This document shows, piece after piece, positions 1-64,000 of a stretch of 64,000 nt of DNA. The DNA is taken from positions 62,001 to 126,000 of the forward strand of contig NZ_JAUQUB010000005.1 in assembly GCF_030580675.1 (NCBI RefSeq), read 5' to 3'. The DNA is from Antiquaquibacter soli. Lineage in GTDB: Bacteria > Actinomycetota > Actinomycetes > Actinomycetales > Microbacteriaceae. Below the pieces are notes generated by a model. The model did not search any database. It saw only the letters and a program-made list of their open reading frames with translations, and was not told where the DNA came from. Numbering within the stretch: position 1 is the first letter of the stretch; the number at the start of each line of letters is the position of its first letter. Position numbers and translations under genes: made by a program.

Positions 1-690
1 CAAGTTCGCCGACCAGTGGCGGCCGTCGACGGGCGCCGCGTCATCCACCCGCACGGTCCTCGACCAGAAGTGGGCCGCGCCCGGAGCGCCCGCCGCGCTC
101 GCGGGTAACGCGCAGTACGTGCCCCTGAACGAGGATGGCTCGTTCACGGCCACGCTGAACGTCGCCGTCGGCACGTCGGCCAACCCGAACTACGGCATCT
201 ACACGTACCCCGCGAGCGGCGCCGTCAATGCGGCTGAGGAGCTCTACACACCGATCACTTTCCGCACTCCGAGCATCTCGGTCTCGCAGACGGACGGCTT
301 CGACCCGGCCGCGACGACGCAGGTGACGGTCACAGGCTCGGGCTTCACGGCAGCGGGCAACCTCGGCACGAGGCCGCCGCTCTCCGGCATCCCGGCGGGT
401 GTCTACGTGGTGTTCGGCAAGTTCGCCGACCAGTGGCGGCCGTCGACGGGCGCCGCGTCATCCACCCGCACTGTGCTCGACCAGAAGTGGGCCGCGCCGG
501 GGGCTCCGGCGGCGCTCGCGGGCAACGCTCAGTACGTGCCCCTGAACGCCGACGGAACCTTCACCGCCACACTGAACATCGCCCCAGGCACGTCGGCGAA
601 TGCCAACTACGGTATCTACACCTACCCCGCGAGCGGAGCGGTCAACCCGGCGGAGGAACTGTACGTGCCCGTCACGTTCGCCGTTCCGGC
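1..690 (+). repeat. In-frame 417-bp tandem repeat inside the HtaA protein gene
   Basis: Bases from 1 onward match bases from 418 onward almost exactly (the first 55 bases are identical), giving a period of 417 bp or 139 codons. The repeat encodes a module with D-Q-W-R-P-S-T-G and Y-G-I-Y-T-Y-P motifs that precedes the Ig-like domains. The near-identity of DNA, including third bases, points to recent duplication or ongoing conversion. Confidence 0.85.
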
Positions 691-3580
691 CACCGCGACC
701 ACGACGACGCTGAGCGCGCCCGCGAGCATCCTCGTAGGGGACACGGTGTCGCTCACCGCCACGGTCGCGCCGGCTGCGGCGGGCACCGTGACGTTCTTCG
801 CCGGATCGACCGAGCTCGGCTCACACGACGTGACAGCCGACTCCGCAACCGTCACTCAGTCCTTCGCGCCTGACGCAGCCGGCGTCGTCACCCTCCGCGC
901 CGAGTTCGAGCCGGCCGACGCCGACGCGTTCGCCGCGTCGAGCGACGAGCAGGAGGTCACGGTCACCGAGCCGACGGTCGAGGAGCCTGAGGCGACCGCT
1001 CTGGACCTCACCGCCTCTCCGTCCGCGGGGGCTTCGGTCGGCTCGACCGTGTCGCTCTCCGCGACCGTCACCCCGGCGGCTGCGGGAACGGTGGCGTTCT
1101 CGGTCGGCGGCACCGTCATCGCGACCGCGCCGGTGACCGCCGAGTCCGCCACGGCGACGGCGGAGTTCGTTCCGACGGCCGCGGGCACGCTCGGGATCGC
1201 GGCACAATTCACGCCGACGGATGCCGCGGCCTTCGACCCCTCGCAGGACTCCCTCGAGTACTCCGTGACCGCCGCCCCTGCGGCCACCGGTCTCGAGTGG
1301 GGCGTCAAGGAGTCCTTCCGCACCTACGTCACCGGTCCGATCGCGCACGGCACGATCACGACCCTCGGCGACGCGGGACGCCGCGGTGACCTCTTCACCT
1401 TCGCGGCCACCACGGGCGGCACGTTCTCCGGAGCGACCGGTACCGGCACCGCGCTGTACAGCGGCGGGGTGAACTTCTTCGGCCACGCGGGTGCGCTCGA
1501 CCTGACGCTCTCCGACCCGAGCATCCGCGTCGACTCCGCGTCGAGCGCGGTGCTCCTGCTGTCCGTCGACGGCGGCGAGGCGATCCCGTTCGCGACCCTC
1601 GATCTGGCCTCCGCGAGCCGCACGTCCAGCGATGACACGATCACGTGGGCCGGCGCGCCAGCCTCGCTCACCGCTGAGGGCGCCGCGGCGTTCACCGTGG
1701 GCGGGTACACGGCGGGCACGGCGCTCGACCCGGTGACCTTCGTCGTGACGGCGCCGAGCACGGGCCCCGAGCCGGTCGCCACCTCGGTCGCTTTCTCGGC
1801 GACTCCTGCGGGCGGCACCACCGTCGGCGGCGCCGTGACGCTCACCGCGACCGTGACGCCGTCGGCCGCCGGCACCGTCACCTTCCGCTCCGGCTCGACG
1901 GTACTCGGCTCGCGCCCGGTGACGTCGGGCTCCTCCACGGCGACGCTCGCCTTCACCGCCACGACCGCGGGCATCGCCACGCTGCGGGCGGACTTTGTGC
2001 CCAGCGACTCTGCCGCGTTCCTCGGCTCCGCGGCCACGCTCGACTACTCGGTGACCGCACCCGCGGTCGCGGCCGGTTCGTTGCGCTGGGGTGTCAAGTC
2101 CTCGTTCCGGTCCTACGTCACGGGCGGCATCGCCCAGGGTGCGATCACCACGAGCGGCGCTGGGGTCGACGGTGGCGAGTTCGTCTTCGGCCAGTCCACG
2201 GGCGGCTCGTTCTCGCCGGCGACCGGAACGGGAACCTCGAACTACTCCGGGTCGGTGCGCTTCACCGGGCACTCCGGCCTGCTCGACCTGACGCTCGCGA
2301 ACCCGGTGGTGAGCATCCAGTCGTCCTCGACCGCGATGCTCCTCGTGTCGGTCGACGGCGGCGCCCCCGTCCCCTTCGCCACGCTCGACCTGAGCGCCGG
2401 GTCGTACAGCACGGCAGGCAACGCGGTCGGGTGGTCGGGAGTGCCGGCATCCCTGACGAGCGCGGGCGCGTCGGCGTTCTCCCTCGACGGCGCCAACTTC
2501 TATGCGCCGGGAACCGCCCTCGATCCGGTGAGCTTCGTCATCGGCTCGCCGAGCTCGGGTGGTTCCGGGACGCAGACCGTGAGCGCCTACGCCGGGCCCC
2601 GTGAGCCGGCCGCGACGCCGCCGTCGAGCGAGGGCATCACGGTGCTGAACCCCGACGAGGTCGTCGCGGGCGGCGAGATCTCGATCCGCGCCGAGGGCTT
2701 CGAGCCGAACGAGGAGGAGATCCTCGTCGTGATCTACTCCGACCCCGTTGTGCTCGATCGGGATGCGCGTGCCGACGCGAACGGCGTCGTGACGTGGTCC
2801 GGCCGCCTCCCGAGCACGCTCACCGGCACCCACACCCTGACCCTGCAGGGCAGTGTGGACCGCGGCGTCGTGCTCGACATCCCCGCGCGCATCGCGCTCG
2901 CGGCCACCGGCTGCACGGTCGAGTCCTCGACTCTGTCGTGGGGCTTCAAGGAGTCGTTCCGCAGCTACATCTCCGGCTCGATCGCCAACGGGGAGTGGAC
3001 CGTCGCGGGCGGCACGACCTACGAGACTCCGCACTTCGGCTGGGCCGACGGCGACGGGTCGTACGACGCGGAGACGGGGGAGGGAGTGGTGGCCTTCGTG
3101 GGCTCGATCACGTTCACCGGCCACGGCGGCATCCTCAACACCACGGTCGCCAACCCGCGGCTGCAGTTCGTCGACGCCGACACCGCCATCCTCCTGCTCG
3201 ACGTGAGCGGCACCACCCAGGAGGGCACCGCCGTCGACGCGCCCGGCGTGGAGTTCGCGGAGCTGGACCTCTCAGGCGCCACCGAGCTCGTCGACGGAGT
3301 GCTGACCGTGACGGATGCCCCTGCCGTGCTGCTTCCCGCCGGCGCCGAGGCCTTCGGCACCTACGAGACCGGGGAGGCCTTCGACCCGGTGTCCGCGGAG
3401 CTCGTGCTCGCGAGCGGCTGCGAAGTCGTGGCCGCTCCCGAGGAGCAGCCGGTGGATGACTCTCCCGCCGACGACGCGCAGCCCGTGGGCTGGTGGGTGT
3501 GGGCGATCGCGATCGCCGCGCTCCTCGCGCTCGTCGTCGCGATCGTGGTCTTGGTGCTGCGCCGCCGCACCGCGGAGTAA
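2..3580 (+). CDS. HtaA-domain cell-surface heme-binding protein (5' end outside the window)
   Basis: The frame is open from base 2, so the signal peptide and true start lie upstream; 1192 residues are visible. The order is: a 139-residue repeat (one partial and one full copy), then Ig-like Big_3-type domains near 690-970, 990-1270 and 1780-2050, and three HtaA domains starting near 1291, 2080 and 2932. Each HtaA copy opens with a W-G-x-K-x-S-F-R-x-Y motif. The protein ends in a hydrophobic segment (about 3490-3565) followed by RRR, a stop-transfer anchor. HtaA domains bind heme at the cell surface in corynebacteria and pass it to HmuT. The convergent neighbour is an HmuT-like protein, which supports a heme-uptake role. 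The heme ligands themselves were not checked. Confidence 0.9.
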
Positions 3581-3590
3581 CCCGCACGGC

Positions 3591-3631
3591 ACGAGGGCCC
3601 CCGACCGGCTGATCCGGGTGGGGGCCCTCGT
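3591..3631. terminator. Bidirectional terminator between htaA-like gene and hmuT
   Basis: Arms acgagggcccc and ggggccctcgt form an 11-bp perfect stem between two convergent genes. No long T tract follows on either side. Confidence 0.7.
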
Positions 3632-3640
3632 CGTTCGGGG

Positions 3641-4750
3641 CTACTGGCCGGGGGCGTAGATCGCGCGCGCGAGTGCGTCGAGCACCCCGGCGGTGCGGGG
3701 TCCGAAGCTCAGGATGTCCCCGTCCGCCATGTCGACGAAGCGGCGGTGCTGACCGGCGGCGGTCAGGGCGATCGCCGGCTTGGAGGCGAGCAGTCCGTCG
3801 ACGCCGTCGACGCTCGCGAGGCCGTCGGTCATCACGAGGATGAGGTCGGGGTTCGCGGCGACCATGGCTTCGTCCGTCATCGGCCGCGAACCGGAGAAGC
3901 CGAGCTCGGCCGCGACGTCGACACCCCCGAGCGAGGTGATGAGCACGTCGGCGCCGGACTCCGCCCCGAAGAGGTAGTAGATGCCGCTCGATCCGCGCAA
4001 GTAGAGGAAGAGCATCCGCAACGGCTCCCCGGCGGGCACGATCTCGGCGATCTCGGCGACCTTCGCCTCGATGCCGGAGACGAGCTGCCCCGCGAGCTCC
4101 TCGCCGGCGGCAGGCGCGCCGAGCGCCGCGGACACCTGGCGGGCGAGTTCCCCGACCCCGTCGATCGACGGGTCGGTATCGACGAAGACCACGGCGATCC
4201 CCGCATCGCGCAACTGCAGCACGACGTCGATCGGGCCGATCGTGCCGTCCGTGATGACGACGTCGGGTCGCAGCGCGAGGATCGCCTCACTGTTGACAGT
4301 GTGGCCGCTCGAGGTGACGACCGGCAGGTCGGCGGCCTCCGCGAAGGTGGTGGAGATGTCGCGGCCCACGACCGATCCGCCGAGCCCGAGCCCGAAGACG
4401 GTCGCCGCGATCGAGCCGGAGAGGTCCATCGGGATGATCCGGTCGGTCGTCGTCACGGTGACCTCGCGGTCGCCGTCAAGGTCGTGGGACGTGACGGTCA
4501 CCGGCAGGTTCTGCTCGGGAGCCGGGAGCGCCGGGATGCCCGAATCCGCGAGCACCGCGGTCGATTCGCCGACGTAGGAGCGCGGGTCGTCGAGTACGTC
4601 GAGCTGGGAGAGCGGCACCGAGGGGTCGCCGGTGGTCGTGGGACTCGTGGTCGCGGCGGGCGCCGTCGTCGCGCAGCCACCGAGGGCGACGAGAAGGGCC
4701 GCCCCCGCCGTTGCGGCCAGCACGGCGGAGAGTCTCGAGCGGGTGCGCAT
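3641..4750 (-). CDS. hmuT: HmuT-like heme ABC transporter substrate-binding lipoprotein
   Basis: The 369-residue product has an N-terminal lipoprotein signal (hydrophobic stretch, then a lipobox ending L-G-G-C), so it is lipid-anchored outside the membrane. It then shows a periplasmic-binding-protein fold of the FepB/BtuF type, with the H-T-V-N-S-E-A-I-L-A-L-R-P-D segment and a late L-L-A-S-K-P-A-I segment typical of HmuT proteins. An in-frame TTG lies three codons upstream, but the ATG at 4750 is preferred. No permease or ATPase gene adjoins it; in related genomes hmuUV usually follow. A DtxR-type box sits 27 nt upstream, consistent with iron repression. Heme as ligand is inferred from family and from the HtaA neighbour. 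Confidence 0.82.
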   Translation of the reverse strand: MRTRSRLSAVLAATAGAALLVALGGCATTAPAATTSPTTTGDPSVPLSQLDVLDDPRSYVGESTAVLADSGIPALPAPEQNLPVTVTSHDLDGDREVTVTTTDRIIPMDLSGSIAATVFGLGLGGSVVGRDISTTFAEAADLPVVTSSGHTVNSEAILALRPDVVITDGTIGPIDVVLQLRDAGIAVVFVDTDPSIDGVGELARQVSAALGAPAAGEELAGQLVSGIEAKVAEIAEIVPAGEPLRMLFLYLRGSSGIYYLFGAESGADVLITSLGGVDVAAELGFSGSRPMTDEAMVAANPDLILVMTDGLASVDGVDGLLASKPAIALTAAGQHRRFVDMADGDILSFGPRTAGVLDALARAIYAPGQ

Positions 4751-4776
4751 GGGGGCCAATCGGTCGGAGCAAGTAC

Positions 4777-4790
4777 TTAGGCGATCCTAA
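4777..4790. promoter_or_regulatory. DtxR/IdeR iron-box-like site upstream of hmuT
   Basis: TTAGG-CGAT-CCTAA matches the first 14 positions of the DtxR/IdeR consensus (TTAGGTTAGCCTAACCTAA) at both 5-bp conserved arms. It lies between hmuT and the divergent DUF3263 gene. A DtxR protein with a full set of metal ligands is encoded at 23542-24234. Confidence 0.55.
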
Positions 4791-4893
4791 CTCGTGCGCG
4801 ATCAGCGGCAGCCGGGAATGCGTCGTCGCCCGCGAGGCTGCCCGGATGCCGTGTCCCGGGGCCCTATGCTGGGCGCGACCACCGGGAGGAACA

Positions 4894-5202
4894 GTGGGCG
4901 CGCAGCCGCAGCACGAGCAGGAGCCGGAGTCCGGGCTCTCCGACCGTGACGCGCGCATCCTCGACTTCGAGCGCCGCTGGTGGACGCACGCGGGAGCGAA
5001 GGAGGAGGCCATCCGCTCCGAGTTCGCACTCAGCGCGGCCCGCTATTATCAACTGCTGAACGCGGTGATCGATACGCCCGAAGCGGTGCGACACGATCCG
5101 ATGCTGGTGAGGAGACTGCTCCGGGCGCGCGACGCTCGCACGAGCGCCCGAGCCGCCAGGGCGTTCAGGATCCCCGCCTCCGACGAAGAATCGAACGACT
5201 GA
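4894..5202 (+). CDS. DUF3263 family protein
   Basis: The 102-residue protein has the DUF3263 core (D-F-E-R-x-W-W, then A-R-Y-Y-Q-x-L-N followed by D-P-x-L-V-R-R-L). This small actinobacterial family looks like a helix-turn-helix protein and has no assigned biochemical role. The GTG at 4894 is chosen because a GGGAGG ribosome site precedes it; the reading frame is open further upstream. A TATGCT -10 candidate is at 4865-4870. The gene is followed after 3 nt by the LytR_C-domain gene, and the same pairing is common in Microbacteriaceae. Confidence 0.85.
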   Translation: MGAQPQHEQEPESGLSDRDARILDFERRWWTHAGAKEEAIRSEFALSAARYYQLLNAVIDTPEAVRHDPMLVRRLLRARDARTSARAARAFRIPASDEESND

Positions 5203-5205
5203 GCT

Positions 5206-5793
5206 ATGGCCTCATACCCTAAGGACCGCTTCGACGAGCTGCCCGCGGACCTGCAGCGCGTCGGCGCCCACCGCGGCCCCCGACCGCGCGGCCGCGGCTG
5301 GATCATCGTCGCGTGGTCTGCCCTCGCGACCGGTCTGCTCGTATTCGGAGGCCTCTTCGGCATCAGCAAGTTCCTCAACATCGACCTCGAGATCGGGCTC
5401 TTCCCCGTCGCGGAGACCCCGACTCCGACCCCCACCCCCACGCCCACGATGGACCCGCTCGACCCGACGGCTCTCGACCCGGCCCGGGCGATCACGGTGA
5501 CCGTGCTCAACGGCACTCCGATCGTCGGCCTGCAGAACACGGTGGGGCAGCAGCTCGCGGCGCTCGGCTGGCCCGTCCTCACGATGGCGAACGCGTCGGC
5601 GAACGATGTCGAGAAGACCTACGTCTACTACAGCGACCCGCTGAACGAGGATGTCGCACGTGGTCTCGTCGTCTCGATGGGCAAGGGCGACATCCGGCTC
5701 GTGTCGCCGGAGACGTTCCCCGGAGCGCCGATCACGATCGTGCTCGGCGCCGACGAGGAGACCCCCGCCGACGAGGAGACGCCGGCGCCGTAA
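5206..5793 (+). CDS. LytR C-terminal-domain membrane protein
   Basis: The 195-residue protein has a basic N-terminus, one transmembrane helix (about residues 35-60), a P-T-P-T linker and a LytR_C domain (I-T-V-T-V-L-N-G-T at the start, then N-T-V-G-Q-Q-L). LytR_C domains occur as tails of LCP cell-wall ligases or alone; here there is no LCP catalytic domain. It is probably an envelope protein with its domain outside the membrane. It follows the DUF3263 gene by 3 nt, so the two are likely co-transcribed. The C-terminus is acidic (repeated D-E-E-T-P). Confidence 0.8.
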   Translation: MASYPKDRFDELPADLQRVGAHRGPRPRGRGWIIVAWSALATGLLVFGGLFGISKFLNIDLEIGLFPVAETPTPTPTPTPTMDPLDPTALDPARAITVTVLNGTPIVGLQNTVGQQLAALGWPVLTMANASANDVEKTYVYYSDPLNEDVARGLVVSMGKGDIRLVSPETFPGAPITIVLGADEETPADEETPAP

Positions 5794-5912
5794 CCGGCCC
5801 GACCGGCCTCGAAATCGCTCGCCGTTTAACGGGCGTGTTACGGCCGTGTTTAACTTTCCCGCCCAGGCCCGTTCTGGCCTTTTCTGCCCGCTTCCGCCCT
5901 GTTCTGCTCGGC

Positions 5913-5918
5913 TACCAT
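5913..5918 (+). promoter_or_regulatory. Candidate -10 box for the cold-shock gene
   Basis: TACCAT fits the TANNNT pattern and would give a leader of roughly 48 nt before the ATG at 5973. Two direct copies of GTTTAAC (5824-5830 and 5848-5854) lie further upstream; their meaning is unknown. Confidence 0.4.
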
Positions 5919-5972
5919 CTGGAACTGGTTGCCCCCTCAGGCCACCGCAGCAATCACAGCAGGGAGTAACAC

Positions 5973-6176
5973 ATGGCGAACGGAACCGTGAAGTGGTTCA
6001 ACGCTGAGAAGGGCTACGGCTTCATCACCGTCGACGGCGGCGGACAGGACGTCTTCGTGCACTACTCGGCCATCGATATGGCCGGCTACAAGGTGCTCGA
6101 GGAGGGCCAGCAGGTCGTCTTCGAGGTCGGCACCGGCTCGAAGGGCCCGCAGGCCGAATCGGTCAAGCTGGCCTAG
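5973..6176 (+). CDS. CspA-family cold-shock protein
   Basis: The 67-residue protein is a single cold-shock domain with the RNA-binding motifs K-G-Y-G-F-I (RNP1) and V-F-V-H-Y (RNP2). The length is normal for actinobacterial CspA. It binds single-stranded nucleic acid and acts as an RNA chaperone. A GGGAG ribosome site precedes the ATG. It is monocistronic, with a strong hairpin directly after it. Confidence 0.95.
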
Positions 6177-6194
6177 TCGCCCCACAGTCACCTG

Positions 6195-6214
6195 CGCCGC
6201 CCCTCGGGGCGGCG
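6195..6214 (+). terminator. Terminator after cspA
   Basis: A perfect GC-rich hairpin (cgccgccc, short loop, gggcggcg) follows the stop codon by about 18 nt, with a T-rich stretch after it. Confidence 0.75.
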
Positions 6215-6243
6215 TTCGTGCTTTCCGCCCTCCTTCGTGCTTT

Positions 6244-6270
6244 CTTGCACTCCCCAGGGTCGAGTGCTAG
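6244..6270 (+). promoter_or_regulatory. Upstream CIRCE operator (HrcA site 1)
   Basis: CTTGCACTC, nine bases, GAGTGCTAG. The GCACTC/GAGTGC core and 9-bp spacer match the CIRCE consensus TTAGCACTC-N9-GAGTGCTAA. A -35-like TTGCAC (6245-6250) and -10-like TAGTTT (6268-6273), 17 bp apart, overlap the site. Confidence 0.8.
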
Positions 6271-6278
6271 TTTTTCCT

Positions 6279-6305
6279 TTGGCACTCGCGCGTTTCGAGT
6301 GCTAA
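6279..6305 (+). promoter_or_regulatory. Downstream CIRCE operator (HrcA site 2)
   Basis: TTGGCACTC, nine bases, GAGTGCTAA: one mismatch from the CIRCE consensus. It lies 43 nt before the groEL start, so it would be in the 5' leader. HrcA repression of groEL under non-stress conditions is the expected control. The hrcA gene is not in this window. Confidence 0.92.
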
Positions 6306-7976
<1,671 letters not shown>

Positions 7977-7992
7977 GTCCGACTGGCGCACG

Positions 7993-8029
7993 AGAAGCGG
8001 CCGGTCTCCCTCGGGAGGCCGGCCGCTTC
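7993..8029. terminator. Bidirectional terminator, groEL / WXG100 gene
   Basis: A long hairpin (gaagcggccgg with its complement ccggccgcttc, plus inner ctcc/ggag) lies between convergent genes. Confidence 0.8.
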
Positions 8030-8035
8030 CTTGTT

Positions 8036-8326
8036 CTAGCGCTGGAACAGGCGGGCGTTCGAGCTCTCGATCTCGGCGTACTGCTGACCCGCGTGGCCGA
8101 GAGCCTGGCTGATCGCGCCGAGGTTCTCCTCCACGCGCTGCTGGGTCGACTTCCACTCGTTCACGACGGCCGAGAAGGCCGAAGCCGCCTGCCCCGTCCA
8201 CGAGCCCTCCAGTGCGGAGAGCTGGCCGTAGAGACCGGCGACCTCCGCCTGGATCCGAGCGATCGTGCCGCGGGCGGCGCCGGTCGCGTTGAGCACTGCT
8301 TCACTGTCAACTTGGTATCGCGTCAT
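8036..8326 (-). CDS. WXG100-family (ESAT-6-like) protein
   Basis: The 96-residue protein is all-helical with the W-T-G turn (G-S-W-T-G-Q-A-A) near residue 43, the hallmark of WXG100 proteins exported by type VII secretion. The ATG at 8326 gives the usual length; the frame is open upstream but those codons are not WXG-like. No EssC/EccC ATPase or partner is nearby, so any secretion machinery is elsewhere. The position beside groEL is common in Microbacteriaceae. Confidence 0.9.
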   Translation of the reverse strand: MTRYQVDSEAVLNATGAARGTIARIQAEVAGLYGQLSALEGSWTGQAASAFSAVVNEWKSTQQRVEENLGAISQALGHAGQQYAEIESSNARLFQR

Positions 8327-8366
8327 GGGGTGACGGTAGCTCCGCGGCGGGGGAGCGAGCGGGCTG

Positions 8367-10073
8367 TCAGGAGGCCGTGGGAGCGGGCGCGGCATCCGTT
8401 CCGCTGGGGAGGAGGGGAAGCAGGACCCGGAAGGTCGCCCCGCCACCGGGGGTCTCGACGACCTCGACCTCTCCGTGGTGCGCATCGACGATCGCGGCGA
8501 CAATGGCGAGCCCCAGCCCGCTCCCGCCGGTCTCGCGAGCGCGCGAGGTGTCCGCGCGCCAGAAGCGCTGGAAGATCTTCGACCGGATCTGCGGCGGGAT
8601 GCCCTCGCCGTGGTCGATGACCGCGAGCACCGCCCTCGAGCTCGCGCGCTCCACCCCGACGCCGATCTCGATGGGGGAGCCGTCGGGCGTGAACCGCATG
8701 GCGTTGCCGAGCAGGTTGGCGAGCACCTGGCGGATCTTGTTCTCCTCCGCAGAGACCACGGCGCGCAGCGCGGCCGCCGGAGGCTCGGGCAGCGTCAACG
8801 ACACCGCGAGCTCCGCGGGCCGCGGGGGGCGCGTGCGGCGGGCGAGCCGTCGCAGCGCTCCGGCGAACGCGATCGGGCCGGTAGCGAGCGCGGCGACGCC
8901 GCGCGATGGCGTCGCGGGGGAGGAGGGCAGCTCGAGCACTCGGGTGGGCGGGGTCGGATCATCCGCCGTTGCCGACTCCGGGGCAGGACCCGGCGCCTCG
9001 TCCTCGAGTCCGATGACGGTGACCACTCGGCCGGGCGACGAGGCCATCGCGTCGAGGGCGGCGTCGTTGGCGAGCGGGACGAGGTCGACCGGGGCGAGCT
9101 GCAGCGGCTTCGTCTCATCCAGTCGGGCCAGCTCGAGGAGGTCCTCGACGAGCCCGCCCATCCTGATCGCCTCCTTCTCGATGCGCTCCATCGCCTGCGC
9201 GACGTCCTCGGGCTTGGTGAGTGCCCCCATGCGGTAGAGCTCCGCGTAGCCGCGCACGGAGACGAGGGGGGTGCGCAACTCGTGGCTCGCGTCACCGACG
9301 AAGCGACGCATCTGCTCGATCGTCTTCGCGCGATCGGCGAAGGCGCGGTCGATGCGGGAGAGCATGGAGTTGAGGGAGCGGTTGAGCCGGCCGACCTCGG
9401 TGTTGGGCGTCGCGCCGGAGAGGCGCTGGCTGAAGTCGCCGCCCGCGAATCGCGCCGCCGTCGCCTCGACCTCGCGCAGGGGCGCGAACGTCGAGGTGAC
9501 GAGCAGGCGGGTGAGGGCACCGCCGACGATGACGACGGTGAGGCCGAAGAACAGGAAGATCGCCGCGTAGCGCGCGACGATCGCGTTGGTGTCCTTGAGG
9601 TCGATGCCGATGACGACGGAGAAGTACTCGGTGCCCGATCGGTTGGTCGCCGGGTAGGCGCCGATGCGCCACTGGCCGCCGGGCTCCGTGCTCGCGACGG
9701 TGATCTCGTCGTCGAGCTGGCTCACCCGGTGGAGGGTGAGGTCGGAGACGTCGGGGTGGGCGGAGTCGGTGGGACGGTTGCTGCACACCGTCGACCCGTT
9801 GGCGTCGATGATCGCGAGGTAGAGGTCGTTGGGCAACTGCGAGACCGAGCAGCGTGCCGTCTCGCCCGATCCCACGGGGGCGATCTCGCCCTCGTCGAGC
9901 TTGGCGGCCGCGGCGCCGATCTTGTTGTCGACCTCGTCCTGCAGGTACCCGCGGAGCACGGCCATGGTCCCCACGCCCGCCACGATCAGGCCGGCCGTCA
10001 GGAGCAGTACCGTGACGCCGGTGACCTTGGTGCGCAGGGAGACACGGTTCCACCACTCCGCGAGCTCATGCAT
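8367..10073 (-). CDS. Sensor histidine kinase
   Basis: The 568-residue membrane kinase has TM1 (about 15-40), an extracytoplasmic domain, TM2 (about 168-192), a HAMP domain, a HisKA domain with phospho-acceptor H264 (S-H-E-L-R-T-P-L), and a HATPase with N-box N-L-L-G-N-A-M, G1 box D-H-G-E-G-I-P and G2 box G-G-S-G-L-G-L-A. An extra proline/alanine-rich stretch of about 80 residues sits between HisKA and HATPase, longer than usual. It lies 12 nt after its response regulator, so the pair form one operon. The signal is not identifiable. Confidence 0.93.
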   Translation of the reverse strand: MHELAEWWNRVSLRTKVTGVTVLLLTAGLIVAGVGTMAVLRGYLQDEVDNKIGAAAAKLDEGEIAPVGSGETARCSVSQLPNDLYLAIIDANGSTVCSNRPTDSAHPDVSDLTLHRVSQLDDEITVASTEPGGQWRIGAYPATNRSGTEYFSVVIGIDLKDTNAIVARYAAIFLFFGLTVVIVGGALTRLLVTSTFAPLREVEATAARFAGGDFSQRLSGATPNTEVGRLNRSLNSMLSRIDRAFADRAKTIEQMRRFVGDASHELRTPLVSVRGYAELYRMGALTKPEDVAQAMERIEKEAIRMGGLVEDLLELARLDETKPLQLAPVDLVPLANDAALDAMASSPGRVVTVIGLEDEAPGPAPESATADDPTPPTRVLELPSSPATPSRGVAALATGPIAFAGALRRLARRTRPPRPAELAVSLTLPEPPAAALRAVVSAEENKIRQVLANLLGNAMRFTPDGSPIEIGVGVERASSRAVLAVIDHGEGIPPQIRSKIFQRFWRADTSRARETGGSGLGLAIVAAIVDAHHGEVEVVETPGGGATFRVLLPLLPSGTDAAPAPTAS

Positions 10074-10085
10074 CGTCAGAGAAGA

Positions 10086-10775
10086 CTACTTCGCGGCTTT
10101 GAGCATGTACCCGAAACCGCGCTTGGTCTGGATGACGGGCTCCTCCGTGAACTGGTCGAGCTTGCGGCGCAGGTAGGAGATGTAGCTCTCCACGATGCCG
10201 GCGTCGCCGTTGAAGTCGTACTCCCACACGTGGTCGAGGATCTGGGCCTTCGAGAGCACGCGGTTGGGGTTGAGCATGAGGTAGCGCAGGAGCTTGAACT
10301 CGGTGGGGCTCAGCTCGACCGCCTCGCTGCCGACCGTGACCTCGTGGGTGTCCTGGTCCATGGTGAGCTCGCCGGCGCGGATGATCGCCTCCTCGTCGTC
10401 CTGCATGGTGCGGCGCAGGATCGCCTTGATGCGGGCGACGATCTCGTCGAGCGAGAACGGCTTGGTGACGTAGTCGTCTCCGCCGACGGTAAGGCCGGTG
10501 ATCTTGTCCTCGGTGTCGTCTTTCGCCGTGAGGAAGAGGATGGGGGCGGTGTAGCCGGATGCCCGCAGCCGCTTGGTCACGCCGAAGCCGTTCATGTCGG
10601 GCAGCATGACGTCGAGGATGATGAGGTCGGGCTCCTCCTCGAGTACCGCGGAGATCGCCTGGGCGCCGTTGCCGACGGCGCGAACCGCGAACCCCGCGAA
10701 GCGAAGGCTCGTGGTGAGCAGGTCGCGGATGTTGGGCTCGTCGTCGACGATGAGAATCTTGGGTCCTTCAGCCAT
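10086..10775 (-). CDS. OmpR/PhoB-family response regulator
   Basis: The 229-residue protein has a receiver domain with acidic pair D11/D12, phospho-acceptor D55 and K105, followed by a winged-helix DNA-binding domain ending in the usual V-I-Q-T-K-R-G-F-G-Y-M. It partners the kinase encoded just downstream. The ATG at 10775 gives M-A-E-G-P-K-I-L-I-V-D-D; an in-frame ATG three codons upstream is also possible. The long open frame upstream is a shadow of the gene on the other strand. Resembles TcrA/TrcR-type regulators, but the target genes cannot be read here. Confidence 0.93.
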   Translation of the reverse strand: MAEGPKILIVDDEPNIRDLLTTSLRFAGFAVRAVGNGAQAISAVLEEEPDLIILDVMLPDMNGFGVTKRLRASGYTAPILFLTAKDDTEDKITGLTVGGDDYVTKPFSLDEIVARIKAILRRTMQDDEEAIIRAGELTMDQDTHEVTVGSEAVELSPTEFKLLRYLMLNPNRVLSKAQILDHVWEYDFNGDAGIVESYISYLRRKLDQFTEEPVIQTKRGFGYMLKAAK

Positions 10776-10877
10776 GCCACACATTCTCTGATAGTTGTCT
10801 GGAACTTTTCTGGGAGCGATGTGGATGTCGAGTGAGCCCGGGCTGAGAGGGGGGGGGTGCCCGGTAGCCTGAGGGGC

Positions 10878-12002
10878 ATGAGCGCGATCATCCGGGAGCC
10901 GATAGCCACCCCGGTGCTCGTCGTCGAGCGGGGCATCCTCGAGTCCAACCTCCGCGAGATGGCGGACCTCGCGGCGGCACGCGGCGTCGAGCTGTGGCCT
11001 CACGCCAAGACGCACCGGATGCCCGCGCTCGCGTCCCTCCAGCTCGAGCACGGGGCTGCCGGGCTGTGCGTCGCGAAGCTCGGCGAGGCGGAGGGTTTCG
11101 CGGATGCCGGGGCGCGGCGCATGCTCGTCGCCTATCCCGTCGTCGGCGACGACAAGGCGCGCCGCGCGCTCGCGCTCGCCGAACGCATCGACCTCACGCT
11201 CGGCACGGACAGCCTCGAAGGCGCGACGGCTCTCGCCCGCGTCTTCGCCGATGCCGGTCGGCGGGCCCGCGTGATGCTTGCCGTCGACACGGGTCTCGGT
11301 CGGGAGGGAGTGCTGCCGAGGGATGCCCCGGCGCTCGCCGCGCGACTGGCGGGCCTCGACGGCCTCGAGCTCGTCGGCCTCTACACCCACGAGGGGTCCG
11401 CATACGCGGCCGCAGACCCCGCCGACCTCGAGCGACGCGCGCGGGCGGCCGCCGAGTCGATGGTGGCCGTCGCCGAGCGAATGCGCGCGGCGGGCATCCC
11501 GCTCGAGCACGTCTCCCTCGGCTGCTCGGCCTCGGCGCGCGCCGTGCTCGACGTGCCGGGGGTCACGCAGGTGCGGCCGGGCATCTATGCGGTGAACGAC
11601 CTCGGGCAGATCGCGCTCGGCGTCGCAACCGAGGCGACCACCGCCATCCGCGTGGTCGCGACCGTCGTCAGCCGCGCCGCCGCCGACCGGGGATGCCTCG
11701 ACGCCGGCTCGAAGGCGCTCGGAGCCGACCTCCTGCTCGCGTCCGCCTACCGCGACGAGTTCCCCGGCTACGGCCTCGTCGTCGGTCACCCCGGCTGGGT
11801 CATCGAGAAGCTCTCGGAGGAGCACGGCTGGCTGCGCTGGACCTCCGAGGACGAGCCGACCCCACTGCCGGTGGGGGAGCGGGTCGAGATCATCCCGACC
11901 CATGCGTGCGTCGCGTTCGCGGCGTTGCGGCGGGCGACCGTCGTCGAGGACGGCCGTGCGGTGGGCACGTGGGATGCCCTCGGCCCGGGCAGTTCGGAGT
12001 AG
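10878..12002 (+). CDS. PLP-dependent D-threonine aldolase / D-serine dehydratase-like enzyme
   Basis: The 374-residue protein has an alanine-racemase-type N-terminal barrel with the PLP lysine in W-P-H-A-K-T-H, and a C-terminal metal-binding P-T-H-A-C segment as in the DSD1/D-threonine aldolase family. It would cleave or dehydrate a D-3-hydroxy amino acid in the cytoplasm. The exact substrate cannot be told. A TAGCCT -10 box lies 7 nt before the ATG, so the message is probably leaderless. The next gene starts 2 nt after the stop, so they are likely co-transcribed. Confidence 0.85.
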   Translation: MSAIIREPIATPVLVVERGILESNLREMADLAAARGVELWPHAKTHRMPALASLQLEHGAAGLCVAKLGEAEGFADAGARRMLVAYPVVGDDKARRALALAERIDLTLGTDSLEGATALARVFADAGRRARVMLAVDTGLGREGVLPRDAPALAARLAGLDGLELVGLYTHEGSAYAAADPADLERRARAAAESMVAVAERMRAAGIPLEHVSLGCSASARAVLDVPGVTQVRPGIYAVNDLGQIALGVATEATTAIRVVATVVSRAAADRGCLDAGSKALGADLLLASAYRDEFPGYGLVVGHPGWVIEKLSEEHGWLRWTSEDEPTPLPVGERVEIIPTHACVAFAALRRATVVEDGRAVGTWDALGPGSSE

Positions 12003-12004
12003 CG

Positions 12005-12529
12005 GTGGCTCAGCGCATCCTCTTCGTCCGCGCCGTCAACGTCGGCGGCGCGAGCCTGCCGATGGCGGAGTTCCGCGAGCTCCTGGGCTCCCTCGGCGCC
12101 CGCAACGTGCGCACGTACATCGCCTCGGGCAATGCCGTGCTCGACCTCGACGGCGACCCCGACGCGTTCGACCGCGCCGTCGAAAAGGGCCTTACCGAGC
12201 GCTACGGCTACGTGCGCGAGGTCATGTCGCGCACGGCCGAGGAGCTGAGGGCAGCGCTCGAGGCGCACCCGTTCGAGGTCGTCGACGAGAAGTGGTCGTA
12301 CGTGTCGTTCCTCGCGGGCGAGCCGACGCCGGCGGCCATCGAGGCGGCCGCGTCGGTGAAGACCGGCGACGACCTCTGGCAGGTGATCGGCCGGGAGCTG
12401 CACCTGCGCTACGCGAACGGCGCCGGCACCGCGACCCTCAACCAGGAGGCCCTCACGCGCAAGCTCGGCGTCCCCGCGACGGCGCGCAACCTCCGCACCG
12501 TCCGCGCGCTCCTCGCCCTCTCGGGCTAG
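12005..12529 (+). CDS. DUF1697 family protein
   Basis: The 174-residue protein shows the DUF1697 pattern (L-F-V-R-A-V-N-V-G-G at the N-terminus, then T-Y-I-A-S-G-N-A-V, and a final A-T-A-R-N-L-R-T-V). The function of the family is unknown. GTG start at 12005, following the upstream gene by 2 nt. A hairpin of the intergenic type described elsewhere follows the stop. Confidence 0.88.
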   Translation: MAQRILFVRAVNVGGASLPMAEFRELLGSLGARNVRTYIASGNAVLDLDGDPDAFDRAVEKGLTERYGYVREVMSRTAEELRAALEAHPFEVVDEKWSYVSFLAGEPTPAAIEAAASVKTGDDLWQVIGRELHLRYANGAGTATLNQEALTRKLGVPATARNLRTVRALLALSG

Positions 12530-12537
12530 AGCCGCCC

Positions 12538-12590
12538 GAGTTGCCACTGGTGGTCGTCATCGGACGCTGAAAGTCACCACGAGTGGCACC
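12538..12590. repeat. Hairpin with GAG-TGCCACT-GTGG arms (left of the broken gene)
   Basis: Left arm from 12538 (gagttgccactggtgg) pairs with right arm ending at 12590, whose reverse complement is gaggtgccactcgtgg. The same arm sequence recurs in the hairpin at 13535-13589. It may end transcription of the DUF1697 gene, but no T tract follows. Confidence 0.7.
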
Positions 12591-12648
12591 TCACCAGCGT
12601 TGTGGAGGGCAGGCGACGCCACAACCGCGTGTCCGGAAGAGTGCGAGG

Positions 12649-13535
12649 ATGCGCCCGCCCTCCCCTCTCCCTCCACCTCTGCGCGGTCGGGGCTTCTCCA
12701 CGCGGGAAGCGAGCGACGCCGGGGTCTCGCGATCACGCACGCGGGCCTCGGATCTCAGCGCTCCGTACCGCGGTGTCCGGATCCCTCGTGGCCACACGGG
12801 CCTCGACGAGGTGTGCCAGGCGCTCGCCACCCGCCTCACCTCCAACCAGTACTTCAGCCACTCGACGGCGGCCGCGCTGCACGGCCTTCCCATCCCTCAC
12901 AGTGAGAGCGGGGTCATCCACCTCACGACACTGCAGGGGCGCAGTCCCCGCATTAGGGGAGTCGTCGGTCACCGGTCCACGGATGCGCACATCGTTACCC
13001 GCGCGGGGCTCCGGATGTCTGCACCCTCGGCGGCTTGGTGCGAGCTCGCCGAGCTGGCGACGCTCGATGAGCTGATCATCGCTGGGGATGCCCTGCTCCG
13101 TCGTCAGAACCCGCTCGCCGACCGCCCGGCTCTCCTGGAGGCGATCTCCCGGTGGGGTCGCCGACGCGGCGCGGTGGCGCTTGCGGAGGCAGTACAGTGG
13201 GTGCGACCTGGCACCGACTCGCCCCAAGAGACTCGGATCCGCTTGGTACTGCTGCGTGCTGGGCTGCCCGAGCCGCAGGTGAACGCGGTCATCGCGGATG
13301 CGGACGGTCGCTTCGTTGCGCTCGGGGACCTCGTCTACCTCAATTCAAGGTCGTGATCGAGTACGACGGCGGCCACCACTTCACCGATGAGCGCCAGGTG
13401 TACCGAGACGTGGACCGTGTTCACCGCATCGCGGCGCTCGGGTGGCGGGTCATCCGCATCAGCCGAACACACACCGACGCCTACATCACGTCAACCGTGA
13501 CCTCGACCCTCATCTCCGCTGGCTGGCGTCCGTGA
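12649..13535 (+). pseudogene. AbiEi-like/DUF559-type protein, broken by a 1-bp deletion
   Basis: The N-terminal part (from the ATG at 12649) looks like the HTH/AbiEi-type domain found in many actinobacterial DUF559 proteins (a short R-x-R-G-F-S-x-x-E-A start, then H-S-T-A-A-A-L-H-G-L-P). The frame runs on past 13320 and ends in Y-L-N-S-R-S-stop at 13356. The expected DUF559 nuclease-like tail (F-K-V-V-I-E-Y-D-G-G-H-H) continues in another frame to 13535. The junction reads ctcaattcaag; inserting one g (ctcgaattcaag) restores a continuous L-E-F-K-V-V-I-E-Y-D. Two related hairpins flank the gene. Confidence 0.8.
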
Positions 13536-13589
13536 GCTGCCACTCGTGGCGGCTCACCGTGGCTGTTGACGGCCACGAGGGGCAACTCG
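13535..13589. repeat. Hairpin with GAG-TGCCACT-GTGG arms (right of the broken gene)
   Basis: Left arm 13535-13550 (gagctgccactcgtgg...) and right arm 13573-13589 pair at 15 of 17 positions around a loop of roughly 20 nt. It sits between the broken gene and the convergent XPB gene and could stop both. Its arms match those of the hairpin at 12538. Confidence 0.75.
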
Positions 13590-13602
13590 GTAGCGGGCTA
13601 GG

Positions 13603-15249
13603 TCACGCGGCGGCGAGGGACTCCGCGTCGAGGATCGTGTACGAGTAGCCCTGCTCGGCGAGGAAGCGCTGGCGGTTCTGGGCGAAGTCCTGGTCGACGG
13701 TGTCGCGGGCGACGAGTGTGTAGAAGTTCGCGGGCAGTCCCGACTCCTTCGGACGCAGCAGGCGGCCGAGGCGCTGGGCCTCCTCCTGTCGGGAGCCGAA
13801 TGATCCGGAGACCTGGATGGCGACGGTCGCCTCGGGCAGGTCGACCGAGAAGTTCGCGACCTTCGAGACGACGAGCACCTTCGTGACGCCGTCCCGGAAC
13901 TCCTGGTACAGCCGCTCGCGCTCGGCGACGGGCGTCGACCCGGTCAGGGCAGGGGCGCCCAGAGCATCCGCGAGTTCGTCGATCTGGTCCAGATACTGTC
14001 CGATGACGAGGATGCGCTCGCCGTCGTGCTTGGCGACGAGCTGCTTCACGACCGAGAGCTTCGCGGGGGCCGTCGCCGCGAGCCGGTAGCGCTCGTCGTC
14101 GGCGGATGCGGCGTACTCGAGCCGCTCGCCCTCCGGGAGGTCGACGCGCACCTCGAAGCACGACGCGGGGGAGATGAAGCCCTGCGCCTCGATCTCCTTC
14201 CACGGGGCGTCGAAGCGCTTGGGTCCGATGAGGGAGAACACGTCGCCCTCGCGGCCGTCCTCGCGGACGAGGGTCGCGGTGAGGCCGAGGCGGCGGCGCG
14301 CCTGCAGTTCGGCGGTGAGCTTGAAGACGGGGGCGGGCAGCAGGTGCACCTCGTCGTAGATGACGAGACCCCAGTCGAGGGCGTCGAGCAGCGCGAGGTG
14401 CGCGTACTCGCCCTTCCGCTTCGCGGTGAGGATCTGGTAGGTCGCGATCGTGACCGGCCGGATCTCCTTGGTCTGGCCCGAGTACTCGCCGACCTCCTCG
14501 TCGGTGAGAGTGGTGCGCTTGAGGATCTCGGCCTTCCACTGCCGCGCGGAGACGGTGTTCGTGACGAGGATGAGCGTCGTCGCCCCCTGCGCGGCCATCG
14601 CCCCGAGTCCGACCAGAGTCTTGCCCGCACCGCAGGGAAGCACGACCACTCCCGAACCGTGGGCGGAGAAGTTGTCGATCGCCTGATGCTGGTACGGCCG
14701 CAAGTGCCACGCGGTCTCGTCGAGGTCGATCTCGTGCGGGGTGCCGGGCGTGTAGCCGGCGAGGTCCTCCGCGGGCCAGCCGAGCTTGAGCAGTTCCTGC
14801 TTGAGCTGCCCCCGCGCCCAAGCCTGAACGACGTAGCCGGTCTCGCCCCGCTTCTCGAACAGCAGCTCCGCGACCTTCTTCGCCCGGGTGATCTCGTTGA
14901 GCACGGCGCGGTCGGTTGCCGTGAGCACGAGCACACCGTCGTCGTCTCGCTCGATCGTGAGCCTGCCGTAGCGGCCCACGGTCTCGGTGATGTCGACGAT
15001 CACCGACTGCGGCACGGGGAACTTCGAGTAGCGCTCGAGGGTAGCGACCATGTCGGCGGCGTCGTGGCCCGCGGCCCGCGCGTTCCACAGCCCGAGTCGG
15101 GTGATGCGGTAGGTGTGGATGTGCTCGGGCGCGCGCTCGAGCTCGGCGAACACGGCGAGGTCGTGGCGGGCATCCTCGGCGTCGGGGTGGGCGACCTCGA
15201 GCAGCACGGTGCGGTCGCTCTGCACGATGAGCGGGCCGTTCGGAGACAT
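13603..15249 (-). CDS. xpb: XPB/ERCC3-type superfamily 2 DNA helicase
   Basis: The 548-residue protein has an N-terminal XPB-type domain and two RecA-like lobes: Walker A P-C-G-A-G-K-T with K210, the Walker B box D-E-V-H at 299-302, L-T-A-T (motif III) and R-L-G-R-L-L-R (motif VI). Bacterial XPB unwinds DNA 3'-5' with ATP and is thought to act in DNA repair. The ATG at 15249 has TAGGCT 6 nt upstream, so translation is probably leaderless. In mycobacteria this gene sits next to a helicase-associated protein; here that partner is at 18288-20153, beyond an inserted gene. Confidence 0.93.
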   Translation of the reverse strand: MSPNGPLIVQSDRTVLLEVAHPDAEDARHDLAVFAELERAPEHIHTYRITRLGLWNARAAGHDAADMVATLERYSKFPVPQSVIVDITETVGRYGRLTIERDDDGVLVLTATDRAVLNEITRAKKVAELLFEKRGETGYVVQAWARGQLKQELLKLGWPAEDLAGYTPGTPHEIDLDETAWHLRPYQHQAIDNFSAHGSGVVVLPCGAGKTLVGLGAMAAQGATTLILVTNTVSARQWKAEILKRTTLTDEEVGEYSGQTKEIRPVTIATYQILTAKRKGEYAHLALLDALDWGLVIYDEVHLLPAPVFKLTAELQARRRLGLTATLVREDGREGDVFSLIGPKRFDAPWKEIEAQGFISPASCFEVRVDLPEGERLEYAASADDERYRLAATAPAKLSVVKQLVAKHDGERILVIGQYLDQIDELADALGAPALTGSTPVAERERLYQEFRDGVTKVLVVSKVANFSVDLPEATVAIQVSGSFGSRQEEAQRLGRLLRPKESGLPANFYTLVARDTVDQDFAQNRQRFLAEQGYSYTILDAESLAAA

Positions 15250-15323
15250 CCTTACAGCCTACGCGTGCCGCCCTCGAGATCCGGGGGGAACGGCGGCCCC
15301 CGCGACCCGCTAGCTTTGCTCCC

Positions 15324-18284
15324 ATGAGCCGTGCGCGCCGCCCCGTCCTCGCGGCGGTCGCCGCCGTCGTGCTCCTCGGCCTGGGGGCGGGAGTCTCGGT
15401 CGTTCTGACCGATGCGCTCGGCATCCGCACCGAGAGCTCAGACATCCCCGTCGAGTCGCCCGGCGTTGCATCCGAGCAGCCAACGGTGATCGCGCCCACG
15501 TTCACGGCCATCGAGGCCCCGGCGGGCGCGCGCATGGATCTCGCGGTCGCCGAGCTGCGGGATGCCGCCGCCGGCCCCACGACGGCGACGCTCTCCGTCA
15601 CCGCGGGCGACGGCGACCCCGCCGTCGAGACCTACACCCTCTCGGGCACCGCTACCGCGCTCAGCATCACCGCCGAGAGCCTCACCGGCGCGGTCCGCGG
15701 CGTGTACGACCTCGCCGCCGCCGCGAGGGATGGCCGCGAGTTCGAGTTCGGCACGGTCGAGTCGGAGCTACCGCTGCGCATGGTCGACCTCGGTGCGGTC
15801 GGCGTCGACGCGGACCCCGCGCAGTGGGTGGACGGCACGGACTACTCGCACAACTCGAGGGCGTTCGAGCGGGTCATCCTCGCCGACGCGCCCTATATCG
15901 ACGAGGATGCCCTCGCCGAGGCCACCGCCGACTTCGAGCTCTTCGTGCAGCACGCCCTCGCCGAGGGGTACACCGCCGTCGCCGTGCCCGGCCTCATCGA
16001 GTACCTGACCTTCGACGGTCTCGGCGTCTACGACGAGGGCGACGACCACATCGCCCGGGCCGAGGCGATGCGCGCGGCATTCGGCCCGCTCTGGCAGTAC
16101 GCCCACGACCTCTGCATGCGCGTGTACCTGCGCACCGACATGCTGACCCTCACGACGCCCCTCGAGCGCTACTTCGACGAGCGGTTCGGCGGTCTCGACA
16201 CCGAGAACCCGGAGTTCTGGTCGGTGTACGCGTCGGGCCTCGACGAGCTCTACGCCGCGGCGCCCTCCCTCGACGGCGTGCTCATCCGGATCGGGGAGGC
16301 GGGGCGCGTGTACGACCTGCCCGGCTGGGACTACTACTCGAAGCTCGGTGTGACGACGACTCCCGCTGTGCGGGCGATGCTCACCTCGCTCACCGATCAG
16401 GCGGAGGCGACCGGTCGCGAGGTGATCTTCCGCAGCTGGACGGTCGGGGTCGGCGACGTGGGCGACCTGCACACGAGCCCGGACTCGTACGCGGCGGTGC
16501 TCGACGGCATCGACTCGCCCGCCCTCATCGTCTCGACGAAGTACACGCTCGGCGACTTCTACAGCCACCTGCCGCTCAACACGACGCTCGAGGGAGGCGA
16601 CCAGCGGCGCATCATCGAGTTCCAGTCGCGCCGCGAGTTCGAGGCGTTCGGCGCGTTCCCCAACGACCTGGGCTCGCTCTACCAGCAGGCGATCCAGCGC
16701 TTCATCGCCGCGAACCCGAACGTCGAGGGCATCTGGACGTGGACGCAGGACGGCGGCCCGTGGCGCGCCGGCCCCATGACCCTCGAGCTCAAGGCCGGGT
16801 TCTGGCAGCTCTACGAGCTCAACACGGAGCTCGCCGTGCGCCTCGCTCGCGACCCGTCGGCCGACCCCGCGGAGCTCACCGCCGACTGGGCCCGCCGCTG
16901 GTTCTCGGACGACCCGGCCACCGTGCGCGCGATCGGCGAGGTCATGGCGCAGTCCCGGGCCGCGATCACCGACGGCCTCTACATCGGCCCCTACGCCGAC
17001 CGCCGGGTGTTCGCGATCGGGCTCGAGCCGCCTCCCATGATGTGGATCTTCGAGTGGGACATCCTCACCGGCGACAGCGCCGTGCTCGACGTCATCTACG
17101 CTGTGAGCCGCGACGACCTCGACGAGGCGATCGCGGGCGGGCAGCGTGCGCTCGACACGGTCGAGTCCATGCAGTCGGTGCTCGAGTCGACGGATGCCGC
17201 GGCCTGGAAGGACCCCGCTCTCCGCGACGCGTTCCTCGCCACGCTCGACTACCAGCGCAGCACCTTCGAGGTGCTCGCCGACTACCGCACGATGGTGCTC
17301 CGGCAGGCGCAGTGGCACGACACCGGATCGGCCGAGGCGTACACGCAGTGGGCCGCGGCCAGGGACGCGTTCCGCGCCAGCGCCGACGCGCACCTCGCCG
17401 AGTACTCGGGCAGCGTGGACTACCCGCCGCTCAACCTCGAGGCGGCAGATCTCGGCATCGCGCGCGCGGACCGCGACCTCGCGATGGCGTGGGCGGCCCG
17501 CGTCGGGCTCGCGCTCGTCGTGCTCTGGCTCGTGCTCGGGATGCTCGGCTCCCGCCTGCGCCGCGTGCCGGGTGCCGCGGTCGCCCGTGCCCTGTGGCTC
17601 GCCGCCACCCGTCCGTGGCGCGCCGCCGAAGCCGTCGCGCCCTTGACGAGAGCACAGCGGGTCGCGCTCGTCGCGGTTCCGGGGGCCGCGTTGGTGGGGA
17701 GCCGGGGCATCCTGACCTGGTTCGAAGCGCCCGCCCACCTGCTCGTGTCGCTCGCCTCGTGGCTGGTGTTCGCGGTCGTGCTCGTACTCGCCGCGCGCCG
17801 CGCGGTGTGGCCGATCGTCGCCGTCGTCGCGGGAGCGGCGATGCTGCGCGTCGCTCTCCTGCTCGCGGTTCTCACCCCGACTGGCCCGGGCGGCTACTGG
17901 TTCGGCTTCTGGACGGACCCGGTGGCGCGCTCCGTCTACATCACGATCGCGTTCGCCCTCTTCGCGTGGGTGATCGTGGCGGCCGGGTGGGCGCTGTCGA
18001 CGCAGGTCGGAGCGCGCCGGGCGATCGGCGCGGTGCTGCTCGCCGTCGGCGCCGTTCTCGCCGTGATGGGCGCGTTCGTCGGCCTCCTCGGGGCCGAGCA
18101 GGCGCTCACCGTCTGGAACGACCAGCTCGGGCTGCTGCCGTGGGGGCTGTCCCGCATTCTCGGAATCACGGTGTACCTGGAGATCCCCGCCGACACCCCG
18201 TGGTTCGCTGCCGCGTTGGGTGCGGTGCTGCTGGCCGCGGGGGCGCTGCTCGCCTTCGTGCGGAGGCGAGCCCGGGCGTCCTAG
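15324..18284 (+). CDS. Large membrane-anchored glycoside-hydrolase-like protein
   Basis: The 986-residue protein has an N-terminal membrane segment (about 8-30), then a GH20/GH67-type N-terminal alpha/beta domain (S-L-T-G-A-V-R-G-V-Y-D-L near residue 120), a barrel-like catalytic region with conserved aromatic/acid motifs (E-F-Q-S-R-R-E-F and W-T-W-T-Q-D-G-G-P-W), and about seven hydrophobic helices after residue 720. This suggests an extracytoplasmic alpha-glucuronidase-like enzyme fused to a polytopic membrane domain. The exact family and catalytic residues are not certain. TAGCTT lies 7 nt before the ATG, a leaderless start, divergent from XPB. Its stop lies 3 nt from the convergent next gene. 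Confidence 0.7.
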   Translation: MSRARRPVLAAVAAVVLLGLGAGVSVVLTDALGIRTESSDIPVESPGVASEQPTVIAPTFTAIEAPAGARMDLAVAELRDAAAGPTTATLSVTAGDGDPAVETYTLSGTATALSITAESLTGAVRGVYDLAAAARDGREFEFGTVESELPLRMVDLGAVGVDADPAQWVDGTDYSHNSRAFERVILADAPYIDEDALAEATADFELFVQHALAEGYTAVAVPGLIEYLTFDGLGVYDEGDDHIARAEAMRAAFGPLWQYAHDLCMRVYLRTDMLTLTTPLERYFDERFGGLDTENPEFWSVYASGLDELYAAAPSLDGVLIRIGEAGRVYDLPGWDYYSKLGVTTTPAVRAMLTSLTDQAEATGREVIFRSWTVGVGDVGDLHTSPDSYAAVLDGIDSPALIVSTKYTLGDFYSHLPLNTTLEGGDQRRIIEFQSRREFEAFGAFPNDLGSLYQQAIQRFIAANPNVEGIWTWTQDGGPWRAGPMTLELKAGFWQLYELNTELAVRLARDPSADPAELTADWARRWFSDDPATVRAIGEVMAQSRAAITDGLYIGPYADRRVFAIGLEPPPMMWIFEWDILTGDSAVLDVIYAVSRDDLDEAIAGGQRALDTVESMQSVLESTDAAAWKDPALRDAFLATLDYQRSTFEVLADYRTMVLRQAQWHDTGSAEAYTQWAAARDAFRASADAHLAEYSGSVDYPPLNLEAADLGIARADRDLAMAWAARVGLALVVLWLVLGMLGSRLRRVPGAAVARALWLAATRPWRAAEAVAPLTRAQRVALVAVPGAALVGSRGILTWFEAPAHLLVSLASWLVFAVVLVLAARRAVWPIVAVVAGAAMLRVALLLAVLTPTGPGGYWFGFWTDPVARSVYITIAFALFAWVIVAAGWALSTQVGARRAIGAVLLAVGAVLAVMGAFVGLLGAEQALTVWNDQLGLLPWGLSRILGITVYLEIPADTPWFAAALGAVLLAAGALLAFVRRRARAS

Positions 18285-18287
18285 GTC

Positions 18288-20153
18288 CTACGCCGGTCCG
18301 ACGGCGACGATGCTCGCCAGCGGCAGCGTGCGCTCGAGGTCGGCCCGCCTGTCGCGGGCGCGCAACCGGCCGCCGGCGACGCTCGCAGGCTCGAGCTGGT
18401 AGTCGGCGGTACCGCCGTCCGGCATCCGCACCGTTACCGTCACGAGCGCCTTCGAGCGGATCGCCGCCTCCAGCTGGCGGGCGATCCACGCGCCCTCGGA
18501 GTCGGCGGCCTCGGCCGGTTCGAGCCGCAGTCGCGCGATGAGGGCGGCCGAGGCATCCGGCGCCGCCTCGGTCCGCGCCGCCGGGGCGCGTCGCCGTTCG
18601 GGGACGACGACCCGGCCGCTCGCGTCCTCTGCGGCGACCGGGTAGCGGGCCTCGCTGAGGCTCCAGAACACGACGTCGCGGTCGAACCGGCTCACGAGGT
18701 GGTCGCGCTCGCCGCGGAGGCCGATCGACGACAGCGACTGGTCGACGAGAAGGGTGCGCAGAAGGGCGGCGTCGTCAGAGTGGATGCTCGAGTGCCCGTC
18801 GGCCGTCGAGCGCACCCGCACGAGTCCGAAGCGCACCGCGGCGTCGCGCAGGAGGTATTCGAGCGGTTGCGGGATGCCCGTGAGCGAGATCTGGGACAGG
18901 AACGACCGGATCTCCTCCGCGGTATCGCCCGAGGCGAGTGCCCGGGTGAGGCTCTCCGCCGAGATGCGGTACGTGCTCGCGAGACCGCGGTTCTCGAGGT
19001 CGGCGATCTGCCGCAGCCTCGCGTCGACGCGCGGCGCGAGCGGCCCGGGGGAGACGACGGAGAGGTCGTGCTGCAGGTACACCTGCTCCACCTCCGGCGG
19101 GAAGAGACCCGCCATCGCGGTCGCGGCTGCGGGGGCACCCGTTGCGAGGAGGGCCGCGCCGGGGGTGCTCGGGATGTGGTGCGCGGTGACGCCGAGCAGC
19201 TCGGCGTCCCGCGTGTAGACGGCGATGCGCTCGCGCATCCAGTCGCCGCCGGCGGGGAAGAGCCACGACGTGAACTGGTCGAGCCGCTCGCCCCACTCCG
19301 AGTGGGCTCGCTCGGCGAGGACACCGCGTACGTCCGCCGGGAGCCGCTCGAGCCACGCGCCAGCCAGCCGCGACCAGCGGTGTCCTGAGTCGCCGACGAG
19401 CCAGTGCTCGCTCGATTCCGCCGCCGACCAGCGCGCGCCGTCGCGAACCACGAGCCCCGCGCGTTCCGCGATCTCCACCAGGCCGACGACGCGGTCGAGC
19501 TCGACACCCATCGCCGCCGCGAGTCGCTTCGTGTCGGGAAGGGCGATGCCGCCGCGAGCGAGCTCGCGGGCGGGCTCGTGCTGCAGCTGCGCGATGAGTT
19601 CGGCCACCGAGGCCGTTGTCGCGAACGCGCGCTCCGAGGCGAGGCGGTCGGTCGTCGACGGATCAGCGGAGGCCACCGGCGCGAGGGTCGACGGCGCGGG
19701 GTCGCCGAGGAGCTCGGCGAGGTCCGGGAGTCCCCGGGACGGCCACTCGGCGAGAGCGAGGGCGAGGCCGCTCGTCGGTGCGACCCGGTCGCCTTCGCGG
19801 AGGACGAGGGCGAGCCGCTCGCCCGTCGAGAGGGCCTCGTCGGTGGTGGGGGCGGTGATCGTGGTGGCGGAGGACCGCTGCCGCACCTCGTCGTCGAGGC
19901 GGGCGGGTGTCGTCGGCCCGAGCTCCGCGAGGACTGCGAGCACGGTGAGGGTGGGTCGGTCGAGGCGGGAGAGAGCCGCCTGCACGCTCGAGGGCTCGAG
20001 CAGGGCATCCGCGAGGTCGAAGAAGTCCCGGATGCCCGTCGCCCGCACCTCGCGCGCGGCGAGCAGAGCGGCGAGGTCGTCGTCGCTGCGCTGCCTCAGC
20101 TGGCCGGCGAGCAGCAGGGCCGAATCGCTAGCCGCGGGCATCCTTCGACTCAC
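18288..20153 (-). CDS. Helicase-associated protein, partner of XPB
   Basis: The 621-residue protein has no helicase ATPase motifs. It looks like a string of winged-helix segments plus a C-terminal helicase-associated domain, as in the protein encoded next to XPB in mycobacteria (Rv0862c type). It probably works with the XPB helicase encoded at 13603-15249. The GTG at 20153 is taken as start; an ATG 12 nt further in is an alternative. Either overlaps the end of the upstream small membrane protein gene by 14-26 nt, so the two are coupled. Confidence 0.82.
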   Translation of the reverse strand: MSRRMPAASDSALLLAGQLRQRSDDDLAALLAAREVRATGIRDFFDLADALLEPSSVQAALSRLDRPTLTVLAVLAELGPTTPARLDDEVRQRSSATTITAPTTDEALSTGERLALVLREGDRVAPTSGLALALAEWPSRGLPDLAELLGDPAPSTLAPVASADPSTTDRLASERAFATTASVAELIAQLQHEPARELARGGIALPDTKRLAAAMGVELDRVVGLVEIAERAGLVVRDGARWSAAESSEHWLVGDSGHRWSRLAGAWLERLPADVRGVLAERAHSEWGERLDQFTSWLFPAGGDWMRERIAVYTRDAELLGVTAHHIPSTPGAALLATGAPAAATAMAGLFPPEVEQVYLQHDLSVVSPGPLAPRVDARLRQIADLENRGLASTYRISAESLTRALASGDTAEEIRSFLSQISLTGIPQPLEYLLRDAAVRFGLVRVRSTADGHSSIHSDDAALLRTLLVDQSLSSIGLRGERDHLVSRFDRDVVFWSLSEARYPVAAEDASGRVVVPERRRAPAARTEAAPDASAALIARLRLEPAEAADSEGAWIARQLEAAIRSKALVTVTVRMPDGGTADYQLEPASVAGGRLRARDRRADLERTLPLASIVAVGPA

Positions 20154-20397
20154 GACCCCGGCGGATTCCGGTGAGAACGATGAGCACGATCATGAGGATG
20201 AGACCGATCGGCAGGCCGATCGCGGGGAGCACGACGATCGTCGGCCACGGCGCGGCGCTGAACTGCTCGGCGGTCACGCCGACGGCGGTCGCGATGATGA
20301 GAGCGATGAAGCACAGGATCGACAGACCCACCGCCGAGGCGATCATGTAGGCGAGGATGCGCTCGATGCGTCGGGGGTTCTGGGGGGTGTCGGCCAC
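20128..20397 (-). CDS. Small two-helix membrane protein
   Basis: The 89-residue protein has two hydrophobic helices (about 17-41 and 50-76) and a basic C-terminus. It resembles the small multidrug-resistance-like or DUF-type actinobacterial membrane proteins, with no recognisable motif. The GTG at 20397 is chosen because TATCCT ends 7 nt before it, a leaderless arrangement. It overlaps the helicase-associated gene and is divergent from the cold-shock-domain gene. Confidence 0.7.
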   Translation of the reverse strand: MADTPQNPRRIERILAYMIASAVGLSILCFIALIIATAVGVTAEQFSAAPWPTIVVLPAIGLPIGLILMIVLIVLTGIRRGRESKDARG

Positions 20398-20464
20398 AAC
20401 CCCAAGGATACGGGACTCGGGTCGACCCTCTAGGCTGGAGGGCACGAGCATAAGGAGTTCCGTC

Positions 20465-20845
20465 ATGCCCAGCGGCAAGGTCAAGTTCTACGACGACGAG
20501 AAGGGCTTTGGTTTCATCTCCAGCGATGACGGCCAAGAAGTCTTCCTCCACGCGTCGGCCGTGCCCGCCGGCGTGACCATCAAGTCGGGCATGCGCCTCG
20601 AGTTCGGCATCGCCGACGGGAAGAAGGGCGCGCAGGCGCTGTCGGTTCGCGTGCTCGATGCTCCGCCGTCGCTCACGAAGATCAATCGCAAGCCGGCCGA
20701 CGACATGGCGGTCATCATCGAGGACCTCGTCAAGCTCATGGACGGCATCGGTGCCGGACTCAAGCGCGGGCGCTACCCCGACAAGGCCCACGGTGCGAAG
20801 ATCGCCGCCATGCTGCGCCGGGTCGCGGACGAGCTGGATGCCTGA
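20465..20845 (+). CDS. Cold-shock-domain protein with C-terminal extension
   Basis: The 126-residue protein has an N-terminal cold-shock domain (K-G-F-G-F-I and E-V-F-L-H-A motifs, residues 1-62) and a 60-residue helical, basic tail with K-x-x-R-x-P-D-K-A-H-G-A-K. This two-part layout is common in actinobacteria. It probably binds RNA. An AAGGAG site precedes the ATG; TAGGCT (20431-20436) is a -10 candidate. It overlaps the DUF3027 gene by 8 nt, so the two form one unit. Confidence 0.9.
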   Translation: MPSGKVKFYDDEKGFGFISSDDGQEVFLHASAVPAGVTIKSGMRLEFGIADGKKGAQALSVRVLDAPPSLTKINRKPADDMAVIIEDLVKLMDGIGAGLKRGRYPDKAHGAKIAAMLRRVADELDA

Positions 20846-21434
20846 GCCCTCGATCCTCGATATCGCCCGGGCCGCGCTCCTCGACATGACGCCCGAGGCG
20901 ACAATCGGCGAGCTCCTCACGGAGGCCGTCGAGGAGGACGGGTCGATCACGGTGCGCTTCGCCTCCGCGCTCCCGGGATATCCGGGGTGGGCGTGGACGG
21001 TGTCGCTCGCCCGCGTCGAGGGCTTCGATCCGACTGTGCTCGAGGCCGAGCTCGTGCCCGGCGACGGGGCTCTCCTCGCCCCGGACTGGGTGCCGTGGGC
21101 CGATCGCCTCGCCGAGTACAAGGCCGCCCAGGAGGCGGCGGAGGCGGAGGCTGCGGCCGCCGCTGCGGCAGCGGGCGAGGATGCGGGCGCCGAGAGCGAC
21201 GACTCCGATGTGGATGACGACTCCGAGGGTCTCGACAACGACGATCTGGACGACGACGACCTCGACGACGAGGCCGACGACGAGGACGACGACCTGCTCG
21301 GCAGCGACGTCCTTCACGGCGGCGACCTCGACGGCGTCGACATCGACGATCTCGACGAGGACGACGAAGACGACTCCGATGACGATGACTCCGAGGACGA
21401 CGACCTCGACGACGAGGGCGAGCGCTCCTACTGA
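20838..21434 (+). CDS. DUF3027-type protein with long acidic tail
   Basis: The 198-residue protein has a DUF3027-like core (residues 1-95: Y-P-G-W-x-W-T-V, then a conserved P-x-W-V-P-W). After an alanine-rich linker, about 75 residues are largely Asp and Glu. The role is unknown; an acidic tail on a gene fused in operon with an RNA-binding protein suggests a chaperone-like or RNA/protein-mimic function, which is inference. ATG at 20838 overlaps the previous gene. Confidence 0.85.
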   Translation: MPEPSILDIARAALLDMTPEATIGELLTEAVEEDGSITVRFASALPGYPGWAWTVSLARVEGFDPTVLEAELVPGDGALLAPDWVPWADRLAEYKAAQEAAEAEAAAAAAAAGEDAGAESDDSDVDDDSEGLDNDDLDDDDLDDEADDEDDDLLGSDVLHGGDLDGVDIDDLDEDDEDDSDDDDSEDDDLDDEGERSY

Positions 21435-21443
21435 GTCGTACCG

Positions 21444-21677
21444 CTAGCGGTGGCGGTAGTGCGTGTAGAGCAGGCCGATGAGGCCGAGGGCGATTCCCGC
21501 GATGCCCGTCCACAGCCACCACGCCATCCCGGCGGCGGTGAGCTGCGGCAGGAGCACGAGCAGCACGGCGAGGGCCACGAGCCACAGGGTGATTCCCACG
21601 AGCATCGCCTTGCGGTCATCCGTCTTCACGGGCGCAGGATCAGGCCGCCGCTCGGAGTCCTTCAGCCACAGTCGCAC
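21444..21677 (-). CDS. DUF2530 small membrane protein
   Basis: The 77-residue protein has a basic-polar N-terminus and two hydrophobic helices (about 26-44 and 50-70), matching DUF2530 in length and layout. The function is unknown. GTG start at 21677; TAGGCT lies 6 nt upstream, so it is leaderless. It converges on the DUF3027 gene. Confidence 0.8.
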   Translation of the reverse strand: MRLWLKDSERRPDPAPVKTDDRKAMLVGITLWLVALAVLLVLLPQLTAAGMAWWLWTGIAGIALGLIGLLYTHYRHR

Positions 21678-21720
21678 GCCCCGAGCCTAGCGCGGGCGCG
21701 TCGCGGCGGGGACGCCCGTG

Positions 21721-21779
21721 CCGAGTGTGACGTTGCTGCGGGTTTCAGCAGCGCGCACCCGCAACAACGTCACACTCGG
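21721..21779. repeat. Long near-perfect hairpin between divergent genes
   Basis: Arms 21721-21743 and 21757-21779 pair at 22 of 23 positions around a 13-nt loop. It lies between divergently transcribed genes, where a terminator is not expected. Confidence 0.85.
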
Positions 21780-21808
21780 CGAGTGGCGCGGGTCAGTAAG
21801 GTGAGCGC

Positions 21809-23511
<1,703 letters not shown>

Positions 23512-23525
23512 CTAGGGTCGCCTCC

Positions 23526-23539
23526 GGTTAGGCTTGACC
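23526..23539. promoter_or_regulatory. dtxR leaderless -10 box within an iron-box-like sequence
   Basis: GGTTAGGCTTGACC contains the TAGGCT -10 box and matches nine contiguous bases of the DtxR consensus core (GGTTAGGCT). Autoregulation is possible but the right half is imperfect. Confidence 0.35.
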
Positions 23540-23541
23540 CC

Positions 23542-24234
23542 ATGACGGACCTCGTCGACACCACCGAGATGTACCTGCGCACCATCCTCGACCTCGAGGA
23601 GGAGCACATCGTGCCCCTGCGCGCGCGCATCTCCGAGCGGCTCGGCCACTCCGGCCCGACGGTGTCGCAGACGATCGGCCGGATGGAGCGCGACGGCCTC
23701 GTGGTCGTCGAGGGCGACCGGCACCTCGAGCTCACCGCCGAGGGCCGCACTCGGGCCATCCACGTGATGCGCAAGCACCGCCTCGCGGAGCGCCTCCTCG
23801 CCGACGTCATCGGTCTCGATTGGGCCTACGTGCACGACGAGGCCTGCCGCTGGGAGCACGTCATGAGCGAGCAAGTGGAGCGCCGCCTGCTCGACATGCT
23901 CGGCAATCCCTCGGAGTCGCCCTACGGCAACCCGATACCGGGTCTGGAGGAGATCGGCGGCTCGCCGGCTCCCGCCTTCATGGACGGCGTCGTCAACATC
24001 GTGGAGTTCGTCGCCGGATCGACGGATGCCCGCAGCGGAGTCATCCGCCGCCTCGGCGAGCCCGTGCAATTCGAGCCGGAGCTCCTGCAACAGCTCCAGA
24101 ACGCCGGCGTCGTGCCCGGCGCGACCGCGACCCTCTCGGCGTCGGGTTCGTACGTCGTCGTGCAGGTGGACGGCTTCGGCGAGGGGCTCGAACTGCCCAA
24201 CGAGGTCGCCGTGCACATCTTCGTCGAGCGCTGA
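23542..24234 (+). CDS. dtxR: Iron-dependent repressor, DtxR/IdeR family
   Basis: The 230-residue protein has an N-terminal winged helix, a dimerisation/metal-binding domain and an SH3-like C-terminal domain. Counting from the ATG at 23542, all DtxR metal ligands fall at the same numbers as in diphtheria DtxR: H79, E83, H98 (ancillary site) and M10, C102, E105, H106 (primary site). C102 marks the iron type rather than the manganese MntR type. It should repress iron-acquisition genes when Fe(II) is bound; the hmuT promoter here holds a candidate site. TAGGCT lies 7 nt before the ATG, so the message is probably leaderless. Confidence 0.96.
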   Translation: MTDLVDTTEMYLRTILDLEEEHIVPLRARISERLGHSGPTVSQTIGRMERDGLVVVEGDRHLELTAEGRTRAIHVMRKHRLAERLLADVIGLDWAYVHDEACRWEHVMSEQVERRLLDMLGNPSESPYGNPIPGLEEIGGSPAPAFMDGVVNIVEFVAGSTDARSGVIRRLGEPVQFEPELLQQLQNAGVVPGATATLSASGSYVVVQVDGFGEGLELPNEVAVHIFVER

Positions 24235-24265
24235 TCAGGCCCGACCCTGAGCCAGTTTGTGGGGG

Positions 24266-24293
24266 TTCCTCAAGCTGATAATCAGCCTTGAGG
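24266..24293 (+). terminator. Hairpin after dtxR
   Basis: tcctcaagctga and tcagccttgagga pair with one bulged base around a 3-nt loop, 31 nt after the dtxR stop. There is no T tract. Confidence 0.6.
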
Positions 24294-24490
24294 ATGATGC
24301 GGCAGCAGTCTCGACGTGACAGGCCGGGGGGCCTCGCGTAAACTCGCTGAGTCCTCATCGGCCGCTCCCGGGCCAAAAGGACCCGCTCTGAGCGTCTCGT
24401 TAACCCGTCTCAGTGCCGGTACGTGAATCGACATACGAAACGGATGGGGCAACAACCTAGAGTTGCCGAGGCGCCAGGAGGTAAAAACTC
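24294..24490 (+). promoter_or_regulatory. Structured leader upstream of the NlpC/P60 gene
   Basis: About 200 nt without a gene, containing several G/C hairpins, a GTGAATCG element (24423-24430) and a ggcaac/gttgcc hairpin (24448-24467) just before the AGGAGG ribosome site. Actinobacterial NlpC/P60 and Rpf genes often sit behind ydaO-type c-di-AMP riboswitches. I cannot align the conserved core with confidence, so this is only a candidate. Confidence 0.3.
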
Positions 24491-25279
24491 TTGACAAATG
24501 TAGGACCCGAGCTTCACCGCAGTACCGAAACACCCAGCAACGACTCCCCGGCACTCGCCTCCGGACTCCCGGTACCCGCCGCCTTCACGAAGGCCTCCCC
24601 GAGCAAGCGCAAGTCGAACTTCCTGAGCGTCGCCGTCACCGCGCTCGTCGTTCCCGGCATCTTCGCGACCATGGCCCTCCCGGCCTACGCGTTCCAGCCG
24701 GTCCAGGACACGACTGCGGCCGACGCGACGGTGGCGCTGCAGGCCCTCAAGGAGTCGGATGCGCAGACCGTGACGGTCGCGGCGGCTGCGGCCTCCGTCG
24801 CCGCCACCCGCGACGGGTTCTCGGCGACCACCCACGAGGAGATCGTCGCCGAGCAGGCTCGCGCCGCGGCGGCTGCCGCCTACGCGGCCTACTCCGGCCC
24901 GTCGATCGGCGACCTTCTCGCCAACCCGCCCTACCCGAACTTCGATCTCGCGCAGGTCGCGGCAGTCGCCCAGCAGTACCAGGGCGTTCCGTACGTCTAC
25001 GGCGGCAACACCCCCGCCGGCTTCGACTGCTCGGGCTTCGTGTCGTTCGTCTACGCGCAGTTCGGCATCGCGCTGCCGCATTCCGTGTCGGGCATCGCGG
25101 CGATGGGAACGCCCATCGCGACCGAGGCGGCCCTGCCCGGCGACATCGTGACCATGAGCGGCCACAACGGCATCTACCTCGGCGGTGGCATGTTCATCGA
25201 CGCGCCGAGCGAGGGGCGCGTCGTGGAGATCCGCCCGATCTACACGAGCGACTACTACATCGTCCGTATCGGCATCTGA
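24491..25279 (+). CDS. Secreted NlpC/P60 peptidoglycan endopeptidase
   Basis: The 262-residue protein has a late signal segment (about residues 44-67, ending A-L-P-A-Y-A) and a C-terminal NlpC/P60 domain with catalytic C180 (F-D-C-S-G-F) and H225 (G-H-N-G-I-Y). It would cut peptide stems of peptidoglycan outside the cell. TTG start at 24491, with AGGAGG about 10 nt upstream; the nearby ATG is followed at once by a stop. The middle region (A-T-R-D-G-F-x-A-T-T) is shared with the CHAP protein at 26163, so the two have a common N-terminal ancestry. Confidence 0.9.
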   Translation: MTNVGPELHRSTETPSNDSPALASGLPVPAAFTKASPSKRKSNFLSVAVTALVVPGIFATMALPAYAFQPVQDTTAADATVALQALKESDAQTVTVAAAAASVAATRDGFSATTHEEIVAEQARAAAAAAYAAYSGPSIGDLLANPPYPNFDLAQVAAVAQQYQGVPYVYGGNTPAGFDCSGFVSFVYAQFGIALPHSVSGIAAMGTPIATEAALPGDIVTMSGHNGIYLGGGMFIDAPSEGRVVEIRPIYTSDYYIVRIGI

Positions 25280-25282
25280 TCC

Positions 25283-25319
25283 CGTCGGGGCGCGCCACTG
25301 AGCCAGTGCCGCCCCGACG
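25283..25319 (+). terminator. Terminator after the NlpC/P60 gene
   Basis: cgtcggggcg and cgccccgacg form a perfect 10-bp stem around a 17-nt loop that can itself fold (cact/agtg). Confidence 0.75.
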
Positions 25320-25365
25320 TGGGTTACCCTGTAGCTCTCGGAGTCTTTCGCACGAGGAGAGCCAC

Positions 25366-25476
25366 ATGTCGAGCAGGCGCAGCATCCAAACCGTGGATGC
25401 GCGCGTCCGGTTCCTCATACGGCACACCGGTCGGTGCGCGGTCAGCCGCGCGCTCCAACACGAGGCACTGTCCTAG
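25366..25476 (+). CDS. 36-residue basic small protein or leader peptide
   Basis: A short frame starts with ATG at 25366, preceded by AGGAGA and a TACCCT -10 candidate (25325-25330). It encodes a strongly basic, Cys-containing peptide (R-F-L-I-R-H-T-G-R-C-A-V-S-R-A-L). The stop falls inside a strong intrinsic terminator. This is either an independent small protein gene, the leader of an attenuator for the HNH gene downstream, or an sRNA with chance coding. I do not recognise the peptide. Confidence 0.45.
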   Translation: MSSRRSIQTVDARVRFLIRHTGRCAVSRALQHEALS

Positions 25477-25494
25477 CGACAGTGCCTTTTTGTT
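25463..25494 (+). terminator. Strong intrinsic terminator overlapping the small ORF stop
   Basis: AGGCACTGTC, ctagc, GACAGTGCCT followed by tttttgttt: a 10-bp perfect stem with a real T tract, the clearest rho-independent terminator in the window. Confidence 0.9.
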
Positions 25495-25569
25495 TGCCCG
25501 GAATCCTCTCGCGCGTCACCTCCGAGACAGTCGAACACGCCTGCAAGCCGTGCAGGCTCTGTCGAGAGG

Positions 25570-26076
25570 ATGACTCCGTTGAGAACCCTGGTGCTGAATG
25601 CGGGCTACGAGCCCCTCGCCGTCGTGTCGTTCAAGAGGGCACTCGTGCTCGTCATGAACCAGAAGGCGTCGATCGTCGCGGCGGATGCCGAGCATCCGGT
25701 CTGGGGGTCCGCGGGAGCGTGGGATCGCCCTTCGGTGATCATCCTGCGCAACTACGTGCGCATCCCGAGCGGTCGCAACGTGCCTGTGTCGCGACGCGGC
25801 GTGCTGCGCCGCGACAATCAGCGCTGTGGTTACTGCGGCGGCTCGGCGAACACGATCGACCACGTGCTGCCCCGCTCGCGCGGTGGCAAGGACTCGTGGG
25901 AGAACCTCGTGGCCTGCTGCCTCAAGTGCAACAACATCAAGGGCGACCGCACCCCCGCGGAGATGAACTGGACGCTGCGGATCATCCCGCGGCCGCCGCA
26001 CGGCACGTCGTGGCTCGTGCGCGGCATCGAGCGCGCGCTGCCCGATTGGGAGGAGTACCTCGCTCCCGCGGCCTAG
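25570..26076 (+). CDS. HNH endonuclease-domain protein
   Basis: The 168-residue protein starts T-L-V-L-N-A-G-Y-E-P-L and ends in an HNH domain: zinc ligands C-G-Y-C and C-L-K-C, the catalytic I-D-H-V-L-P-R-S-R-G-G, and N-N-I-K-G-D-R. This compact actinobacterial HNH family is present in most genomes of the phylum as a chromosomal gene rather than a mobile one. The biological role is unclear. ATG at 25570, after GAGAGG. Confidence 0.9.
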   Translation: MTPLRTLVLNAGYEPLAVVSFKRALVLVMNQKASIVAADAEHPVWGSAGAWDRPSVIILRNYVRIPSGRNVPVSRRGVLRRDNQRCGYCGGSANTIDHVLPRSRGGKDSWENLVACCLKCNNIKGDRTPAEMNWTLRIIPRPPHGTSWLVRGIERALPDWEEYLAPAA

Positions 26077-26162
26077 CCGTTACTTTGCTGTGACAATTAG
26101 ACTTGTCGCGGGTCGTCGCGTACCCTCGAAAAGTCATCCTTTTCCCGAAAGGCACCTCCTTC

Positions 26163-27095
26163 GTGGTCGATTACACGCCGTCCGGCTCCTCGGACGACCT
26201 GTTCGCCACTGAGGCGACCCCGCAGCCGGTGCAGTACACGTCCCGCCGCGAAGCCCGGGAGGCGCTCGCCGCCCAGTCCTCGGCCGCGGGCAAGCCGGCC
26301 CGACGCTCGGTCGCTCCCGAGGTGCGCGTCGCTCCCGCGGAGGTGCGCCGCGAGCTCGCACAGCCCGCCATGGGGGCGGTTCGGGCATCCGTCGCGGCAC
26401 AGCCCAAGCGCAACCCGCTGAGCGTGCTCGCGACCATGGCGGTCGTGGGCGGACTCTTCGCGGTGGCCGGTCTTCCCGCCTATGCGCAGCAGGAGGCGGA
26501 GTCGACGACCGCGGATGCCGCTCCCGCCGGCGTCGCGCAGTCGATCGAGGTGGATGACGACGCGGTCACCGGGCTTGCGACGCGCGACGGCTTCCTCGCC
26601 ACCACCCCGGAGCAGCTCGCCCAGGCCAACGAGGACGCGCTGCGCGCCGCAGCGAACGAGGCATACCTCGCCTCCGGCGCCCGCGAGCTCGGCGACGACT
26701 ACCCGTGGCCGTACGAGCTGACGGATGACCAGGGCGGCGGGCTCTCGCCACTCAACTACTACTACCGCGAGTGCGTGGACTTCGTGGCCTGGCGCATCAA
26801 CCGCGACCAGGGCTACTACGCGGCCCCCTTCAAGTGGGTGTGGTCGAACCTGACCCCCTACGGCGGCAACGGCGGCCAGTGGCAGTACAACTGGGAGGCC
26901 CTCGGCCGCACCGTGTCGAACGTGCCGATCCCCGGCGCTGTCGCCTACACGGGCGGCAACCACGTCGCCTACGTCAAGTCGGTCAACGCCGACGGCACGG
27001 TGACGCTCGAGGAGTACAACTACGTGCCGGGCATGTACAGCCAGCGTACGATCCCGGCCTCGTCGGTCGTGTCGTTCCTGTACCCGCCGAGCTAG
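26163..27095 (+). CDS. Secreted CHAP-domain cell-wall hydrolase
   Basis: The 310-residue protein has an unusually long (80-residue) cytoplasmic-like N-terminus, a membrane/signal segment (about 85-109, ending G-L-P-A-Y-A), a linker with A-T-R-D-G-F-x-A-T-T, and a CHAP domain with C204 (Y-R-E-C-V-D-F-V-A-W) and H267 (G-N-H-V-A-Y). It is an amidase or endopeptidase of peptidoglycan. GTG at 26163 is chosen because GAAAGG lies about 10 nt upstream; the frame also opens with TTG at 26103. Related in its N-terminal half to the NlpC/P60 protein at 24491. Confidence 0.88.
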   Translation: MVDYTPSGSSDDLFATEATPQPVQYTSRREAREALAAQSSAAGKPARRSVAPEVRVAPAEVRRELAQPAMGAVRASVAAQPKRNPLSVLATMAVVGGLFAVAGLPAYAQQEAESTTADAAPAGVAQSIEVDDDAVTGLATRDGFLATTPEQLAQANEDALRAAANEAYLASGARELGDDYPWPYELTDDQGGGLSPLNYYYRECVDFVAWRINRDQGYYAAPFKWVWSNLTPYGGNGGQWQYNWEALGRTVSNVPIPGAVAYTGGNHVAYVKSVNADGTVTLEEYNYVPGMYSQRTIPASSVVSFLYPPS

Positions 27096-27121
27096 GCTCG
27101 CCGCTGGCTCGCTGGCTTCGC

Positions 27122-27179
27122 CGAGTGTTCCGATTTCGTCGGAATAGGGCCCTCCATAGCGGCAATTTCGGAACACTCG
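27122..27179. repeat. Intergenic inverted repeat before tRNA-Arg
   Basis: cgagtgttccga (27122-27133) and its perfect complement at 27168-27179 flank a 34-nt loop. There is no T tract. Confidence 0.8.
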
Positions 27180-27228
27180 CGGTGCGAGACTCCCCATCGG
27201 CGCCCGCCGGTAAGCTGGATGCCGCCAC

Positions 27229-27300
27229 GCCTCTGTAGCTCAATGGAAGAGCAGTTCCGTCCTAAGGAAAGGGTTGGGGGTTCGAGTCCCTCCAGGGGCA
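27229..27300 (+). tRNA. tRNA-Arg (anticodon CCU)
   Basis: A 72-nt cloverleaf: acceptor GCCTCTG pairs with CAGGGGC, D-arm GTAGCTCAATGGAAGAGC, anticodon loop GTCCTAA with CCT at the anticodon position and flanking T and A, T-loop TTCGAGT. CCA is not encoded. It reads the rare arginine codon AGG. Its 3' end is the apparent integration site for the element to the right. Confidence 0.95.
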
Positions 27301-27301
27301 C
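27282..27301 (+). repeat. Candidate attachment core in tRNA-Arg 3' end (copy 1)
   Basis: tcgagtccctccaggggcac, the T-arm and acceptor 3' strand of tRNA-Arg plus one base. It is repeated exactly at 27467-27486. Confidence 0.8.
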
Positions 27302-27350
27302 GAATGCGAGAAGCCCCGCAGCGTGCGCCGCGGGGCTTCTCGCATTCGTG
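27299..27350 (+). terminator. Terminator directly after tRNA-Arg
   Basis: A perfect 21-bp stem (27299-27319 with 27330-27350) around a 10-nt loop; the left arm begins inside the last two bases of the tRNA. Confidence 0.85.
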
Positions 27351-27395
27351 GTCGTGGGTGGCACCTCGGAGCGCTGGGGTCCCCGCCTCGGCAGT

Positions 27396-27450
27396 CCAGA
27401 ATGTCGCTTGTCGACTGACTCGCAGGCTTCGCGCTGCCGCGACATTCTGG
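27396..27450. repeat. Intergenic inverted repeat after tRNA-Arg
   Basis: ccagaatgtcgc (27396-27407) and gcgacattctgg (27439-27450) form a perfect 12-bp stem with a 31-nt loop, the same design as the repeat at 27122. Confidence 0.8.
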
Positions 27451-27466
27451 CGGCCTAGGTGGGGCG

Positions 27467-27486
27467 TCGAGTCCCTCCAGGGGCAC
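27467..27486 (+). repeat. Direct repeat of the tRNA-Arg 3' end (copy 2, candidate att site)
   Basis: A 20-bp exact copy of 27282-27301, 185 bp downstream. Such copies are left when an element integrates at a tRNA gene. Confidence 0.8.
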
Positions 27487-28234
27487 CGCTGGGGGTTCAA
27501 CCCCCTGGGGAACGGTGATGACCCCAACATTCTTCTCCGTTCCCGCGACTTCAGCGATCGTGGCGTTGGGGTTGCGGCCCTTGCCGCGGCCGGCACAGCA
27601 CCGTTGGGGGCTCAACTTGCACCGCGGCGTCGTGGCAATTTGCGCGGACCACTTGCGGTGCCGGTCTCTCCTCAGCCTCCTGATACCTGACCGCGCGGGG
27701 TCCTTCCATCGCGTTATCAATCCAGAGCGACCATCGCCCAAGGTCGCCAGCACGAGAGTGGGGGTCGACTGCCAGCGTGATCGTCAGCAAGCAACCGATG
27801 TTGCCTCAGACCGTCGCGAGGGCGGCGAGGCACTGATCGCGACCTTGAAGAATATTCTTGTTTGTCGCCTGGCGCCTGAGTGACGACGACCTCCCGACGC
27901 GCGCCTGGGCAGATGCTGGAAGCCGGTTCGTTCATCAGGCGCAAAAGGTTGGGAGTCGACGGTGCGGACCCGATCCTCCGATTCGGAAGTTCCTGAAGAA
28001 TTCGCGAAGCGTGGCGTGCTCGCGTGCCGCGACACCTTCGCGAGCTTCTGACATGGCCGACGTCGCTCGAGCTGCGATGATGTCATCTCATAGGAAACGC
28101 TCTCCAGCGTGGGATAGAAATGCCCACCTGCGCCATCATGATTCATCTGGAGTGTGCCGCTAGTCTTGTCGTTGCAGGGCACGAGGGCGGGCCGACGGCA
28201 GCGGCCAGCGGATGGACGAGGGAGATCAAAAACG

Positions 28235-28873
28235 ATGCCGTCCCAGGACCTAAGGGCCGCACTCGACCGGGACCTTCTCTTCGGCCTTGTTCAGCAGGCG
28301 ATCGCCCGACCCGACCGGATTCCTGCTTCTCGTCACGAGAACGGCTTCGAGAAGTTGACGCTCGGCGTCGATCCCGCGACGGGCGCGCTCATCCGTGCCC
28401 ACTTCTGGAGTCGTGTCGACAGCGAATCCGACGCGGCTACCGTCGGCAATCTGCATAACCATCGCTGGGATTTCGCGTCCTTGGTTCTGCGCGGCGAGCT
28501 CCGGATCGCGACGTACGTCGAGTCGTCCGCGGGCGAGGACTACTACTACTATCGGTACTGGCCGGAACGCGGGGACGAGTTGGAGTTCATCGGCGTCACT
28601 CGACTCGCACGCTATGCGATCGTGTCCCTCGGCGCGGGATCCGAGTACGACGAGCCGGCGGAGGAGATCCATCACGCGTCACCCCGTGCCGGCGTTGACA
28701 CGGTCACGGTGATGGCACGGAGCCCAGGTCAGAAGACCTTCGCAGATGTCTATTCCCTGAGGGCGCGCCCGGACGTGGTCGAGAGCTCATCCGATCTGCC
28801 GATGAGCCGAGTCGCGGAGCTCCTTGACGACTTGGCCGGCCTCGTCGAGGCCGCGAGACTTCGCAGGAGGTAG
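28235..28873 (+). CDS. Cupin-like protein of the island
   Basis: The 212-residue cytoplasmic protein has a cupin-like pattern: L-H-N-H-R-W-D-F with H74 and H76, a following L-V-L-R-G-E-L turn, and a second E-I-H-H pair at 144-147. These would form a metal site in a small beta-barrel, as in cysteine-dioxygenase-like or sugar-binding cupins. I cannot name a substrate. ATG at 28235 has GGGAGA upstream. Stop is 8 nt before the next gene, so it heads a three-gene operon with the membrane-hairpin protein and the AbiEii-like protein. Confidence 0.55.
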   Translation: MPSQDLRAALDRDLLFGLVQQAIARPDRIPASRHENGFEKLTLGVDPATGALIRAHFWSRVDSESDAATVGNLHNHRWDFASLVLRGELRIATYVESSAGEDYYYYRYWPERGDELEFIGVTRLARYAIVSLGAGSEYDEPAEEIHHASPRAGVDTVTVMARSPGQKTFADVYSLRARPDVVESSSDLPMSRVAELLDDLAGLVEAARLRRR

Positions 28874-28881
28874 GGAGCGTC

Positions 28882-30144
28882 GTGTCAGCAGTTCTCCGCC
28901 GCGCCGCCATATCGATGCAGATCCCTTTGGCGCTGAGCGCCGACCCGGATTCGACCTGGCAAGTGGGCCCCTTCAACAACCGATGGCGTGAAGGATCTGA
29001 CCGGGAGCTATCCGGCGATCGCGTGGGCCGGAGGAAGTATCTGATTGAGGGTCTCGACGAAATCCTCTACAACAACCGCTGGCATCAGTCGAGTCCCTCA
29101 CTGTCGCTGCCGCCGGTTGCAGGGGTCACGAAGGTCAAGGCGGTCGAAGTTTGGCGGCTGCCGACGACTGGCCCGCGTCCCAACGGGATCTTGATCGTTC
29201 ACCTCTCGATCGACCCCGACGCCGACGTCCTGAGGGTCATCAACAAGGTCGTCAATCACAACCCCAGCCACGGGGGTGCCATGCGCCTGTGGGTTGACGA
29301 GATCGTCGACCCTTGGGGTCGCATCGTGTCGTCGCACCGTCGCGCGGAACACGTGTCTCTCGTGACGAGCGACTCTTCCACGATGCCCGACACGCCCCTC
29401 GTGAAGGTCTCCAAGAAGATCGACGGTCACAACCTGTGGCTTGCGAGCCTGGAGGCGTCGGGGCGGTACGGGCCGGACGTCACGATGATGCCGAACGTCG
29501 GCACCTACATCCCCATGTCGAATCGGATCCGTGGTCTTGTCGGCCGCGGGGCGATCGCTCTTGTCGGCCTGCTGCCGGACGATGGAAGCTCAAGAGGTGC
29601 GACCGGTTTTGACTACGGGGGCCTCGAGTTCTTTGCGGAAGGTCTCTACACCGACACCCTGCTCTTCGCCCGCCTCCAACGGATCATGGTCGGAGAATTG
29701 CGCGATGAGTTGGCCGAAGCGCGGAACAGCGGAACCGGCAAGCAGGCGCTCTGGCGACTCGAGCGGCGACTCGTCGACTTCCGCCGCATCTACTGGCGCA
29801 CCGATATCGCTCCGCAAGGCAGCCAAGACGACTTCCTGCGGGCGTACCAGGCCGAGAACGCGGTTCCCGCCCAGCTAGCTGAGGTTGCCGCGCAGTTGAC
29901 GGAGTACTCGGCGCAGGTTCAGCGCACGGAGCAGGAGATCACCAACGCGCTGCTGGGGCTCGTCACGGTTGTCGCCCTTCCGATCAGCTCCGCGATTGCG
30001 ATCTGGGCGGGAATCGATGAGCGCACGGTCTGCCAGCTCCTCATTGCGCTCGGGATCGCCATGGCCCTGGCCGCTGTCCTCGTCGCGACCCCGGCGGCGC
30101 GTTCGCTCCTGAAACCACTGTTTAAGAAGAAGCATGTGTCGTGA
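28882..30144 (+). CDS. Unrecognised protein with C-terminal coiled coil and two-helix membrane hairpin
   Basis: The 420-residue protein has a large soluble N-terminal part (1-300) of no recognised family, a helical, likely coiled-coil stretch (about 305-352), and two membrane helices (about 357-377 and 384-403) with a short loop between, then a basic tail (K-P-L-F-K-K-K). The topology recalls CorA-like channels but there is no G-M-N motif. A soluble sensor joined to a short membrane hairpin is also the design of many abortive-infection effectors; that is inference. GTG at 28882 after AGGAGG. It overlaps the next gene by 4 nt (GTGA). Confidence 0.6.
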   Translation: MSAVLRRAAISMQIPLALSADPDSTWQVGPFNNRWREGSDRELSGDRVGRRKYLIEGLDEILYNNRWHQSSPSLSLPPVAGVTKVKAVEVWRLPTTGPRPNGILIVHLSIDPDADVLRVINKVVNHNPSHGGAMRLWVDEIVDPWGRIVSSHRRAEHVSLVTSDSSTMPDTPLVKVSKKIDGHNLWLASLEASGRYGPDVTMMPNVGTYIPMSNRIRGLVGRGAIALVGLLPDDGSSRGATGFDYGGLEFFAEGLYTDTLLFARLQRIMVGELRDELAEARNSGTGKQALWRLERRLVDFRRIYWRTDIAPQGSQDDFLRAYQAENAVPAQLAEVAAQLTEYSAQVQRTEQEITNALLGLVTVVALPISSAIAIWAGIDERTVCQLLIALGIAMALAAVLVATPAARSLLKPLFKKKHVS

Positions 30145-30977
30145 TTGCCGCCAGATGGGAAGCACTCCGCGTCGTCAGCGGCTTGGTCGTCCTCGGTCTC
30201 CTGCCCGAGTCGCTCGGACGCGGTGGGAAGTGGCGACTCTTCGGGAGTTGGTCGATCCTCCTGCAATCGGAGGAACTCACGCGGCTTCCGCAGGACATCG
30301 ACATCCAGCTCTCCTCTGGGGGTCCGACGGCCCCGACGGTGCTGGACGAATGGCGACGATCGAGCGGGCCATTCGAACTGAGATCGGGACGAGCACGCGC
30401 GGTGACGTTCTCCGACCCGCGGACCAGTCCGAACGCTTCCTGGCAGACGGTCGACCTGCTTCACCGAGGCGAGGTCGTCGCGGAGGAGGCGATCAACTGG
30501 GTGTGGCCCGCGTCGGTCGACGATCGCGACATCGAAGCCCTCCACGCTCGGGATGATGCATGGATCGACCTGAGACTGACCCCGGCGTTCTCTGTCGCGG
30601 CTTACGCGCTTCCGGAGATCGCCGACCTCCCACTGGCCCGAGTTCGTGCCGCGAGCCGCGAAGAGTGCATCGCGCAGAAATGGACGCGGATCGCCATGAT
30701 TCGCACCGGTGCTCGTCGCCACACGCGTTGGCAGGACCTGGCCGACGTATACGACCTGGTCCTCGGGGAGTCTGCATCGCTCAATTCTTCGCGCCTCGTC
30801 GACTGGCTCAGAGAGAGAGCCGGTGCCCGGGGGCTCGGCTGGCCGATCCTGCTCTCTGAGCCTCCATCCGAATGGCTCGACGTCTGGGACTCCTACAACT
30901 TTCGATCCGGAGTCTCGCGTCCCCGTCCAGCCGACTGTACGAGAGAGTTGAACGCATTCCTGCGGGACCTCGCCTAA
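30141..30977 (+). CDS. AbiEii/AbiGii-like nucleotidyltransferase
   Basis: The 278-residue protein has a nucleotidyltransferase-fold N-terminus: F-G-S-W (34-37) and the metal-binding Q-D-I-D-I with D52 and D54, then a C-terminal E-E-C-I-A-Q-K-W-T-R-I ... R-W-Q-D-L-A-D-V-Y-D-L segment typical of AbiEii toxins. AbiEii proteins are toxins of type IV toxin-antitoxin and phage-abortive systems that modify RNA or tRNA by adding nucleotides. No AbiEi antitoxin adjoins it, unlike in classic AbiE. GTG start overlaps the stop of the membrane-hairpin gene, so translation is coupled. Confidence 0.7.
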   Translation: MIAARWEALRVVSGLVVLGLLPESLGRGGKWRLFGSWSILLQSEELTRLPQDIDIQLSSGGPTAPTVLDEWRRSSGPFELRSGRARAVTFSDPRTSPNASWQTVDLLHRGEVVAEEAINWVWPASVDDRDIEALHARDDAWIDLRLTPAFSVAAYALPEIADLPLARVRAASREECIAQKWTRIAMIRTGARRHTRWQDLADVYDLVLGESASLNSSRLVDWLRERAGARGLGWPILLSEPPSEWLDVWDSYNFRSGVSRPRPADCTRELNAFLRDLA

Positions 30978-30997
30978 AATCCGCCCAGTTGTCCCGT

Positions 30998-32350
30998 TCA
31001 GGCGTCGCGACTGAACGGGACGAGCAGTTCGTGGTACCCGCGGACCCCGAGATCTACCTTCGTCAGGACGGCGGGCCCGCCCTCCTGATGGCTGACGTTT
31101 CCGACAGCGGCGGCGAGTCTCTGCTGCGTCGGCCCCGTGACGGGTTCGCCGTAGAGGTAGCGAATCCGCTCGGGTGAACCGTCTGGCGCCAACTTGGTGA
31201 TGCAGAGTGCTGCTTCGACGCGTGCGAGCGAATCGCGGAGCGAGCGCCCAATCTTCAGTTCCACGATGCCGACCCCGATGGGGAGCACATCCTGTCTTCG
31301 CCCGAAGGCATCGAGGTCGCGAACGATCGTGCCCAGGGTTCGTGCGTGCGCAAACGCGAAGATTCCGTCTCCGCGGGCGAAGATCGGGCACTCCAATCCT
31401 TTGATAGACGCGAGGGCCTCCAAGGTGTGCTGAAGCCGTCGGGTGACGGAGAGGCGGATTCGATAGGCGTCCGCCAAGAAGTCGGCGAAGGAGATGGTTC
31501 CGCGCCTGAAGTCCTCCAGCCCGGGCAACAGCAGGCGCCTCAACCCGTCCCAGCGTCCGGGCACCCCGTCGAAAAGGCCGTGCACATCGGTTGCCAACAG
31601 GTAGTAGTCGTCCTGCGCCCGACGAGACGCGAATTCGGCGTAGAACTCGTTCTCCCTGATCAGTTTCGGGAAATGAAGGTCGCGAACGTCTTCTGTGAGG
31701 GGGGCATCCGTCAGCAGGTCGGACGCGTCACCACGCCAAGGAGGCGTCGTGAAGCACTTCACGAGATCTCGGTCGTCCTCGACGCTATCCGCGCGTGCCA
31801 GCGCCTCTTCGATCGCGCTTTCCGCGTGCCAGGACGGAAGCTTGCGCTTCCGTGTCACGGCGCTGGCGATGGATGCGATCCACCCCGCACGCTGAAGCAG
31901 ATCGGCAGCTTCGTCGGGCGCCATCGTCACCTCCAGCCGGCATCGTGTGAGTGGGCCGAGAAGGTAGGACGCGAGCTCGGTGGGCGGGCGTTCATGACTG
32001 GAGTTGAAGGGCTGCGGCTCGCTGACCGCGAACGACAACAGTGTCTTGCCGAACATCGTGTGGACGAAAGGGCCGGCACGATGCGCCTGTCCGACCTCCC
32101 GCAGGTCGCGTCGCACCTGCCCGAGCGCGAGAAACTGACTGTAGGGCCGCGACTCGGTGTGGGTCGGCACTGATTCGCTCCGGGCCTGAACCCAGACGTC
32201 GATCGTGGCGTCGCTTGGACCGTTCCGGAGATCGCGGAGGATCTCGCCGGCGAAAGCTCCGCTGTCGGGCGGATCGCCGTTTCGAAGGTATCCCGCGGTC
32301 GCCGAACGGTCCGCCACTCGATCAAGCGGCCAGTAGTTGTGTTTGACCAT
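30998..32350 (-). CDS. Palm-domain (GGDEF/CRISPR-polymerase-like) protein
   Basis: The 450-residue soluble protein has an N-terminal region of about 240 residues of unknown family and a C-terminal palm-like domain: strand with D255 (L-L-A-T-D-V-H-G-L-F), an inserted helical stretch, a second strand with D328 (F-A-R-G-D-G-I-F-A-F), a strand P-I-G-V-G-I, and a final A-A-L-C-I-T-K helix as in GGDEF domains. The two acids are 73 residues apart, longer than in GGDEF (about 43), and the GGDEF motif is degenerate, so it is unlikely to make c-di-GMP. A nucleotide cyclase or oligonucleotide synthase is suggested, not shown. ATG at 32350. It converges on the AbiEii-like gene with a 20-nt gap. Confidence 0.55.
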   Translation of the reverse strand: MVKHNYWPLDRVADRSATAGYLRNGDPPDSGAFAGEILRDLRNGPSDATIDVWVQARSESVPTHTESRPYSQFLALGQVRRDLREVGQAHRAGPFVHTMFGKTLLSFAVSEPQPFNSSHERPPTELASYLLGPLTRCRLEVTMAPDEAADLLQRAGWIASIASAVTRKRKLPSWHAESAIEEALARADSVEDDRDLVKCFTTPPWRGDASDLLTDAPLTEDVRDLHFPKLIRENEFYAEFASRRAQDDYYLLATDVHGLFDGVPGRWDGLRRLLLPGLEDFRRGTISFADFLADAYRIRLSVTRRLQHTLEALASIKGLECPIFARGDGIFAFAHARTLGTIVRDLDAFGRRQDVLPIGVGIVELKIGRSLRDSLARVEAALCITKLAPDGSPERIRYLYGEPVTGPTQQRLAAAVGNVSHQEGGPAVLTKVDLGVRGYHELLVPFSRDA

Positions 32351-32406
32351 GGCATCACGCTATCGCCGCGTCGACAGCGGCCTTCGACACCCGTCACAAT
32401 TCGAGG

Positions 32407-33165
32407 GTGGAATCTCTCGACATGTCGACTGGCTTCGGCTGGATCTCTCACGAGTACGTGCAGTCGCGCGGCGGCGCCGGCCGCATTTCGGCGCTCGCGG
32501 ATCTGATCGACCCCTACTTGTGCCGCGACGGTATCGTCGTGGAGCTCGGAACCGGCCCCGGTCAGCTCGCTGCGAGACTGACGACCGCGACCCGGAGAGT
32601 GGTCGGAGTTGACATCTCGCCCGAGATGATTCGACTGGCATCGCCGATCCTCGACGGGAATGCGGTCGAGGCGGACGTCGAGCATCTTCCTTTCGACGCG
32701 GAGACGTTCGATGGTGCGATCGCCGTATGGGTTCTCAACCACGTGGCAGATCCTCGTCGGGCCCTTTCGGAGGCGAGACGCGTTCTTCGCCCCGGCGCGC
32801 GGATGTTCTACCTGTCCGGTATCCCCTCGCATCCGGAGTGGGACGTCATCGGCAGTCTCCTTCAGCGGCTCGACGTCGTCAGAGCGGATCGCGTCGAGCG
32901 CGAGACGGCGATCGTGTCTCTCGCGGAGTCGTGCGGGTTCCGTGTGGTGACCGCCGGTGACATGGTGGTGAAGTTCTCCCAGCGACCCGACGGAATGGCT
33001 GATCGAATCGCCACTCGCTCGTACGGTCACCTTCGAGACCTTGACGAAGAAACGTGGGCGACGATCGTGCAACCGGTCGTCGATGAACTGCGTCGAATGG
33101 ATGACCATGACCGTCATCGCAACCGGCAGAACATTCACGCATTCGCCGTCTTCGAGAGGATGTGA
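32407..33165 (+). CDS. Class I SAM-dependent methyltransferase
   Basis: The 252-residue protein has a Rossmann methyltransferase core: motif I V-V-E-L-G-T-G-P-G-Q-L, acidic V-D-I-S, and motif IV A-V-W-V-L-N-H-V-A-D-P. It resembles UbiE/small-molecule methyltransferases; the substrate is unknown. GTG at 32407 is used (ATG four codons later is an alternative). It is divergent from the palm-domain gene with only 56 bp between, and is followed after 9 nt by the HAD phosphatase gene. Confidence 0.75.
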   Translation: MESLDMSTGFGWISHEYVQSRGGAGRISALADLIDPYLCRDGIVVELGTGPGQLAARLTTATRRVVGVDISPEMIRLASPILDGNAVEADVEHLPFDAETFDGAIAVWVLNHVADPRRALSEARRVLRPGARMFYLSGIPSHPEWDVIGSLLQRLDVVRADRVERETAIVSLAESCGFRVVTAGDMVVKFSQRPDGMADRIATRSYGHLRDLDEETWATIVQPVVDELRRMDDHDRHRNRQNIHAFAVFERM

Positions 33166-33174
33166 TCCGCGGTC

Positions 33175-33756
33175 ATGGACGTGCCGCTCTCCTCGCCGGG
33201 TCCCGGACGACTCTCCGCCGCGGACTTTCATTCGTGGTCGACGATCGCGACCTGCGTGCTGGCGGCATCTCATCGGCTTACCCGAGGTTCCCGGCCCGTC
33301 GTCGCAGACCTGGACGGGACGCTCACCGATCCGGGACATCGACGCCACCACCTCGCGTCGAGCATCCCCGATTGGCTCGCATTCAGCCTTGCGGCGAAGA
33401 ACGACCCGCCACTCCTCCCTGAGATCGAGTGGCTCGACAGCCACAGCGCCGAGCGGCCGGTGGTGATAGTCAGCGGTCGCCCGTCGATCGCCATGCAACT
33501 GACCCAATCCTGGCTCGAGCGACACGAAGTCCGGTGGGACGCCATCGTCCTGCGCCCTCCGGGCGACACTGTGCGCGGTCTCGAGCACAAGATGCGTGTT
33601 CTGACCGCACTCAGCGAACTGGGGATCGAACCGGAGTTCGCGTTTGACGATTCGTCCGAAGCCCGAGACGCCTATGAGGCAAGAGGTGTCGAGTGCCGAA
33701 CCCTGCCGGGGACCACGTCGCCCTCATTCGCGTCGAACAGTACACCCGACCTTTGA
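33175..33756 (+). CDS. HAD-superfamily phosphatase, Pnkp 3'-phosphatase type
   Basis: The 193-residue protein has the HAD motif D-L-D-G-T-L with D45 and D47, then V-S-G-R-P (motif II), L-R-P-P-G-D with E-H-K (motif III) and F-D-D-S (motif IV). The order W-L-x-R-H ... V-L-R-P-P-G-D-T ... K matches the 3'-phosphatase domain of T4 polynucleotide kinase. That family repairs RNA or DNA ends; acting on nucleotide ends here would fit beside an NTase, but this is inference. The kinase domain is absent. Confidence 0.7.
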   Translation: MDVPLSSPGPGRLSAADFHSWSTIATCVLAASHRLTRGSRPVVADLDGTLTDPGHRRHHLASSIPDWLAFSLAAKNDPPLLPEIEWLDSHSAERPVVIVSGRPSIAMQLTQSWLERHEVRWDAIVLRPPGDTVRGLEHKMRVLTALSELGIEPEFAFDDSSEARDAYEARGVECRTLPGTTSPSFASNSTPDL

Positions 33757-33810
33757 ATGGGCGGTGATGGGAAAACGTCAGTCGCGTCCGCGAACTGATC
33801 GGTACATTTG

Positions 33811-33838
33811 GGGTTGGAAGGTCACTCCAGGGGCACCG
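33811..33838 (+). repeat. Decayed copy of the tRNA-Arg 3' end (candidate right att site)
   Basis: gggttgg and ctccaggggcac match the tRNA 3' part with a short deletion between them; ctccaggggcaccg (33825-33838) is identical to 27475-27488. It marks the right boundary of the accessory segment. Confidence 0.55.
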
Positions 33839-33878
33839 AGGCCGCAGTCGAGTTCTTCGCCCGTCCCCTGTGGATCGT

Positions 33879-34655
33879 CTAGGCGTTGACAGCGGCCATG
33901 AATGCGCGAGTCAGCGCGTTCCAGAGGTCGCTGCTCACTCGCTCGTATTCGTCGGAGTCACCCTGGACAGAGTCGTTCCACGACCCCATCCCCCCGAAAA
34001 TCCAACCGTGAGTGGCCGCCGCGAGGAGCTGATGGCGATCCAAAGGCAACGAACCCTGGGGCACCATTTCGGGGTAGTAGGCGCATTCGGGACTCTCCGC
34101 TGAAAGCTGCGACCGCGCCCGCTGCATCACGGTCGCCCACCCGGACTCTCCGCTCCGCGCCGCGAAGTCTCCGAGCGCCTGCAATGCGGTGTCGAGTTCG
34201 ACGGCGCTCAGGCGGACGTCTGGAGCGGGGGCGGCGAGGGTCGTCCACTCTCCGGTCACGGTGACTCGCCAGATCCGGCGATCGGGGGCCGATGGGTTGG
34301 CGACCTCCCAGCGCGCCCTCCAGAGCACGGGTCGAACTCCCACCGACACCAGTCCCCAGTCGTTGCCGTTGGCGAACGCTGAGGCGAGCCACGGTGACAT
34401 ACCGCCTGCCGCCGTGTTGAGGGTCAGGCGAACGTGCTGGGCGCCAGTATCTCGGACGGCGTCGAACCAGCCGCCGGTGCCCTCCGGCGCCCGATCGACC
34501 CGACCGAGGCCCGAGGTGACGGTCGAGAACTCCCCGATGAACTTGAACGTGTCGTCGATCCACAGCAGATCGACGGCTGGCGGCTTCGCATCCGCCGCCA
34601 GCCATTGGTTCGCGCGCAGGGCGAGATCGATCAGCATTGCGAGTCCGCCGTTCAC
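33879..34655 (-). CDS. Hypothetical protein, 258 residues
   Basis: A soluble protein of no recognised family. It is rich in Trp and in beta-strand-like stretches and has no signal peptide or membrane helix. It lies just outside the candidate right att site. The frame opens with GTG at 34655; an internal ATG is another possible start. No operon partner is close. Confidence 0.65.
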   Translation of the reverse strand: MNGGLAMLIDLALRANQWLAADAKPPAVDLLWIDDTFKFIGEFSTVTSGLGRVDRAPEGTGGWFDAVRDTGAQHVRLTLNTAAGGMSPWLASAFANGNDWGLVSVGVRPVLWRARWEVANPSAPDRRIWRVTVTGEWTTLAAPAPDVRLSAVELDTALQALGDFAARSGESGWATVMQRARSQLSAESPECAYYPEMVPQGSLPLDRHQLLAAATHGWIFGGMGSWNDSVQGDSDEYERVSSDLWNALTRAFMAAVNA

Positions 34656-34710
34656 ACGGCCACCCTATCCGGCTGATGCGGGCCGCCTTTACTGTCGTAA
34701 TGGACACTAA

Positions 34711-34733
34711 TATGATACTGTCCTATAGGACGG
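34711..34733 (+). promoter_or_regulatory. -10 box and CTGTC-N6-GACGG operator for the SnoaL gene
   Basis: TATGAT (34711-34716) is a good -10. It is followed by CTGTC-ctatag-GACGG (34718-34733), which contains the perfect palindrome GTCCTATAGGAC (34720-34731). The same CTGTC-N6-GACRG pattern occurs at the marR promoter, at the same place relative to -10. Confidence 0.7.
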
Positions 34734-34793
34734 TTTCTGAGTAGTGCACTCCGCGCTGACTTGTCGAGAGATCGTGCGGAATAGAGGAACGAC

Positions 34794-35156
34794 ATGAGCA
34801 AGCAATTGACGAGCGCCGAGCTCCCGGCAGCCGTGCACGGGTTCGTCGACGGATGGCAAGGGCGTAAGCCCGACGGGGTCGAGGCGCTCTTTGCCGAGAA
34901 CGCCGTCGTATCCGACGAAGGGCACACCTACCGCGGACGCACCGAGATCCGTGGGTGGATCGACGGTGCGATCGGCCTCTACTCGACCACCCTTACCTTT
35001 CTTCGTGCCCGCGAGGTGGACGGAATGGTGGGTGCGTCGTACCGACTGGAGGGAGACTTCCCGGGCGGCGTGGTGGAGCTGGAGTACCAGTTCCACCTGG
35101 ACGATGACGGGCGGGTCATCCAGCTCGACTTCGCGCCGGCGTCGGAATCGGTCTAG
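34794..35156 (+). CDS. SnoaL-like (NTF2-fold) protein
   Basis: The 120-residue protein has the NTF2/SnoaL layout (F-V-D-G-W-Q-x-x-x-x-D-G-V-E-A-L-F-A-E-N-A at the N-terminus, then R-G-R-T-E-I-R-G-W). The fold serves as a small-ligand pocket, isomerase or binding protein; the ligand is unknown. AGAGGA precedes the ATG. It converges on the MarR gene and shares an operator with it, so it is the likely target of that regulator. Confidence 0.85.
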   Translation: MSKQLTSAELPAAVHGFVDGWQGRKPDGVEALFAENAVVSDEGHTYRGRTEIRGWIDGAIGLYSTTLTFLRAREVDGMVGASYRLEGDFPGGVVELEYQFHLDDDGRVIQLDFAPASESV

Positions 35157-35170
35157 CGACCGCGAACGAT

Positions 35171-35203
35171 ACGAGGGGGCTGCCGGGGAGGCGGCCCCCT
35201 CGT
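35171..35203. terminator. Bidirectional terminator, SnoaL / MarR genes
   Basis: acgagggggctgc and gcggccccctcgt pair at 12 of 13 positions between convergent genes. Confidence 0.8.
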
Positions 35204-35219
35204 CGTTGACGGAGGGGTT

Positions 35220-35747
35220 CTACGCCTCCAGTGGGCGCAGCCCGCGTTCCAGCATCGCGTCTGCCGCGCTGATCGCATCGCTGACGAACCGGCGCGTGAG
35301 CGAGGTGTAGAGCTCCACGTCCTCTCGCGACCACTGCTCGAGCACCTCGTTGATCATTCGATCGCCGAGCTCGTAGACGCCTCGGGCTGCGGTCTCGCCT
35401 TCCTCGGTCAGGGCGATCAAGGTTGCCCGGCGATCCGTTGGGTCTGTCGAGCGAACCACGAGGCCGGCCTCCTCGAGTCGCCCCACGATCTTGCTGACGT
35501 GGGATGCGCCGGTCCCGAGGACCTCCGACATCGCGGTAGGGCGCATGGGACCCCAGGCCAGGAGATGCCGAAGCGCGGCGTGCGACTGCTGGTCGACTGC
35601 TCCGCCCGTCTTGGCGAGAATCTGACCCTGTACGGCCGGTGAGTCCCACAACAGGATGAGGGCGCTCAGGTTCGCGAGGAGCTCCGAGCGGTAGGGGAAG
35701 TCCGCCGCAATCCGACGTGACGCCTCGGGCCTGTCGCTCGTGCTCAT
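35220..35747 (-). CDS. MarR-family transcriptional regulator
   Basis: The 175-residue protein has a winged-helix core (R-P-T-A-M-S-E-V-L-G-T-G-A-S-H-V-S-K-I-V recognition region, then T-D-P-T-D-R-R-A-T wing), the usual MarR dimer layout. The frame begins at an ATG at 35747. Probably represses itself and the SnoaL gene through the shared CTGTC-N6-GACRG sites. The inducing ligand is unknown. Confidence 0.92.
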   Translation of the reverse strand: MSTSDRPEASRRIAADFPYRSELLANLSALILLWDSPAVQGQILAKTGGAVDQQSHAALRHLLAWGPMRPTAMSEVLGTGASHVSKIVGRLEEAGLVVRSTDPTDRRATLIALTEEGETAARGVYELGDRMINEVLEQWSREDVELYTSLTRRFVSDAISAADAMLERGLRPLEA

Positions 35748-35763
35748 GACCCCGAGTGTAATC

Positions 35764-35783
35764 CTGTCGTTTCAGACAGCATA
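35764..35783 (-). promoter_or_regulatory. -10 box and CTGTC-N6-GACAG operator of the marR gene
   Basis: On the minus strand TATGCT (35783-35778) runs into CTGTCtgaaacGACAG. The same motif and spacing occur at 34718-34733, so one MarR dimer species could bind both. Confidence 0.65.
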
Positions 35784-35785
35784 TG

Positions 35786-35819
35786 GAGGGGTCCCGCGGG
35801 TCGTCCCGCGGGGCCCCTC
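35786..35819 (-). terminator. Terminator after the beta-helix gene
   Basis: Arms of 15 bp (gaggggtcccgcggg and cccgcggggcccctc, one G-T pair) around a 4-nt loop, downstream of the minus-strand gene's stop. Confidence 0.8.
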
Positions 35820-35835
35820 TTTCGTCTGGCCAGGC

Positions 35836-37881
35836 CTATTTCGTGATGACGATGTCCCCGATCTGTACGGCCCACGGCGTCGCATCCGAGATCGTGGCTC
35901 GGAGGTACGTCGTGCCGGCGGGCAGGTTCGCCGTGGGGGTGAACGTCGTCCGCGACCAGTAGTTCGCGGTCGCCGTCGGGGCGGTCGTGTTCGTCGCGAC
36001 AGTGGTCCACGTCGTGCCGTTCGTCGACGACTGCCAGGTGATCGCAATGGTCGACCAGTAGTGGTAGACCCGGGCGGAGAAGGTCTTCATCCCTGCCAGC
36101 GACCAGGTGACCGAGCCGGCCGAGGCATCCGACCGCGACACCCGCGACGCGTCTCCAGCCATCTGGTTCATGGGGCCGGTGGTGTCGAGCACCATGTTCG
36201 CCGAGTGCGACGTCGTGAGGTTCCAGTTGTTCAGCGGGTCGCCGAGGGAGCCGGGGTCCGTCATCGTGTTCGCCTCGTGGAAGCCGCGGCTCGGCACCGC
36301 CGTCGGCGACAGGACGTTACCGAAGTAGTCCTTGCCGCCGTTGCCGACGATGAGCGTGCCCGACCCCTTCGCGGGCGACGTGCTCGAAATCGTGTAGCCG
36401 GCGACCGAGGTGAGGCCGGTGGGTGCGGTCGTCGACGGGGAGACGAGCAGCGGGTTCGAGGTGAGCTTGTGCGGGTCGGCCGGCTCGCTCGAGGGGTGGT
36501 TGCCGTAGAAGACGTTGTAGTCGAAGACGGCACCCGCGGTGTTCGGGTAGGTGTAGCCACCCGAGCCGTTGTTCACGACGATGTTGTTGCGGAAGCTCCA
36601 CGCGCCGCCGGTCGAGCCGTCGCATCCGTCGCAGTACATGATCTTGGAGGCGAGGCCCGACTTCACGTAGATCGTGTTGTTGTAGATCTCGGTGTTGATC
36701 GGGACGCCGTACGAGAAGGTGAAGATGCCCTTCTCGCCGCCGTAGCCGTCGTTGACGCTGAGATTGTTGCGCACGGTCAGGTTCGAGGATGCGCCCGCCA
36801 TCATCAGCAGGAACCCGCCCTCGTTGTCGTGGCTGTAGTTGTACTGCACGAGGGTGTCGATGCTCGCGAGGTCGACGTCGAAGCCCTGACCGTCGGTGCC
36901 GTGCGTGAGAGTCCCGTAGACCTCGTTGTACTGCACGACCGCGCCGATGGAGCGCGTCGGCCAGAGACCGGCCGAGGGTGCGGTGGTGGAGTTCTCGATC
37001 GTGCGCTGACCGGCGTTCGCGACGACGTTGCGCTGCAGCATCGCGTTGTACGTGCCGAGCACGAGCACGCCGTCGCTGTCGATGGTGCTGACGGTGTTGT
37101 CCTCGACCTTGACGCCCGTGCTGAGCAGGGGCTGGTCGATGACCCAGTCGGTGAGGGAGAGGCCGGTCGACTCGTCCCAGAACACGATGCCGCCGCGGCC
37201 CACGTTGCTGACCGAGTTGTGGTCGATGCTCACGCCGCTGAAGGAGTCGTTCTCCTGCTCGGCGCGCACGACGATGCCGCCGTTCGAGTGGGCCTCGATG
37301 CCCTGGCACGTGAAGCAGCCGTTGACGTCGCTCACCGTGTTGTTGGTGATGGTGATGCCGCCCAGGGTGCCCGCTCCGTTGTTGTAGACGAGGATTCCGT
37401 GCCGCTGAAGCTTCCAGTCGGCCTCGTTCAGCCCGCCGAAGTTGTCGACGCCCGAGTTGCTCTTCACCGCGAGCCCGCTGATGGTCCAGTACTGCTGATT
37501 GACGAGGTACACGGCGGCGCCGGTGCCCCAGCCGCTCGGGAGGCTCGCGCCGTTGATGAGGGGCTTCGACCCGGTGCCGTAGGAGCTGATGGTGATGGGG
37601 GAGCCGGAGGTCCCGGAGCCGAGCGGGTGCAGCTGCCCGTTCCAGGTCTGGCCGCTCTTGAAGAGGATGCTGTCGCCCGGCTGGAACGTGGTGGCGTTCA
37701 CCTTGGCGAGGGTCTTCCAGGCGGACGACGTGGTGGTGCCTGCGGCGTTGTTATCGCCGGCGACGGCGTCGACGTAGTAGGTCGTGGGAACTGCGGCTGC
37801 GGGGGCGGCGACCGCCGCCAACGAGGCAGCCATCCCGATGGCTGTAGCGGCGAGCGCCGCCAGGATCCGGTGATGCATCAT
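35836..37881 (-). CDS. Secreted right-handed parallel beta-helix protein with C-terminal beta-sandwich
   Basis: The 681-residue protein has a signal peptide (about 1-30, ending A-A-A), then a long parallel beta-helix rich in N-x-N and I-x-N-N-x-V turns (about 60-500), as in pectate lyases, polygalacturonases and alginate lyases, and a C-terminal carbohydrate-binding-like domain (about 540-681). It is probably a secreted polysaccharide-degrading or -binding protein. The ATG at 37881 has AGGAG upstream; the long frame beyond it is not coding. A LacI operator lies 28 nt upstream, placing it in the regulon of the LacI protein at 38071. Confidence 0.83.
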   Translation of the reverse strand: MMHHRILAALAATAIGMAASLAAVAAPAAAVPTTYYVDAVAGDNNAAGTTTSSAWKTLAKVNATTFQPGDSILFKSGQTWNGQLHPLGSGTSGSPITISSYGTGSKPLINGASLPSGWGTGAAVYLVNQQYWTISGLAVKSNSGVDNFGGLNEADWKLQRHGILVYNNGAGTLGGITITNNTVSDVNGCFTCQGIEAHSNGGIVVRAEQENDSFSGVSIDHNSVSNVGRGGIVFWDESTGLSLTDWVIDQPLLSTGVKVEDNTVSTIDSDGVLVLGTYNAMLQRNVVANAGQRTIENSTTAPSAGLWPTRSIGAVVQYNEVYGTLTHGTDGQGFDVDLASIDTLVQYNYSHDNEGGFLLMMAGASSNLTVRNNLSVNDGYGGEKGIFTFSYGVPINTEIYNNTIYVKSGLASKIMYCDGCDGSTGGAWSFRNNIVVNNGSGGYTYPNTAGAVFDYNVFYGNHPSSEPADPHKLTSNPLLVSPSTTAPTGLTSVAGYTISSTSPAKGSGTLIVGNGGKDYFGNVLSPTAVPSRGFHEANTMTDPGSLGDPLNNWNLTTSHSANMVLDTTGPMNQMAGDASRVSRSDASAGSVTWSLAGMKTFSARVYHYWSTIAITWQSSTNGTTWTTVATNTTAPTATANYWSRTTFTPTANLPAGTTYLRATISDATPWAVQIGDIVITK

Positions 37882-37908
37882 TGCGTTCTCCTCCGCGCTG
37901 GCATCGTT

Positions 37909-37926
37909 GCCAAAGCGCTTTATCAC
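37909..37926. promoter_or_regulatory. LacI operator 1 (beta-helix gene)
   Basis: GCCAAAGCGCTTTATCAC. The AAAGCGCTTT core is a perfect palindrome. Two more copies, identical over the last 15 bases, are at 42467-42484 and 46263-46280. Confidence 0.85.
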
Positions 37927-38023
37927 GGCACAGCCTGGCACGGAACGGCAGCCGAGGTCAATGCTCGTGAACGCGATTGTGAGGCCGCGGGGCCGGGGAA
38001 ATAGCGAGCTATCCTCTGGGGTA

Positions 38024-38045
38024 AAAGCGATTCGGCAGCTAGACT
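38024..38045 (+). promoter_or_regulatory. lacI promoter with a degenerate operator
   Basis: AAAGCGATTC (38024-38033) matches the AAAGCGCTTT operator at 8 of 10 positions; TAGACT (38040-38045) is a -10 candidate. Weak autoregulation is possible. Confidence 0.4.
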
Positions 38046-38070
38046 CGAGCGAGACAACTCGGGAGGCTCC

Positions 38071-39132
38071 ATGTCCAATCGATCGGTGCGGCTGGTCGAA
38101 GTGGCCCGCGCGGCGGACGTCTCGCTCGCGACGGCATCCCAGGTCATGAACGGGTCGGGGCGCGTCGCGGAGGCGACCCGCCAGCGCGTGCTCGAGACGG
38201 CGAGACGACTCGACTACCGGCCGAACGCGCTCGCCCGCTCCGTCGCATCCGGTCGCAGCAGCACCGTGGGCATCCTCGCCGAGAACGCGTCCGGCATGTT
38301 CTGCATGCCCGTGCTGGTCGGCGCCAACCGCTCCCTCAGCCGCGTCGACCTCGCGAGCACCCTCTATGACGCGGCGCACGACGTGAAGCTCCGGCGCGAG
38401 CATGTGCGGAGGCTCCAGGCCCGCCACGTCGACGGAGTCGTGGTCATCGGCGAGGGCACCGACTCGCGCAGCGCCTCCGTGTCGCACGAGTTCTCCGGGC
38501 CCGTCGTGTACGCCCTCTCGCGCTCCGACGACCCCCAGGACATCTGCGTGCTGCCCGACGACGCGCACGCCGGCGCGCTCGCCGCGCAGCACTTCCTCGA
38601 GGTGGGGCGGTCGCGCATCGCGCACGTCACGGCCGAGTCCAGCCTGACCTCGGTGCGCGACCGCGAGCGCGGGCTCACCGAGGAGCTCGAGCGCGCCGGG
38701 CAGCGGCTCGTGGATGTCTCGTACGGCTCGTTCACCCGCGACTGGGGTTTCGCCGCCGCCCGCCGCATGGTGGAGGACGGCAGCATCCGCGACATCGACG
38801 CCATCTTCGCGGGCAACGACCAGATCGCGATCGGGTTGGAGGCGCAGTTGCTCGCGTCGGGCATCCGCATCCCCGAGGACGTCGCGATCGTGGGCGTCGA
38901 CAACGCCGCCGGCATGATCGGCAACACCGACCCGTTCCTCACGTCGATCGACTTGCGGTTCGACGTCGTCGGCGCGACCGCCGCCGACCTCGCGGTCGCG
39001 CGCCTCGACCCTGCCGCCGACGACGACAAGCCCACGATCGTGACGGTGCCCGGGATGCTCGTGCCGGGCCGCTCCACGGTGGGCGGCACCACGAGCCCGC
39101 GCTCGCTCGTGCTCGAGTCCCTCATCAGCTGA
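38071..39132 (+). CDS. LacI-family repressor of the polysaccharide locus
   Basis: The 353-residue protein has a LacI helix-turn-helix (V-A-R-A-A-D-V-S-L-A-T-A-S-Q-V-M-N-G, then hinge helix R-P-N-A-L-A-R-S-V-A-S-G) and a periplasmic-binding-type effector domain. Three exact operators and one degenerate one surround it, so it most likely controls the beta-helix gene, the ABC importer, GH2 and the GH78/esterase pair. The inducer is unknown, probably a product of the polymer these enzymes degrade. Confidence 0.94.
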   Translation: MSNRSVRLVEVARAADVSLATASQVMNGSGRVAEATRQRVLETARRLDYRPNALARSVASGRSSTVGILAENASGMFCMPVLVGANRSLSRVDLASTLYDAAHDVKLRREHVRRLQARHVDGVVVIGEGTDSRSASVSHEFSGPVVYALSRSDDPQDICVLPDDAHAGALAAQHFLEVGRSRIAHVTAESSLTSVRDRERGLTEELERAGQRLVDVSYGSFTRDWGFAAARRMVEDGSIRDIDAIFAGNDQIAIGLEAQLLASGIRIPEDVAIVGVDNAAGMIGNTDPFLTSIDLRFDVVGATAADLAVARLDPAADDDKPTIVTVPGMLVPGRSTVGGTTSPRSLVLESLIS

Positions 39133-39158
39133 CGGGCGCGCTCAGCCGGGCCGGATCG

Positions 39159-40058
39159 TCAGTCCTTCAACCCCGACGATGCCCCGACGCCCGACAGGAT
39201 CTGCTTCGAGAAGACCATGAAGAGCACGACGGGCACGATGGTCGCGAGGAAGAGCGCCGCGAGGAACACCGACAGGTCGGTGATCTTGCCGACAATCGGC
39301 AGGGCGACGGAGATCGGCTGGACCGAGGCATCCGCGAGCACCAGCGACGGCCAGAGGTAGTCCTTCCACGCCGCGATGATCGACAGCAGGGCGACCACTC
39401 CGAGGATCGGTCGCGAGAGGGGGAGCACGATGCTCCACAGCATCCGGAGGTTGCCGGCCCCGTCGAGGCGCGCCGCCTCGATGAGCTCGCGCGGCAGCGA
39501 CCGGAAGAACCCGACCATGATGAGGATGCTGAACGCGTTCGCCGCGGCGGGCAGCCACGCGGCCCAGTAGGTGTTCTGCAGGTTCACGCCGAACGGGGGC
39601 AGGTCGAGCACCGTGAGGTACAGGGGCACGAGGGACACGATGCCGGGCAGAAACAGCGTCGCGAGGATCGCCCCGCTCAGCACGCCACCCCACCGCGGGC
39701 GGAGCACGGCGATCACGTAGGCGGCAGAGGTCGAGACGATGAGGTTGGCGAGGCAGGCGCCCACCGCGAAGACGACCGTGTTGAGCAGGTAGCGGCCGAT
39801 GTCGATCGTGCCGAAGGCCGCGGTGTAGTTGGACCACTCGTCGGCGTGGAACCACACCGCGAAGGGGTCGCGAAGCACCTCTTGGGTGGTGTTGAGCGAC
39901 GCGAACGCGAGCCAGGCGAGCGGGCCGGCTCCCGCGACGACGACGCCGACGAGCACGAGCACGTGGATCGTGCGGACGAGGATGCTCGTGCCGGGTCGCC
40001 GGAGGTCGTGGCGGGAGAGCAGCCCGCGCGACTCCGGCTCCGCGATCGCGCGGCTCAC
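39159..40058 (-). CDS. Carbohydrate ABC transporter permease (MalG type)
   Basis: The 299-residue membrane protein has six helices and the E-A-A-x-L-D-G-A-G motif that contacts the ATPase, as in CUT1 sugar importers. GTG at 40058 overlaps the stop of the upstream permease gene (GTGA), after a GGAGG site. It imports an oligosaccharide together with the MalF-type permease and the binding protein. No ATPase gene is in the operon; a shared MsiK-type ATPase encoded elsewhere is expected for actinobacteria. Confidence 0.92.
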   Translation of the reverse strand: MSRAIAEPESRGLLSRHDLRRPGTSILVRTIHVLVLVGVVVAGAGPLAWLAFASLNTTQEVLRDPFAVWFHADEWSNYTAAFGTIDIGRYLLNTVVFAVGACLANLIVSTSAAYVIAVLRPRWGGVLSGAILATLFLPGIVSLVPLYLTVLDLPPFGVNLQNTYWAAWLPAAANAFSILIMVGFFRSLPRELIEAARLDGAGNLRMLWSIVLPLSRPILGVVALLSIIAAWKDYLWPSLVLADASVQPISVALPIVGKITDLSVFLAALFLATIVPVVLFMVFSKQILSGVGASSGLKD

Positions 40059-40975
40059 TCGCTCCACCTCCTCGTGATGACGAGGTAGAGCGCCGAGAGC
40101 GCGGCGAGCACGAGGGCGAGGAGCACACCGAGGGCGGTCGCCGCCCCGTAGTCGCCGCCGGTGAACGCGTACCGGTACAGCAGGAGCATGACGGTGAGGG
40201 TGGCGTTCTGGGGGCCGCCGCCGGTGAAGAGGTACGGCTCGGCGAAGACCTGCGCGGCGCCGATGACCTGCAGCAGCAGCATGATGAGGATGACCGTGCG
40301 CAGCTGGGGGAACGTGACGTGCCAGATCCTCGAGGCGATGCCGGCGCCGTCGAGTTCCGCGGCCTCGTACAGCTCCGGCCGCACCGAGGTGATCGCGGCG
40401 AGGTAGATGAGGGTCGCGGTGCCGGCTCCGGCCCACGTCGCCTCGAGCACGATCGAGGGCATCGCGGATGCCGCGGCGTTGAGCCACGGGAACGGCCCGA
40501 GCCCGACGGCCGCGAGCACACTGTTGAAGAGCCCGCTCTCGCTCGGGTCGTAGAAGACCTTCCACAGCAGGATCGCGACTACCGGAGGCACGATGACCGG
40601 CAGGTAGGCGAGGAAGGACGCGAGTCGCCGGGTGCGGTCGCGCAGGGTGGAGACGGCCACCGCGAGGGCGAGCGGCAGCGGGAATCCGAACGCGAGCGCG
40701 AGCACGGTGAAGAGGAGGGTGTTGCCGACCGCGACCGCGAGGAGGGGGTCGGCGAGGACGTACTGGAAGTTGGAGAGCCCCACCCACGTCGGGTCGGAGA
40801 CGAAGTTCCACTTCTGGAAGGCCATCACGACGCCCTGGACGAGCGGCTTCCAGGAGAAGTATCCGAAGACGATCAGGACGGGCAAGGCGAGGGCGAGCGC
40901 GCTCAGCCCGCCGCGCCGCCGCCAGCGGATGATCCGCTCTCGCGGCGAGGACGCGCGGTGTATCGAGGTGCTCAT
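40055..40975 (-). CDS. Carbohydrate ABC transporter permease (MalF type)
   Basis: The 306-residue protein has about six helices and the E-A-A-E-L-D-G-A-G ATPase-contact loop. It follows the binding-protein gene by 61 nt and overlaps the next permease by 4 nt. ATG at 40975 is used because the upstream frame is non-coding. It forms the channel of the sugar importer with the MalG-type subunit. Confidence 0.92.
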   Translation of the reverse strand: MSTSIHRASSPRERIIRWRRRGGLSALALALPVLIVFGYFSWKPLVQGVVMAFQKWNFVSDPTWVGLSNFQYVLADPLLAVAVGNTLLFTVLALAFGFPLPLALAVAVSTLRDRTRRLASFLAYLPVIVPPVVAILLWKVFYDPSESGLFNSVLAAVGLGPFPWLNAAASAMPSIVLEATWAGAGTATLIYLAAITSVRPELYEAAELDGAGIASRIWHVTFPQLRTVILIMLLLQVIGAAQVFAEPYLFTGGGPQNATLTVMLLLYRYAFTGGDYGAATALGVLLALVLAALSALYLVITRRWSE

Positions 40976-41036
40976 CGTGTCTTTCTGGTGGGGTGGTCGG
41001 GACCGCCGGGTAAGCGCGATCCCGACCACCGGTCTG

Positions 41037-42401
41037 TCAGCGTGCGAGCCGGGCCTGGATGGCGTCGGCGGCTTGGCCGAGGAGCGCGTCGACATCGGCG
41101 CCCTCGTCGGTGAGTACAGCTTGCACGACCGGGTCGAGCGCCGCGTAGAGCTCCTGTGCGTCGCTCTTCGGCTCCGGGATGACCGTCTGGGAGGCCGCCC
41201 GCTGGAGGTACGGCTGGAAGTTGGCGGTCGGGACGTTGTTCAGGTCGGCGATCCAGCCGAGGTACGTCTCGTACTGCTCGTCGCTCACGGGGGACAGGCC
41301 CGGGATGGCCACGGCCGTGTTCTGGTCGACCTTGAGCTGGGCATCCGCGATCGCCGCGTCCTCCGAGCGGTACTTCTCGAGCTTGTAGAAGTCGATCCAC
41401 TCGACGGCGGCGACCTTCTCGGCCTCCGTCGCCTTCGCGTTGACGATCTCCACGTTGCCACCCGAGAGGGTGACCGGGTCGCCCCCGTCGGCCGTCGGCA
41501 GCGTCGTGAAGCCGAAGTCCTCCGCGGGCATCCCGAACACCTCGACGATGGGCTGGTAGGCGAGCGACTGGATCACGAACATCCCGACCTCCCCGGCCGC
41601 GAACGACTGGGCGAGGTCCGCGGCGCCGAGCAGGAAGTTCGACCCCATGGAGTCGTCCTCCCACCGCATCGTGCGGATGACGTCGAGTGCCTCGCGGGTC
41701 TCGGCGGAGTCGAAGGTCACCTCGGTGCCCTCAGCGTTCTCCATCGTGCCGCCGAAGCTGTAGGTCTGCGCGGTGAGGATCCACCCGCCCTGGTTGTCCT
41801 TGGTGAGCTGCGAGTAACCGGCCTTGCCGGTGGCCTCGGTGATCGCCTTCGCCGCGACCTGGACCTCCTCCCACGTCGTGGGCGGGCTGTTCGGGTCGAG
41901 ACCGGCCTCCTCGAAGAGCGCCCGGTTGTAGGCGAGGCCGAGCGCGTAGGCGTCGGTCGGGATGCCGAACACGTGTCCTTCGCCGTCCTGGGCGATCTCG
42001 AGCGTGGAGGCGTTGAGCTGGTCGGAGAGCCCGGTGGTCTCGAGGGCGCTCGTGATGTCGGCGACCTGGCCGCGCTCGATGAGGCTGCCGATGTCGGTGA
42101 AGGGCACGCCGAAGACGGTCGGGAGGTTGCCGCCGGCGAGCTGCGCGGCGAACGTCGCCGGATCCCACGTGGCCTCCGATGTCTCGATGGTCCAGTTGGG
42201 GTGCGCCTCGCGGAAGGCGTCGACCTTCTCGGTGAAGTAGGCGAGCTCCGCCTCCTGGCTGGCGGGCGGCTGGTTGCCGATCGTGATCGTGACGTCCTGC
42301 TTCTCGAAGTCCTCCGCGGTGGGGGCTCCCGCGCACGCGGTGAGGCTCGCGAGGGCTACCGCGGCGGTGGCGGCCGCGAGGGTCCAGGGGGTGCGTTTCA
42401 T
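41037..42401 (-). CDS. Sugar-binding lipoprotein of the ABC importer (first locus)
   Basis: The 454-residue protein has a lipoprotein signal (A-S-L-T-A-C lipobox) and the family 1 solute-binding fold. It captures an oligosaccharide outside the membrane for the two permeases encoded downstream. Start is ATG at 42401. It is divergent from GH2, and a LacI operator sits between them at 42467-42484. Confidence 0.93.
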   Translation of the reverse strand: MKRTPWTLAAATAAVALASLTACAGAPTAEDFEKQDVTITIGNQPPASQEAELAYFTEKVDAFREAHPNWTIETSEATWDPATFAAQLAGGNLPTVFGVPFTDIGSLIERGQVADITSALETTGLSDQLNASTLEIAQDGEGHVFGIPTDAYALGLAYNRALFEEAGLDPNSPPTTWEEVQVAAKAITEATGKAGYSQLTKDNQGGWILTAQTYSFGGTMENAEGTEVTFDSAETREALDVIRTMRWEDDSMGSNFLLGAADLAQSFAAGEVGMFVIQSLAYQPIVEVFGMPAEDFGFTTLPTADGGDPVTLSGGNVEIVNAKATEAEKVAAVEWIDFYKLEKYRSEDAAIADAQLKVDQNTAVAIPGLSPVSDEQYETYLGWIADLNNVPTANFQPYLQRAASQTVIPEPKSDAQELYAALDPVVQAVLTDEGADVDALLGQAADAIQARLAR

Positions 42402-42466
42402 CGTTGAAACCTCTCTCTTCGCTTCGTTGCTGTGTTGGCTATCGGGTGGTAGCTTGTCCGAGCGCT

Positions 42467-42484
42467 GCTAAAGCGCTTTATCAC
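42467..42484. promoter_or_regulatory. LacI operator 2 (importer / GH2 intergenic region)
   Basis: GCTAAAGCGCTTTATCAC, one base different from operators 1 and 3. Here the palindrome extends to TAAAGCGCTTTA. It lies between divergent genes and could control both. Confidence 0.88.
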
Positions 42485-42573
42485 CTTAGCTGAGTCGAGC
42501 ATCGCCGCTCGCGAGCCCCAAGTCAAGCCGAACCGACGAATTCCTCGTCGCCACGGCCGAAAGGACGCCCTTC

Positions 42574-44991
42574 GTGCTCAACAGACACCCCCTCTCCGCC
42601 GGCTGGACCGGCCGACTCGCTTCCGGCGGACCCGCGCTGCCGGATGCCCGGCTCGAGGAATTCGCGGCGACGGTACCGGGTTCCGTGCACGCCGATCTGC
42701 AGGCCGCGGGAATCATCCCCGACCCCTTCGACGGCGACAACGAGCACGCCCTGAGGTGGATCGGGGATGCCGACTGGACGTTCACGACGACCTTCGACTC
42801 GCCGGCGACGGGCTTCGATCGCACCGACCTCGTGCTCGAGGGCGTCGACACGGTGGCCCGCGTCGTGCTCAACGGGCAGGAGCTCGCTCGCACCGAGAAC
42901 ATGCACCGCACGTATCGCCTCCCGGTGGTGCTGAGCGACACGGGCAACGTGCTCGAGGTGCACTTCACCTCGCCCCGCCGATTCGGCGCGGAACGTCGCG
43001 ACGAGTACGGGAAGCGGCCGAGCGCCTACAGCGACTTCCCGCCTTTCATCCGCAAGATGGCGTGCGACTTCGGCTGGGACTGGGGCCCGGATCTCGCGAC
43101 CTCGGGACTGTGGCGGCCGGTGGCGATCGAGAACTGGAGCACCGCCCGAATCGCCTCCGCGCGACCGATCGTGTCGATCGACGGAGAGACCGGCATCGTC
43201 GATCTCGTGCTCGACGTGGAGCGCGCCGGCGAGCGGAGCGACCTCGCGGTGCGCGTGGCCGTGGGCGATCACGTCGTGGACTCGGAACTCGCATCCGACG
43301 CTGACAGGGCCGTCGTTCGAGTCGAGGTGCCGTCCGTCGAGCGGTGGTGGCCTCGAGGGCTGGGGGAGCAGTCGCGCTACCCGGTCGCCGTGACCCTCCT
43401 CGCCGACGGCCAGCCGCTCGACGAGTGGTCGTCGCGCATCGGGTTCCGCGAGGTCGTGGTCGAGCAGCCGGAGGACGCCGACGGCGACGGCAGCGCCTTC
43501 CGCCTCGTGGTCAACGGCGAGCCGCTCTTCGTTCGCGGCGTCAACTGGATCCCCGACAACTCGCTCGTCGCGACCGTCACGCGCGAGCAGTACGCGACCC
43601 GGGTGCGCCAGGCGACCGAGCTCGGCGCCAACCTCATCCGGGTGTGGGGCGGCGGATGCTTCGGCACCGACGACTTCTACGAGGAGTGCGACGAGCAGGG
43701 CCTGCTCGTGTGGCAGGACTTCCTGTTCGCGTGCGCCGCCTACCCGGAGGAGGGGCCGTACGCCGCCGAGATCGAGGCGGAGGCCCGCGACAACATCGCC
43801 CGGATCATGCCGCACCCGAGCCTCGCGCTGTGGAACGGCAACAACGAGAACGTCTGGTTCTGGTTCATCCACGACTGGGAGACGGTGCTCGAGGGCAAGA
43901 CCTGGGGTGAGAAGTACTACTTCGACCTGCTTCCTTCGCTCGTCGCCGAGCTCGACCCGCAGCGCTTCTACCTCGCCGGCAGCCCGTACTCGGGCGCCCG
44001 CGATCGGCAGCCGAACGACCCGGCGCGGGGAGTCGTGCACTCGTGGATCCCCGGCGACTACCGCGAGTACCGCGAGATCGCGCCGCGCTTCGTCTCCGAG
44101 TTCGGCTTCCAGGGGCCGCCGAGCCGGGCGCTGTTCGACTCGGTCGTGCACGAGGCCGATCCTCAGCCGTTCAGTCCGGGCGTCGGGCAACGGCAGAAGG
44201 CCGTCTACGGCACCGAGCGCATCGAGGACGTCCTGCGCGTGCACCTGGGCATCCCGACCGACTTCGACGAGTGGTACTGGCTCGCCGAGCTCAACCAGGC
44301 CCGCGCCGTCGGCTTCGGGATCGACTACTTCCGCTCGCTGTCGCCGTGGTGCCGCGGCACGGTCGTCTGGCAGCTCAACGACTGCTGGCCCGTGATCTCG
44401 TGGTCGGTGCTCGACTCGGCCGGCCGCTGGAAGCTCGCTGCCTACGCGATGCGTCGGGCGTTCGCCGACCGGGTCGCGACGGTGCAGGTCGTCGATGGTC
44501 AGGCACGGGCGTCGTTCGGTAACGAGGATCGCGAGGCGTGGGTGGGGGCCGCGCGCGTGGAGCGCTGGACCGCGAGCGGGCGGGTGTCCGAGGCATCCGT
44601 GGACCTCGCGGTGGACCCCCACGACACGCAGTGGGTCGACCTCGGGCCGATCGGGCTCGACGAGCTCGTGGTCGTCACGGTAGGGGACATCCGGGCGACC
44701 GCGCTCGGGGGCGTCGACCTCGACTTCCCCGACGCACCGGCCGAGTTCGACGTGGAGGTGCAGCCGTCGAGCGGCAGCGTCAGCATCACGGTTCGCGCGG
44801 GGAGCCTGCTGCGCGACACCTGCCTCTCCGTCGGTGCGCTCGACGCGGATGCCCACGCCGACCGCAATCTCGTGACGCTGCTCCCGGGGGAGACCGAGAC
44901 GTGGAGCATCACGACCCGCCACCCCGAGCGCTTCACTGCGGAGAGCGCGCGGGGGGTCGTCAGGACGGCGCGAGCCGCGACTACCCGCTGA
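42574..44991 (+). CDS. GH2 beta-mannosidase
   Basis: The 805-residue cytoplasmic protein is a family 2 glycoside hydrolase with an N-terminal sugar-binding domain, Ig-like domain and TIM barrel. The acid/base is in W-N-G-N-N-E-N and the nucleophile in V-S-E-F-G-F-Q-G; the W-Q-D-F-L-F-A-C and C-D-F-G-W-D-W-G segments are typical of beta-mannosidases. It would cleave imported mannosides. GTG start at 42574 has a GAAAGGA site upstream. There is no signal peptide, so it works on imported oligosaccharide. Confidence 0.93.
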   Translation: MLNRHPLSAGWTGRLASGGPALPDARLEEFAATVPGSVHADLQAAGIIPDPFDGDNEHALRWIGDADWTFTTTFDSPATGFDRTDLVLEGVDTVARVVLNGQELARTENMHRTYRLPVVLSDTGNVLEVHFTSPRRFGAERRDEYGKRPSAYSDFPPFIRKMACDFGWDWGPDLATSGLWRPVAIENWSTARIASARPIVSIDGETGIVDLVLDVERAGERSDLAVRVAVGDHVVDSELASDADRAVVRVEVPSVERWWPRGLGEQSRYPVAVTLLADGQPLDEWSSRIGFREVVVEQPEDADGDGSAFRLVVNGEPLFVRGVNWIPDNSLVATVTREQYATRVRQATELGANLIRVWGGGCFGTDDFYEECDEQGLLVWQDFLFACAAYPEEGPYAAEIEAEARDNIARIMPHPSLALWNGNNENVWFWFIHDWETVLEGKTWGEKYYFDLLPSLVAELDPQRFYLAGSPYSGARDRQPNDPARGVVHSWIPGDYREYREIAPRFVSEFGFQGPPSRALFDSVVHEADPQPFSPGVGQRQKAVYGTERIEDVLRVHLGIPTDFDEWYWLAELNQARAVGFGIDYFRSLSPWCRGTVVWQLNDCWPVISWSVLDSAGRWKLAAYAMRRAFADRVATVQVVDGQARASFGNEDREAWVGAARVERWTASGRVSEASVDLAVDPHDTQWVDLGPIGLDELVVVTVGDIRATALGGVDLDFPDAPAEFDVEVQPSSGSVSITVRAGSLLRDTCLSVGALDADAHADRNLVTLLPGETETWSITTRHPERFTAESARGVVRTARAATTR

Positions 44992-45010
44992 CAACGGGGA
45001 CCTGACGACC

Positions 45011-45047
45011 GAGCCGCGGCGGCGTGATCCGACCGCCGTCGCGGCTC
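45011..45047. terminator. Bidirectional terminator, GH2 / esterase
   Basis: gagccgcggcggcg pairs with the gaccgccgtcgcggctc side (one mismatch) between convergent genes. Confidence 0.75.
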
Positions 45048-45050
45048 CGC

Positions 45051-46241
45051 TCAGGCTCCGAGGACCTCGGAGATGGCCGCGAGGATGCGGCTCGAGCGGG
45101 AGTCGAGCGATCCGACGGGCGGGTAGAGCATCCGCTGACTGACGTATCCGAACGAGACACCCGAGCCGAGCTGCGCGAACCCGAGGCGCCCGCCCATGCC
45201 GGAGTGCCCGAACGAGCCCTCGCCGAGCATGGGGTTCTCATAGTTGCTGATCTCGAATCCGAGACCCCACACCTGGGGAACTCCGGTGGCCCACGGGTCG
45301 CTCGCTCCGCAGTCCGGCTTGCGGATGCCCGCCGCCTGGTCGCGCGCGGCCTCGGCGATGAGGCCCTCGCTGACGAGACGGACTCCGTTGACCTCGCCGA
45401 GGCACGCGGCGTACATCCGGGCGACGGACCGCGCGTTCGTGACGACGTTGCCGGCGGGGATGCTCGCCGCCCGGAACTCGGGGCGGTTGAACGGCTCCGA
45501 GCCGAGCACTCCGTCGACGCGCCGGAACAGCGGCAGGAGCTGGACGGTGGAGAGAGCGACGGCCCGGCAGATGCCGGGGGCGTCGGGCACGGGGATGACC
45601 GGCCCGGCGTCGATGTCGTCGGTGATCGACGGCAGGTAGCGGGGTTCGGCGCTCGCGGGCTGGCCGACCCACAGGTCCAGGTCGAGCGGACCGGCGATGT
45701 ACCGCTGCACGTAGGCGTCGAAGGGGAGGCCGCTGACCCGCCGGACGATCTCCCCCACGAGGAAGCCGAAGCTCAGTGCGTGGTAGGCGAAGAAGCGGGT
45801 GGTGTCGTACTGGGGCGCTTGCGCGGCGAGCGTCGAGGTGGCGAGCTCCCAGTCCACAACGCGGGTGAGCGGGTCGAGCTCGATGACGGGGAGACCCGCG
45901 CGGTGCGACAGCACCTCGCGCACGGTGATGGCGGCCTTCCCCGCTGCTGCGAACTCCGGCCAGTACCGGGCGACCGGCACATCGAGGTCGACGAGGCCGC
46001 GGTCGACCAGCTGCAGGAGGGCGATCGCCGCCACTCCTTTGCTCACGGAGAACGCGATCGTGATGCTGTCGCGCGCGAACGGGGATCCGCTCAGCGGGTC
46101 GGTCCCGCCCCACAGGTCGACGACGGTCCGTCCGTCGACGCTGACGGAGAGGCTCGCGCCCTCGCCCCGGTCGAGCTCGAGCGTCTCGGCGAACGCATCG
46201 CGAACCGCTGTCCAACCGGGGGCGACAACTCCGTCGTGCAT
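45051..46241 (-). CDS. Beta-lactamase-fold serine hydrolase (EstB-like esterase), copy 1
   Basis: The 396-residue protein has the serine beta-lactamase fold: catalytic S-V-S-K-G, a Y-H-A-x-S-F-G-F-L-V-G-E segment holding the catalytic Tyr, and H-S-G-M-G-G near the C-terminus. It is a class C-type esterase, no signal peptide. A paralogue lies in the second sugar locus (61681-62874), so it may deacylate sugars. ATG at 46241; TAGACT is 6 nt upstream. It shares a palindromic -10 with the divergent GH78 gene. Confidence 0.9.
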   Translation of the reverse strand: MHDGVVAPGWTAVRDAFAETLELDRGEGASLSVSVDGRTVVDLWGGTDPLSGSPFARDSITIAFSVSKGVAAIALLQLVDRGLVDLDVPVARYWPEFAAAGKAAITVREVLSHRAGLPVIELDPLTRVVDWELATSTLAAQAPQYDTTRFFAYHALSFGFLVGEIVRRVSGLPFDAYVQRYIAGPLDLDLWVGQPASAEPRYLPSITDDIDAGPVIPVPDAPGICRAVALSTVQLLPLFRRVDGVLGSEPFNRPEFRAASIPAGNVVTNARSVARMYAACLGEVNGVRLVSEGLIAEAARDQAAGIRKPDCGASDPWATGVPQVWGLGFEISNYENPMLGEGSFGHSGMGGRLGFAQLGSGVSFGYVSQRMLYPPVGSLDSRSSRILAAISEVLGA

Positions 46242-46246
46242 GGCTA

Positions 46247-46253
46247 TAGTCTA
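46247..46253. promoter_or_regulatory. Palindromic bidirectional -10 element
   Basis: TAGTCTA reads as TAGTCT on the plus strand (8 nt before the GH78 ATG) and TAGACT on the minus strand (6 nt before the esterase ATG). Only 19 bp separate the two start codons, so both messages would be leaderless. Confidence 0.7.
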
Positions 46254-46260
46254 TCCCCAA

Positions 46261-48762
46261 ATGCCAAAGCGCTTTATCACTCCGCTCGTCACCCGGCTGA
46301 CCGTCGATCGATCCACGGCGCCGTTCATCTCCTCGTCGCGCCCGCGCCTGTCGTGGACCGCCTCCGCTGACGGGCAATGGCGGCAGGCATCGGCCCTCCT
46401 GCGCCTGACCCGCGGCGGGCTCTCGACCGAGCGCCGGCACGACGGTCCCGAGTCCGTCGACGTCGAGTGGCCCTTCGACCCGCTTCAGCCGCGGGACGAC
46501 GTCGCGATCCAGGTGCAGGTCGTCGGGAGCGACGGGTCCCGATCGCCCTGGAGCGCGCCCCATAGCTTCGGCGCGGGGTTCCTCGGCGACGGCGAGTGGC
46601 AAGCCGAGTTCCTCACCGATGGTGCTGGCCCCTCTCGTTTCCGCACCGAGTTCACCACCTCCACTGCCGTCGCCCGCGCCACTCTCTTCGCCACCGCTCG
46701 CGGCGTCGTCGTCGCCCACCTCAACGGCGACCGCGTCAGCGACGACGTGCTCGCCCCGGGATGGACGGCGTACCGCCAGCGCCTGACGCTCGAGTCGTGG
46801 GATGTAAGCGCGCACGTCGCGCTCGGCGTCAACCGCCTCGAGCTCACCGCCGCTGGCGGCTGGTACACCGAGTCCTACGGGTTCGGCGACGACCACGCCC
46901 GCTACTACGGCGACGAGGTCGCCGTCGCGGCTCAGCTCCACCTCGAGTTCGAGGACGGCACCACTGCGACCGTCCGCACCGACGAGTCGTGGTCCGCGAG
47001 TTCGACCGGTCCCCTCGTCTCGAGCGGCATCTATCCGGGGGAGGAGTACGACGCCACGCGGACGTGGACCGGGTGGAGGCCCGCGCGGGTGGCCGAGCGC
47101 GGCATCCTGCCCTCCGCTCGGAGCGCGCCCCCCGTGCGCCGACAGGAGCTCGTTCCGGTGAGCCGGGTGCTCGAGACGCCGAGCGGAGCGCGCGTTCTCG
47201 ACTTCGGGCAGAACCTCGTCGGCCGCGTCCGCCTGGTGTCGCGCGGGCGACCCGGCGACGTCATCACGCTCCATCACGCCGAGGTGCTCGAGGGCGGGGA
47301 GCTCGCGCTGCGCCCCCTCCGCCGAGCGGCAGCGAGCGACCGGTACACCCACGGCGGCGAGGGTCCAGAGGTCTGGGAGCCGGAGTTCACCTTCCACGGG
47401 TTCCGCTACGTGCAGGTCGACGGCGTCGACGATCTGCGCGCCGACGACTACCGCGCCGTCGTGCTGCATAGCGACCTCGAGCGCACCGGCTCCTTCGAGT
47501 CGTCGTCGCCCCTCCTCAACCGGCTGCACGAGAACGTCGTCTGGAGCATGCGCGGCAACATGCTCGCCCTGCCCACCGACTGCCCGCAGCGCGACGAGAG
47601 GCTCGGCTGGACGGGCGACGTGCAGGTCTTCGCCCCGACCGCTGCCTTCCTGTACGACTGCGACGGGTTCCTCGCGTCCTGGCTCGAGGACCTGGCGCTG
47701 GAGCAGTCCGCCGCGGACGGCATCGTGCCCGTCGTCATCCCGTGGGTGATCGGGTGGGAGCCGACGGAGGTCGCGGGCTGGGGCGACGCGGCGACCGTGG
47801 TGCCCTGGGTGCTCTTCGAGCGATTCGGCGACCGCTCGGTCCTCGAGCGGCAGGCAGGATCGATGCGGTCGTGGGCCGATCGGCTGCGTCGTCGGGCGGA
47901 CGGGACGGGACTCATCCTGGGGGGCTTCCAGTTCGGGGACTGGTTGGACCCGGCGGCCCCGCCGGAGCATCCCGAGCGCGGCGCGACGAGCCCCGATCTC
48001 GTCGCGTCGGCGTGGTACATCCGCTCGCTCGACCTCGTGGCGCGGCTCGATGCGCTGCTCGGGGCGGCGGACTCGGGATACGCCGCCGACGCGGCCGCGG
48101 CTCGCGACGCCTTCCGCGCTCGATTCGTCGCGGGCCCGGGCCGACTCACCTCGGATTCGGCGACGGCGTACGCGCTCGCGATCGCGTTCGACCTCGTTCC
48201 GGGCGCTGCGCCCGCGTTCGGCGAGCGGCTCGCCGAGCTCGTCCGCACCGCCGGCTACCGCATCACGACGGGCTTCCTCGGAACGCCCCTCCTGCTGGAT
48301 GCCCTCTCCTCGACCGGTCACGACGACGCCGCCGTCGACCTCCTTCTCCAGGAGGAGTGCCCCTCGTGGCTCTACCCCGTGACGATGGGAGCGACGACGG
48401 TCTGGGAGCGCTGGGACAGCATGCGGCCCGACGGCTCGCTCAACCCGGGCGAGATGACCTCGTTCAATCACTACGCCCTCGGGAGCGTCGCCGATTGGAT
48501 GCACCGGCGCCTCGCCGGGCTGAGCGCGCTCGAGCCCGGCTACCGGGTGGTGGGCGTCGCCCCGCACGTCACGGCTCGGCTGGACTCGGCTCGCGCCGAG
48601 CTCGCGACCCCGTACGGCGTCGCGGCGAGCGGTTGGTCGCGCCAGCCCGACGGGTCGGTCCGCGTCGAGTGCACGATCCCGACGGGTACCCGGGGTGTCG
48701 TCGAGCTGCCGACCGGCCTCGTCCTCGAGGTGGGACCGGGGATGCACGGGTGGACGCTGTGA
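46261..48762 (+). CDS. GH78 alpha-L-rhamnosidase
   Basis: The 833-residue protein is an alpha-L-rhamnosidase: N-terminal beta-domains, then an (alpha/alpha)6 barrel with D-C-P-Q-R-D-E-R-L-G-W-T-G-D (general acid region) and E-R-W-D-S and S-F-N-H-Y-A-L-G motifs. The product is a cytoplasmic enzyme releasing terminal rhamnose from oligosaccharides. ATG at 46261 is supported by the leaderless -10; the longer upstream frame overlaps the divergent esterase gene. Its stop overlaps the next gene by 4 nt (GTGA). Confidence 0.93.
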   Translation: MPKRFITPLVTRLTVDRSTAPFISSSRPRLSWTASADGQWRQASALLRLTRGGLSTERRHDGPESVDVEWPFDPLQPRDDVAIQVQVVGSDGSRSPWSAPHSFGAGFLGDGEWQAEFLTDGAGPSRFRTEFTTSTAVARATLFATARGVVVAHLNGDRVSDDVLAPGWTAYRQRLTLESWDVSAHVALGVNRLELTAAGGWYTESYGFGDDHARYYGDEVAVAAQLHLEFEDGTTATVRTDESWSASSTGPLVSSGIYPGEEYDATRTWTGWRPARVAERGILPSARSAPPVRRQELVPVSRVLETPSGARVLDFGQNLVGRVRLVSRGRPGDVITLHHAEVLEGGELALRPLRRAAASDRYTHGGEGPEVWEPEFTFHGFRYVQVDGVDDLRADDYRAVVLHSDLERTGSFESSSPLLNRLHENVVWSMRGNMLALPTDCPQRDERLGWTGDVQVFAPTAAFLYDCDGFLASWLEDLALEQSAADGIVPVVIPWVIGWEPTEVAGWGDAATVVPWVLFERFGDRSVLERQAGSMRSWADRLRRRADGTGLILGGFQFGDWLDPAAPPEHPERGATSPDLVASAWYIRSLDLVARLDALLGAADSGYAADAAAARDAFRARFVAGPGRLTSDSATAYALAIAFDLVPGAAPAFGERLAELVRTAGYRITTGFLGTPLLLDALSSTGHDDAAVDLLLQEECPSWLYPVTMGATTVWERWDSMRPDGSLNPGEMTSFNHYALGSVADWMHRRLAGLSALEPGYRVVGVAPHVTARLDSARAELATPYGVAASGWSRQPDGSVRVECTIPTGTRGVVELPTGLVLEVGPGMHGWTL
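46263..46280. promoter_or_regulatory. LacI operator 3, inside the GH78 start region
   Basis: GCCAAAGCGCTTTATCAC covers codons 1-7 of GH78 (M-P-K-R-F-I-T). Because the message appears to be leaderless, the operator sits just past the transcription start. Confidence 0.88.
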
Positions 48763-49910
48763 GGTACCGCGAGGTCTTCCCGTCCCGCGCCGTCGAGGTC
48801 GTCGGTGCCCTGGACCTGCCGGTGTCGGGCGCGGGCCGAGTGCGACCGCGTCGGCTCCCGGCGTGGACGCGGTCCCAGATGCCGTCGGAGAACTTCGACT
48901 TCGTGGTCTCCATGACCTCGGGCGTGCGGATCGTGACGCGGACCGCGGCGACCGTGATCGAGCTCGTCGCCGACTTCGTCTCCATCGCACCGCCGGGGAT
49001 CGAGCCCGCGCCCGTCGTCCTGGAGCTCGTCGTCGAGGGCGTCCCCCGCGCGCGTCGCGTCGTGCGGGTCGACCACTCCACGCTCGTCGACCCCGAGCGC
49101 TACGCGGTCCGACGACAGGGCGAGCCGGCCGCCGTTCGCTTCTCCGGACTCGAGCCTGGCGAGAAGACTGTGGAGCTGTGGCTGCCCCACACGTGCGCCG
49201 TCGACCTCCTCGAGATCCGCAGCGACGCGCCTCTCCGGACCGCGGAGCGCTCGCGACCGCGGTGGGTGCACCACGGATCCTCCATCAGCCAGGGGGGAGA
49301 GGCGTCGGCACCCACCCGCACCTGGCCGGTGGTCGCCGCGCGGCTCGCGGGAGTCGATGTGCTCAACCTGGGCTTCAGCGGGAACGCGGTCGGCGACCCG
49401 TTCGTCGCGCGGACCATCCGCGACCTGCCCGCGGACGCGATCAGCCTCGAGATCGGAATCAACGTCGTCAACGGCGACCTCATGCGCAGGCGCGCGTTCG
49501 AGCCCGTGATGCACGGGTTCCTCGACACCATCCGGGACGGGCATCCCGACGCACCGCTGCTGCTGATCGGTCCGATCCCGTGCCCGTCGGTCGAGTCCCT
49601 GCCCGGGCCTACGGTCATCCGCGGCGGCATGGCCGCGTCGGCCGGCGATCCCCGCCAGCTCGCCGAGGGCGCCATGAGCCTGTCGGTCGTGCGGGACGCG
49701 CTCGCCGCCGTGCTGCGGAACCGACGGGATGATGCCCTCCACTACCTCGACGGGCGAGCGCTGCTGCGACCCGCGGAGGTGTCCGACCTGGACGACGGCC
49801 TCCATCCGAACGCTCGAGCGCTCGTGCGGATGGGGCAGCGCTTCGCCCGCACGGCATTCGCGGAGGGTGGGCCGCTCGCTCCTAGGCTCGCGAGGTCAGC
49901 GAGCCGGTGA
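48759..49910 (+). CDS. SGNH/GDSL-family hydrolase
   Basis: The 383-residue protein has an N-terminal beta-sandwich domain (about 1-165) and a C-terminal SGNH hydrolase with G-S-S-I-S-Q-G (block I serine), G-F-S-G-N-A (Gly block), G-I-N-V-V-N-G-D (Asn block) and D-G-L-H-P-N (Asp-His). It is likely a carbohydrate acetylesterase acting with the rhamnosidase. No signal peptide is seen. GTG at 48759 overlaps the GH78 stop. Its last 29 nt overlap the end of the convergent SDR gene. Confidence 0.88.
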   Translation: MRYREVFPSRAVEVVGALDLPVSGAGRVRPRRLPAWTRSQMPSENFDFVVSMTSGVRIVTRTAATVIELVADFVSIAPPGIEPAPVVLELVVEGVPRARRVVRVDHSTLVDPERYAVRRQGEPAAVRFSGLEPGEKTVELWLPHTCAVDLLEIRSDAPLRTAERSRPRWVHHGSSISQGGEASAPTRTWPVVAARLAGVDVLNLGFSGNAVGDPFVARTIRDLPADAISLEIGINVVNGDLMRRRAFEPVMHGFLDTIRDGHPDAPLLLIGPIPCPSVESLPGPTVIRGGMAASAGDPRQLAEGAMSLSVVRDALAAVLRNRRDDALHYLDGRALLRPAEVSDLDDGLHPNARALVRMGQRFARTAFAEGGPLAPRLARSASR

Positions 49911-50667
49911 CGTTCACGAGCGCCCGGCGGGTCAGCAGCTTCGACGTGACGACGGTCGCGCGATTGCGCGCCCCGGACACGATGCTCGGCGGCGGGTTCG
50001 TGCCGTCGAGGCTCCGCAGAGCGAGGGAGACGACCTCCTCCGCCGACTGGAACGCGCCCACCCGCGCCTCCTCGCCGGCGATGTCGAAGAACTCGGTGCG
50101 GGTCGCGCCGGGGGAGAGGGCGAGCACCTGCAGGCTCGTGGTCTTGTTCTCGAACCACAACGCCTCGGTGAAGCTCAGCACGAACGATTTCGTCGCTCCG
50201 TAGACGGCCATCCACGGCACCGGCTGGTAAGCCGCGGTGCTCGCGACGTTGACGAGGACGCCGCGCTTCGCCGCCTGCAATTGGGGATAGAACTCCCGCG
50301 TGAGATCGACGAGGGCGGCGACGTTGAGGGCGACCTCCTCGTGAATGCGCGCCGGGTCCTCGTCCTCGAAGCGATTGCGGGTGGCGAAGCCGGCGTTGTT
50401 GACGAGGCCGTCGACCCGGATGCCTCGACTCTCGAGCTCCGCTCCGAGCGCGCGAGCGGCTCCCGGTGCTGCCAGGTCGGCCGCCACGACCTCGACGGTG
50501 CGACCGCGGGAGCGCAGCTGCGCGGCGAGGGACTCGAGCCTGTCGAGCCGCCGGGCGACGAGCACGAGGTCGGCGCCGCGGGCGGCCAGCTGCCGAGCGA
50601 ACTCGGCGCCGAGCCCCGAGCTGGCGCCCGTGATGAGCACGGTCGAATCGGAGTAGGAGTGGGCCAT
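49882..50667 (-). CDS. Short-chain dehydrogenase/reductase
   Basis: The 261-residue protein has the classical SDR signature: G-A-S-S-G-L-G cofactor loop, N-N-A-G, catalytic S plus Y-G-A-T-K. It uses NAD(P)(H). The substrate is unknown. ATG at 50667 is preferred over an upstream TTG. It is divergent from the TetR gene, which probably regulates it. Its 3' end overlaps that of the SGNH gene by 29 nt. Confidence 0.92.
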   Translation of the reverse strand: MAHSYSDSTVLITGASSGLGAEFARQLAARGADLVLVARRLDRLESLAAQLRSRGRTVEVVAADLAAPGAARALGAELESRGIRVDGLVNNAGFATRNRFEDEDPARIHEEVALNVAALVDLTREFYPQLQAAKRGVLVNVASTAAYQPVPWMAVYGATKSFVLSFTEALWFENKTTSLQVLALSPGATRTEFFDIAGEEARVGAFQSAEEVVSLALRSLDGTNPPPSIVSGARNRATVVTSKLLTRRALVNVTGSLTSRA

Positions 50668-50695
50668 GGGCAACGCCTTTCGTGGGTGAACGGTT

Positions 50696-50715
50696 GTTTA
50701 CCCATGTAGGTTTAC
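50696..50715. promoter_or_regulatory. GTTTAC direct repeat between SDR and TetR genes
   Basis: GTTTAC occurs at 50696-50701 and 50710-50715, 14 bp apart, in the short divergent promoter region. A TetR site is plausible but the motif is not a clear palindrome. Confidence 0.35.
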
Positions 50716-50758
50716 ACCTGTTAAGCTTCGTTGTCCAGCGAGTGATCGAGGAGGTGAT

Positions 50759-51334
50759 GTGACCAAGCGCGAACCCAACCCGCGCGGGGCTGGCGACCAG
50801 CTCCGCGCCCAGCTCGTCGCGGCAGCGAGCGAACTGCTGCTCAGCCCGCAGTCCGTCGCGCTCCCGTCGCTGCGCGCAGTAGCTCGGGCGTGCGACGTCT
50901 CCCCGGCGGCTGTCTACCTGCATTTCGACTCGCAGAAGGCGCTCATCGACGCCGTCATCGACACCCAGCTCGCGTCACTCGGAGCGGCGGTGCGGGCGGC
51001 GCCTGAGCATCCGGACGGCGCGATCGTCGCCTTCGGGCTCGCCTACGCCGACTGGGCGCTCGAGCATCCCGGCGCGTATCAGCTGCTGTTCGAGAGCGCC
51101 GACCGCCTCGGAATGGGCGAGGGCGACCACCACGCGTCCGGCGACGAGCTCATCGCCGGTGCTACCGCGCTGCTGACGGCGACGACGTCGACCCGCGAGC
51201 CCCGCCGGCTCGCGCTCTCCCTCTGGAGCGCGCTGCACGGGGTCGTGTCCCTGAGGCTGCACAAGCCCCACATGGACTGGGAGGTCGCGCTCGACGAGGA
51301 GATCCGCTGGGTGGTGCTGCGGCTGCTCGGGTGA
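50759..51334 (+). CDS. TetR-family regulator
   Basis: The 191-residue protein has an N-terminal HTH (S-L-R-A-V-A-R-A-C-D-V-S-P-A-A-V-Y-L-H-F) followed by a helical ligand domain with a WHG-type C-terminal domain (S-L-W-S-A-L-H-G-V-V-S-L-R). GTG start at 50759 with GGAGG upstream. Divergent from the SDR gene, its likely target. Confidence 0.9.
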   Translation: MTKREPNPRGAGDQLRAQLVAAASELLLSPQSVALPSLRAVARACDVSPAAVYLHFDSQKALIDAVIDTQLASLGAAVRAAPEHPDGAIVAFGLAYADWALEHPGAYQLLFESADRLGMGEGDHHASGDELIAGATALLTATTSTREPRRLALSLWSALHGVVSLRLHKPHMDWEVALDEEIRWVVLRLLG

Positions 51335-51362
51335 CGGTGGAGACAGCGCGAGCGTGCGGGCC

Positions 51363-51608
51363 TCACAGGGCGGGGAACGGCTCGTCGTGGTCGCCCTCGT
51401 CGTCGTCGCTCTCGCGCTCGATGAACTCGACGCGGTGCTGCGGGGTGACGAGCACGCTGCGACTGAGCATCCCGGCCGACGTCGGCATGTCGACGAGCCC
51501 GCCCCCGAGGCTCACGGCCGTGACCACGTCGAGCTTCAACTGCTCGAAGAGGTCACCAGTCGAGATCACGAAGTACATATCGTCGATCATCATCGTGCGG
51601 TAGACCAC
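51363..51608 (-). CDS. Small hypothetical protein (81 residues)
   Basis: No recognised family. The sequence is soluble, with an acidic C-terminal stretch (E-S-D-D-D-E-G-D-H-D-E). GTG at 51608 is chosen because GAGGAG lies just upstream. It is divergent from the DUF7882 gene; proteins of this kind often stand beside each other in Microbacteriaceae. Confidence 0.55.
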   Translation of the reverse strand: MVYRTMMIDDMYFVISTGDLFEQLKLDVVTAVSLGGGLVDMPTSAGMLSRSVLVTPQHRVEFIERESDDDEGDHDEPFPAL

Positions 51609-51726
51609 GGGAGCTCCTCGGGTGGGGTCCAGCCACCCTACTGATACGACAGTGCCGCGGCGACCCCTTGCGCACCCGGACGGCAACGGATACGGAACGT
51701 TCAGAGGAATGTCACCCGAACGGGGG

Positions 51727-51732
51727 TAGACT
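51727..51732 (+). promoter_or_regulatory. -10 candidate for the DUF7882 gene
   Basis: TAGACT, about 61 nt before the ATG at 51793; GGAGGC lies between as a ribosome site. Confidence 0.45.
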
Positions 51733-51792
51733 GGTCGAAACAGTGACGGATGCCATGCCACGGGTTCGCCGCACGACCATCGGAGGCCCCCC

Positions 51793-52140
51793 ATGGGCAC
51801 ACTCACCTATGACAACACCATCGTCCGGTTCGACGATCGCGTGCTGACTCACCTGCAGATCGCGATCGTCCGGCTCTTCCGCCGCGAGCTCTCCTTCCCG
51901 ATGTCGTGGAAGCGCGCCGTCGAGGCGGGCTCGGGGCGCGGCTCGCTCTGGATGGTTCACACGACGCCCGTCTATTTCGATTTCGAAGGGTCGCGCATCC
52001 CGACGATCAGCGATGAGTGGGTGGCGCGGCTCGAGGACTCGGCGATGAGCTCCACGGGCCTCATCGTCAGCGGCGAGCACGGCGAGCTCGTCGGGGTCGG
52101 AGCATCCACCCCGGTGCCCGCGTACGCGTTCGCGCGGTAG
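51793..52140 (+). CDS. DUF7882-type protein
   Basis: The 115-residue protein matches the Microbacteriaceae family that opens M-G-T-L-T-Y-D-x-T and F-D-D-R-V-L-x-H-L-Q, then S-W and G-x-G-R-G-S-L-W. Members are sometimes labelled ATP-dependent DNA ligase in databases, but no ligase motif is present here. The function is unknown. ATG at 51793 with GGAGG upstream. Confidence 0.8.
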   Translation: MGTLTYDNTIVRFDDRVLTHLQIAIVRLFRRELSFPMSWKRAVEAGSGRGSLWMVHTTPVYFDFEGSRIPTISDEWVARLEDSAMSSTGLIVSGEHGELVGVGASTPVPAYAFAR

Positions 52141-52172
52141 CCGCTCAGCGGAGGCCCTGAGAGGATGGGCCC

Positions 52173-53024
52173 ATGCTGACCGCCGACGCCCACGTCCACA
52201 GCGAGTGGTCGTGGGATACGGGCGGCCCGCGCTCTGGTGCAGCGGGCCGGATGCGGGCGACGTGCGAGCGGGCAGAACGGATCGGGCTGCCCGCGATGGT
52301 ATTCACGGAGCACCTCGACTTTCCCGGCACATGGCGGTCCCGCAGCGATGCGCTCATGGAGCACCAGCGGGGCTTCCTCGACGACGACGGACTCGTGCAG
52401 CACCCCTCGTTCGACGCCGAGGGCTACTTCGAGGCCATCGATCGGATGCGGCGCGATTTCCCCGCGCTGACGATCCTGACCGGCGTCGAGTTCGGCCAGC
52501 CCCACGTGTTCGAGGCCGAGGCCCGGGCGATCGTCGACCTCGACGCGCTCGGTCGCGTCAACGGGTCGCTGCACACCCTCGACCTCGGGGCGGGCGTGCG
52601 CGCCGAGCCGGATGTGCTGTACTCCGAGCATCCCGCCGACGACGTCGTCTGGGCGTACCTCACCGAGATTCCTCGCATGGTTGCCGGGTCGGACGTGTTC
52701 GAGGTCTTCACGCACATCGACTACGCCGCGCGCGCGTGGCCGGCCGAGCGGCTCGGTCCTTTCGACCCGCGAAGGTTCGAGGAGGGCTACCGCGCGGCGA
52801 TGCGCTCGATCGCCGACAGTGGCCGAGCGCTCGAACTCAACACCGGTCGGCTGTGGCCGTGGGTGCCGCAGTGGTGGGCCGAGGAGGGCGGTCGCGCCGT
52901 GTCGATCGGCAGCGACGCCCACACTCCGGACGCCCTCGCCCGCAACTTCCCCGAGGCGATGGCGATGGCTGAGCACTTCGGCTTCCGGCCCGGGCGCCGG
53001 GCGTGGGATCTCTGGACTCGGTAG
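52173..53024 (+). CDS. PHP-domain phosphatase (histidinol-phosphatase-like)
   Basis: The 283-residue protein has PHP metal-binding motifs: D-A-H-V-H-S at the N-terminus, F-T-E-H-L-D, G-V-E-F, H-I-D-Y and a C-terminal G-S-D-A-H. It is probably a phosphoesterase such as histidinol phosphatase; the substrate is not certain. ATG at 52173. Confidence 0.88.
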   Translation: MLTADAHVHSEWSWDTGGPRSGAAGRMRATCERAERIGLPAMVFTEHLDFPGTWRSRSDALMEHQRGFLDDDGLVQHPSFDAEGYFEAIDRMRRDFPALTILTGVEFGQPHVFEAEARAIVDLDALGRVNGSLHTLDLGAGVRAEPDVLYSEHPADDVVWAYLTEIPRMVAGSDVFEVFTHIDYAARAWPAERLGPFDPRRFEEGYRAAMRSIADSGRALELNTGRLWPWVPQWWAEEGGRAVSIGSDAHTPDALARNFPEAMAMAEHFGFRPGRRAWDLWTR

Positions 53025-53033
53025 TCGGAGGCG

Positions 53034-53777
53034 CTACCGGGCGACCGCCTCGCGCACCGCGCCGGCCACCGACTCGTCCGAGGCGAGCAGCGCGATGCCG
53101 TGCGCGGTGCCCGGCACGATGAGCAGTTCGGCCGCCGGTTGCGCCCCTGCGAGCTCGCGCGCGGCATCCGCAAAATCCTCGTCGTCCTCGGCGGCCGCGA
53201 TCAGCACGGGCGCGGTGATCGCCGGGATGCCCGCGAGCGCGTCGACTCCACCGTGCTCGACCGGCGGCGAGAGTGCGACGACGACGGCAGGCTCGGGGGA
53301 GAGCGAGCCGCCCGCGGCGAGGACGAACGCACCGCCCATCGACGCCCCGACGAGCGCGTAGTCCTCGACCCCCTTGCTGCCGAGCCAGTCCGCGGCGGCC
53401 TGCAGGAGCGGCGCCGCGTCTGCGGTGAGCATGGGGATGATCACGGTGTAGCCGCCCGCCGCCAGCTCGCGACCGTAGGCATCCCACGAGCACGGCCCCT
53501 GTCCGGACTGGTGGGCGAGGATGACGCCACGATCGCCCTCGCCGTACGCGATGGCCTCGGTCGGCACGCCCGGCGCGTCGAGAGCGAGAGCGATGTCGCC
53601 GGGCTGCAGGCATCCCGAGACAGCATCAGGCTCAGCAGATTCGACGAACGCGAACTCGGCCACCTCGGCCTCGGTGGACGGCACCGTCGGCTCGGTGCTC
53701 GGTTGGCAGCCCCCGAGCACAAGAGCGAGGGCGGTCACGATCGCGGCGGTGCGGGCGGGCTGGGCGGTGATCGTCAT
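53034..53777 (-). CDS. Secreted alpha/beta-hydrolase lipoprotein
   Basis: The 247-residue protein has a lipoprotein signal (V-L-G-G-C) and an alpha/beta-hydrolase fold with nucleophile G-A-S-M-G-G, a late acid (A-E-D-D-E-D) and H (G-T-A-H-G). It is anchored outside the membrane. ATG at 53777. A perfect CebR-type palindrome overlaps its promoter, suggesting control by a cellobiose-type regulator encoded elsewhere. Confidence 0.88.
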   Translation of the reverse strand: MTITAQPARTAAIVTALALVLGGCQPSTEPTVPSTEAEVAEFAFVESAEPDAVSGCLQPGDIALALDAPGVPTEAIAYGEGDRGVILAHQSGQGPCSWDAYGRELAAGGYTVIIPMLTADAAPLLQAAADWLGSKGVEDYALVGASMGGAFVLAAGGSLSPEPAVVVALSPPVEHGGVDALAGIPAITAPVLIAAAEDDEDFADAARELAGAQPAAELLIVPGTAHGIALLASDESVAGAVREAVAR

Positions 53778-53802
53778 CGATCGGCCTCTCGGTCGGTACG
53801 GT

Positions 53803-53829
53803 GTGGGAGCGCTCCCACGTCCCAGTATG
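53803..53829 (-). promoter_or_regulatory. CebR-type operator and -10 of the lipoprotein hydrolase
   Basis: TGGGAGCGCTCCCA (53804-53817) is identical to the CebR/CelR operator of Streptomyces and Thermobifida; the palindrome extends to 16 bp (53803-53818). On the minus strand CATACT (53829-53824) is a -10 candidate 6 nt upstream of it. Confidence 0.85.
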
Positions 53830-53846
53830 CCGCCGGTGAGGCTAGC

Positions 53847-55538
53847 TCACCAGCGCCGGAGCGACACGAGGATGTGCAGCATCGGGAGGGCCGACGCCGC
53901 CATGAGCACCGTGCCGAGCACCGGGTCCGTCGATCGCAGCACGACGCCCGCGATGAGGAGGGCACCGAACACGATCGAGGACGACACCCGCGCCACCGAG
54001 CGCTCGAGCAGGCGCATCCGGCGCTCCACTTCCGGCGATCGCACCGCCACCTGGCCGCGGTCGAGCCGGGTCGCGAGCTCGTCGAGCCGCTTCGGCAGCC
54101 GGGCGAGGGTCGAAGCGTAGCCGATCGCCTGCTGCCCGAGGTCGCGCACGGCGGCCGTGCCCGTGGAGCTCAGCACGGTGCGCGCGAAGGGGTCGACGGC
54201 ATCCCACATGTTGAAGTCGCGGTTGAGGGCGCTCGTCACCCCGGAGATGAGCGAGATCGTTCGGATGAGCAGCAGGAAGCTCTCCGGCAGCTGGAACGGC
54301 ATCGCGCGCATGGTCTCCCCGAACCGCGCGGCGAACTGCTCGAGCTCGCGCGGATCGACAGACTGCAGCTCGGCGACGCCCATTCCGCCGAATCGGTCGA
54401 AGAGGGCGGTCATCGCGCGCTCGAGGTCCTGGGTGTCGGCGGCGGGGAGGAGCACGCCCAGGCGCTCGAGGGAGGTGACGAGGGCGCGCCCGTCGCGGGC
54501 GACGACGGCGAGGATGAAGTCGCGAAGGCCCGCACGCAGGGCGTCCGAGATCTCGCCCATCATGCCGAAGTCGATGAACGTCAACCGCCAGTCATCCGGC
54601 GTGCCCGCCGGGCCGGGCGTCACGAAGATGTTGCCGGGGTGCGGATCGGCGTGGAAGAAGCCGGCGACGAAGATCTGCTGGAACGTCGCCCGGGCGAGCT
54701 CGGAGGCGACCGCCGCCGGGTCGATGCCCGCCGCGGTGAGGGATGCCACGTCGCTGATCTTGATGGCCGTGACATCCGAGAGGGTGAGCACTCGCGCGGT
54801 CGTGCGATCCCACACGACGACGGGCGCCGTGACGCGGTCGTCGTCCGCGAAGTCGTCGGCGAAGCGCTCGGCACTCGCCCCCTCGTGCAGGTAGTCGATC
54901 TCCTGCAGGCTCGTCGCGGCGAACTCCTCGACGAGGGCAGGGGCGTCGACGCGGCGGGAGACGAGGCGCACGCGCGAGAGCCAGCGCCCCACGCGGCGGA
55001 GCGCGGCGAGGTCCACCTCGACGACATCCTCGATGCCGGGCCGCTGCACCTTGATGACGACCTCGTCGAAGCCCAGGTCGGCGGAGATTCCCGGCGACAG
55101 CCGCGCGCGGTGGGCCTGGCCGAGGGATGCCGCGGCGATCGGCTGCGGCTCGACCCACGCGAACGCGTCCTCGAGCCGCATCCCGAGCTCCGCTTCGGCG
55201 AGCTCCCGGATCGCCGCCAACGGCTCGGGGGCGACCTCGTCCTGAAGCCCCTCCAGCTCGCGCGTGATCTCCGGCGGCAGCACGTCGAGCCGCGACGACA
55301 GGAACTGCCCGACCTTGATCATGAGGCCGCCGAGGTCGAGGGCGAGACCGTGGAAGCGCCGCGCGAGCCGTTGCAGCCGGGGGATGCGACCGCGCGCCGC
55401 CACTGCGCCGAGCCCGACCCGCGGCAGCACCAGCTCGAACCACCACGCCTGCACGAGCGCACGGGCGGCAAACCGCATGATGCGGCGGTATCGGGCGCGG
55501 AGGGCGCGCGCGTGCCGTCCCTGCTCGGGACCCGCCAC
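53847..55538 (-). CDS. ABC1/UbiB-family (AarF) protein kinase-like protein
   Basis: The 563-residue protein has the UbiB family motifs: K-x-G-Q-x-x-S-S-R (K-V-G-Q-F-L-S-S-R), the A-alanine loop A-A-S-L-G-Q-A-H-R-A, V-I-K-V-Q-R-P-G, E-x-D-Y, H-A-D-P-H-P-G-N-type (H-A-D-P-H-P-G-N-I) and D-F-G-M-M. Two membrane helices lie at the C-terminus. UbiB members are atypical kinases/ATPases linked to quinone or lipid metabolism. GTG at 55538 starts 2 nt from the PadR stop, so they are in one operon. Confidence 0.92.
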   Translation of the reverse strand: MAGPEQGRHARALRARYRRIMRFAARALVQAWWFELVLPRVGLGAVAARGRIPRLQRLARRFHGLALDLGGLMIKVGQFLSSRLDVLPPEITRELEGLQDEVAPEPLAAIRELAEAELGMRLEDAFAWVEPQPIAAASLGQAHRARLSPGISADLGFDEVVIKVQRPGIEDVVEVDLAALRRVGRWLSRVRLVSRRVDAPALVEEFAATSLQEIDYLHEGASAERFADDFADDDRVTAPVVVWDRTTARVLTLSDVTAIKISDVASLTAAGIDPAAVASELARATFQQIFVAGFFHADPHPGNIFVTPGPAGTPDDWRLTFIDFGMMGEISDALRAGLRDFILAVVARDGRALVTSLERLGVLLPAADTQDLERAMTALFDRFGGMGVAELQSVDPRELEQFAARFGETMRAMPFQLPESFLLLIRTISLISGVTSALNRDFNMWDAVDPFARTVLSSTGTAAVRDLGQQAIGYASTLARLPKRLDELATRLDRGQVAVRSPEVERRMRLLERSVARVSSSIVFGALLIAGVVLRSTDPVLGTVLMAASALPMLHILVSLRRW

Positions 55539-55540
55539 CC

Positions 55541-56065
55541 CTAGTCCTCGGCGAGGATCGCGTAGAGCTTGCGGCGCGCCTCGTCGATCACCTCGACGGC
55601 CCGCTCGGTCTGCTCCGGGGTGCCGCTGTGCGCGACCTGCGCGGCGGCTTGGGCGAGCTTGGCCCCGGCTTTCGGCAACGCGGTCAAGCGCTCGGCACCC
55701 GGGTGCTCGCGACGCTGGCCCGGCAGTGGACCGGAGGCTATTTCCTCGGCGGCTGCGCGACCGGCCTCGGTGAGGGAGTACACCTTGCGCTCGCCGACCT
55801 GCTCCGCAGTCACGAGCCCTTCGTCCGCGAGCAGCTGCAGCGTCGGGTAGATCGAGCCGGGGCTCGGCTTCCAGGCGCCGTGCGTGCGGGCCTCGATCGC
55901 CTGGATGATCTGGTAACCGTGCATCGGCTCGACCGCGAGGGCGGCGAGGATGGCCGTGCGAATGTCGCCGCGGCCCATGCGGCTCGAGGCGCGCGGGGCG
56001 AACGCCTCGCGCAGGCCGTCGACGGCCTCCCAGAGGTCGAATCCGGCGGGGGATGACTGGCGCAT
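55541..56065 (-). CDS. PadR-family regulator
   Basis: The 174-residue protein has a PadR winged helix (H-G-Y-Q-I-I-Q-A-I-E, then K-P-S-P-G-S-I-Y-P-T-L-Q-L-L, and K-V-Y-S-L-T-E-A-G) plus a C-terminal helical arm. It is co-transcribed with the UbiB-like gene and probably represses this operon through the TAACGAT-AC-ATCGTTA palindrome upstream. Confidence 0.93.
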   Translation of the reverse strand: MRQSSPAGFDLWEAVDGLREAFAPRASSRMGRGDIRTAILAALAVEPMHGYQIIQAIEARTHGAWKPSPGSIYPTLQLLADEGLVTAEQVGERKVYSLTEAGRAAAEEIASGPLPGQRREHPGAERLTALPKAGAKLAQAAAQVAHSGTPEQTERAVEVIDEARRKLYAILAED

Positions 56066-56120
56066 CGGCGCTCCCTTCGACGAGAGGCCGCCACGTGCGT
56101 CCTCAGCGATAGCGATAGTT

Positions 56121-56136
56121 AACGATACATCGTTAT
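56121..56136. promoter_or_regulatory. Palindromic operator upstream of padR
   Basis: TAACGATACATCGTTA, two perfect 7-bp arms around AC, about 56 nt before the ATG, with more CGATA copies around. Autoregulation by the PadR protein is likely. Confidence 0.7.
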
Positions 56137-56206
56137 CGGTCGCTCATGATCCGGGGCGCGGCGGTGCGGAGGCGGGGGCGCGGCATCCGTGGCGAGACAT
56201 CCCCAC

Positions 56207-56277
56207 CCCGTTTCTCAGGAATACGCGGCCGCGAGCAGGATTATCCACTCGGCGGCCGGATATTCCTGAGAAACGGG
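56207..56277. repeat. Intergenic inverted repeat between padR and lacI2
   Basis: Perfect 17-bp arms (56207-56223 and 56261-56277) around a 37-nt loop, same design as other intergenic hairpins here. Confidence 0.85.
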
Positions 56278-56303
56278 AGAAGCAGGCGAGGTCGACCCCG
56301 CGC

Positions 56304-57326
56304 CTAACCCGCGGCGCGGATGGATGCCCGGGTGACCACCGGCATCGGGATGAGCGTCTCGCCCGCGACGCCTCCCGCGAGGAGGAGCTCGACCGCCCGG
56401 CGCCCCATCGCCTCGTGAGGCAGGGCGACCGTCGTGAGGCCGGGTCGCAGGTAGGCCGCGAGCTCGTCGTTGTCGAACGAGACGATCGAGACGTCGTCGG
56501 GGATGGCGAGGCCGGCCTCGCTGAGCGCCTGGTAGGCGCCGAACGCGATCCGGTCGTTCATGCAGACGAGGGCGCGCGGCACGACGCCGCGGTCGAGCAG
56601 GGAGCGCATCGCCTGGTAGCCGCCCTCGGGCTCCCACAGCCAGATGGATTCCTCGGCGATGAACTCGAGACCGTGCCCGGCCATCGCCCCGCGGATCCCC
56701 GCGACGCGACGGGCGACGGTCGCCGACCGGAACAGGTCCTTCTCGACGTCGTCGTTCTGACCGAGGAGCGCGATGCCCTCGCGATGCCCGGCCTCGACGA
56801 GCAGCTCGACCGCCCGTGCCCCACCCGCGAGCTCGTCGGGCAGCACCGAAGTGGGGTGCTTCGCGTTGGTGGCGTTGAGCATCACGGCGGTGGTGCCCGC
56901 GGGGATGTCGGGAACGAACAGCTCGCGGGCGCGCATCGTCGCGAAGATGATCCCGTCCACCTGGCGGTCGAGCACGGCGCCGATCGCCTCGGACTCCCGC
57001 GCCGGGTCGCCCCCGGTCTCGACGACGAGCACGACGTGGCCGGCCTCCTCGGCGGCGGCGAGGGCTCCCGTGATGAGGCCGCTCGCGAATCGAGTGGTCG
57101 CGACCAGGTCGGAGATGAATCCGATGGTGAGCGTCTTGTCGGTGCGCAGGCCCCGGGCGGCGACATTGGGACGGTAGCCGAGGGCCTCGGCGGCCGCGTT
57201 GACGCGGTCGTGGGCATCCTGCGACAGCCGCGTGTCCGGGCGGCCGTTGAGGATCATGGATGCCGCGGTCGGCGAGAGCCCGGCAAGCCGGGCGACGTCG
57301 GCGAGAGTCGCTCTCTTGCTCGCCAT
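56304..57326 (-). CDS. LacI-family repressor of the second sugar locus
   Basis: The 340-residue protein has a LacI HTH (T-L-A-D-V-A-R-L-A-G-L-S-P-T-A-A-S-M-I-L-N-G) and an effector-binding domain. ATG at 57326 with AAAGGA upstream; the longer frame upstream would carry the operator and is not coding. It is divergent from the binding-protein gene and probably acts at TGCTAAA-N4-TTTAGCA between them. Confidence 0.94.
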   Translation of the reverse strand: MASKRATLADVARLAGLSPTAASMILNGRPDTRLSQDAHDRVNAAAEALGYRPNVAARGLRTDKTLTIGFISDLVATTRFASGLITGALAAAEEAGHVVLVVETGGDPARESEAIGAVLDRQVDGIIFATMRARELFVPDIPAGTTAVMLNATNAKHPTSVLPDELAGGARAVELLVEAGHREGIALLGQNDDVEKDLFRSATVARRVAGIRGAMAGHGLEFIAEESIWLWEPEGGYQAMRSLLDRGVVPRALVCMNDRIAFGAYQALSEAGLAIPDDVSIVSFDNDELAAYLRPGLTTVALPHEAMGRRAVELLLAGGVAGETLIPMPVVTRASIRAAG

Positions 57327-57365
57327 CGAGCAGTCCTTTCTCGCGGGGTGGCGCTCCGGCACCGC

Positions 57366-57418
57366 TTGACAAGCGCCGGACCTACGCACACTATAGGACA
57401 TGCTAAAACCATTTAGCA
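57366..57418. promoter_or_regulatory. Divergent promoter and operator of the second sugar locus
   Basis: TGCTAAA-acca-TTTAGCA (57401-57418) has perfect 7-bp arms, a typical LacI-family operator. A TTGACA (57366-57371) -35 candidate and a shared CTATAG (57391-57396) that gives TATAGG rightward and TATAGT leftward lie beside it. Confidence 0.75.
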
Positions 57419-57539
57419 CGCTGCAGTCAGCGTTGACGCTGACAACCGGCCAGAAACCCAGGCCCTGACGCAACCACCCGGATGCCGACGGAAGGCCGAC
57501 GGTCTGCACCACCCACAGAAGACAAAGGAGTCACTCGAG

Positions 57540-58871
57540 ATGGCACTTTCTCGACCCCTCGCGCTCGCGGCGACCACCGCGGTCGCGATGCTCGCGCTGG
57601 CCGGCTGCGCGCCCGGGGGCAGCGGTCCTGCCCCCACGAACTCGGTGGAGGTGAGCACCGAGCTCACCACCGAGGACGTCGTCCTCACGATCGCCGACGA
57701 GACGGGCTTCCCGCTTACCGACGAGCTCGCCGCGGAGTTCACCAAGCAGTACCCGAACGTGACGTTCAACATCACTCGCGACACGTTCCAGAACCTCACC
57801 GCCAACGCGCCGAAGCTCCTCGCGAGCGACACGCCGCCCGACCTCATCCGCCTCCCCACGATCGGCGACACGGTCAAGGACGGACTGCTCGCGAACCTCG
57901 ACCCGTGGTTCGACGCCTACGGCTGGGACACCTGGTCGGCAGCGCAGCTCGCCCCGCTGCGCGTCAACGAGGACAACGTGCGCGGCTCCGGCTCGCTCTA
58001 CCAGCTCGGCCTCGGCTACAGCATCACGGGCATCTACATGAACACCACGCTCGCCGACCAGCTCGGCATCGACGCGCCGCCGACGACGATCGCGGAGCTC
58101 GAGGAGGACCTCGCCCTGGCGAAGGCGGCGGGCATCCTGCCGATCATGGCCGGCGACAAGGACGGCGTCGTGAACTTCGTCGTGCAGGCGGCGATGAACC
58201 AGTACAACGACCCGGCCGAGATGATGGACTGGATCCTCAACGTGCCCGGGGCGACCTACGACACCCCCGGCAACGTCCAGGGCGCCGAGCTCATCCGCGA
58301 GTGGGCCGACAAGGGCTACTTCCCGAGCGACATCAACGCGATCGACTACGCGTCGTTCGTGAGCCGCTTCCAGGGCGGCGAGGGACTGTTCACCTTCAAC
58401 GGCAACTGGGCCGCCGCCGACACGCAGGCGAAGATGGGCGAGAACGTCGACTTCTTCCTCGTGCCGCCGGTCGAGGAGGGCGGCGACCACGTCGCGATGG
58501 GAGCGGCCAACTCGTTCTCGGTCGCGGCCGGCTCGAAGCACCTCAACGAGATCGTGTTCTTCCTCAACTGGATCCACACGAACGACGCGGCCCGCCAGAT
58601 CGTGACGGATGTCACGGGCGCCTCCCCGGGCGGCGACCCCGCCCAGAAGCAGCCCGAGGTCGCCCCCGGCTCGCTCATCGAGGACGCCCTCGCGATGTCC
58701 GCGCAGATCGCCGCCGAGAACGGGCAGGTCGACTTCATGGCCAACGCGACCGCGGGCATCTACGCCGGGGCGATCATCCCGGAGTCGCAGCTGCTCGTGA
58801 CGAGCCAGATCACGGGTGACGAGTTCGTCAAGGCCGTCCAGGCGTTCTACGAGCAGGAGCTCGCGGGATAG
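57540..58871 (+). CDS. Sugar-binding lipoprotein of the second ABC importer
   Basis: The 443-residue protein has a lipoprotein signal (A-L-A-G-C) and a family 1 extracellular solute-binding fold. AAGGAG precedes the ATG at 57540. It heads an operon with a 25-residue ORF, two permeases, a glycosidase, an esterase and a PPOX gene. The ligand is unknown, probably a fructan- or arabinan-like oligosaccharide given the neighbouring propeller glycosidase. Confidence 0.93.
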   Translation: MALSRPLALAATTAVAMLALAGCAPGGSGPAPTNSVEVSTELTTEDVVLTIADETGFPLTDELAAEFTKQYPNVTFNITRDTFQNLTANAPKLLASDTPPDLIRLPTIGDTVKDGLLANLDPWFDAYGWDTWSAAQLAPLRVNEDNVRGSGSLYQLGLGYSITGIYMNTTLADQLGIDAPPTTIAELEEDLALAKAAGILPIMAGDKDGVVNFVVQAAMNQYNDPAEMMDWILNVPGATYDTPGNVQGAELIREWADKGYFPSDINAIDYASFVSRFQGGEGLFTFNGNWAAADTQAKMGENVDFFLVPPVEEGGDHVAMGAANSFSVAAGSKHLNEIVFFLNWIHTNDAARQIVTDVTGASPGGDPAQKQPEVAPGSLIEDALAMSAQIAAENGQVDFMANATAGIYAGAIIPESQLLVTSQITGDEFVKAVQAFYEQELAG

Positions 58872-58873
58872 CC

Positions 58874-58951
58874 ATGACAGACCGCAATCGGAACACGGAG
58901 ACCGTCGGCGCCGAACCGCGCTGCCTGGGAGTGGTGAGGACCACGGAGTGA
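58874..58951 (+). CDS. 25-residue ORF joining binding protein and permease genes
   Basis: ATG at 58874, 2 nt after the binding-protein stop, to TGA at 58949-58951, overlapping the permease GTG by 4 nt (GTGA). It could couple translation between the two genes, or be a shadow of the intergenic spacer. It has no recognised motif and no clear ribosome site of its own. Confidence 0.3.
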   Translation: MTDRNRNTETVGAEPRCLGVVRTTE

Positions 58952-59862
58952 CGACTTCGATTGCCCCTCGCCGGGCCACCGCACGATCGGTGGCCCGGCG
59001 GGGAACCCTCGTCGGCTGGCTGTTCGCGCTGCCCGCCCTGATCGCCTACCTCGCGTTCGTGATCTACCCGCTACTGCTCGGCGTGCAGTACTCGTTCTAC
59101 CGGTGGAACGGCGTCGGCCCCTCGGAGTGGGTGGGCCTCGCCAACTACATCCGCGTCTTCACGGATGACACGCTCCTCGGCTCGATCCGCAACGCGTTCG
59201 TGCTCATCGGCTTCTTCACGATCATCCCGGTCTCGGCCGGTCTCGTGCTCGCCACGCTCATCCGCTCCGTGCGACGCGGGTTCTTCGCGAGCGCGTCGCA
59301 GACGATCCTCTTCCTGCCGCAGATCATCCCGCTCGCGGCCGCCGGCATCGCCTGGTCGTGGATGTACGCGCAGACCGGCGCGGTGAACCAGATCCTGAAC
59401 GCCGTGGGCCTGGGATTCCTCGCCCGCCCGTGGCTCGGAGACCTCCAGACCGCGCTGCCCGCCGTCGGCCTCATCGGCTCGTGGGTGCTCACGGGACTGT
59501 GCACCGTGCTCTTCCTTACAGGCATCGGCAAGATCGACCAGTCGCTCTACGAGGCCGTCCGCCTCGACGGGGCGAGCTGGTGGCGCGAGTTCATCACGGT
59601 GACGGTGCCGGGGCTTCGTCAGGAGATCGCGGTGCTCGTGACCATCACGATCATCGCGGCGCTCTCGAGCTTCGACATCATCTACACGACGACGCTCGGC
59701 GGGCCGGGTCGGGCCACGCTCGTGCCCGGAATCTCGATCTACCGCATCGGCTTCACGCAGAGCGAGGTCGGTCTCGCGTCCGCGTTCGGCATCGTGCTCA
59801 TGGCTCTCGTGCTCGCGTGCGTGCTGCCGATCCAGCGACTCGCGAGGGCGGGGGAGCGATGA
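58948..59862 (+). CDS. Carbohydrate ABC transporter permease (MalF type), second locus
   Basis: The 304-residue protein has six membrane helices and the E-A-V-R-L-D-G-A motif in the ATPase-contact loop. GTG at 58948 has GAGGA upstream; the longer frame before it lacks a permease-like N-terminus. It overlaps the next permease by 4 nt. Confidence 0.92.
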   Translation: MTTSIAPRRATARSVARRGTLVGWLFALPALIAYLAFVIYPLLLGVQYSFYRWNGVGPSEWVGLANYIRVFTDDTLLGSIRNAFVLIGFFTIIPVSAGLVLATLIRSVRRGFFASASQTILFLPQIIPLAAAGIAWSWMYAQTGAVNQILNAVGLGFLARPWLGDLQTALPAVGLIGSWVLTGLCTVLFLTGIGKIDQSLYEAVRLDGASWWREFITVTVPGLRQEIAVLVTITIIAALSSFDIIYTTTLGGPGRATLVPGISIYRIGFTQSEVGLASAFGIVLMALVLACVLPIQRLARAGER

Positions 59863-60683
59863 TCGTCCGCCGCTCGGAGGCCGTCATCGGCCGCATCGTG
59901 CTCGTCGTCGTGCTCGTGCTCACGCTCATCCCGCTCCTCAACATGGTGTCGGCGGCCCTCCAGCCGGCGGACACGAACCCGACCGGGCTCGCGTGGCCGA
60001 CCGATCCCCAGTGGGGCAACTTCGTGACGGCGTTCGAGACGGGCAACGTCTGGCGCCTCATGGGGTCGAGCCTGTTCATCGTGGCGTTCGTCGTGCCGGT
60101 GAGCCTGCTGTTCGCGACGCTCGCCGGCTACGCGCTAGGCAACCTCAGGATGCGCGGGGGGCGGTTCCTCTTCCTCTTCCTCATCCTCGGGCTCACGATC
60201 CCGTTCGAGGCGCTCATCATTCCGCTGTACTACCAGAGCCAGGCGCTCGGCGTGCTCAACACCCAGTGGGCGGTCATCCTGCCGCTCATCGGTCTGTACA
60301 TGCCGTTCAGCGTCGTGTGGATGCGCGCCCACTTCGTCGGGGTGCCGCAGGAGCTCTCCGAGGCGGCGCGAGTGGACGGGGCGACCACCCTGCAGGAGTT
60401 CTGGCGCATCCAGCTGCCGCTGGCGCGACCCGCGCTCTCTGCGCTCGCGATCCTGCTCTTCCTGTGGACGTGGAACCAGTTCCTACTGCCGGTGGTGCTC
60501 ATCTCCGACCCGCTCAACCGCACGGTGGCCGGGGCGCTCACCTTCTTCCAGGGGCAGTACTACTCGAGCATCCCGCTGCTCAACGCCGGAGCGCTCATCA
60601 TCATCGTGCCCACGATCCTCGTGTTCGTGATCTTCCAGCGGCAGTTCATCCAGGCGCTCCTCCAGGGCGCCGTCAAGGGCTGA
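59859..60683 (+). CDS. Carbohydrate ABC transporter permease (MalG type), second locus
   Basis: The 274-residue protein has six helices and E-A-A-R-V-D-G-A-T. ATG at 59859 overlaps the previous stop (ATGA). As in the first locus no ATPase gene is present. Confidence 0.92.
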   Translation: MIVRRSEAVIGRIVLVVVLVLTLIPLLNMVSAALQPADTNPTGLAWPTDPQWGNFVTAFETGNVWRLMGSSLFIVAFVVPVSLLFATLAGYALGNLRMRGGRFLFLFLILGLTIPFEALIIPLYYQSQALGVLNTQWAVILPLIGLYMPFSVVWMRAHFVGVPQELSEAARVDGATTLQEFWRIQLPLARPALSALAILLFLWTWNQFLLPVVLISDPLNRTVAGALTFFQGQYYSSIPLLNAGALIIIVPTILVFVIFQRQFIQALLQGAVKG

Positions 60684-60715
60684 GCCCCGCCGCGCCCGCT
60701 CACCGAAAGACCACC

Positions 60716-61684
60716 ATGACCTTCACGCTCGACGCCCACTGGGTGTGGGACTTCTGGCTCGCCGACGACGGCGAGCTGTTCCACCTCTACTACCTGCACG
60801 CCCCGAAGTCGCTCGGCGACCCGCACCTTCGGCACCGCAACGCGCGCGTCGGCCATGCGACGTCGACCGACCTCCGCGACTGGACCGACCTCGGCGAGGT
60901 GCTCGCCCCGGGGCCCGAGGGCGCGTTCGACGGCTCGGCGACGTGGACCGGCAGCGTGGTCGCCGCACCGGATGGCTCGTGGCGGATGTTCTACACGGGG
61001 TCGCGGTTCCTCTCCGCCGACTCGCACGCCAACGTCGAGACCGTGGGCGTCGCGGTGTCGCGCGACCTGCACTCGTGGACGAAGCTGCCCGGGCCGATCG
61101 TGACCGCGGACCCGCGCTGGTACGAGGTGCTCGGCACCTCGGAGTGGCCGGAAGAGGCGTGGCGCGACCCCTGGGTCTACCGCGACCCGTCGGGCGAGGG
61201 CTGGCACATGCTCCTCACCGCCCGGTCGGCGAGCGGGGATGTCCGCGACCGCGGCGTCATCGCCCACGCGACCTCCGACGACCTCGAGCACTGGACCGTG
61301 CAGCCCCCGCTGAGCGAGCCGGGGGCGGGGTTCGCCCACCTCGAGGTGCCTCAGCTCGTCGAGATCGACGGCTCTCCGGTGCTGCTCTTCTCGTGCGACT
61401 CGCCGGCGCTCGCCGGCGAGCGGGCCGGATCCACGGGAGGAATCTGGGCACTCGTCGCCGAGTCGACGACGGGGCCGTTCGACGCAAAGCAGGCGCGCCT
61501 CGTGGTCGACGAATCGCTGTACAGCGGCCGGGTCATCCGTGACCGCTCCGGCCGCTGCGTGATGCTCGCGTTCGAGAACTCGACCGCCGACGGCGGCTTC
61601 TCCGGTGTGCTCTCCGACCCGCTCCCCGTGGCGATCGTCGGCGGGATGCTCGAGCTCAGCCGGGCCGAGGCGGGGCTCTCGTGA
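60716..61684 (+). CDS. Five-bladed beta-propeller glycosidase (GH32/43/68-like)
   Basis: The 322-residue protein has repeated propeller motifs: W-V-W-D-F-W (N-terminal, with the nucleophile Asp region), S-T-D-L-R-D-W, W-T-G-S-V, W-R-D-P-W-V (the R-D-P motif of GH32/43/68) and E-V-P-Q-L at the acid position. It has no signal peptide and would act on imported sugars. Whether it is a fructosidase or an arabinosidase is unclear. ATG at 60716 follows a GAAAG site. Confidence 0.83.
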   Translation: MTFTLDAHWVWDFWLADDGELFHLYYLHAPKSLGDPHLRHRNARVGHATSTDLRDWTDLGEVLAPGPEGAFDGSATWTGSVVAAPDGSWRMFYTGSRFLSADSHANVETVGVAVSRDLHSWTKLPGPIVTADPRWYEVLGTSEWPEEAWRDPWVYRDPSGEGWHMLLTARSASGDVRDRGVIAHATSDDLEHWTVQPPLSEPGAGFAHLEVPQLVEIDGSPVLLFSCDSPALAGERAGSTGGIWALVAESTTGPFDAKQARLVVDESLYSGRVIRDRSGRCVMLAFENSTADGGFSGVLSDPLPVAIVGGMLELSRAEAGLS

Positions 61685-62874
61685 GCGCGCCGGTCGTCCA
61701 CGGCTCCGTGGAGCCCGGGTTCGAGGGAGTCCGTGACGCGTTCGCCGCGGGATTCGACGCGAAGCCCGGCATGGGCGCCGCCCTCGCGGTGCGGCTCGAG
61801 GGGCGCACGGTCGTCGATCTCTGGGGCGGCGTCGCCGACGAGCGCACGGATCGACCGTGGCAGGAGGCGACGCCGAGCGTCATCTTCTCCTGCACGAAGG
61901 GCCTCATGGCGATCCTCGCCGCCCGGCTCGTGCAGGAGGGCCGCCTCGACTACTCCGCCCCGGTGGCGCAGTACTGGCCGGAGTTCGCTCGGGCAGGCAA
62001 GGAGTCGGTCACCGTACGGGACATCCTCGCCCACCGCTCGGGCGTCTCGGCGCCACGCGTCGACCTGACCGTCGACGACATCGTCGACTGGGATCGCGTC
62101 GTCGGCGCGCTCGCCGAGCAGGAGCCGCTGTGGGAGCCCGGAACCGGATACGCGTACCACGCGATCACCCACGGCTGGCTCGTCGGCGAGGTGATCCGGC
62201 GCGTCACCGGCGTCTCGCCCGGCCGCTACTTCGCTCAGCTCGTGGCCGAGCCGCTCGGCGTCGACGCCTGGATCGGTCTGCCCGCGGACTTCGAGGCGGA
62301 GGTCGCCCACCTGCAAGTGGGACCGACGCTCGTCGAGCTCACCCGCCAGCAGGCAGCCGCCCGAACTCCCGGCGTCGTGGACTGGAGCGAGCGCGCGATG
62401 ACCCTCGGCGGAGCCCTCGCCCCCGAGCTCGTCGAGGTCGACGGGGGCTTCAACGACGCGCGCATCCGCGCCGCCGAGATCCCGGGCGCGGGCGGCATCG
62501 CGACCGCCCGCGCGCTCGCCACGATCTGGTCGTCGGTCATCGTGCCGACGGAAGGCGTGCGGCTCCTCGACGACGACGTGATCGCCGCCGCCACCCGCGT
62601 TCAGTCGGAGGGTGCCCCGGTGTGGGATGTCCCGGGGCCGTGGCCGCGCTGGGGGATGGGCTTCCAGCTCGACTCCGAGCCGCGCCGGTACCTCACCGCT
62701 CGCGGCTTCGGGCACGACGGCGCCGGGGGCCAGTGCGCGTTCGCGGATCCGGGCGCCGGAGTCGGCCTCGCCTACCTGACGAACCGCATGGAGGCCATCG
62801 ACGACCGGCGGGCCACGAGCGTCGTGGATGCCGTGCGCGACGCCCTCGGGCTGCCCGACGCCGTGCGAGGCTAG
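61681..62874 (+). CDS. Beta-lactamase-fold serine hydrolase, copy 2
   Basis: The 397-residue protein is a paralogue of the esterase at 45051: both share the V-D-L-W-G-G segment, S-C-T-K-G (catalytic Ser and Lys), Y-A-Y-H-A and V-G-E-V-I-R-R-V-T-G. It is likely an esterase acting on acylated sugars. GTG at 61681 overlaps the previous stop by 4 nt. Confidence 0.9.
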   Translation: MSAPVVHGSVEPGFEGVRDAFAAGFDAKPGMGAALAVRLEGRTVVDLWGGVADERTDRPWQEATPSVIFSCTKGLMAILAARLVQEGRLDYSAPVAQYWPEFARAGKESVTVRDILAHRSGVSAPRVDLTVDDIVDWDRVVGALAEQEPLWEPGTGYAYHAITHGWLVGEVIRRVTGVSPGRYFAQLVAEPLGVDAWIGLPADFEAEVAHLQVGPTLVELTRQQAAARTPGVVDWSERAMTLGGALAPELVEVDGGFNDARIRAAEIPGAGGIATARALATIWSSVIVPTEGVRLLDDDVIAAATRVQSEGAPVWDVPGPWPRWGMGFQLDSEPRRYLTARGFGHDGAGGQCAFADPGAGVGLAYLTNRMEAIDDRRATSVVDAVRDALGLPDAVRG

Positions 62875-62878
62875 AGGG

Positions 62879-63262
62879 GTGCAGCTCACCCCCGACGGCC
62901 GTCAGTTCCTCGACGACTACCACCTCGCCACCCTCTCGACCCTCGCGGCGGACGGCACCATCCACGCGGTGCCCGTCGGGTTCACCCTCGTGGACGGGGT
63001 CGCGCGGGTCATCACGAGACGCGGCTCGGTGAAGGTGCGCAACATCCGGGAGCGCCGGCACGCGACGATCAGCCAGGTCGACGGCGGACGCTGGTTCACC
63101 CTCGTCGGCGAGGGCGTCGTGCTCGAAGACGCTGAGTCCGTCGCCGAGGCGGTCGCGTTGTACGCCGGGCGCTACCGCCAGCCGCAGCCGAACCCGGAGC
63201 GCGTCGCGATCCGCATCGAGGTGCACCGGATGCTCGGCTCCGCCGGCATCCTCGAGCGCTAG
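62879..63262 (+). CDS. PPOX-class F420/FMN-dependent protein
   Basis: The 127-residue split-barrel protein has the F-x-x-x-x-H-x-A-T-L-S-T-L-A-A-D-G opening and K-V-R-N-I-R-E-R typical of PPOX-class F420-dependent enzymes. GTG at 62879. Its stop overlaps the convergent ROK stop (ctag). The substrate is unknown. Confidence 0.85.
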   Translation: MQLTPDGRQFLDDYHLATLSTLAADGTIHAVPVGFTLVDGVARVITRRGSVKVRNIRERRHATISQVDGGRWFTLVGEGVVLEDAESVAEAVALYAGRYRQPQPNPERVAIRIEVHRMLGSAGILER

Positions 63263-64000
63263 CCGCGCAGCGCGACGAGCGCTGCCCCCACGAGCCCCGA
63301 GTCGGCGCCGTGGGCGGCGGTCGTGAGCGGGATGCTCAGATCCCAGAGCTCCTCGAGCGTGCGCCGGGCCGGAGAGTCCGCCGTGCCCAGTCCGCCTCCG
63401 ATCACCACTCGCGCCGGGTCGAGGAGGAGTGCGGCGTCGCGGACGGCGGCGGCGACGAGCTCGCCGGCGCGGCGGAACAGGTCGGCCGCGTCATCCCGAG
63501 CCGCGAGCTCTCGAGCCGTCGCCCCCGTTCCGTGCGCGCGCTCGATGCCCCGCCCCGACGCGATCGACTCGAGAGTGACCCCGTCGACCCGGCGCTCGCC
63601 GAGGGCGAGAGCGCGACCTCGCGCGCCCGCCCACGCGGTGCCGTCGCCGAGCACGAGGGTGGACGAGAGGCCCGTGCCCCACGACACGTAGAGGAGCGGC
63701 TCGCGGAACGCGGCCCACTCGGCAGCGGCGGCGCAGCGCACATCGGCCTCGATCGCGACGGGAGCGATCCGCTCGAGGGCGGCCACGATCCCGTCGTCCC
63801 AGGGGATGACCTCGGTGCTGGTCACGCGACCGCCGTCGACGTACTCCGGCACGCCCACGCCGATGCCCGCGATGTCCCGACCTTCGGCGAGGGCGTGGGC
63901 GAGCTCGACGACGGTCTCTGCGAGGTCGGGCCCGCTCGCGGCATCCCGCCTCTCGAGCAGAGCGCCGTCGCGGGCGACAGCCGCTCGCACCGACGTGCCG
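63259..64000 (-). CDS. ROK-family sugar kinase or regulator (5' end outside the window)
   Basis: The visible 246 residues start in the phosphate-1 region (G-T-S-V-R-A-A-V) and include G-V-G-V-P-E-Y and G-G-G-L-G, fitting a ROK kinase such as glucokinase or N-acetylglucosamine kinase. The frame continues beyond 64000. The typical ROK zinc-binding C-x-C-G-x-x-G-C is not seen; Y-V-S-W-G-T-G replaces the usual segment, so activity is uncertain. Confidence 0.83.
   Translation of the reverse strand, partial: GTSVRAAVARDGALLERRDAASGPDLAETVVELAHALAEGRDIAGIGVGVPEYVDGGRVTSTEVIPWDDGIVAALERIAPVAIEADVRCAAAAEWAAFREPLLYVSWGTGLSSTLVLGDGTAWAGARGRALALGERRVDGVTLESIASGRGIERAHGTGATARELAARDDAADLFRRAGELVAAAVRDAALLLDPARVVIGGGLGTADSPARRTLEELWDLSIPLTTAAHGADSGLVGAALVALRG

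Follow-up and report, generated by a model that had tools for sequence, protein, structure and literature searches.

A small genomic island at a tRNA-Arg(CCT) integration hotspot of Antiquaquibacter soli with a candidate abortive-infection operon

In a 64,000-nucleotide stretch of the Antiquaquibacter soli genome (hereafter, the window), six genes, denoted A to F, lie beside a tRNA-Arg(CCT) gene and are closed on the far side by a short copy of the tRNA 3' end. We interpret these genes, with a probability of about 0.45, as a small genomic island without an integrase, either passive or decayed, that occupies a tRNA-Arg(CCT) hotspot and carries an A-B-C abortive-infection operon. The features of the locus are collected in Table 1.

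Table 1. Features of the tRNA-Arg(CCT) locus and the adjacent island (window coordinates)
Feature	Coordinates	Strand	Evidence
tRNA-Arg(CCT), integration hotspot	27229..27301	+	ARAGORN; Rfam tRNA 59 bits; kept with upstream genes in same-genus relatives
Terminator-like hairpin 3' of the tRNA	27302..27350	+	Inverted repeat I1
Conserved covarying hairpin module ending in tRNA 3'-end copy (27460-27486); probable left attachment site	27366..27488	+	Covariance model R1
Gene A, 212 aa, HNHRW-type putative cupin enzyme	28235..28873	+	Ribosome-binding-like site at start; no family match
Gene B, 420 aa, soluble domain and C-terminal two-TM hairpin, CorA-like candidate membrane effector	28882..30144	+	PADLOC CorA 4.4e-7; TM stretches; alignment A1
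Gene C, 278 aa, AbiEii-type nucleotidyltransferase	30141..30977	+	Pfam AbiEii 3.1e-5 (residues 160-235); PADLOC AbiEii 2.6e-10
Gene D, 450 aa, orphan whose residues 253-386 show a palm-like order of motifs	30998..32350	-	No family, no relative
Gene E, class I SAM methyltransferase with an alternative ATG start at 32422	32407..33165	+	Pfam Methyltransf_11 3.4e-23
Gene F, 193 aa, HAD phosphatase of PNKP type, DLDGT motif	33175..33756	+	Pfam HAD_PNKP 2.3e-6
Short copy of tRNA 3' end, probable right attachment site	33821..33838	+	18-nt repeat

Results

Boundaries of the island

Two additional copies of the tRNA 3' end were identified, one at 27460-27486 (27 nt, 93%, with the matched part starting at 27471) and the other at 33821-33838, which is identical to the 27471 copy at 17 of 18 positions. 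Allowing at most two mismatches, the tRNA 3' end matches the window three times, compared with a mean of 0.04 matches in shuffled sequences (0 of 100 shuffles reached three), and no other site on the forward strand between 27501 and 64000 had fewer than 5 mismatches of 18. The tRNA 3' end is thus repeated directly at the two ends of the island (27471 and 33821), at a frequency above chance. An Rfam scan of the tRNA region yielded nothing beyond the tRNA itself above the gathering score. The hairpin adjoining the tRNA is strongly divergent in sequence between species and retains its self-complementarity, as judged by eye from the sequences set side by side.

The left copy terminates a structured module that covariance model R1 scores at 107.6 bits in the window, the module itself being a training sequence, with both-sided changes at 9 of its 28 pairs (0 of 500 shuffles scored as high). 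Given that this module adjoins tRNA-Arg(CCT) in 7 of 18 congeners, the 27460-27486 copy is the end of a conserved element native to the vicinity of the tRNA and not a scar of the six-gene island, and we accordingly count the six genes between 27488 and 33821. The original prediction had placed them between the tRNA 3' end and a decayed copy of it; the copy at 33821 was borne out, whereas the longer one at 27460-27486 had been overlooked. An apparent decayed tRNA copy can thus belong to a conserved structured element, which calls for caution in reading attachment-site scars.

The right boundary is set by the 18-nt repeat alone, GC content giving no mark there, and the next gene beyond it (33879-34655) is likewise absent from all 29 other genomes searched. 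No empty site joining the two repeats was found among 18 same-genus loci.

The hotspot in related genomes

The tRNA-Arg(CCT) site is an integration hotspot: the tRNA and its upstream genes are kept in 18 same-genus genomes, and the downstream side varies. None of genes A to F was detected at the tRNA in these 18 loci (tblastn, E<=1e-3, up to about 16 kb past the tRNA, with two loci shorter than 4 kb), and B was present in 0 of 298 other genomes of the family. Integrases were sought in the genome that contains the window (G000) and in 16 of the 18 relatives (all but G689 and G699). In three of the 16, an integrase domain of the phage type starts less than 200 nt from the tRNA (146, 146, and 181 nt in G691, G702, and G697, respectively), and in G690, an insertion splits the tRNA, and an integrase match below the cut-off lies at a distance of about 1 kb from the tRNA half. 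No integrase belonging to the island was found, the four matches in G000 all being on contig C1 and the window on C10.

The genes that occupy this slot in relatives were surveyed in 16 of the 18 loci (all but L034 and L035), where 126 genes were called and 110 analyzed after dropping all eight genes of L033, two very long frames, and six others (16 in total). Among the best 25 of 37 and the best 25 of 87 families, the contents are mixed, restriction genes occurring alongside ABC transporters and glyoxalases; the slot of G702 holds a type IIG restriction enzyme together with a PADLOC PDC-S54 match. The island reading of the original prediction, which the same six genes at this place in close relatives would have contradicted, withstood the presence/absence comparison and is supported by the above-chance repeats, the absence of A to F from the 18 loci, and the integrases close to the tRNA.

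Gene content and layout

Six coding-like open reading frames span 28235-33756, and the codon score of each is highest in its own frame (the codon table was built from ten window frames, two of which, with GC3 below 0.6, are possibly miscalled). Their GC3 is 0.74-0.80, whereas the two genes that immediately precede the tRNA have values of 0.89 and 0.91. The layout suggests three transcription units, namely A-B-C forward, D reverse and convergent with A-B-C, and E-F forward; A and B are separated by 8 nt, and B and C overlap by 4 nt. The combination had not been recognized in the original prediction, and the co-occurrence check likewise uncovered no locus with all six families; the 15 loci of B relatives described below contain none of A, C, D, and F. 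The functional labels proposed earlier fared unevenly: that of E is backed by a clear Pfam match, those of C and F by narrow ones, and the membrane hairpin of B by hydropathy, whereas the "cupin-like" A and the "palm-domain" D match no family in Pfam, PADLOC, or NCBIfam.

Gene B and its relatives

B is probably a membrane effector of a conflict system, given that its relatives mostly have a NACHT-FGE STAND gene and a methyltransferase as neighbors. Hydropathy places its two hydrophobic stretches at residues 356-374 and 383-401. The PADLOC CorA match covers residues 250-369, mainly before the TM helices, and is not to the whole of CorA; CorA profiles of PADLOC also match both B relatives that were scanned. 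Remote relatives were found in 14 of 393 other genomes of the class, and alignment A1 includes 12 sequences with 24-28% identity to B. In 12 of 15 loci, the B relative adjoins a gene of the NACHT-FGE cluster, but 11 of the 14 genomes come from one family, so that these loci are not independent. A gene of the methyltransferase cluster is adjacent in 10 of the 15 loci, a count that takes in L058, where the clustered frame of 848 aa is possibly miscalled. Neighboring genes were clustered by single linkage at 1e-5, and Pfam and PADLOC were run on the genes of two of the 15 loci (L054 and L056), with Pfam naming NACHT and FGE on L056, whose operon contains a methyltransferase, a NACHT-FGE gene, a CSD-like gene, and the B relative. 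In L061 and L065, B was found by tblastn but not by the gene caller, and L066 comes from the caller only. The genome samples behind the family, phylum, and class counts overlap, and the figures are not additive.

A profile of the B family found no relative in the PDB (best E 0.32), and searches of B against genome contigs and of the B family against viral contigs returned nothing. No NACHT STAND gene was identified by Pfam among the six genes of the island. The defense reading is supported for B by the NACHT-FGE neighbors and weakly for C by its AbiEii match, whereas a single six-gene system is only partly supported.

Genes A, C, E, and F

The open frame of A extends back to 28154, and its product shares 23% identity with a Vibrio plasmid protein, including the HENGF and HNHRW motifs; the viewed Vibrio match adjoins dTMP kinase, pyrF, and an adenylation-domain gene. 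C, which carries a GS...DID motif, passes the Pfam AbiEii cut-off narrowly (24.5 vs 22.5 bits), and neither Pfam nor PADLOC recognized an AbiEi partner for it among the six genes. Searches of viral contigs and phages with C and A gave nothing. E shows no similarity to the methyltransferase of the L056 operon, but it does match (2e-4) the region of L061 that holds the equivalent gene; among plasmids, a single match reached E<=1e-12, within an apparent biosynthetic cluster. F also passes narrowly (28.3 vs a cut-off of 27.6 bits for HAD_PNKP), and its viewed relatives are in phage and repair settings. Placement of the genes in unrelated metabolic families had been named as evidence against a defense island; the gene neighborhoods of the viewed relatives of A, E, and F, which are of biosynthetic, phage, or repair type, go part of the way for these three.

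Gene D and the palm question

The original prediction based its signaling idea on D as a palm-type nucleotide enzyme. The palm assignment is based on the order of motifs and on weak matches, most of which do not withstand controls, and is not established. The motifs are ATDVHG at 253, RGDGI at 326, IGVGI at 358, and AALCITK at 380, with RGDG in D in place of GGDD. Neither the whole protein nor pieces of it matched a Pfam, PADLOC, or NCBIfam family. In a phmmer search with the C-terminal 220 aa, a Cas10/Csm1 chain was the second of two matches (E=1), pairing FARGDG with FAGGDD, and was lost with a shorter query. An HMM of 10 Cas10 palms gave D 2.9 bits, under three shuffles and one window frame, with the match at residues 162-195, outside the palm motifs; a GGDEF HMM gave 2.1 bits, within the range of shuffles. 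With hhalign, scores as high as that of D were reached by 111 of 200 shuffles for Cas10 and by 102 of 200 for class III cyclases, and the N-terminal piece of D scored higher against Cas10 than the palm piece (21.1 vs 12.1). The exception to these chance-level results is one marginal local match, which pairs the last element of D with GGDEF proteins; scores as high arise in 3 of 150 and in 1 of 200 shuffles, and in 3 of 128 real decoys. D is not returned when the genome containing the window is searched for the Cas10 and cyclase families. Structure models reached a pLDDT of 35 at full length and 43 for the palm piece, and Foldseek found nothing at E<=0.001.

No homologue of D was accepted in genome contigs, viral contigs, plasmids, or phages. 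Apart from the genome itself, the family, phylum, and class searches gave two matches of about 20 bits, in G003 and G549, both antisense to apparent real genes, and a plasmid match at E=5 falls in an enoyl-CoA hydratase gene; all were rejected. A hand-made palm regular expression was discarded as well, having matched neither D nor known palms (0 of 10 Cas10, 0 of 11 GGDEF).

Discussion

Under the reading that we favor, the soluble N-terminal domain of B would receive an infection signal, whereupon its C-terminal, two-helix CorA-like part would oligomerize and permeabilize the inner membrane, resulting in abortive infection. C could relay the signal or restrain it through the nucleotidylation of RNA or of a protein partner; D, which is encoded on the other strand, may either provide a small nucleotide signal or degrade it; and E and F would be separate accessory enzymes.

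The six genes might instead have arrived separately, biosynthetic or repair enzymes among them, and constitute no single system. The division into three transcription units, the lack of co-occurrence in the 15 loci of B relatives, and the metabolite-type clusters and phage or repair settings around the viewed relatives of A and E and of F, respectively, are consistent with such cargo; the tight packing of A-B-C and the similar GC3 of all six genes argue against it, and we regard it as rather unlikely. A toxin-antitoxin-like pair of B and C that stabilizes the island and has no antiviral role draws on the Pfam description of AbiEii as a type IV toxin-antitoxin nucleotidyltransferase and on the B-C overlap. 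Given that no AbiEi partner was recognized among the six genes and that B relatives are linked to NACHT-FGE genes, we consider this pair very unlikely.

Nucleotide signaling by D is possible but unproven. D would be a synthase of the palm type (GGDEF/Cas10-like), and the CorA-like B would be gated by the product of D, in the manner of SAM-AMP with CRISPR CorA or of c-di-AMP restraining the Panoptes effector, with C, E, and F tuning or degrading the signal. The motif order of D, the weak Cas10/Csm1 match, and the marginal GGDEF alignment point in this direction, as do the activation of type III CRISPR CorA effectors by SAM-AMP, described in passages of PMC10600005, and the occurrence of mCpol genes beside other 2TM proteins too, described in passages of PMC12657218. 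Against it stand the shuffle-level Cas10, GGDEF, and cyclase controls, the RGDG in place of GGDD, the low-confidence structure models, and the convergent orientation of D relative to A-B-C, so that we hold this scheme to be unlikely, if less so than the toxin-antitoxin pair. Least probable of all is its boldest form, with D as a new, highly divergent synthase with an RGDG active site that gates a CorA-like channel outside CRISPR, C, E, and F acting on the signal to modify or destroy it, and the same effector family serving in NACHT-FGE operons of other genomes of the class. If D were a palm synthase, it would represent a new branch of nucleotide signaling in defense. Should B be an effector, NACHT-FGE sensor operons and a sensor-less operon would have one CorA-like membrane family in common, and CorA-type killing would be a portable module independent of CRISPR and SAM-AMP.

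Among known systems, CBASS differs from the island in that no CD-NTase (SMODS) match was obtained for the six proteins, C matching AbiEii instead. AbiE type IV toxin-antitoxin systems share with it an AbiEii protein above the cut-off, but no AbiEi antitoxin was recognized, and the overlapping partner of C is a membrane protein. With Panoptes (mCpol with 2TM-beta), the island shares a compact locus that pairs a two-TM protein with a palm protein, in the island a candidate one. The island is dissimilar in that D, a protein of 450 aa with a weak motif signal, matches no mCpol/Cas10 family, that D and B are convergent and form no operon, and that the TM helices of B are C-terminal, in contrast to the N-terminal helices of the S-2TM-beta effector (passages of PMC12657230). 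Like the CorA effector of type III CRISPR, which consists of a soluble N-terminal domain and a C-terminal TM part (passages of PMC10600005), B has a soluble N-terminus, C-terminal TMs, and a PADLOC CorA match, a likeness drawn from part of its length. Unlike in type III CRISPR, PF22335 finds no Cas10 in the genome containing the window at E<=10 (9 of 14 control genomes are positive), no DHH/DEDD phosphodiesterase or SAM-AMP lyase was recognized among the six genes, and the B family is tied to NACHT-FGE genes instead. In the open-licence PMC literature, we found no paper joining AbiEii, CorA, and cupin and recognized none on a methyltransferase-NACHT-FGE-CorA operon. Compared with NACHT/STAND-FGE systems, the island has no NACHT gene among its six, and B is accompanied by A and C; what the two have in common is a CorA-like partner of the B family.

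Table. Features at tRNA-Arg(CCT) in the window and in excerpts from same-genus relatives (L022, L025, L034, L137)
Feature	Sequence	Position	Strand	Coding evidence
tRNA-Arg(CCT)	window	27229-27301		
Gene A	window	28235-28873	forward	coding-like frame
Gene B	window	28882-30144	forward	coding-like frame
Gene C	window	30141-30977	forward	coding-like frame
Gene D	window	30998-32350	reverse	coding-like frame
Gene E	window	32407-33165	forward	coding-like frame
Gene F	window	33175-33756	forward	coding-like frame
Module	window	27302-27488		
Module	L022	4062-4273		
Module	L025	5586-5805; 15321-15540		
Module	L034	3679-3801		
Module	L137	17661-17790		

An integration hotspot at tRNA-Arg(CCT)

The flank upstream of tRNA-Arg(CCT) is common to all 18 same-genus genomes drawn, and the tRNA itself is intact in 17 of these. 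In G690, it is broken in the anticodon arm by an insertion of ~17.4 kb, the break carrying CCGTCCTAAGG as a short direct repeat (L029 ~15796-15844, L137 17850-17905), and its 3' half lies ~17.4 kb on, adjoining a conserved hairpin element (the module). A phage-integrase domain starts 146 nt (G691, G702) or 181 nt (G697) 3' of the tRNA in three of 16 relatives searched; 3 of 110 scanned genes in the slot match the integrase family, and the 3.2 Mb Antiquaquibacter soli genome yields four integrase matches, none on the window's contig. Cargo in relatives includes a type IIG restriction-methylation gene with PDC-S54 (G702), PADLOC SoFic, PDC-S19 and PDC-S24, along with ABC transporters and glyoxalases; given the latter two, the slot is mixed and not exclusively defensive. 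With a cut-off of E<=1e-3, none of genes A-F was detected in any of the 18 loci, two of which (L034, L035) reach less than 4 kb beyond the tRNA.

The window contains three matches to the tRNA 3' end (at 27286, 27471 and 33821), compared with an average of 0.04 in shuffles. In a scan of the forward strand over 27501-64000, every site except 33821 has 5 or more mismatches of 18. The 27471 copy (27460-27486, 27 nt, 93%) closes a ~145-nt module. Because this module is present in 7 of 18 relatives, the copy is an old structured element next to the tRNA in some members of the genus and not the scar of the present island, which most simply extends from 27488 to 33821. The island of the original prediction is real, with an internal anatomy that differs from the one proposed, which did not mention this extra copy. 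Its right boundary is poorly supported, because GC content is 0.63-0.68 on either side and the gene that follows (33879-34655) is likewise private, being found in none of 29 other genomes searched; the accessory region probably extends beyond 33838. That gene lies on the reverse strand, with a sub-threshold match to DUF6966. A large reverse-strand frame at 35836-38625 may, on reading, encode a secreted beta-helix or pectate-lyase-type protein. Farther on, 53874-56065 matches 5262-7461 of the excerpt L027 (79% over 2.2 kb); this stretch lies 26.6 kb past the tRNA here versus only 7.9 kb in G693, and shared synteny may therefore restart only there.

A structured module beside the tRNA

The module consists of a terminator-like hairpin of variable sequence, followed by a long covarying stem, and ends in a tRNA 3'-end copy, decayed in L034. 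In eight genomes, including that of A. soli, it lies 3' of tRNA-Arg(CCT) or has been moved away by insertion, 14.4 kb in the case of G702. In the window, the copy starts 185 nt downstream of the matching position in the tRNA itself, and the distance is 209-216 nt in G694, G698, G695 and G693. A second module is present in G698, where a 9.7 kb island (L025 5588-15540) is bounded by direct repeats of 218 nt that share 98% identity and contain the tRNA end and the module. Changes at both sides were counted in 9 of 28 pairs, with 95.4% of cells paired, across 7 sequences from 6 genomes and with the structure predicted from the same alignment. On four of five measures, 0/500 shuffles reached the observed value, and 7/500 did so on the remaining one; sliding the alignment always gave far lower scores. 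A covariance model built from six sequences hit two untrained genomes, G689 (54 bits, directly 3' of the tRNA) and G690 (78 bits), as well as the second copy in G698; outside the 7 of 18 relatives with the module, it gave only weak hits (<=28 bits), mostly on the tRNA itself. The module matches no Rfam family; it could represent a small RNA that has gone unrecognised or else an ancient attachment arm.

Genes A-B-C and a candidate membrane effector

Each of the six genes has a GC3 of 0.74-0.80 and its top codon score in its own frame, and three big frames that overlap them on other strands have lower scores. A ribosome-binding-like site lies just 5' of the start of A, and the tight spacing of A-B-C (an 8-nt gap, then a 4-nt overlap) suggests, by layout, a single operon. 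D is convergent with C, tail to tail, and divergent from E-F.

No Pfam family matches B; residues 250-369 match the PADLOC CorA profile (4.4e-7), with hydrophobic stretches at 356-374 and 383-401. PMC10600005 describes CRISPR CorA effectors with a soluble N-terminus and a C-terminal TM region. Relatives of B are found in 0/298 other family genomes and 14/393 other class genomes (scores of 44-107 bits; one family accounts for 11 of the 14, and several matches cover the C-terminal half only), and on a Streptomyces mirabilis plasmid. In these 15 loci, the neighbors are genes of the NACHT-FGE sequence cluster (12/15), the methyltransferase cluster (10/15) and a ~95-aa cluster (6/15), most often arranged as methyltransferase, NACHT-FGE, small protein, B. 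The NACHT-FGE protein of locus L056 matches Pfam NACHT (3.2e-6) and FGE-sulfatase (7e-32), and the shorter frame of L054 matches FGE only. A putative antigen-sensor role is discussed, in PMC10907252, for STAND proteins bearing FGE-type domains, and PMC7159879 treats FGS domains. Given the NACHT-FGE neighbors and the CorA-like build, the likeliest role for B, through guilt by association, is that of a membrane effector. At L056 4383-9359, and at the similar loci among L054-L068, a conserved operon encodes a methyltransferase, a NACHT-FGE STAND protein, a ~95-aa CSD-like protein (sub-threshold) and a CorA-like two-TM protein; this arrangement was not recognised in the literature searched.

C scores above the AbiEii Pfam cut-off over residues 160-235, matches PADLOC AbiEii and retains a GS...DID motif. 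A is a putative cupin without a family hit; HENGF and HNHRW motifs occur both in it and in a Vibrio plasmid protein whose gene lies close to those for dTMP kinase and OMP decarboxylase. E, a class I methyltransferase, does not resemble the one of the L056 operon, and F clears the cut-off for a PNKP-type HAD phosphatase by a small margin.

Does gene D encode a palm domain?

The odds that D bears a palm domain are about even. It has neither a family match nor a relative in any collection searched. Its motif order (ATDVHG-RGDGI-IGVGI-AALCITK) fits such a domain, although RGDG stands where GGDD is expected, and of two PDB hits the second (E=1) is a Cas10/Csm1 chain, in an alignment that keeps the catalytic hairpins in register, but this hit is gone with a shorter query. 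The hhalign score of the last element against GGDEF proteins was equalled by 3/150 and 1/200 shuffles and 3/128 real decoys, whereas Cas10 and cyclase scores are close to the shuffle median and the N-terminal piece beats the palm piece against Cas10. HMM scores also fall inside the shuffle range, the Cas10 match lies outside the palm motifs, Cas10 and cyclase family searches of the genome did not report D, and confidence in its structure models is too low. Enzymatic signaling from D to B is a doubtful proposition, well below even odds.

Relationship to known defense systems

The single six-part nucleotide-signaling system originally proposed was not demonstrated, and A-B-C is the best-supported unit. 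In the most likely mechanism, membrane damage by B would lead to abortive infection, with C as regulator. B may act in the manner of CRISPR CorA, under the control of a small nucleotide. The locus falls outside AbiE, as AbiEi is absent, outside CBASS, with no CD-NTase, and outside type III CRISPR, with no Cas10; from Panoptes, it is separated by the effector topology of B.
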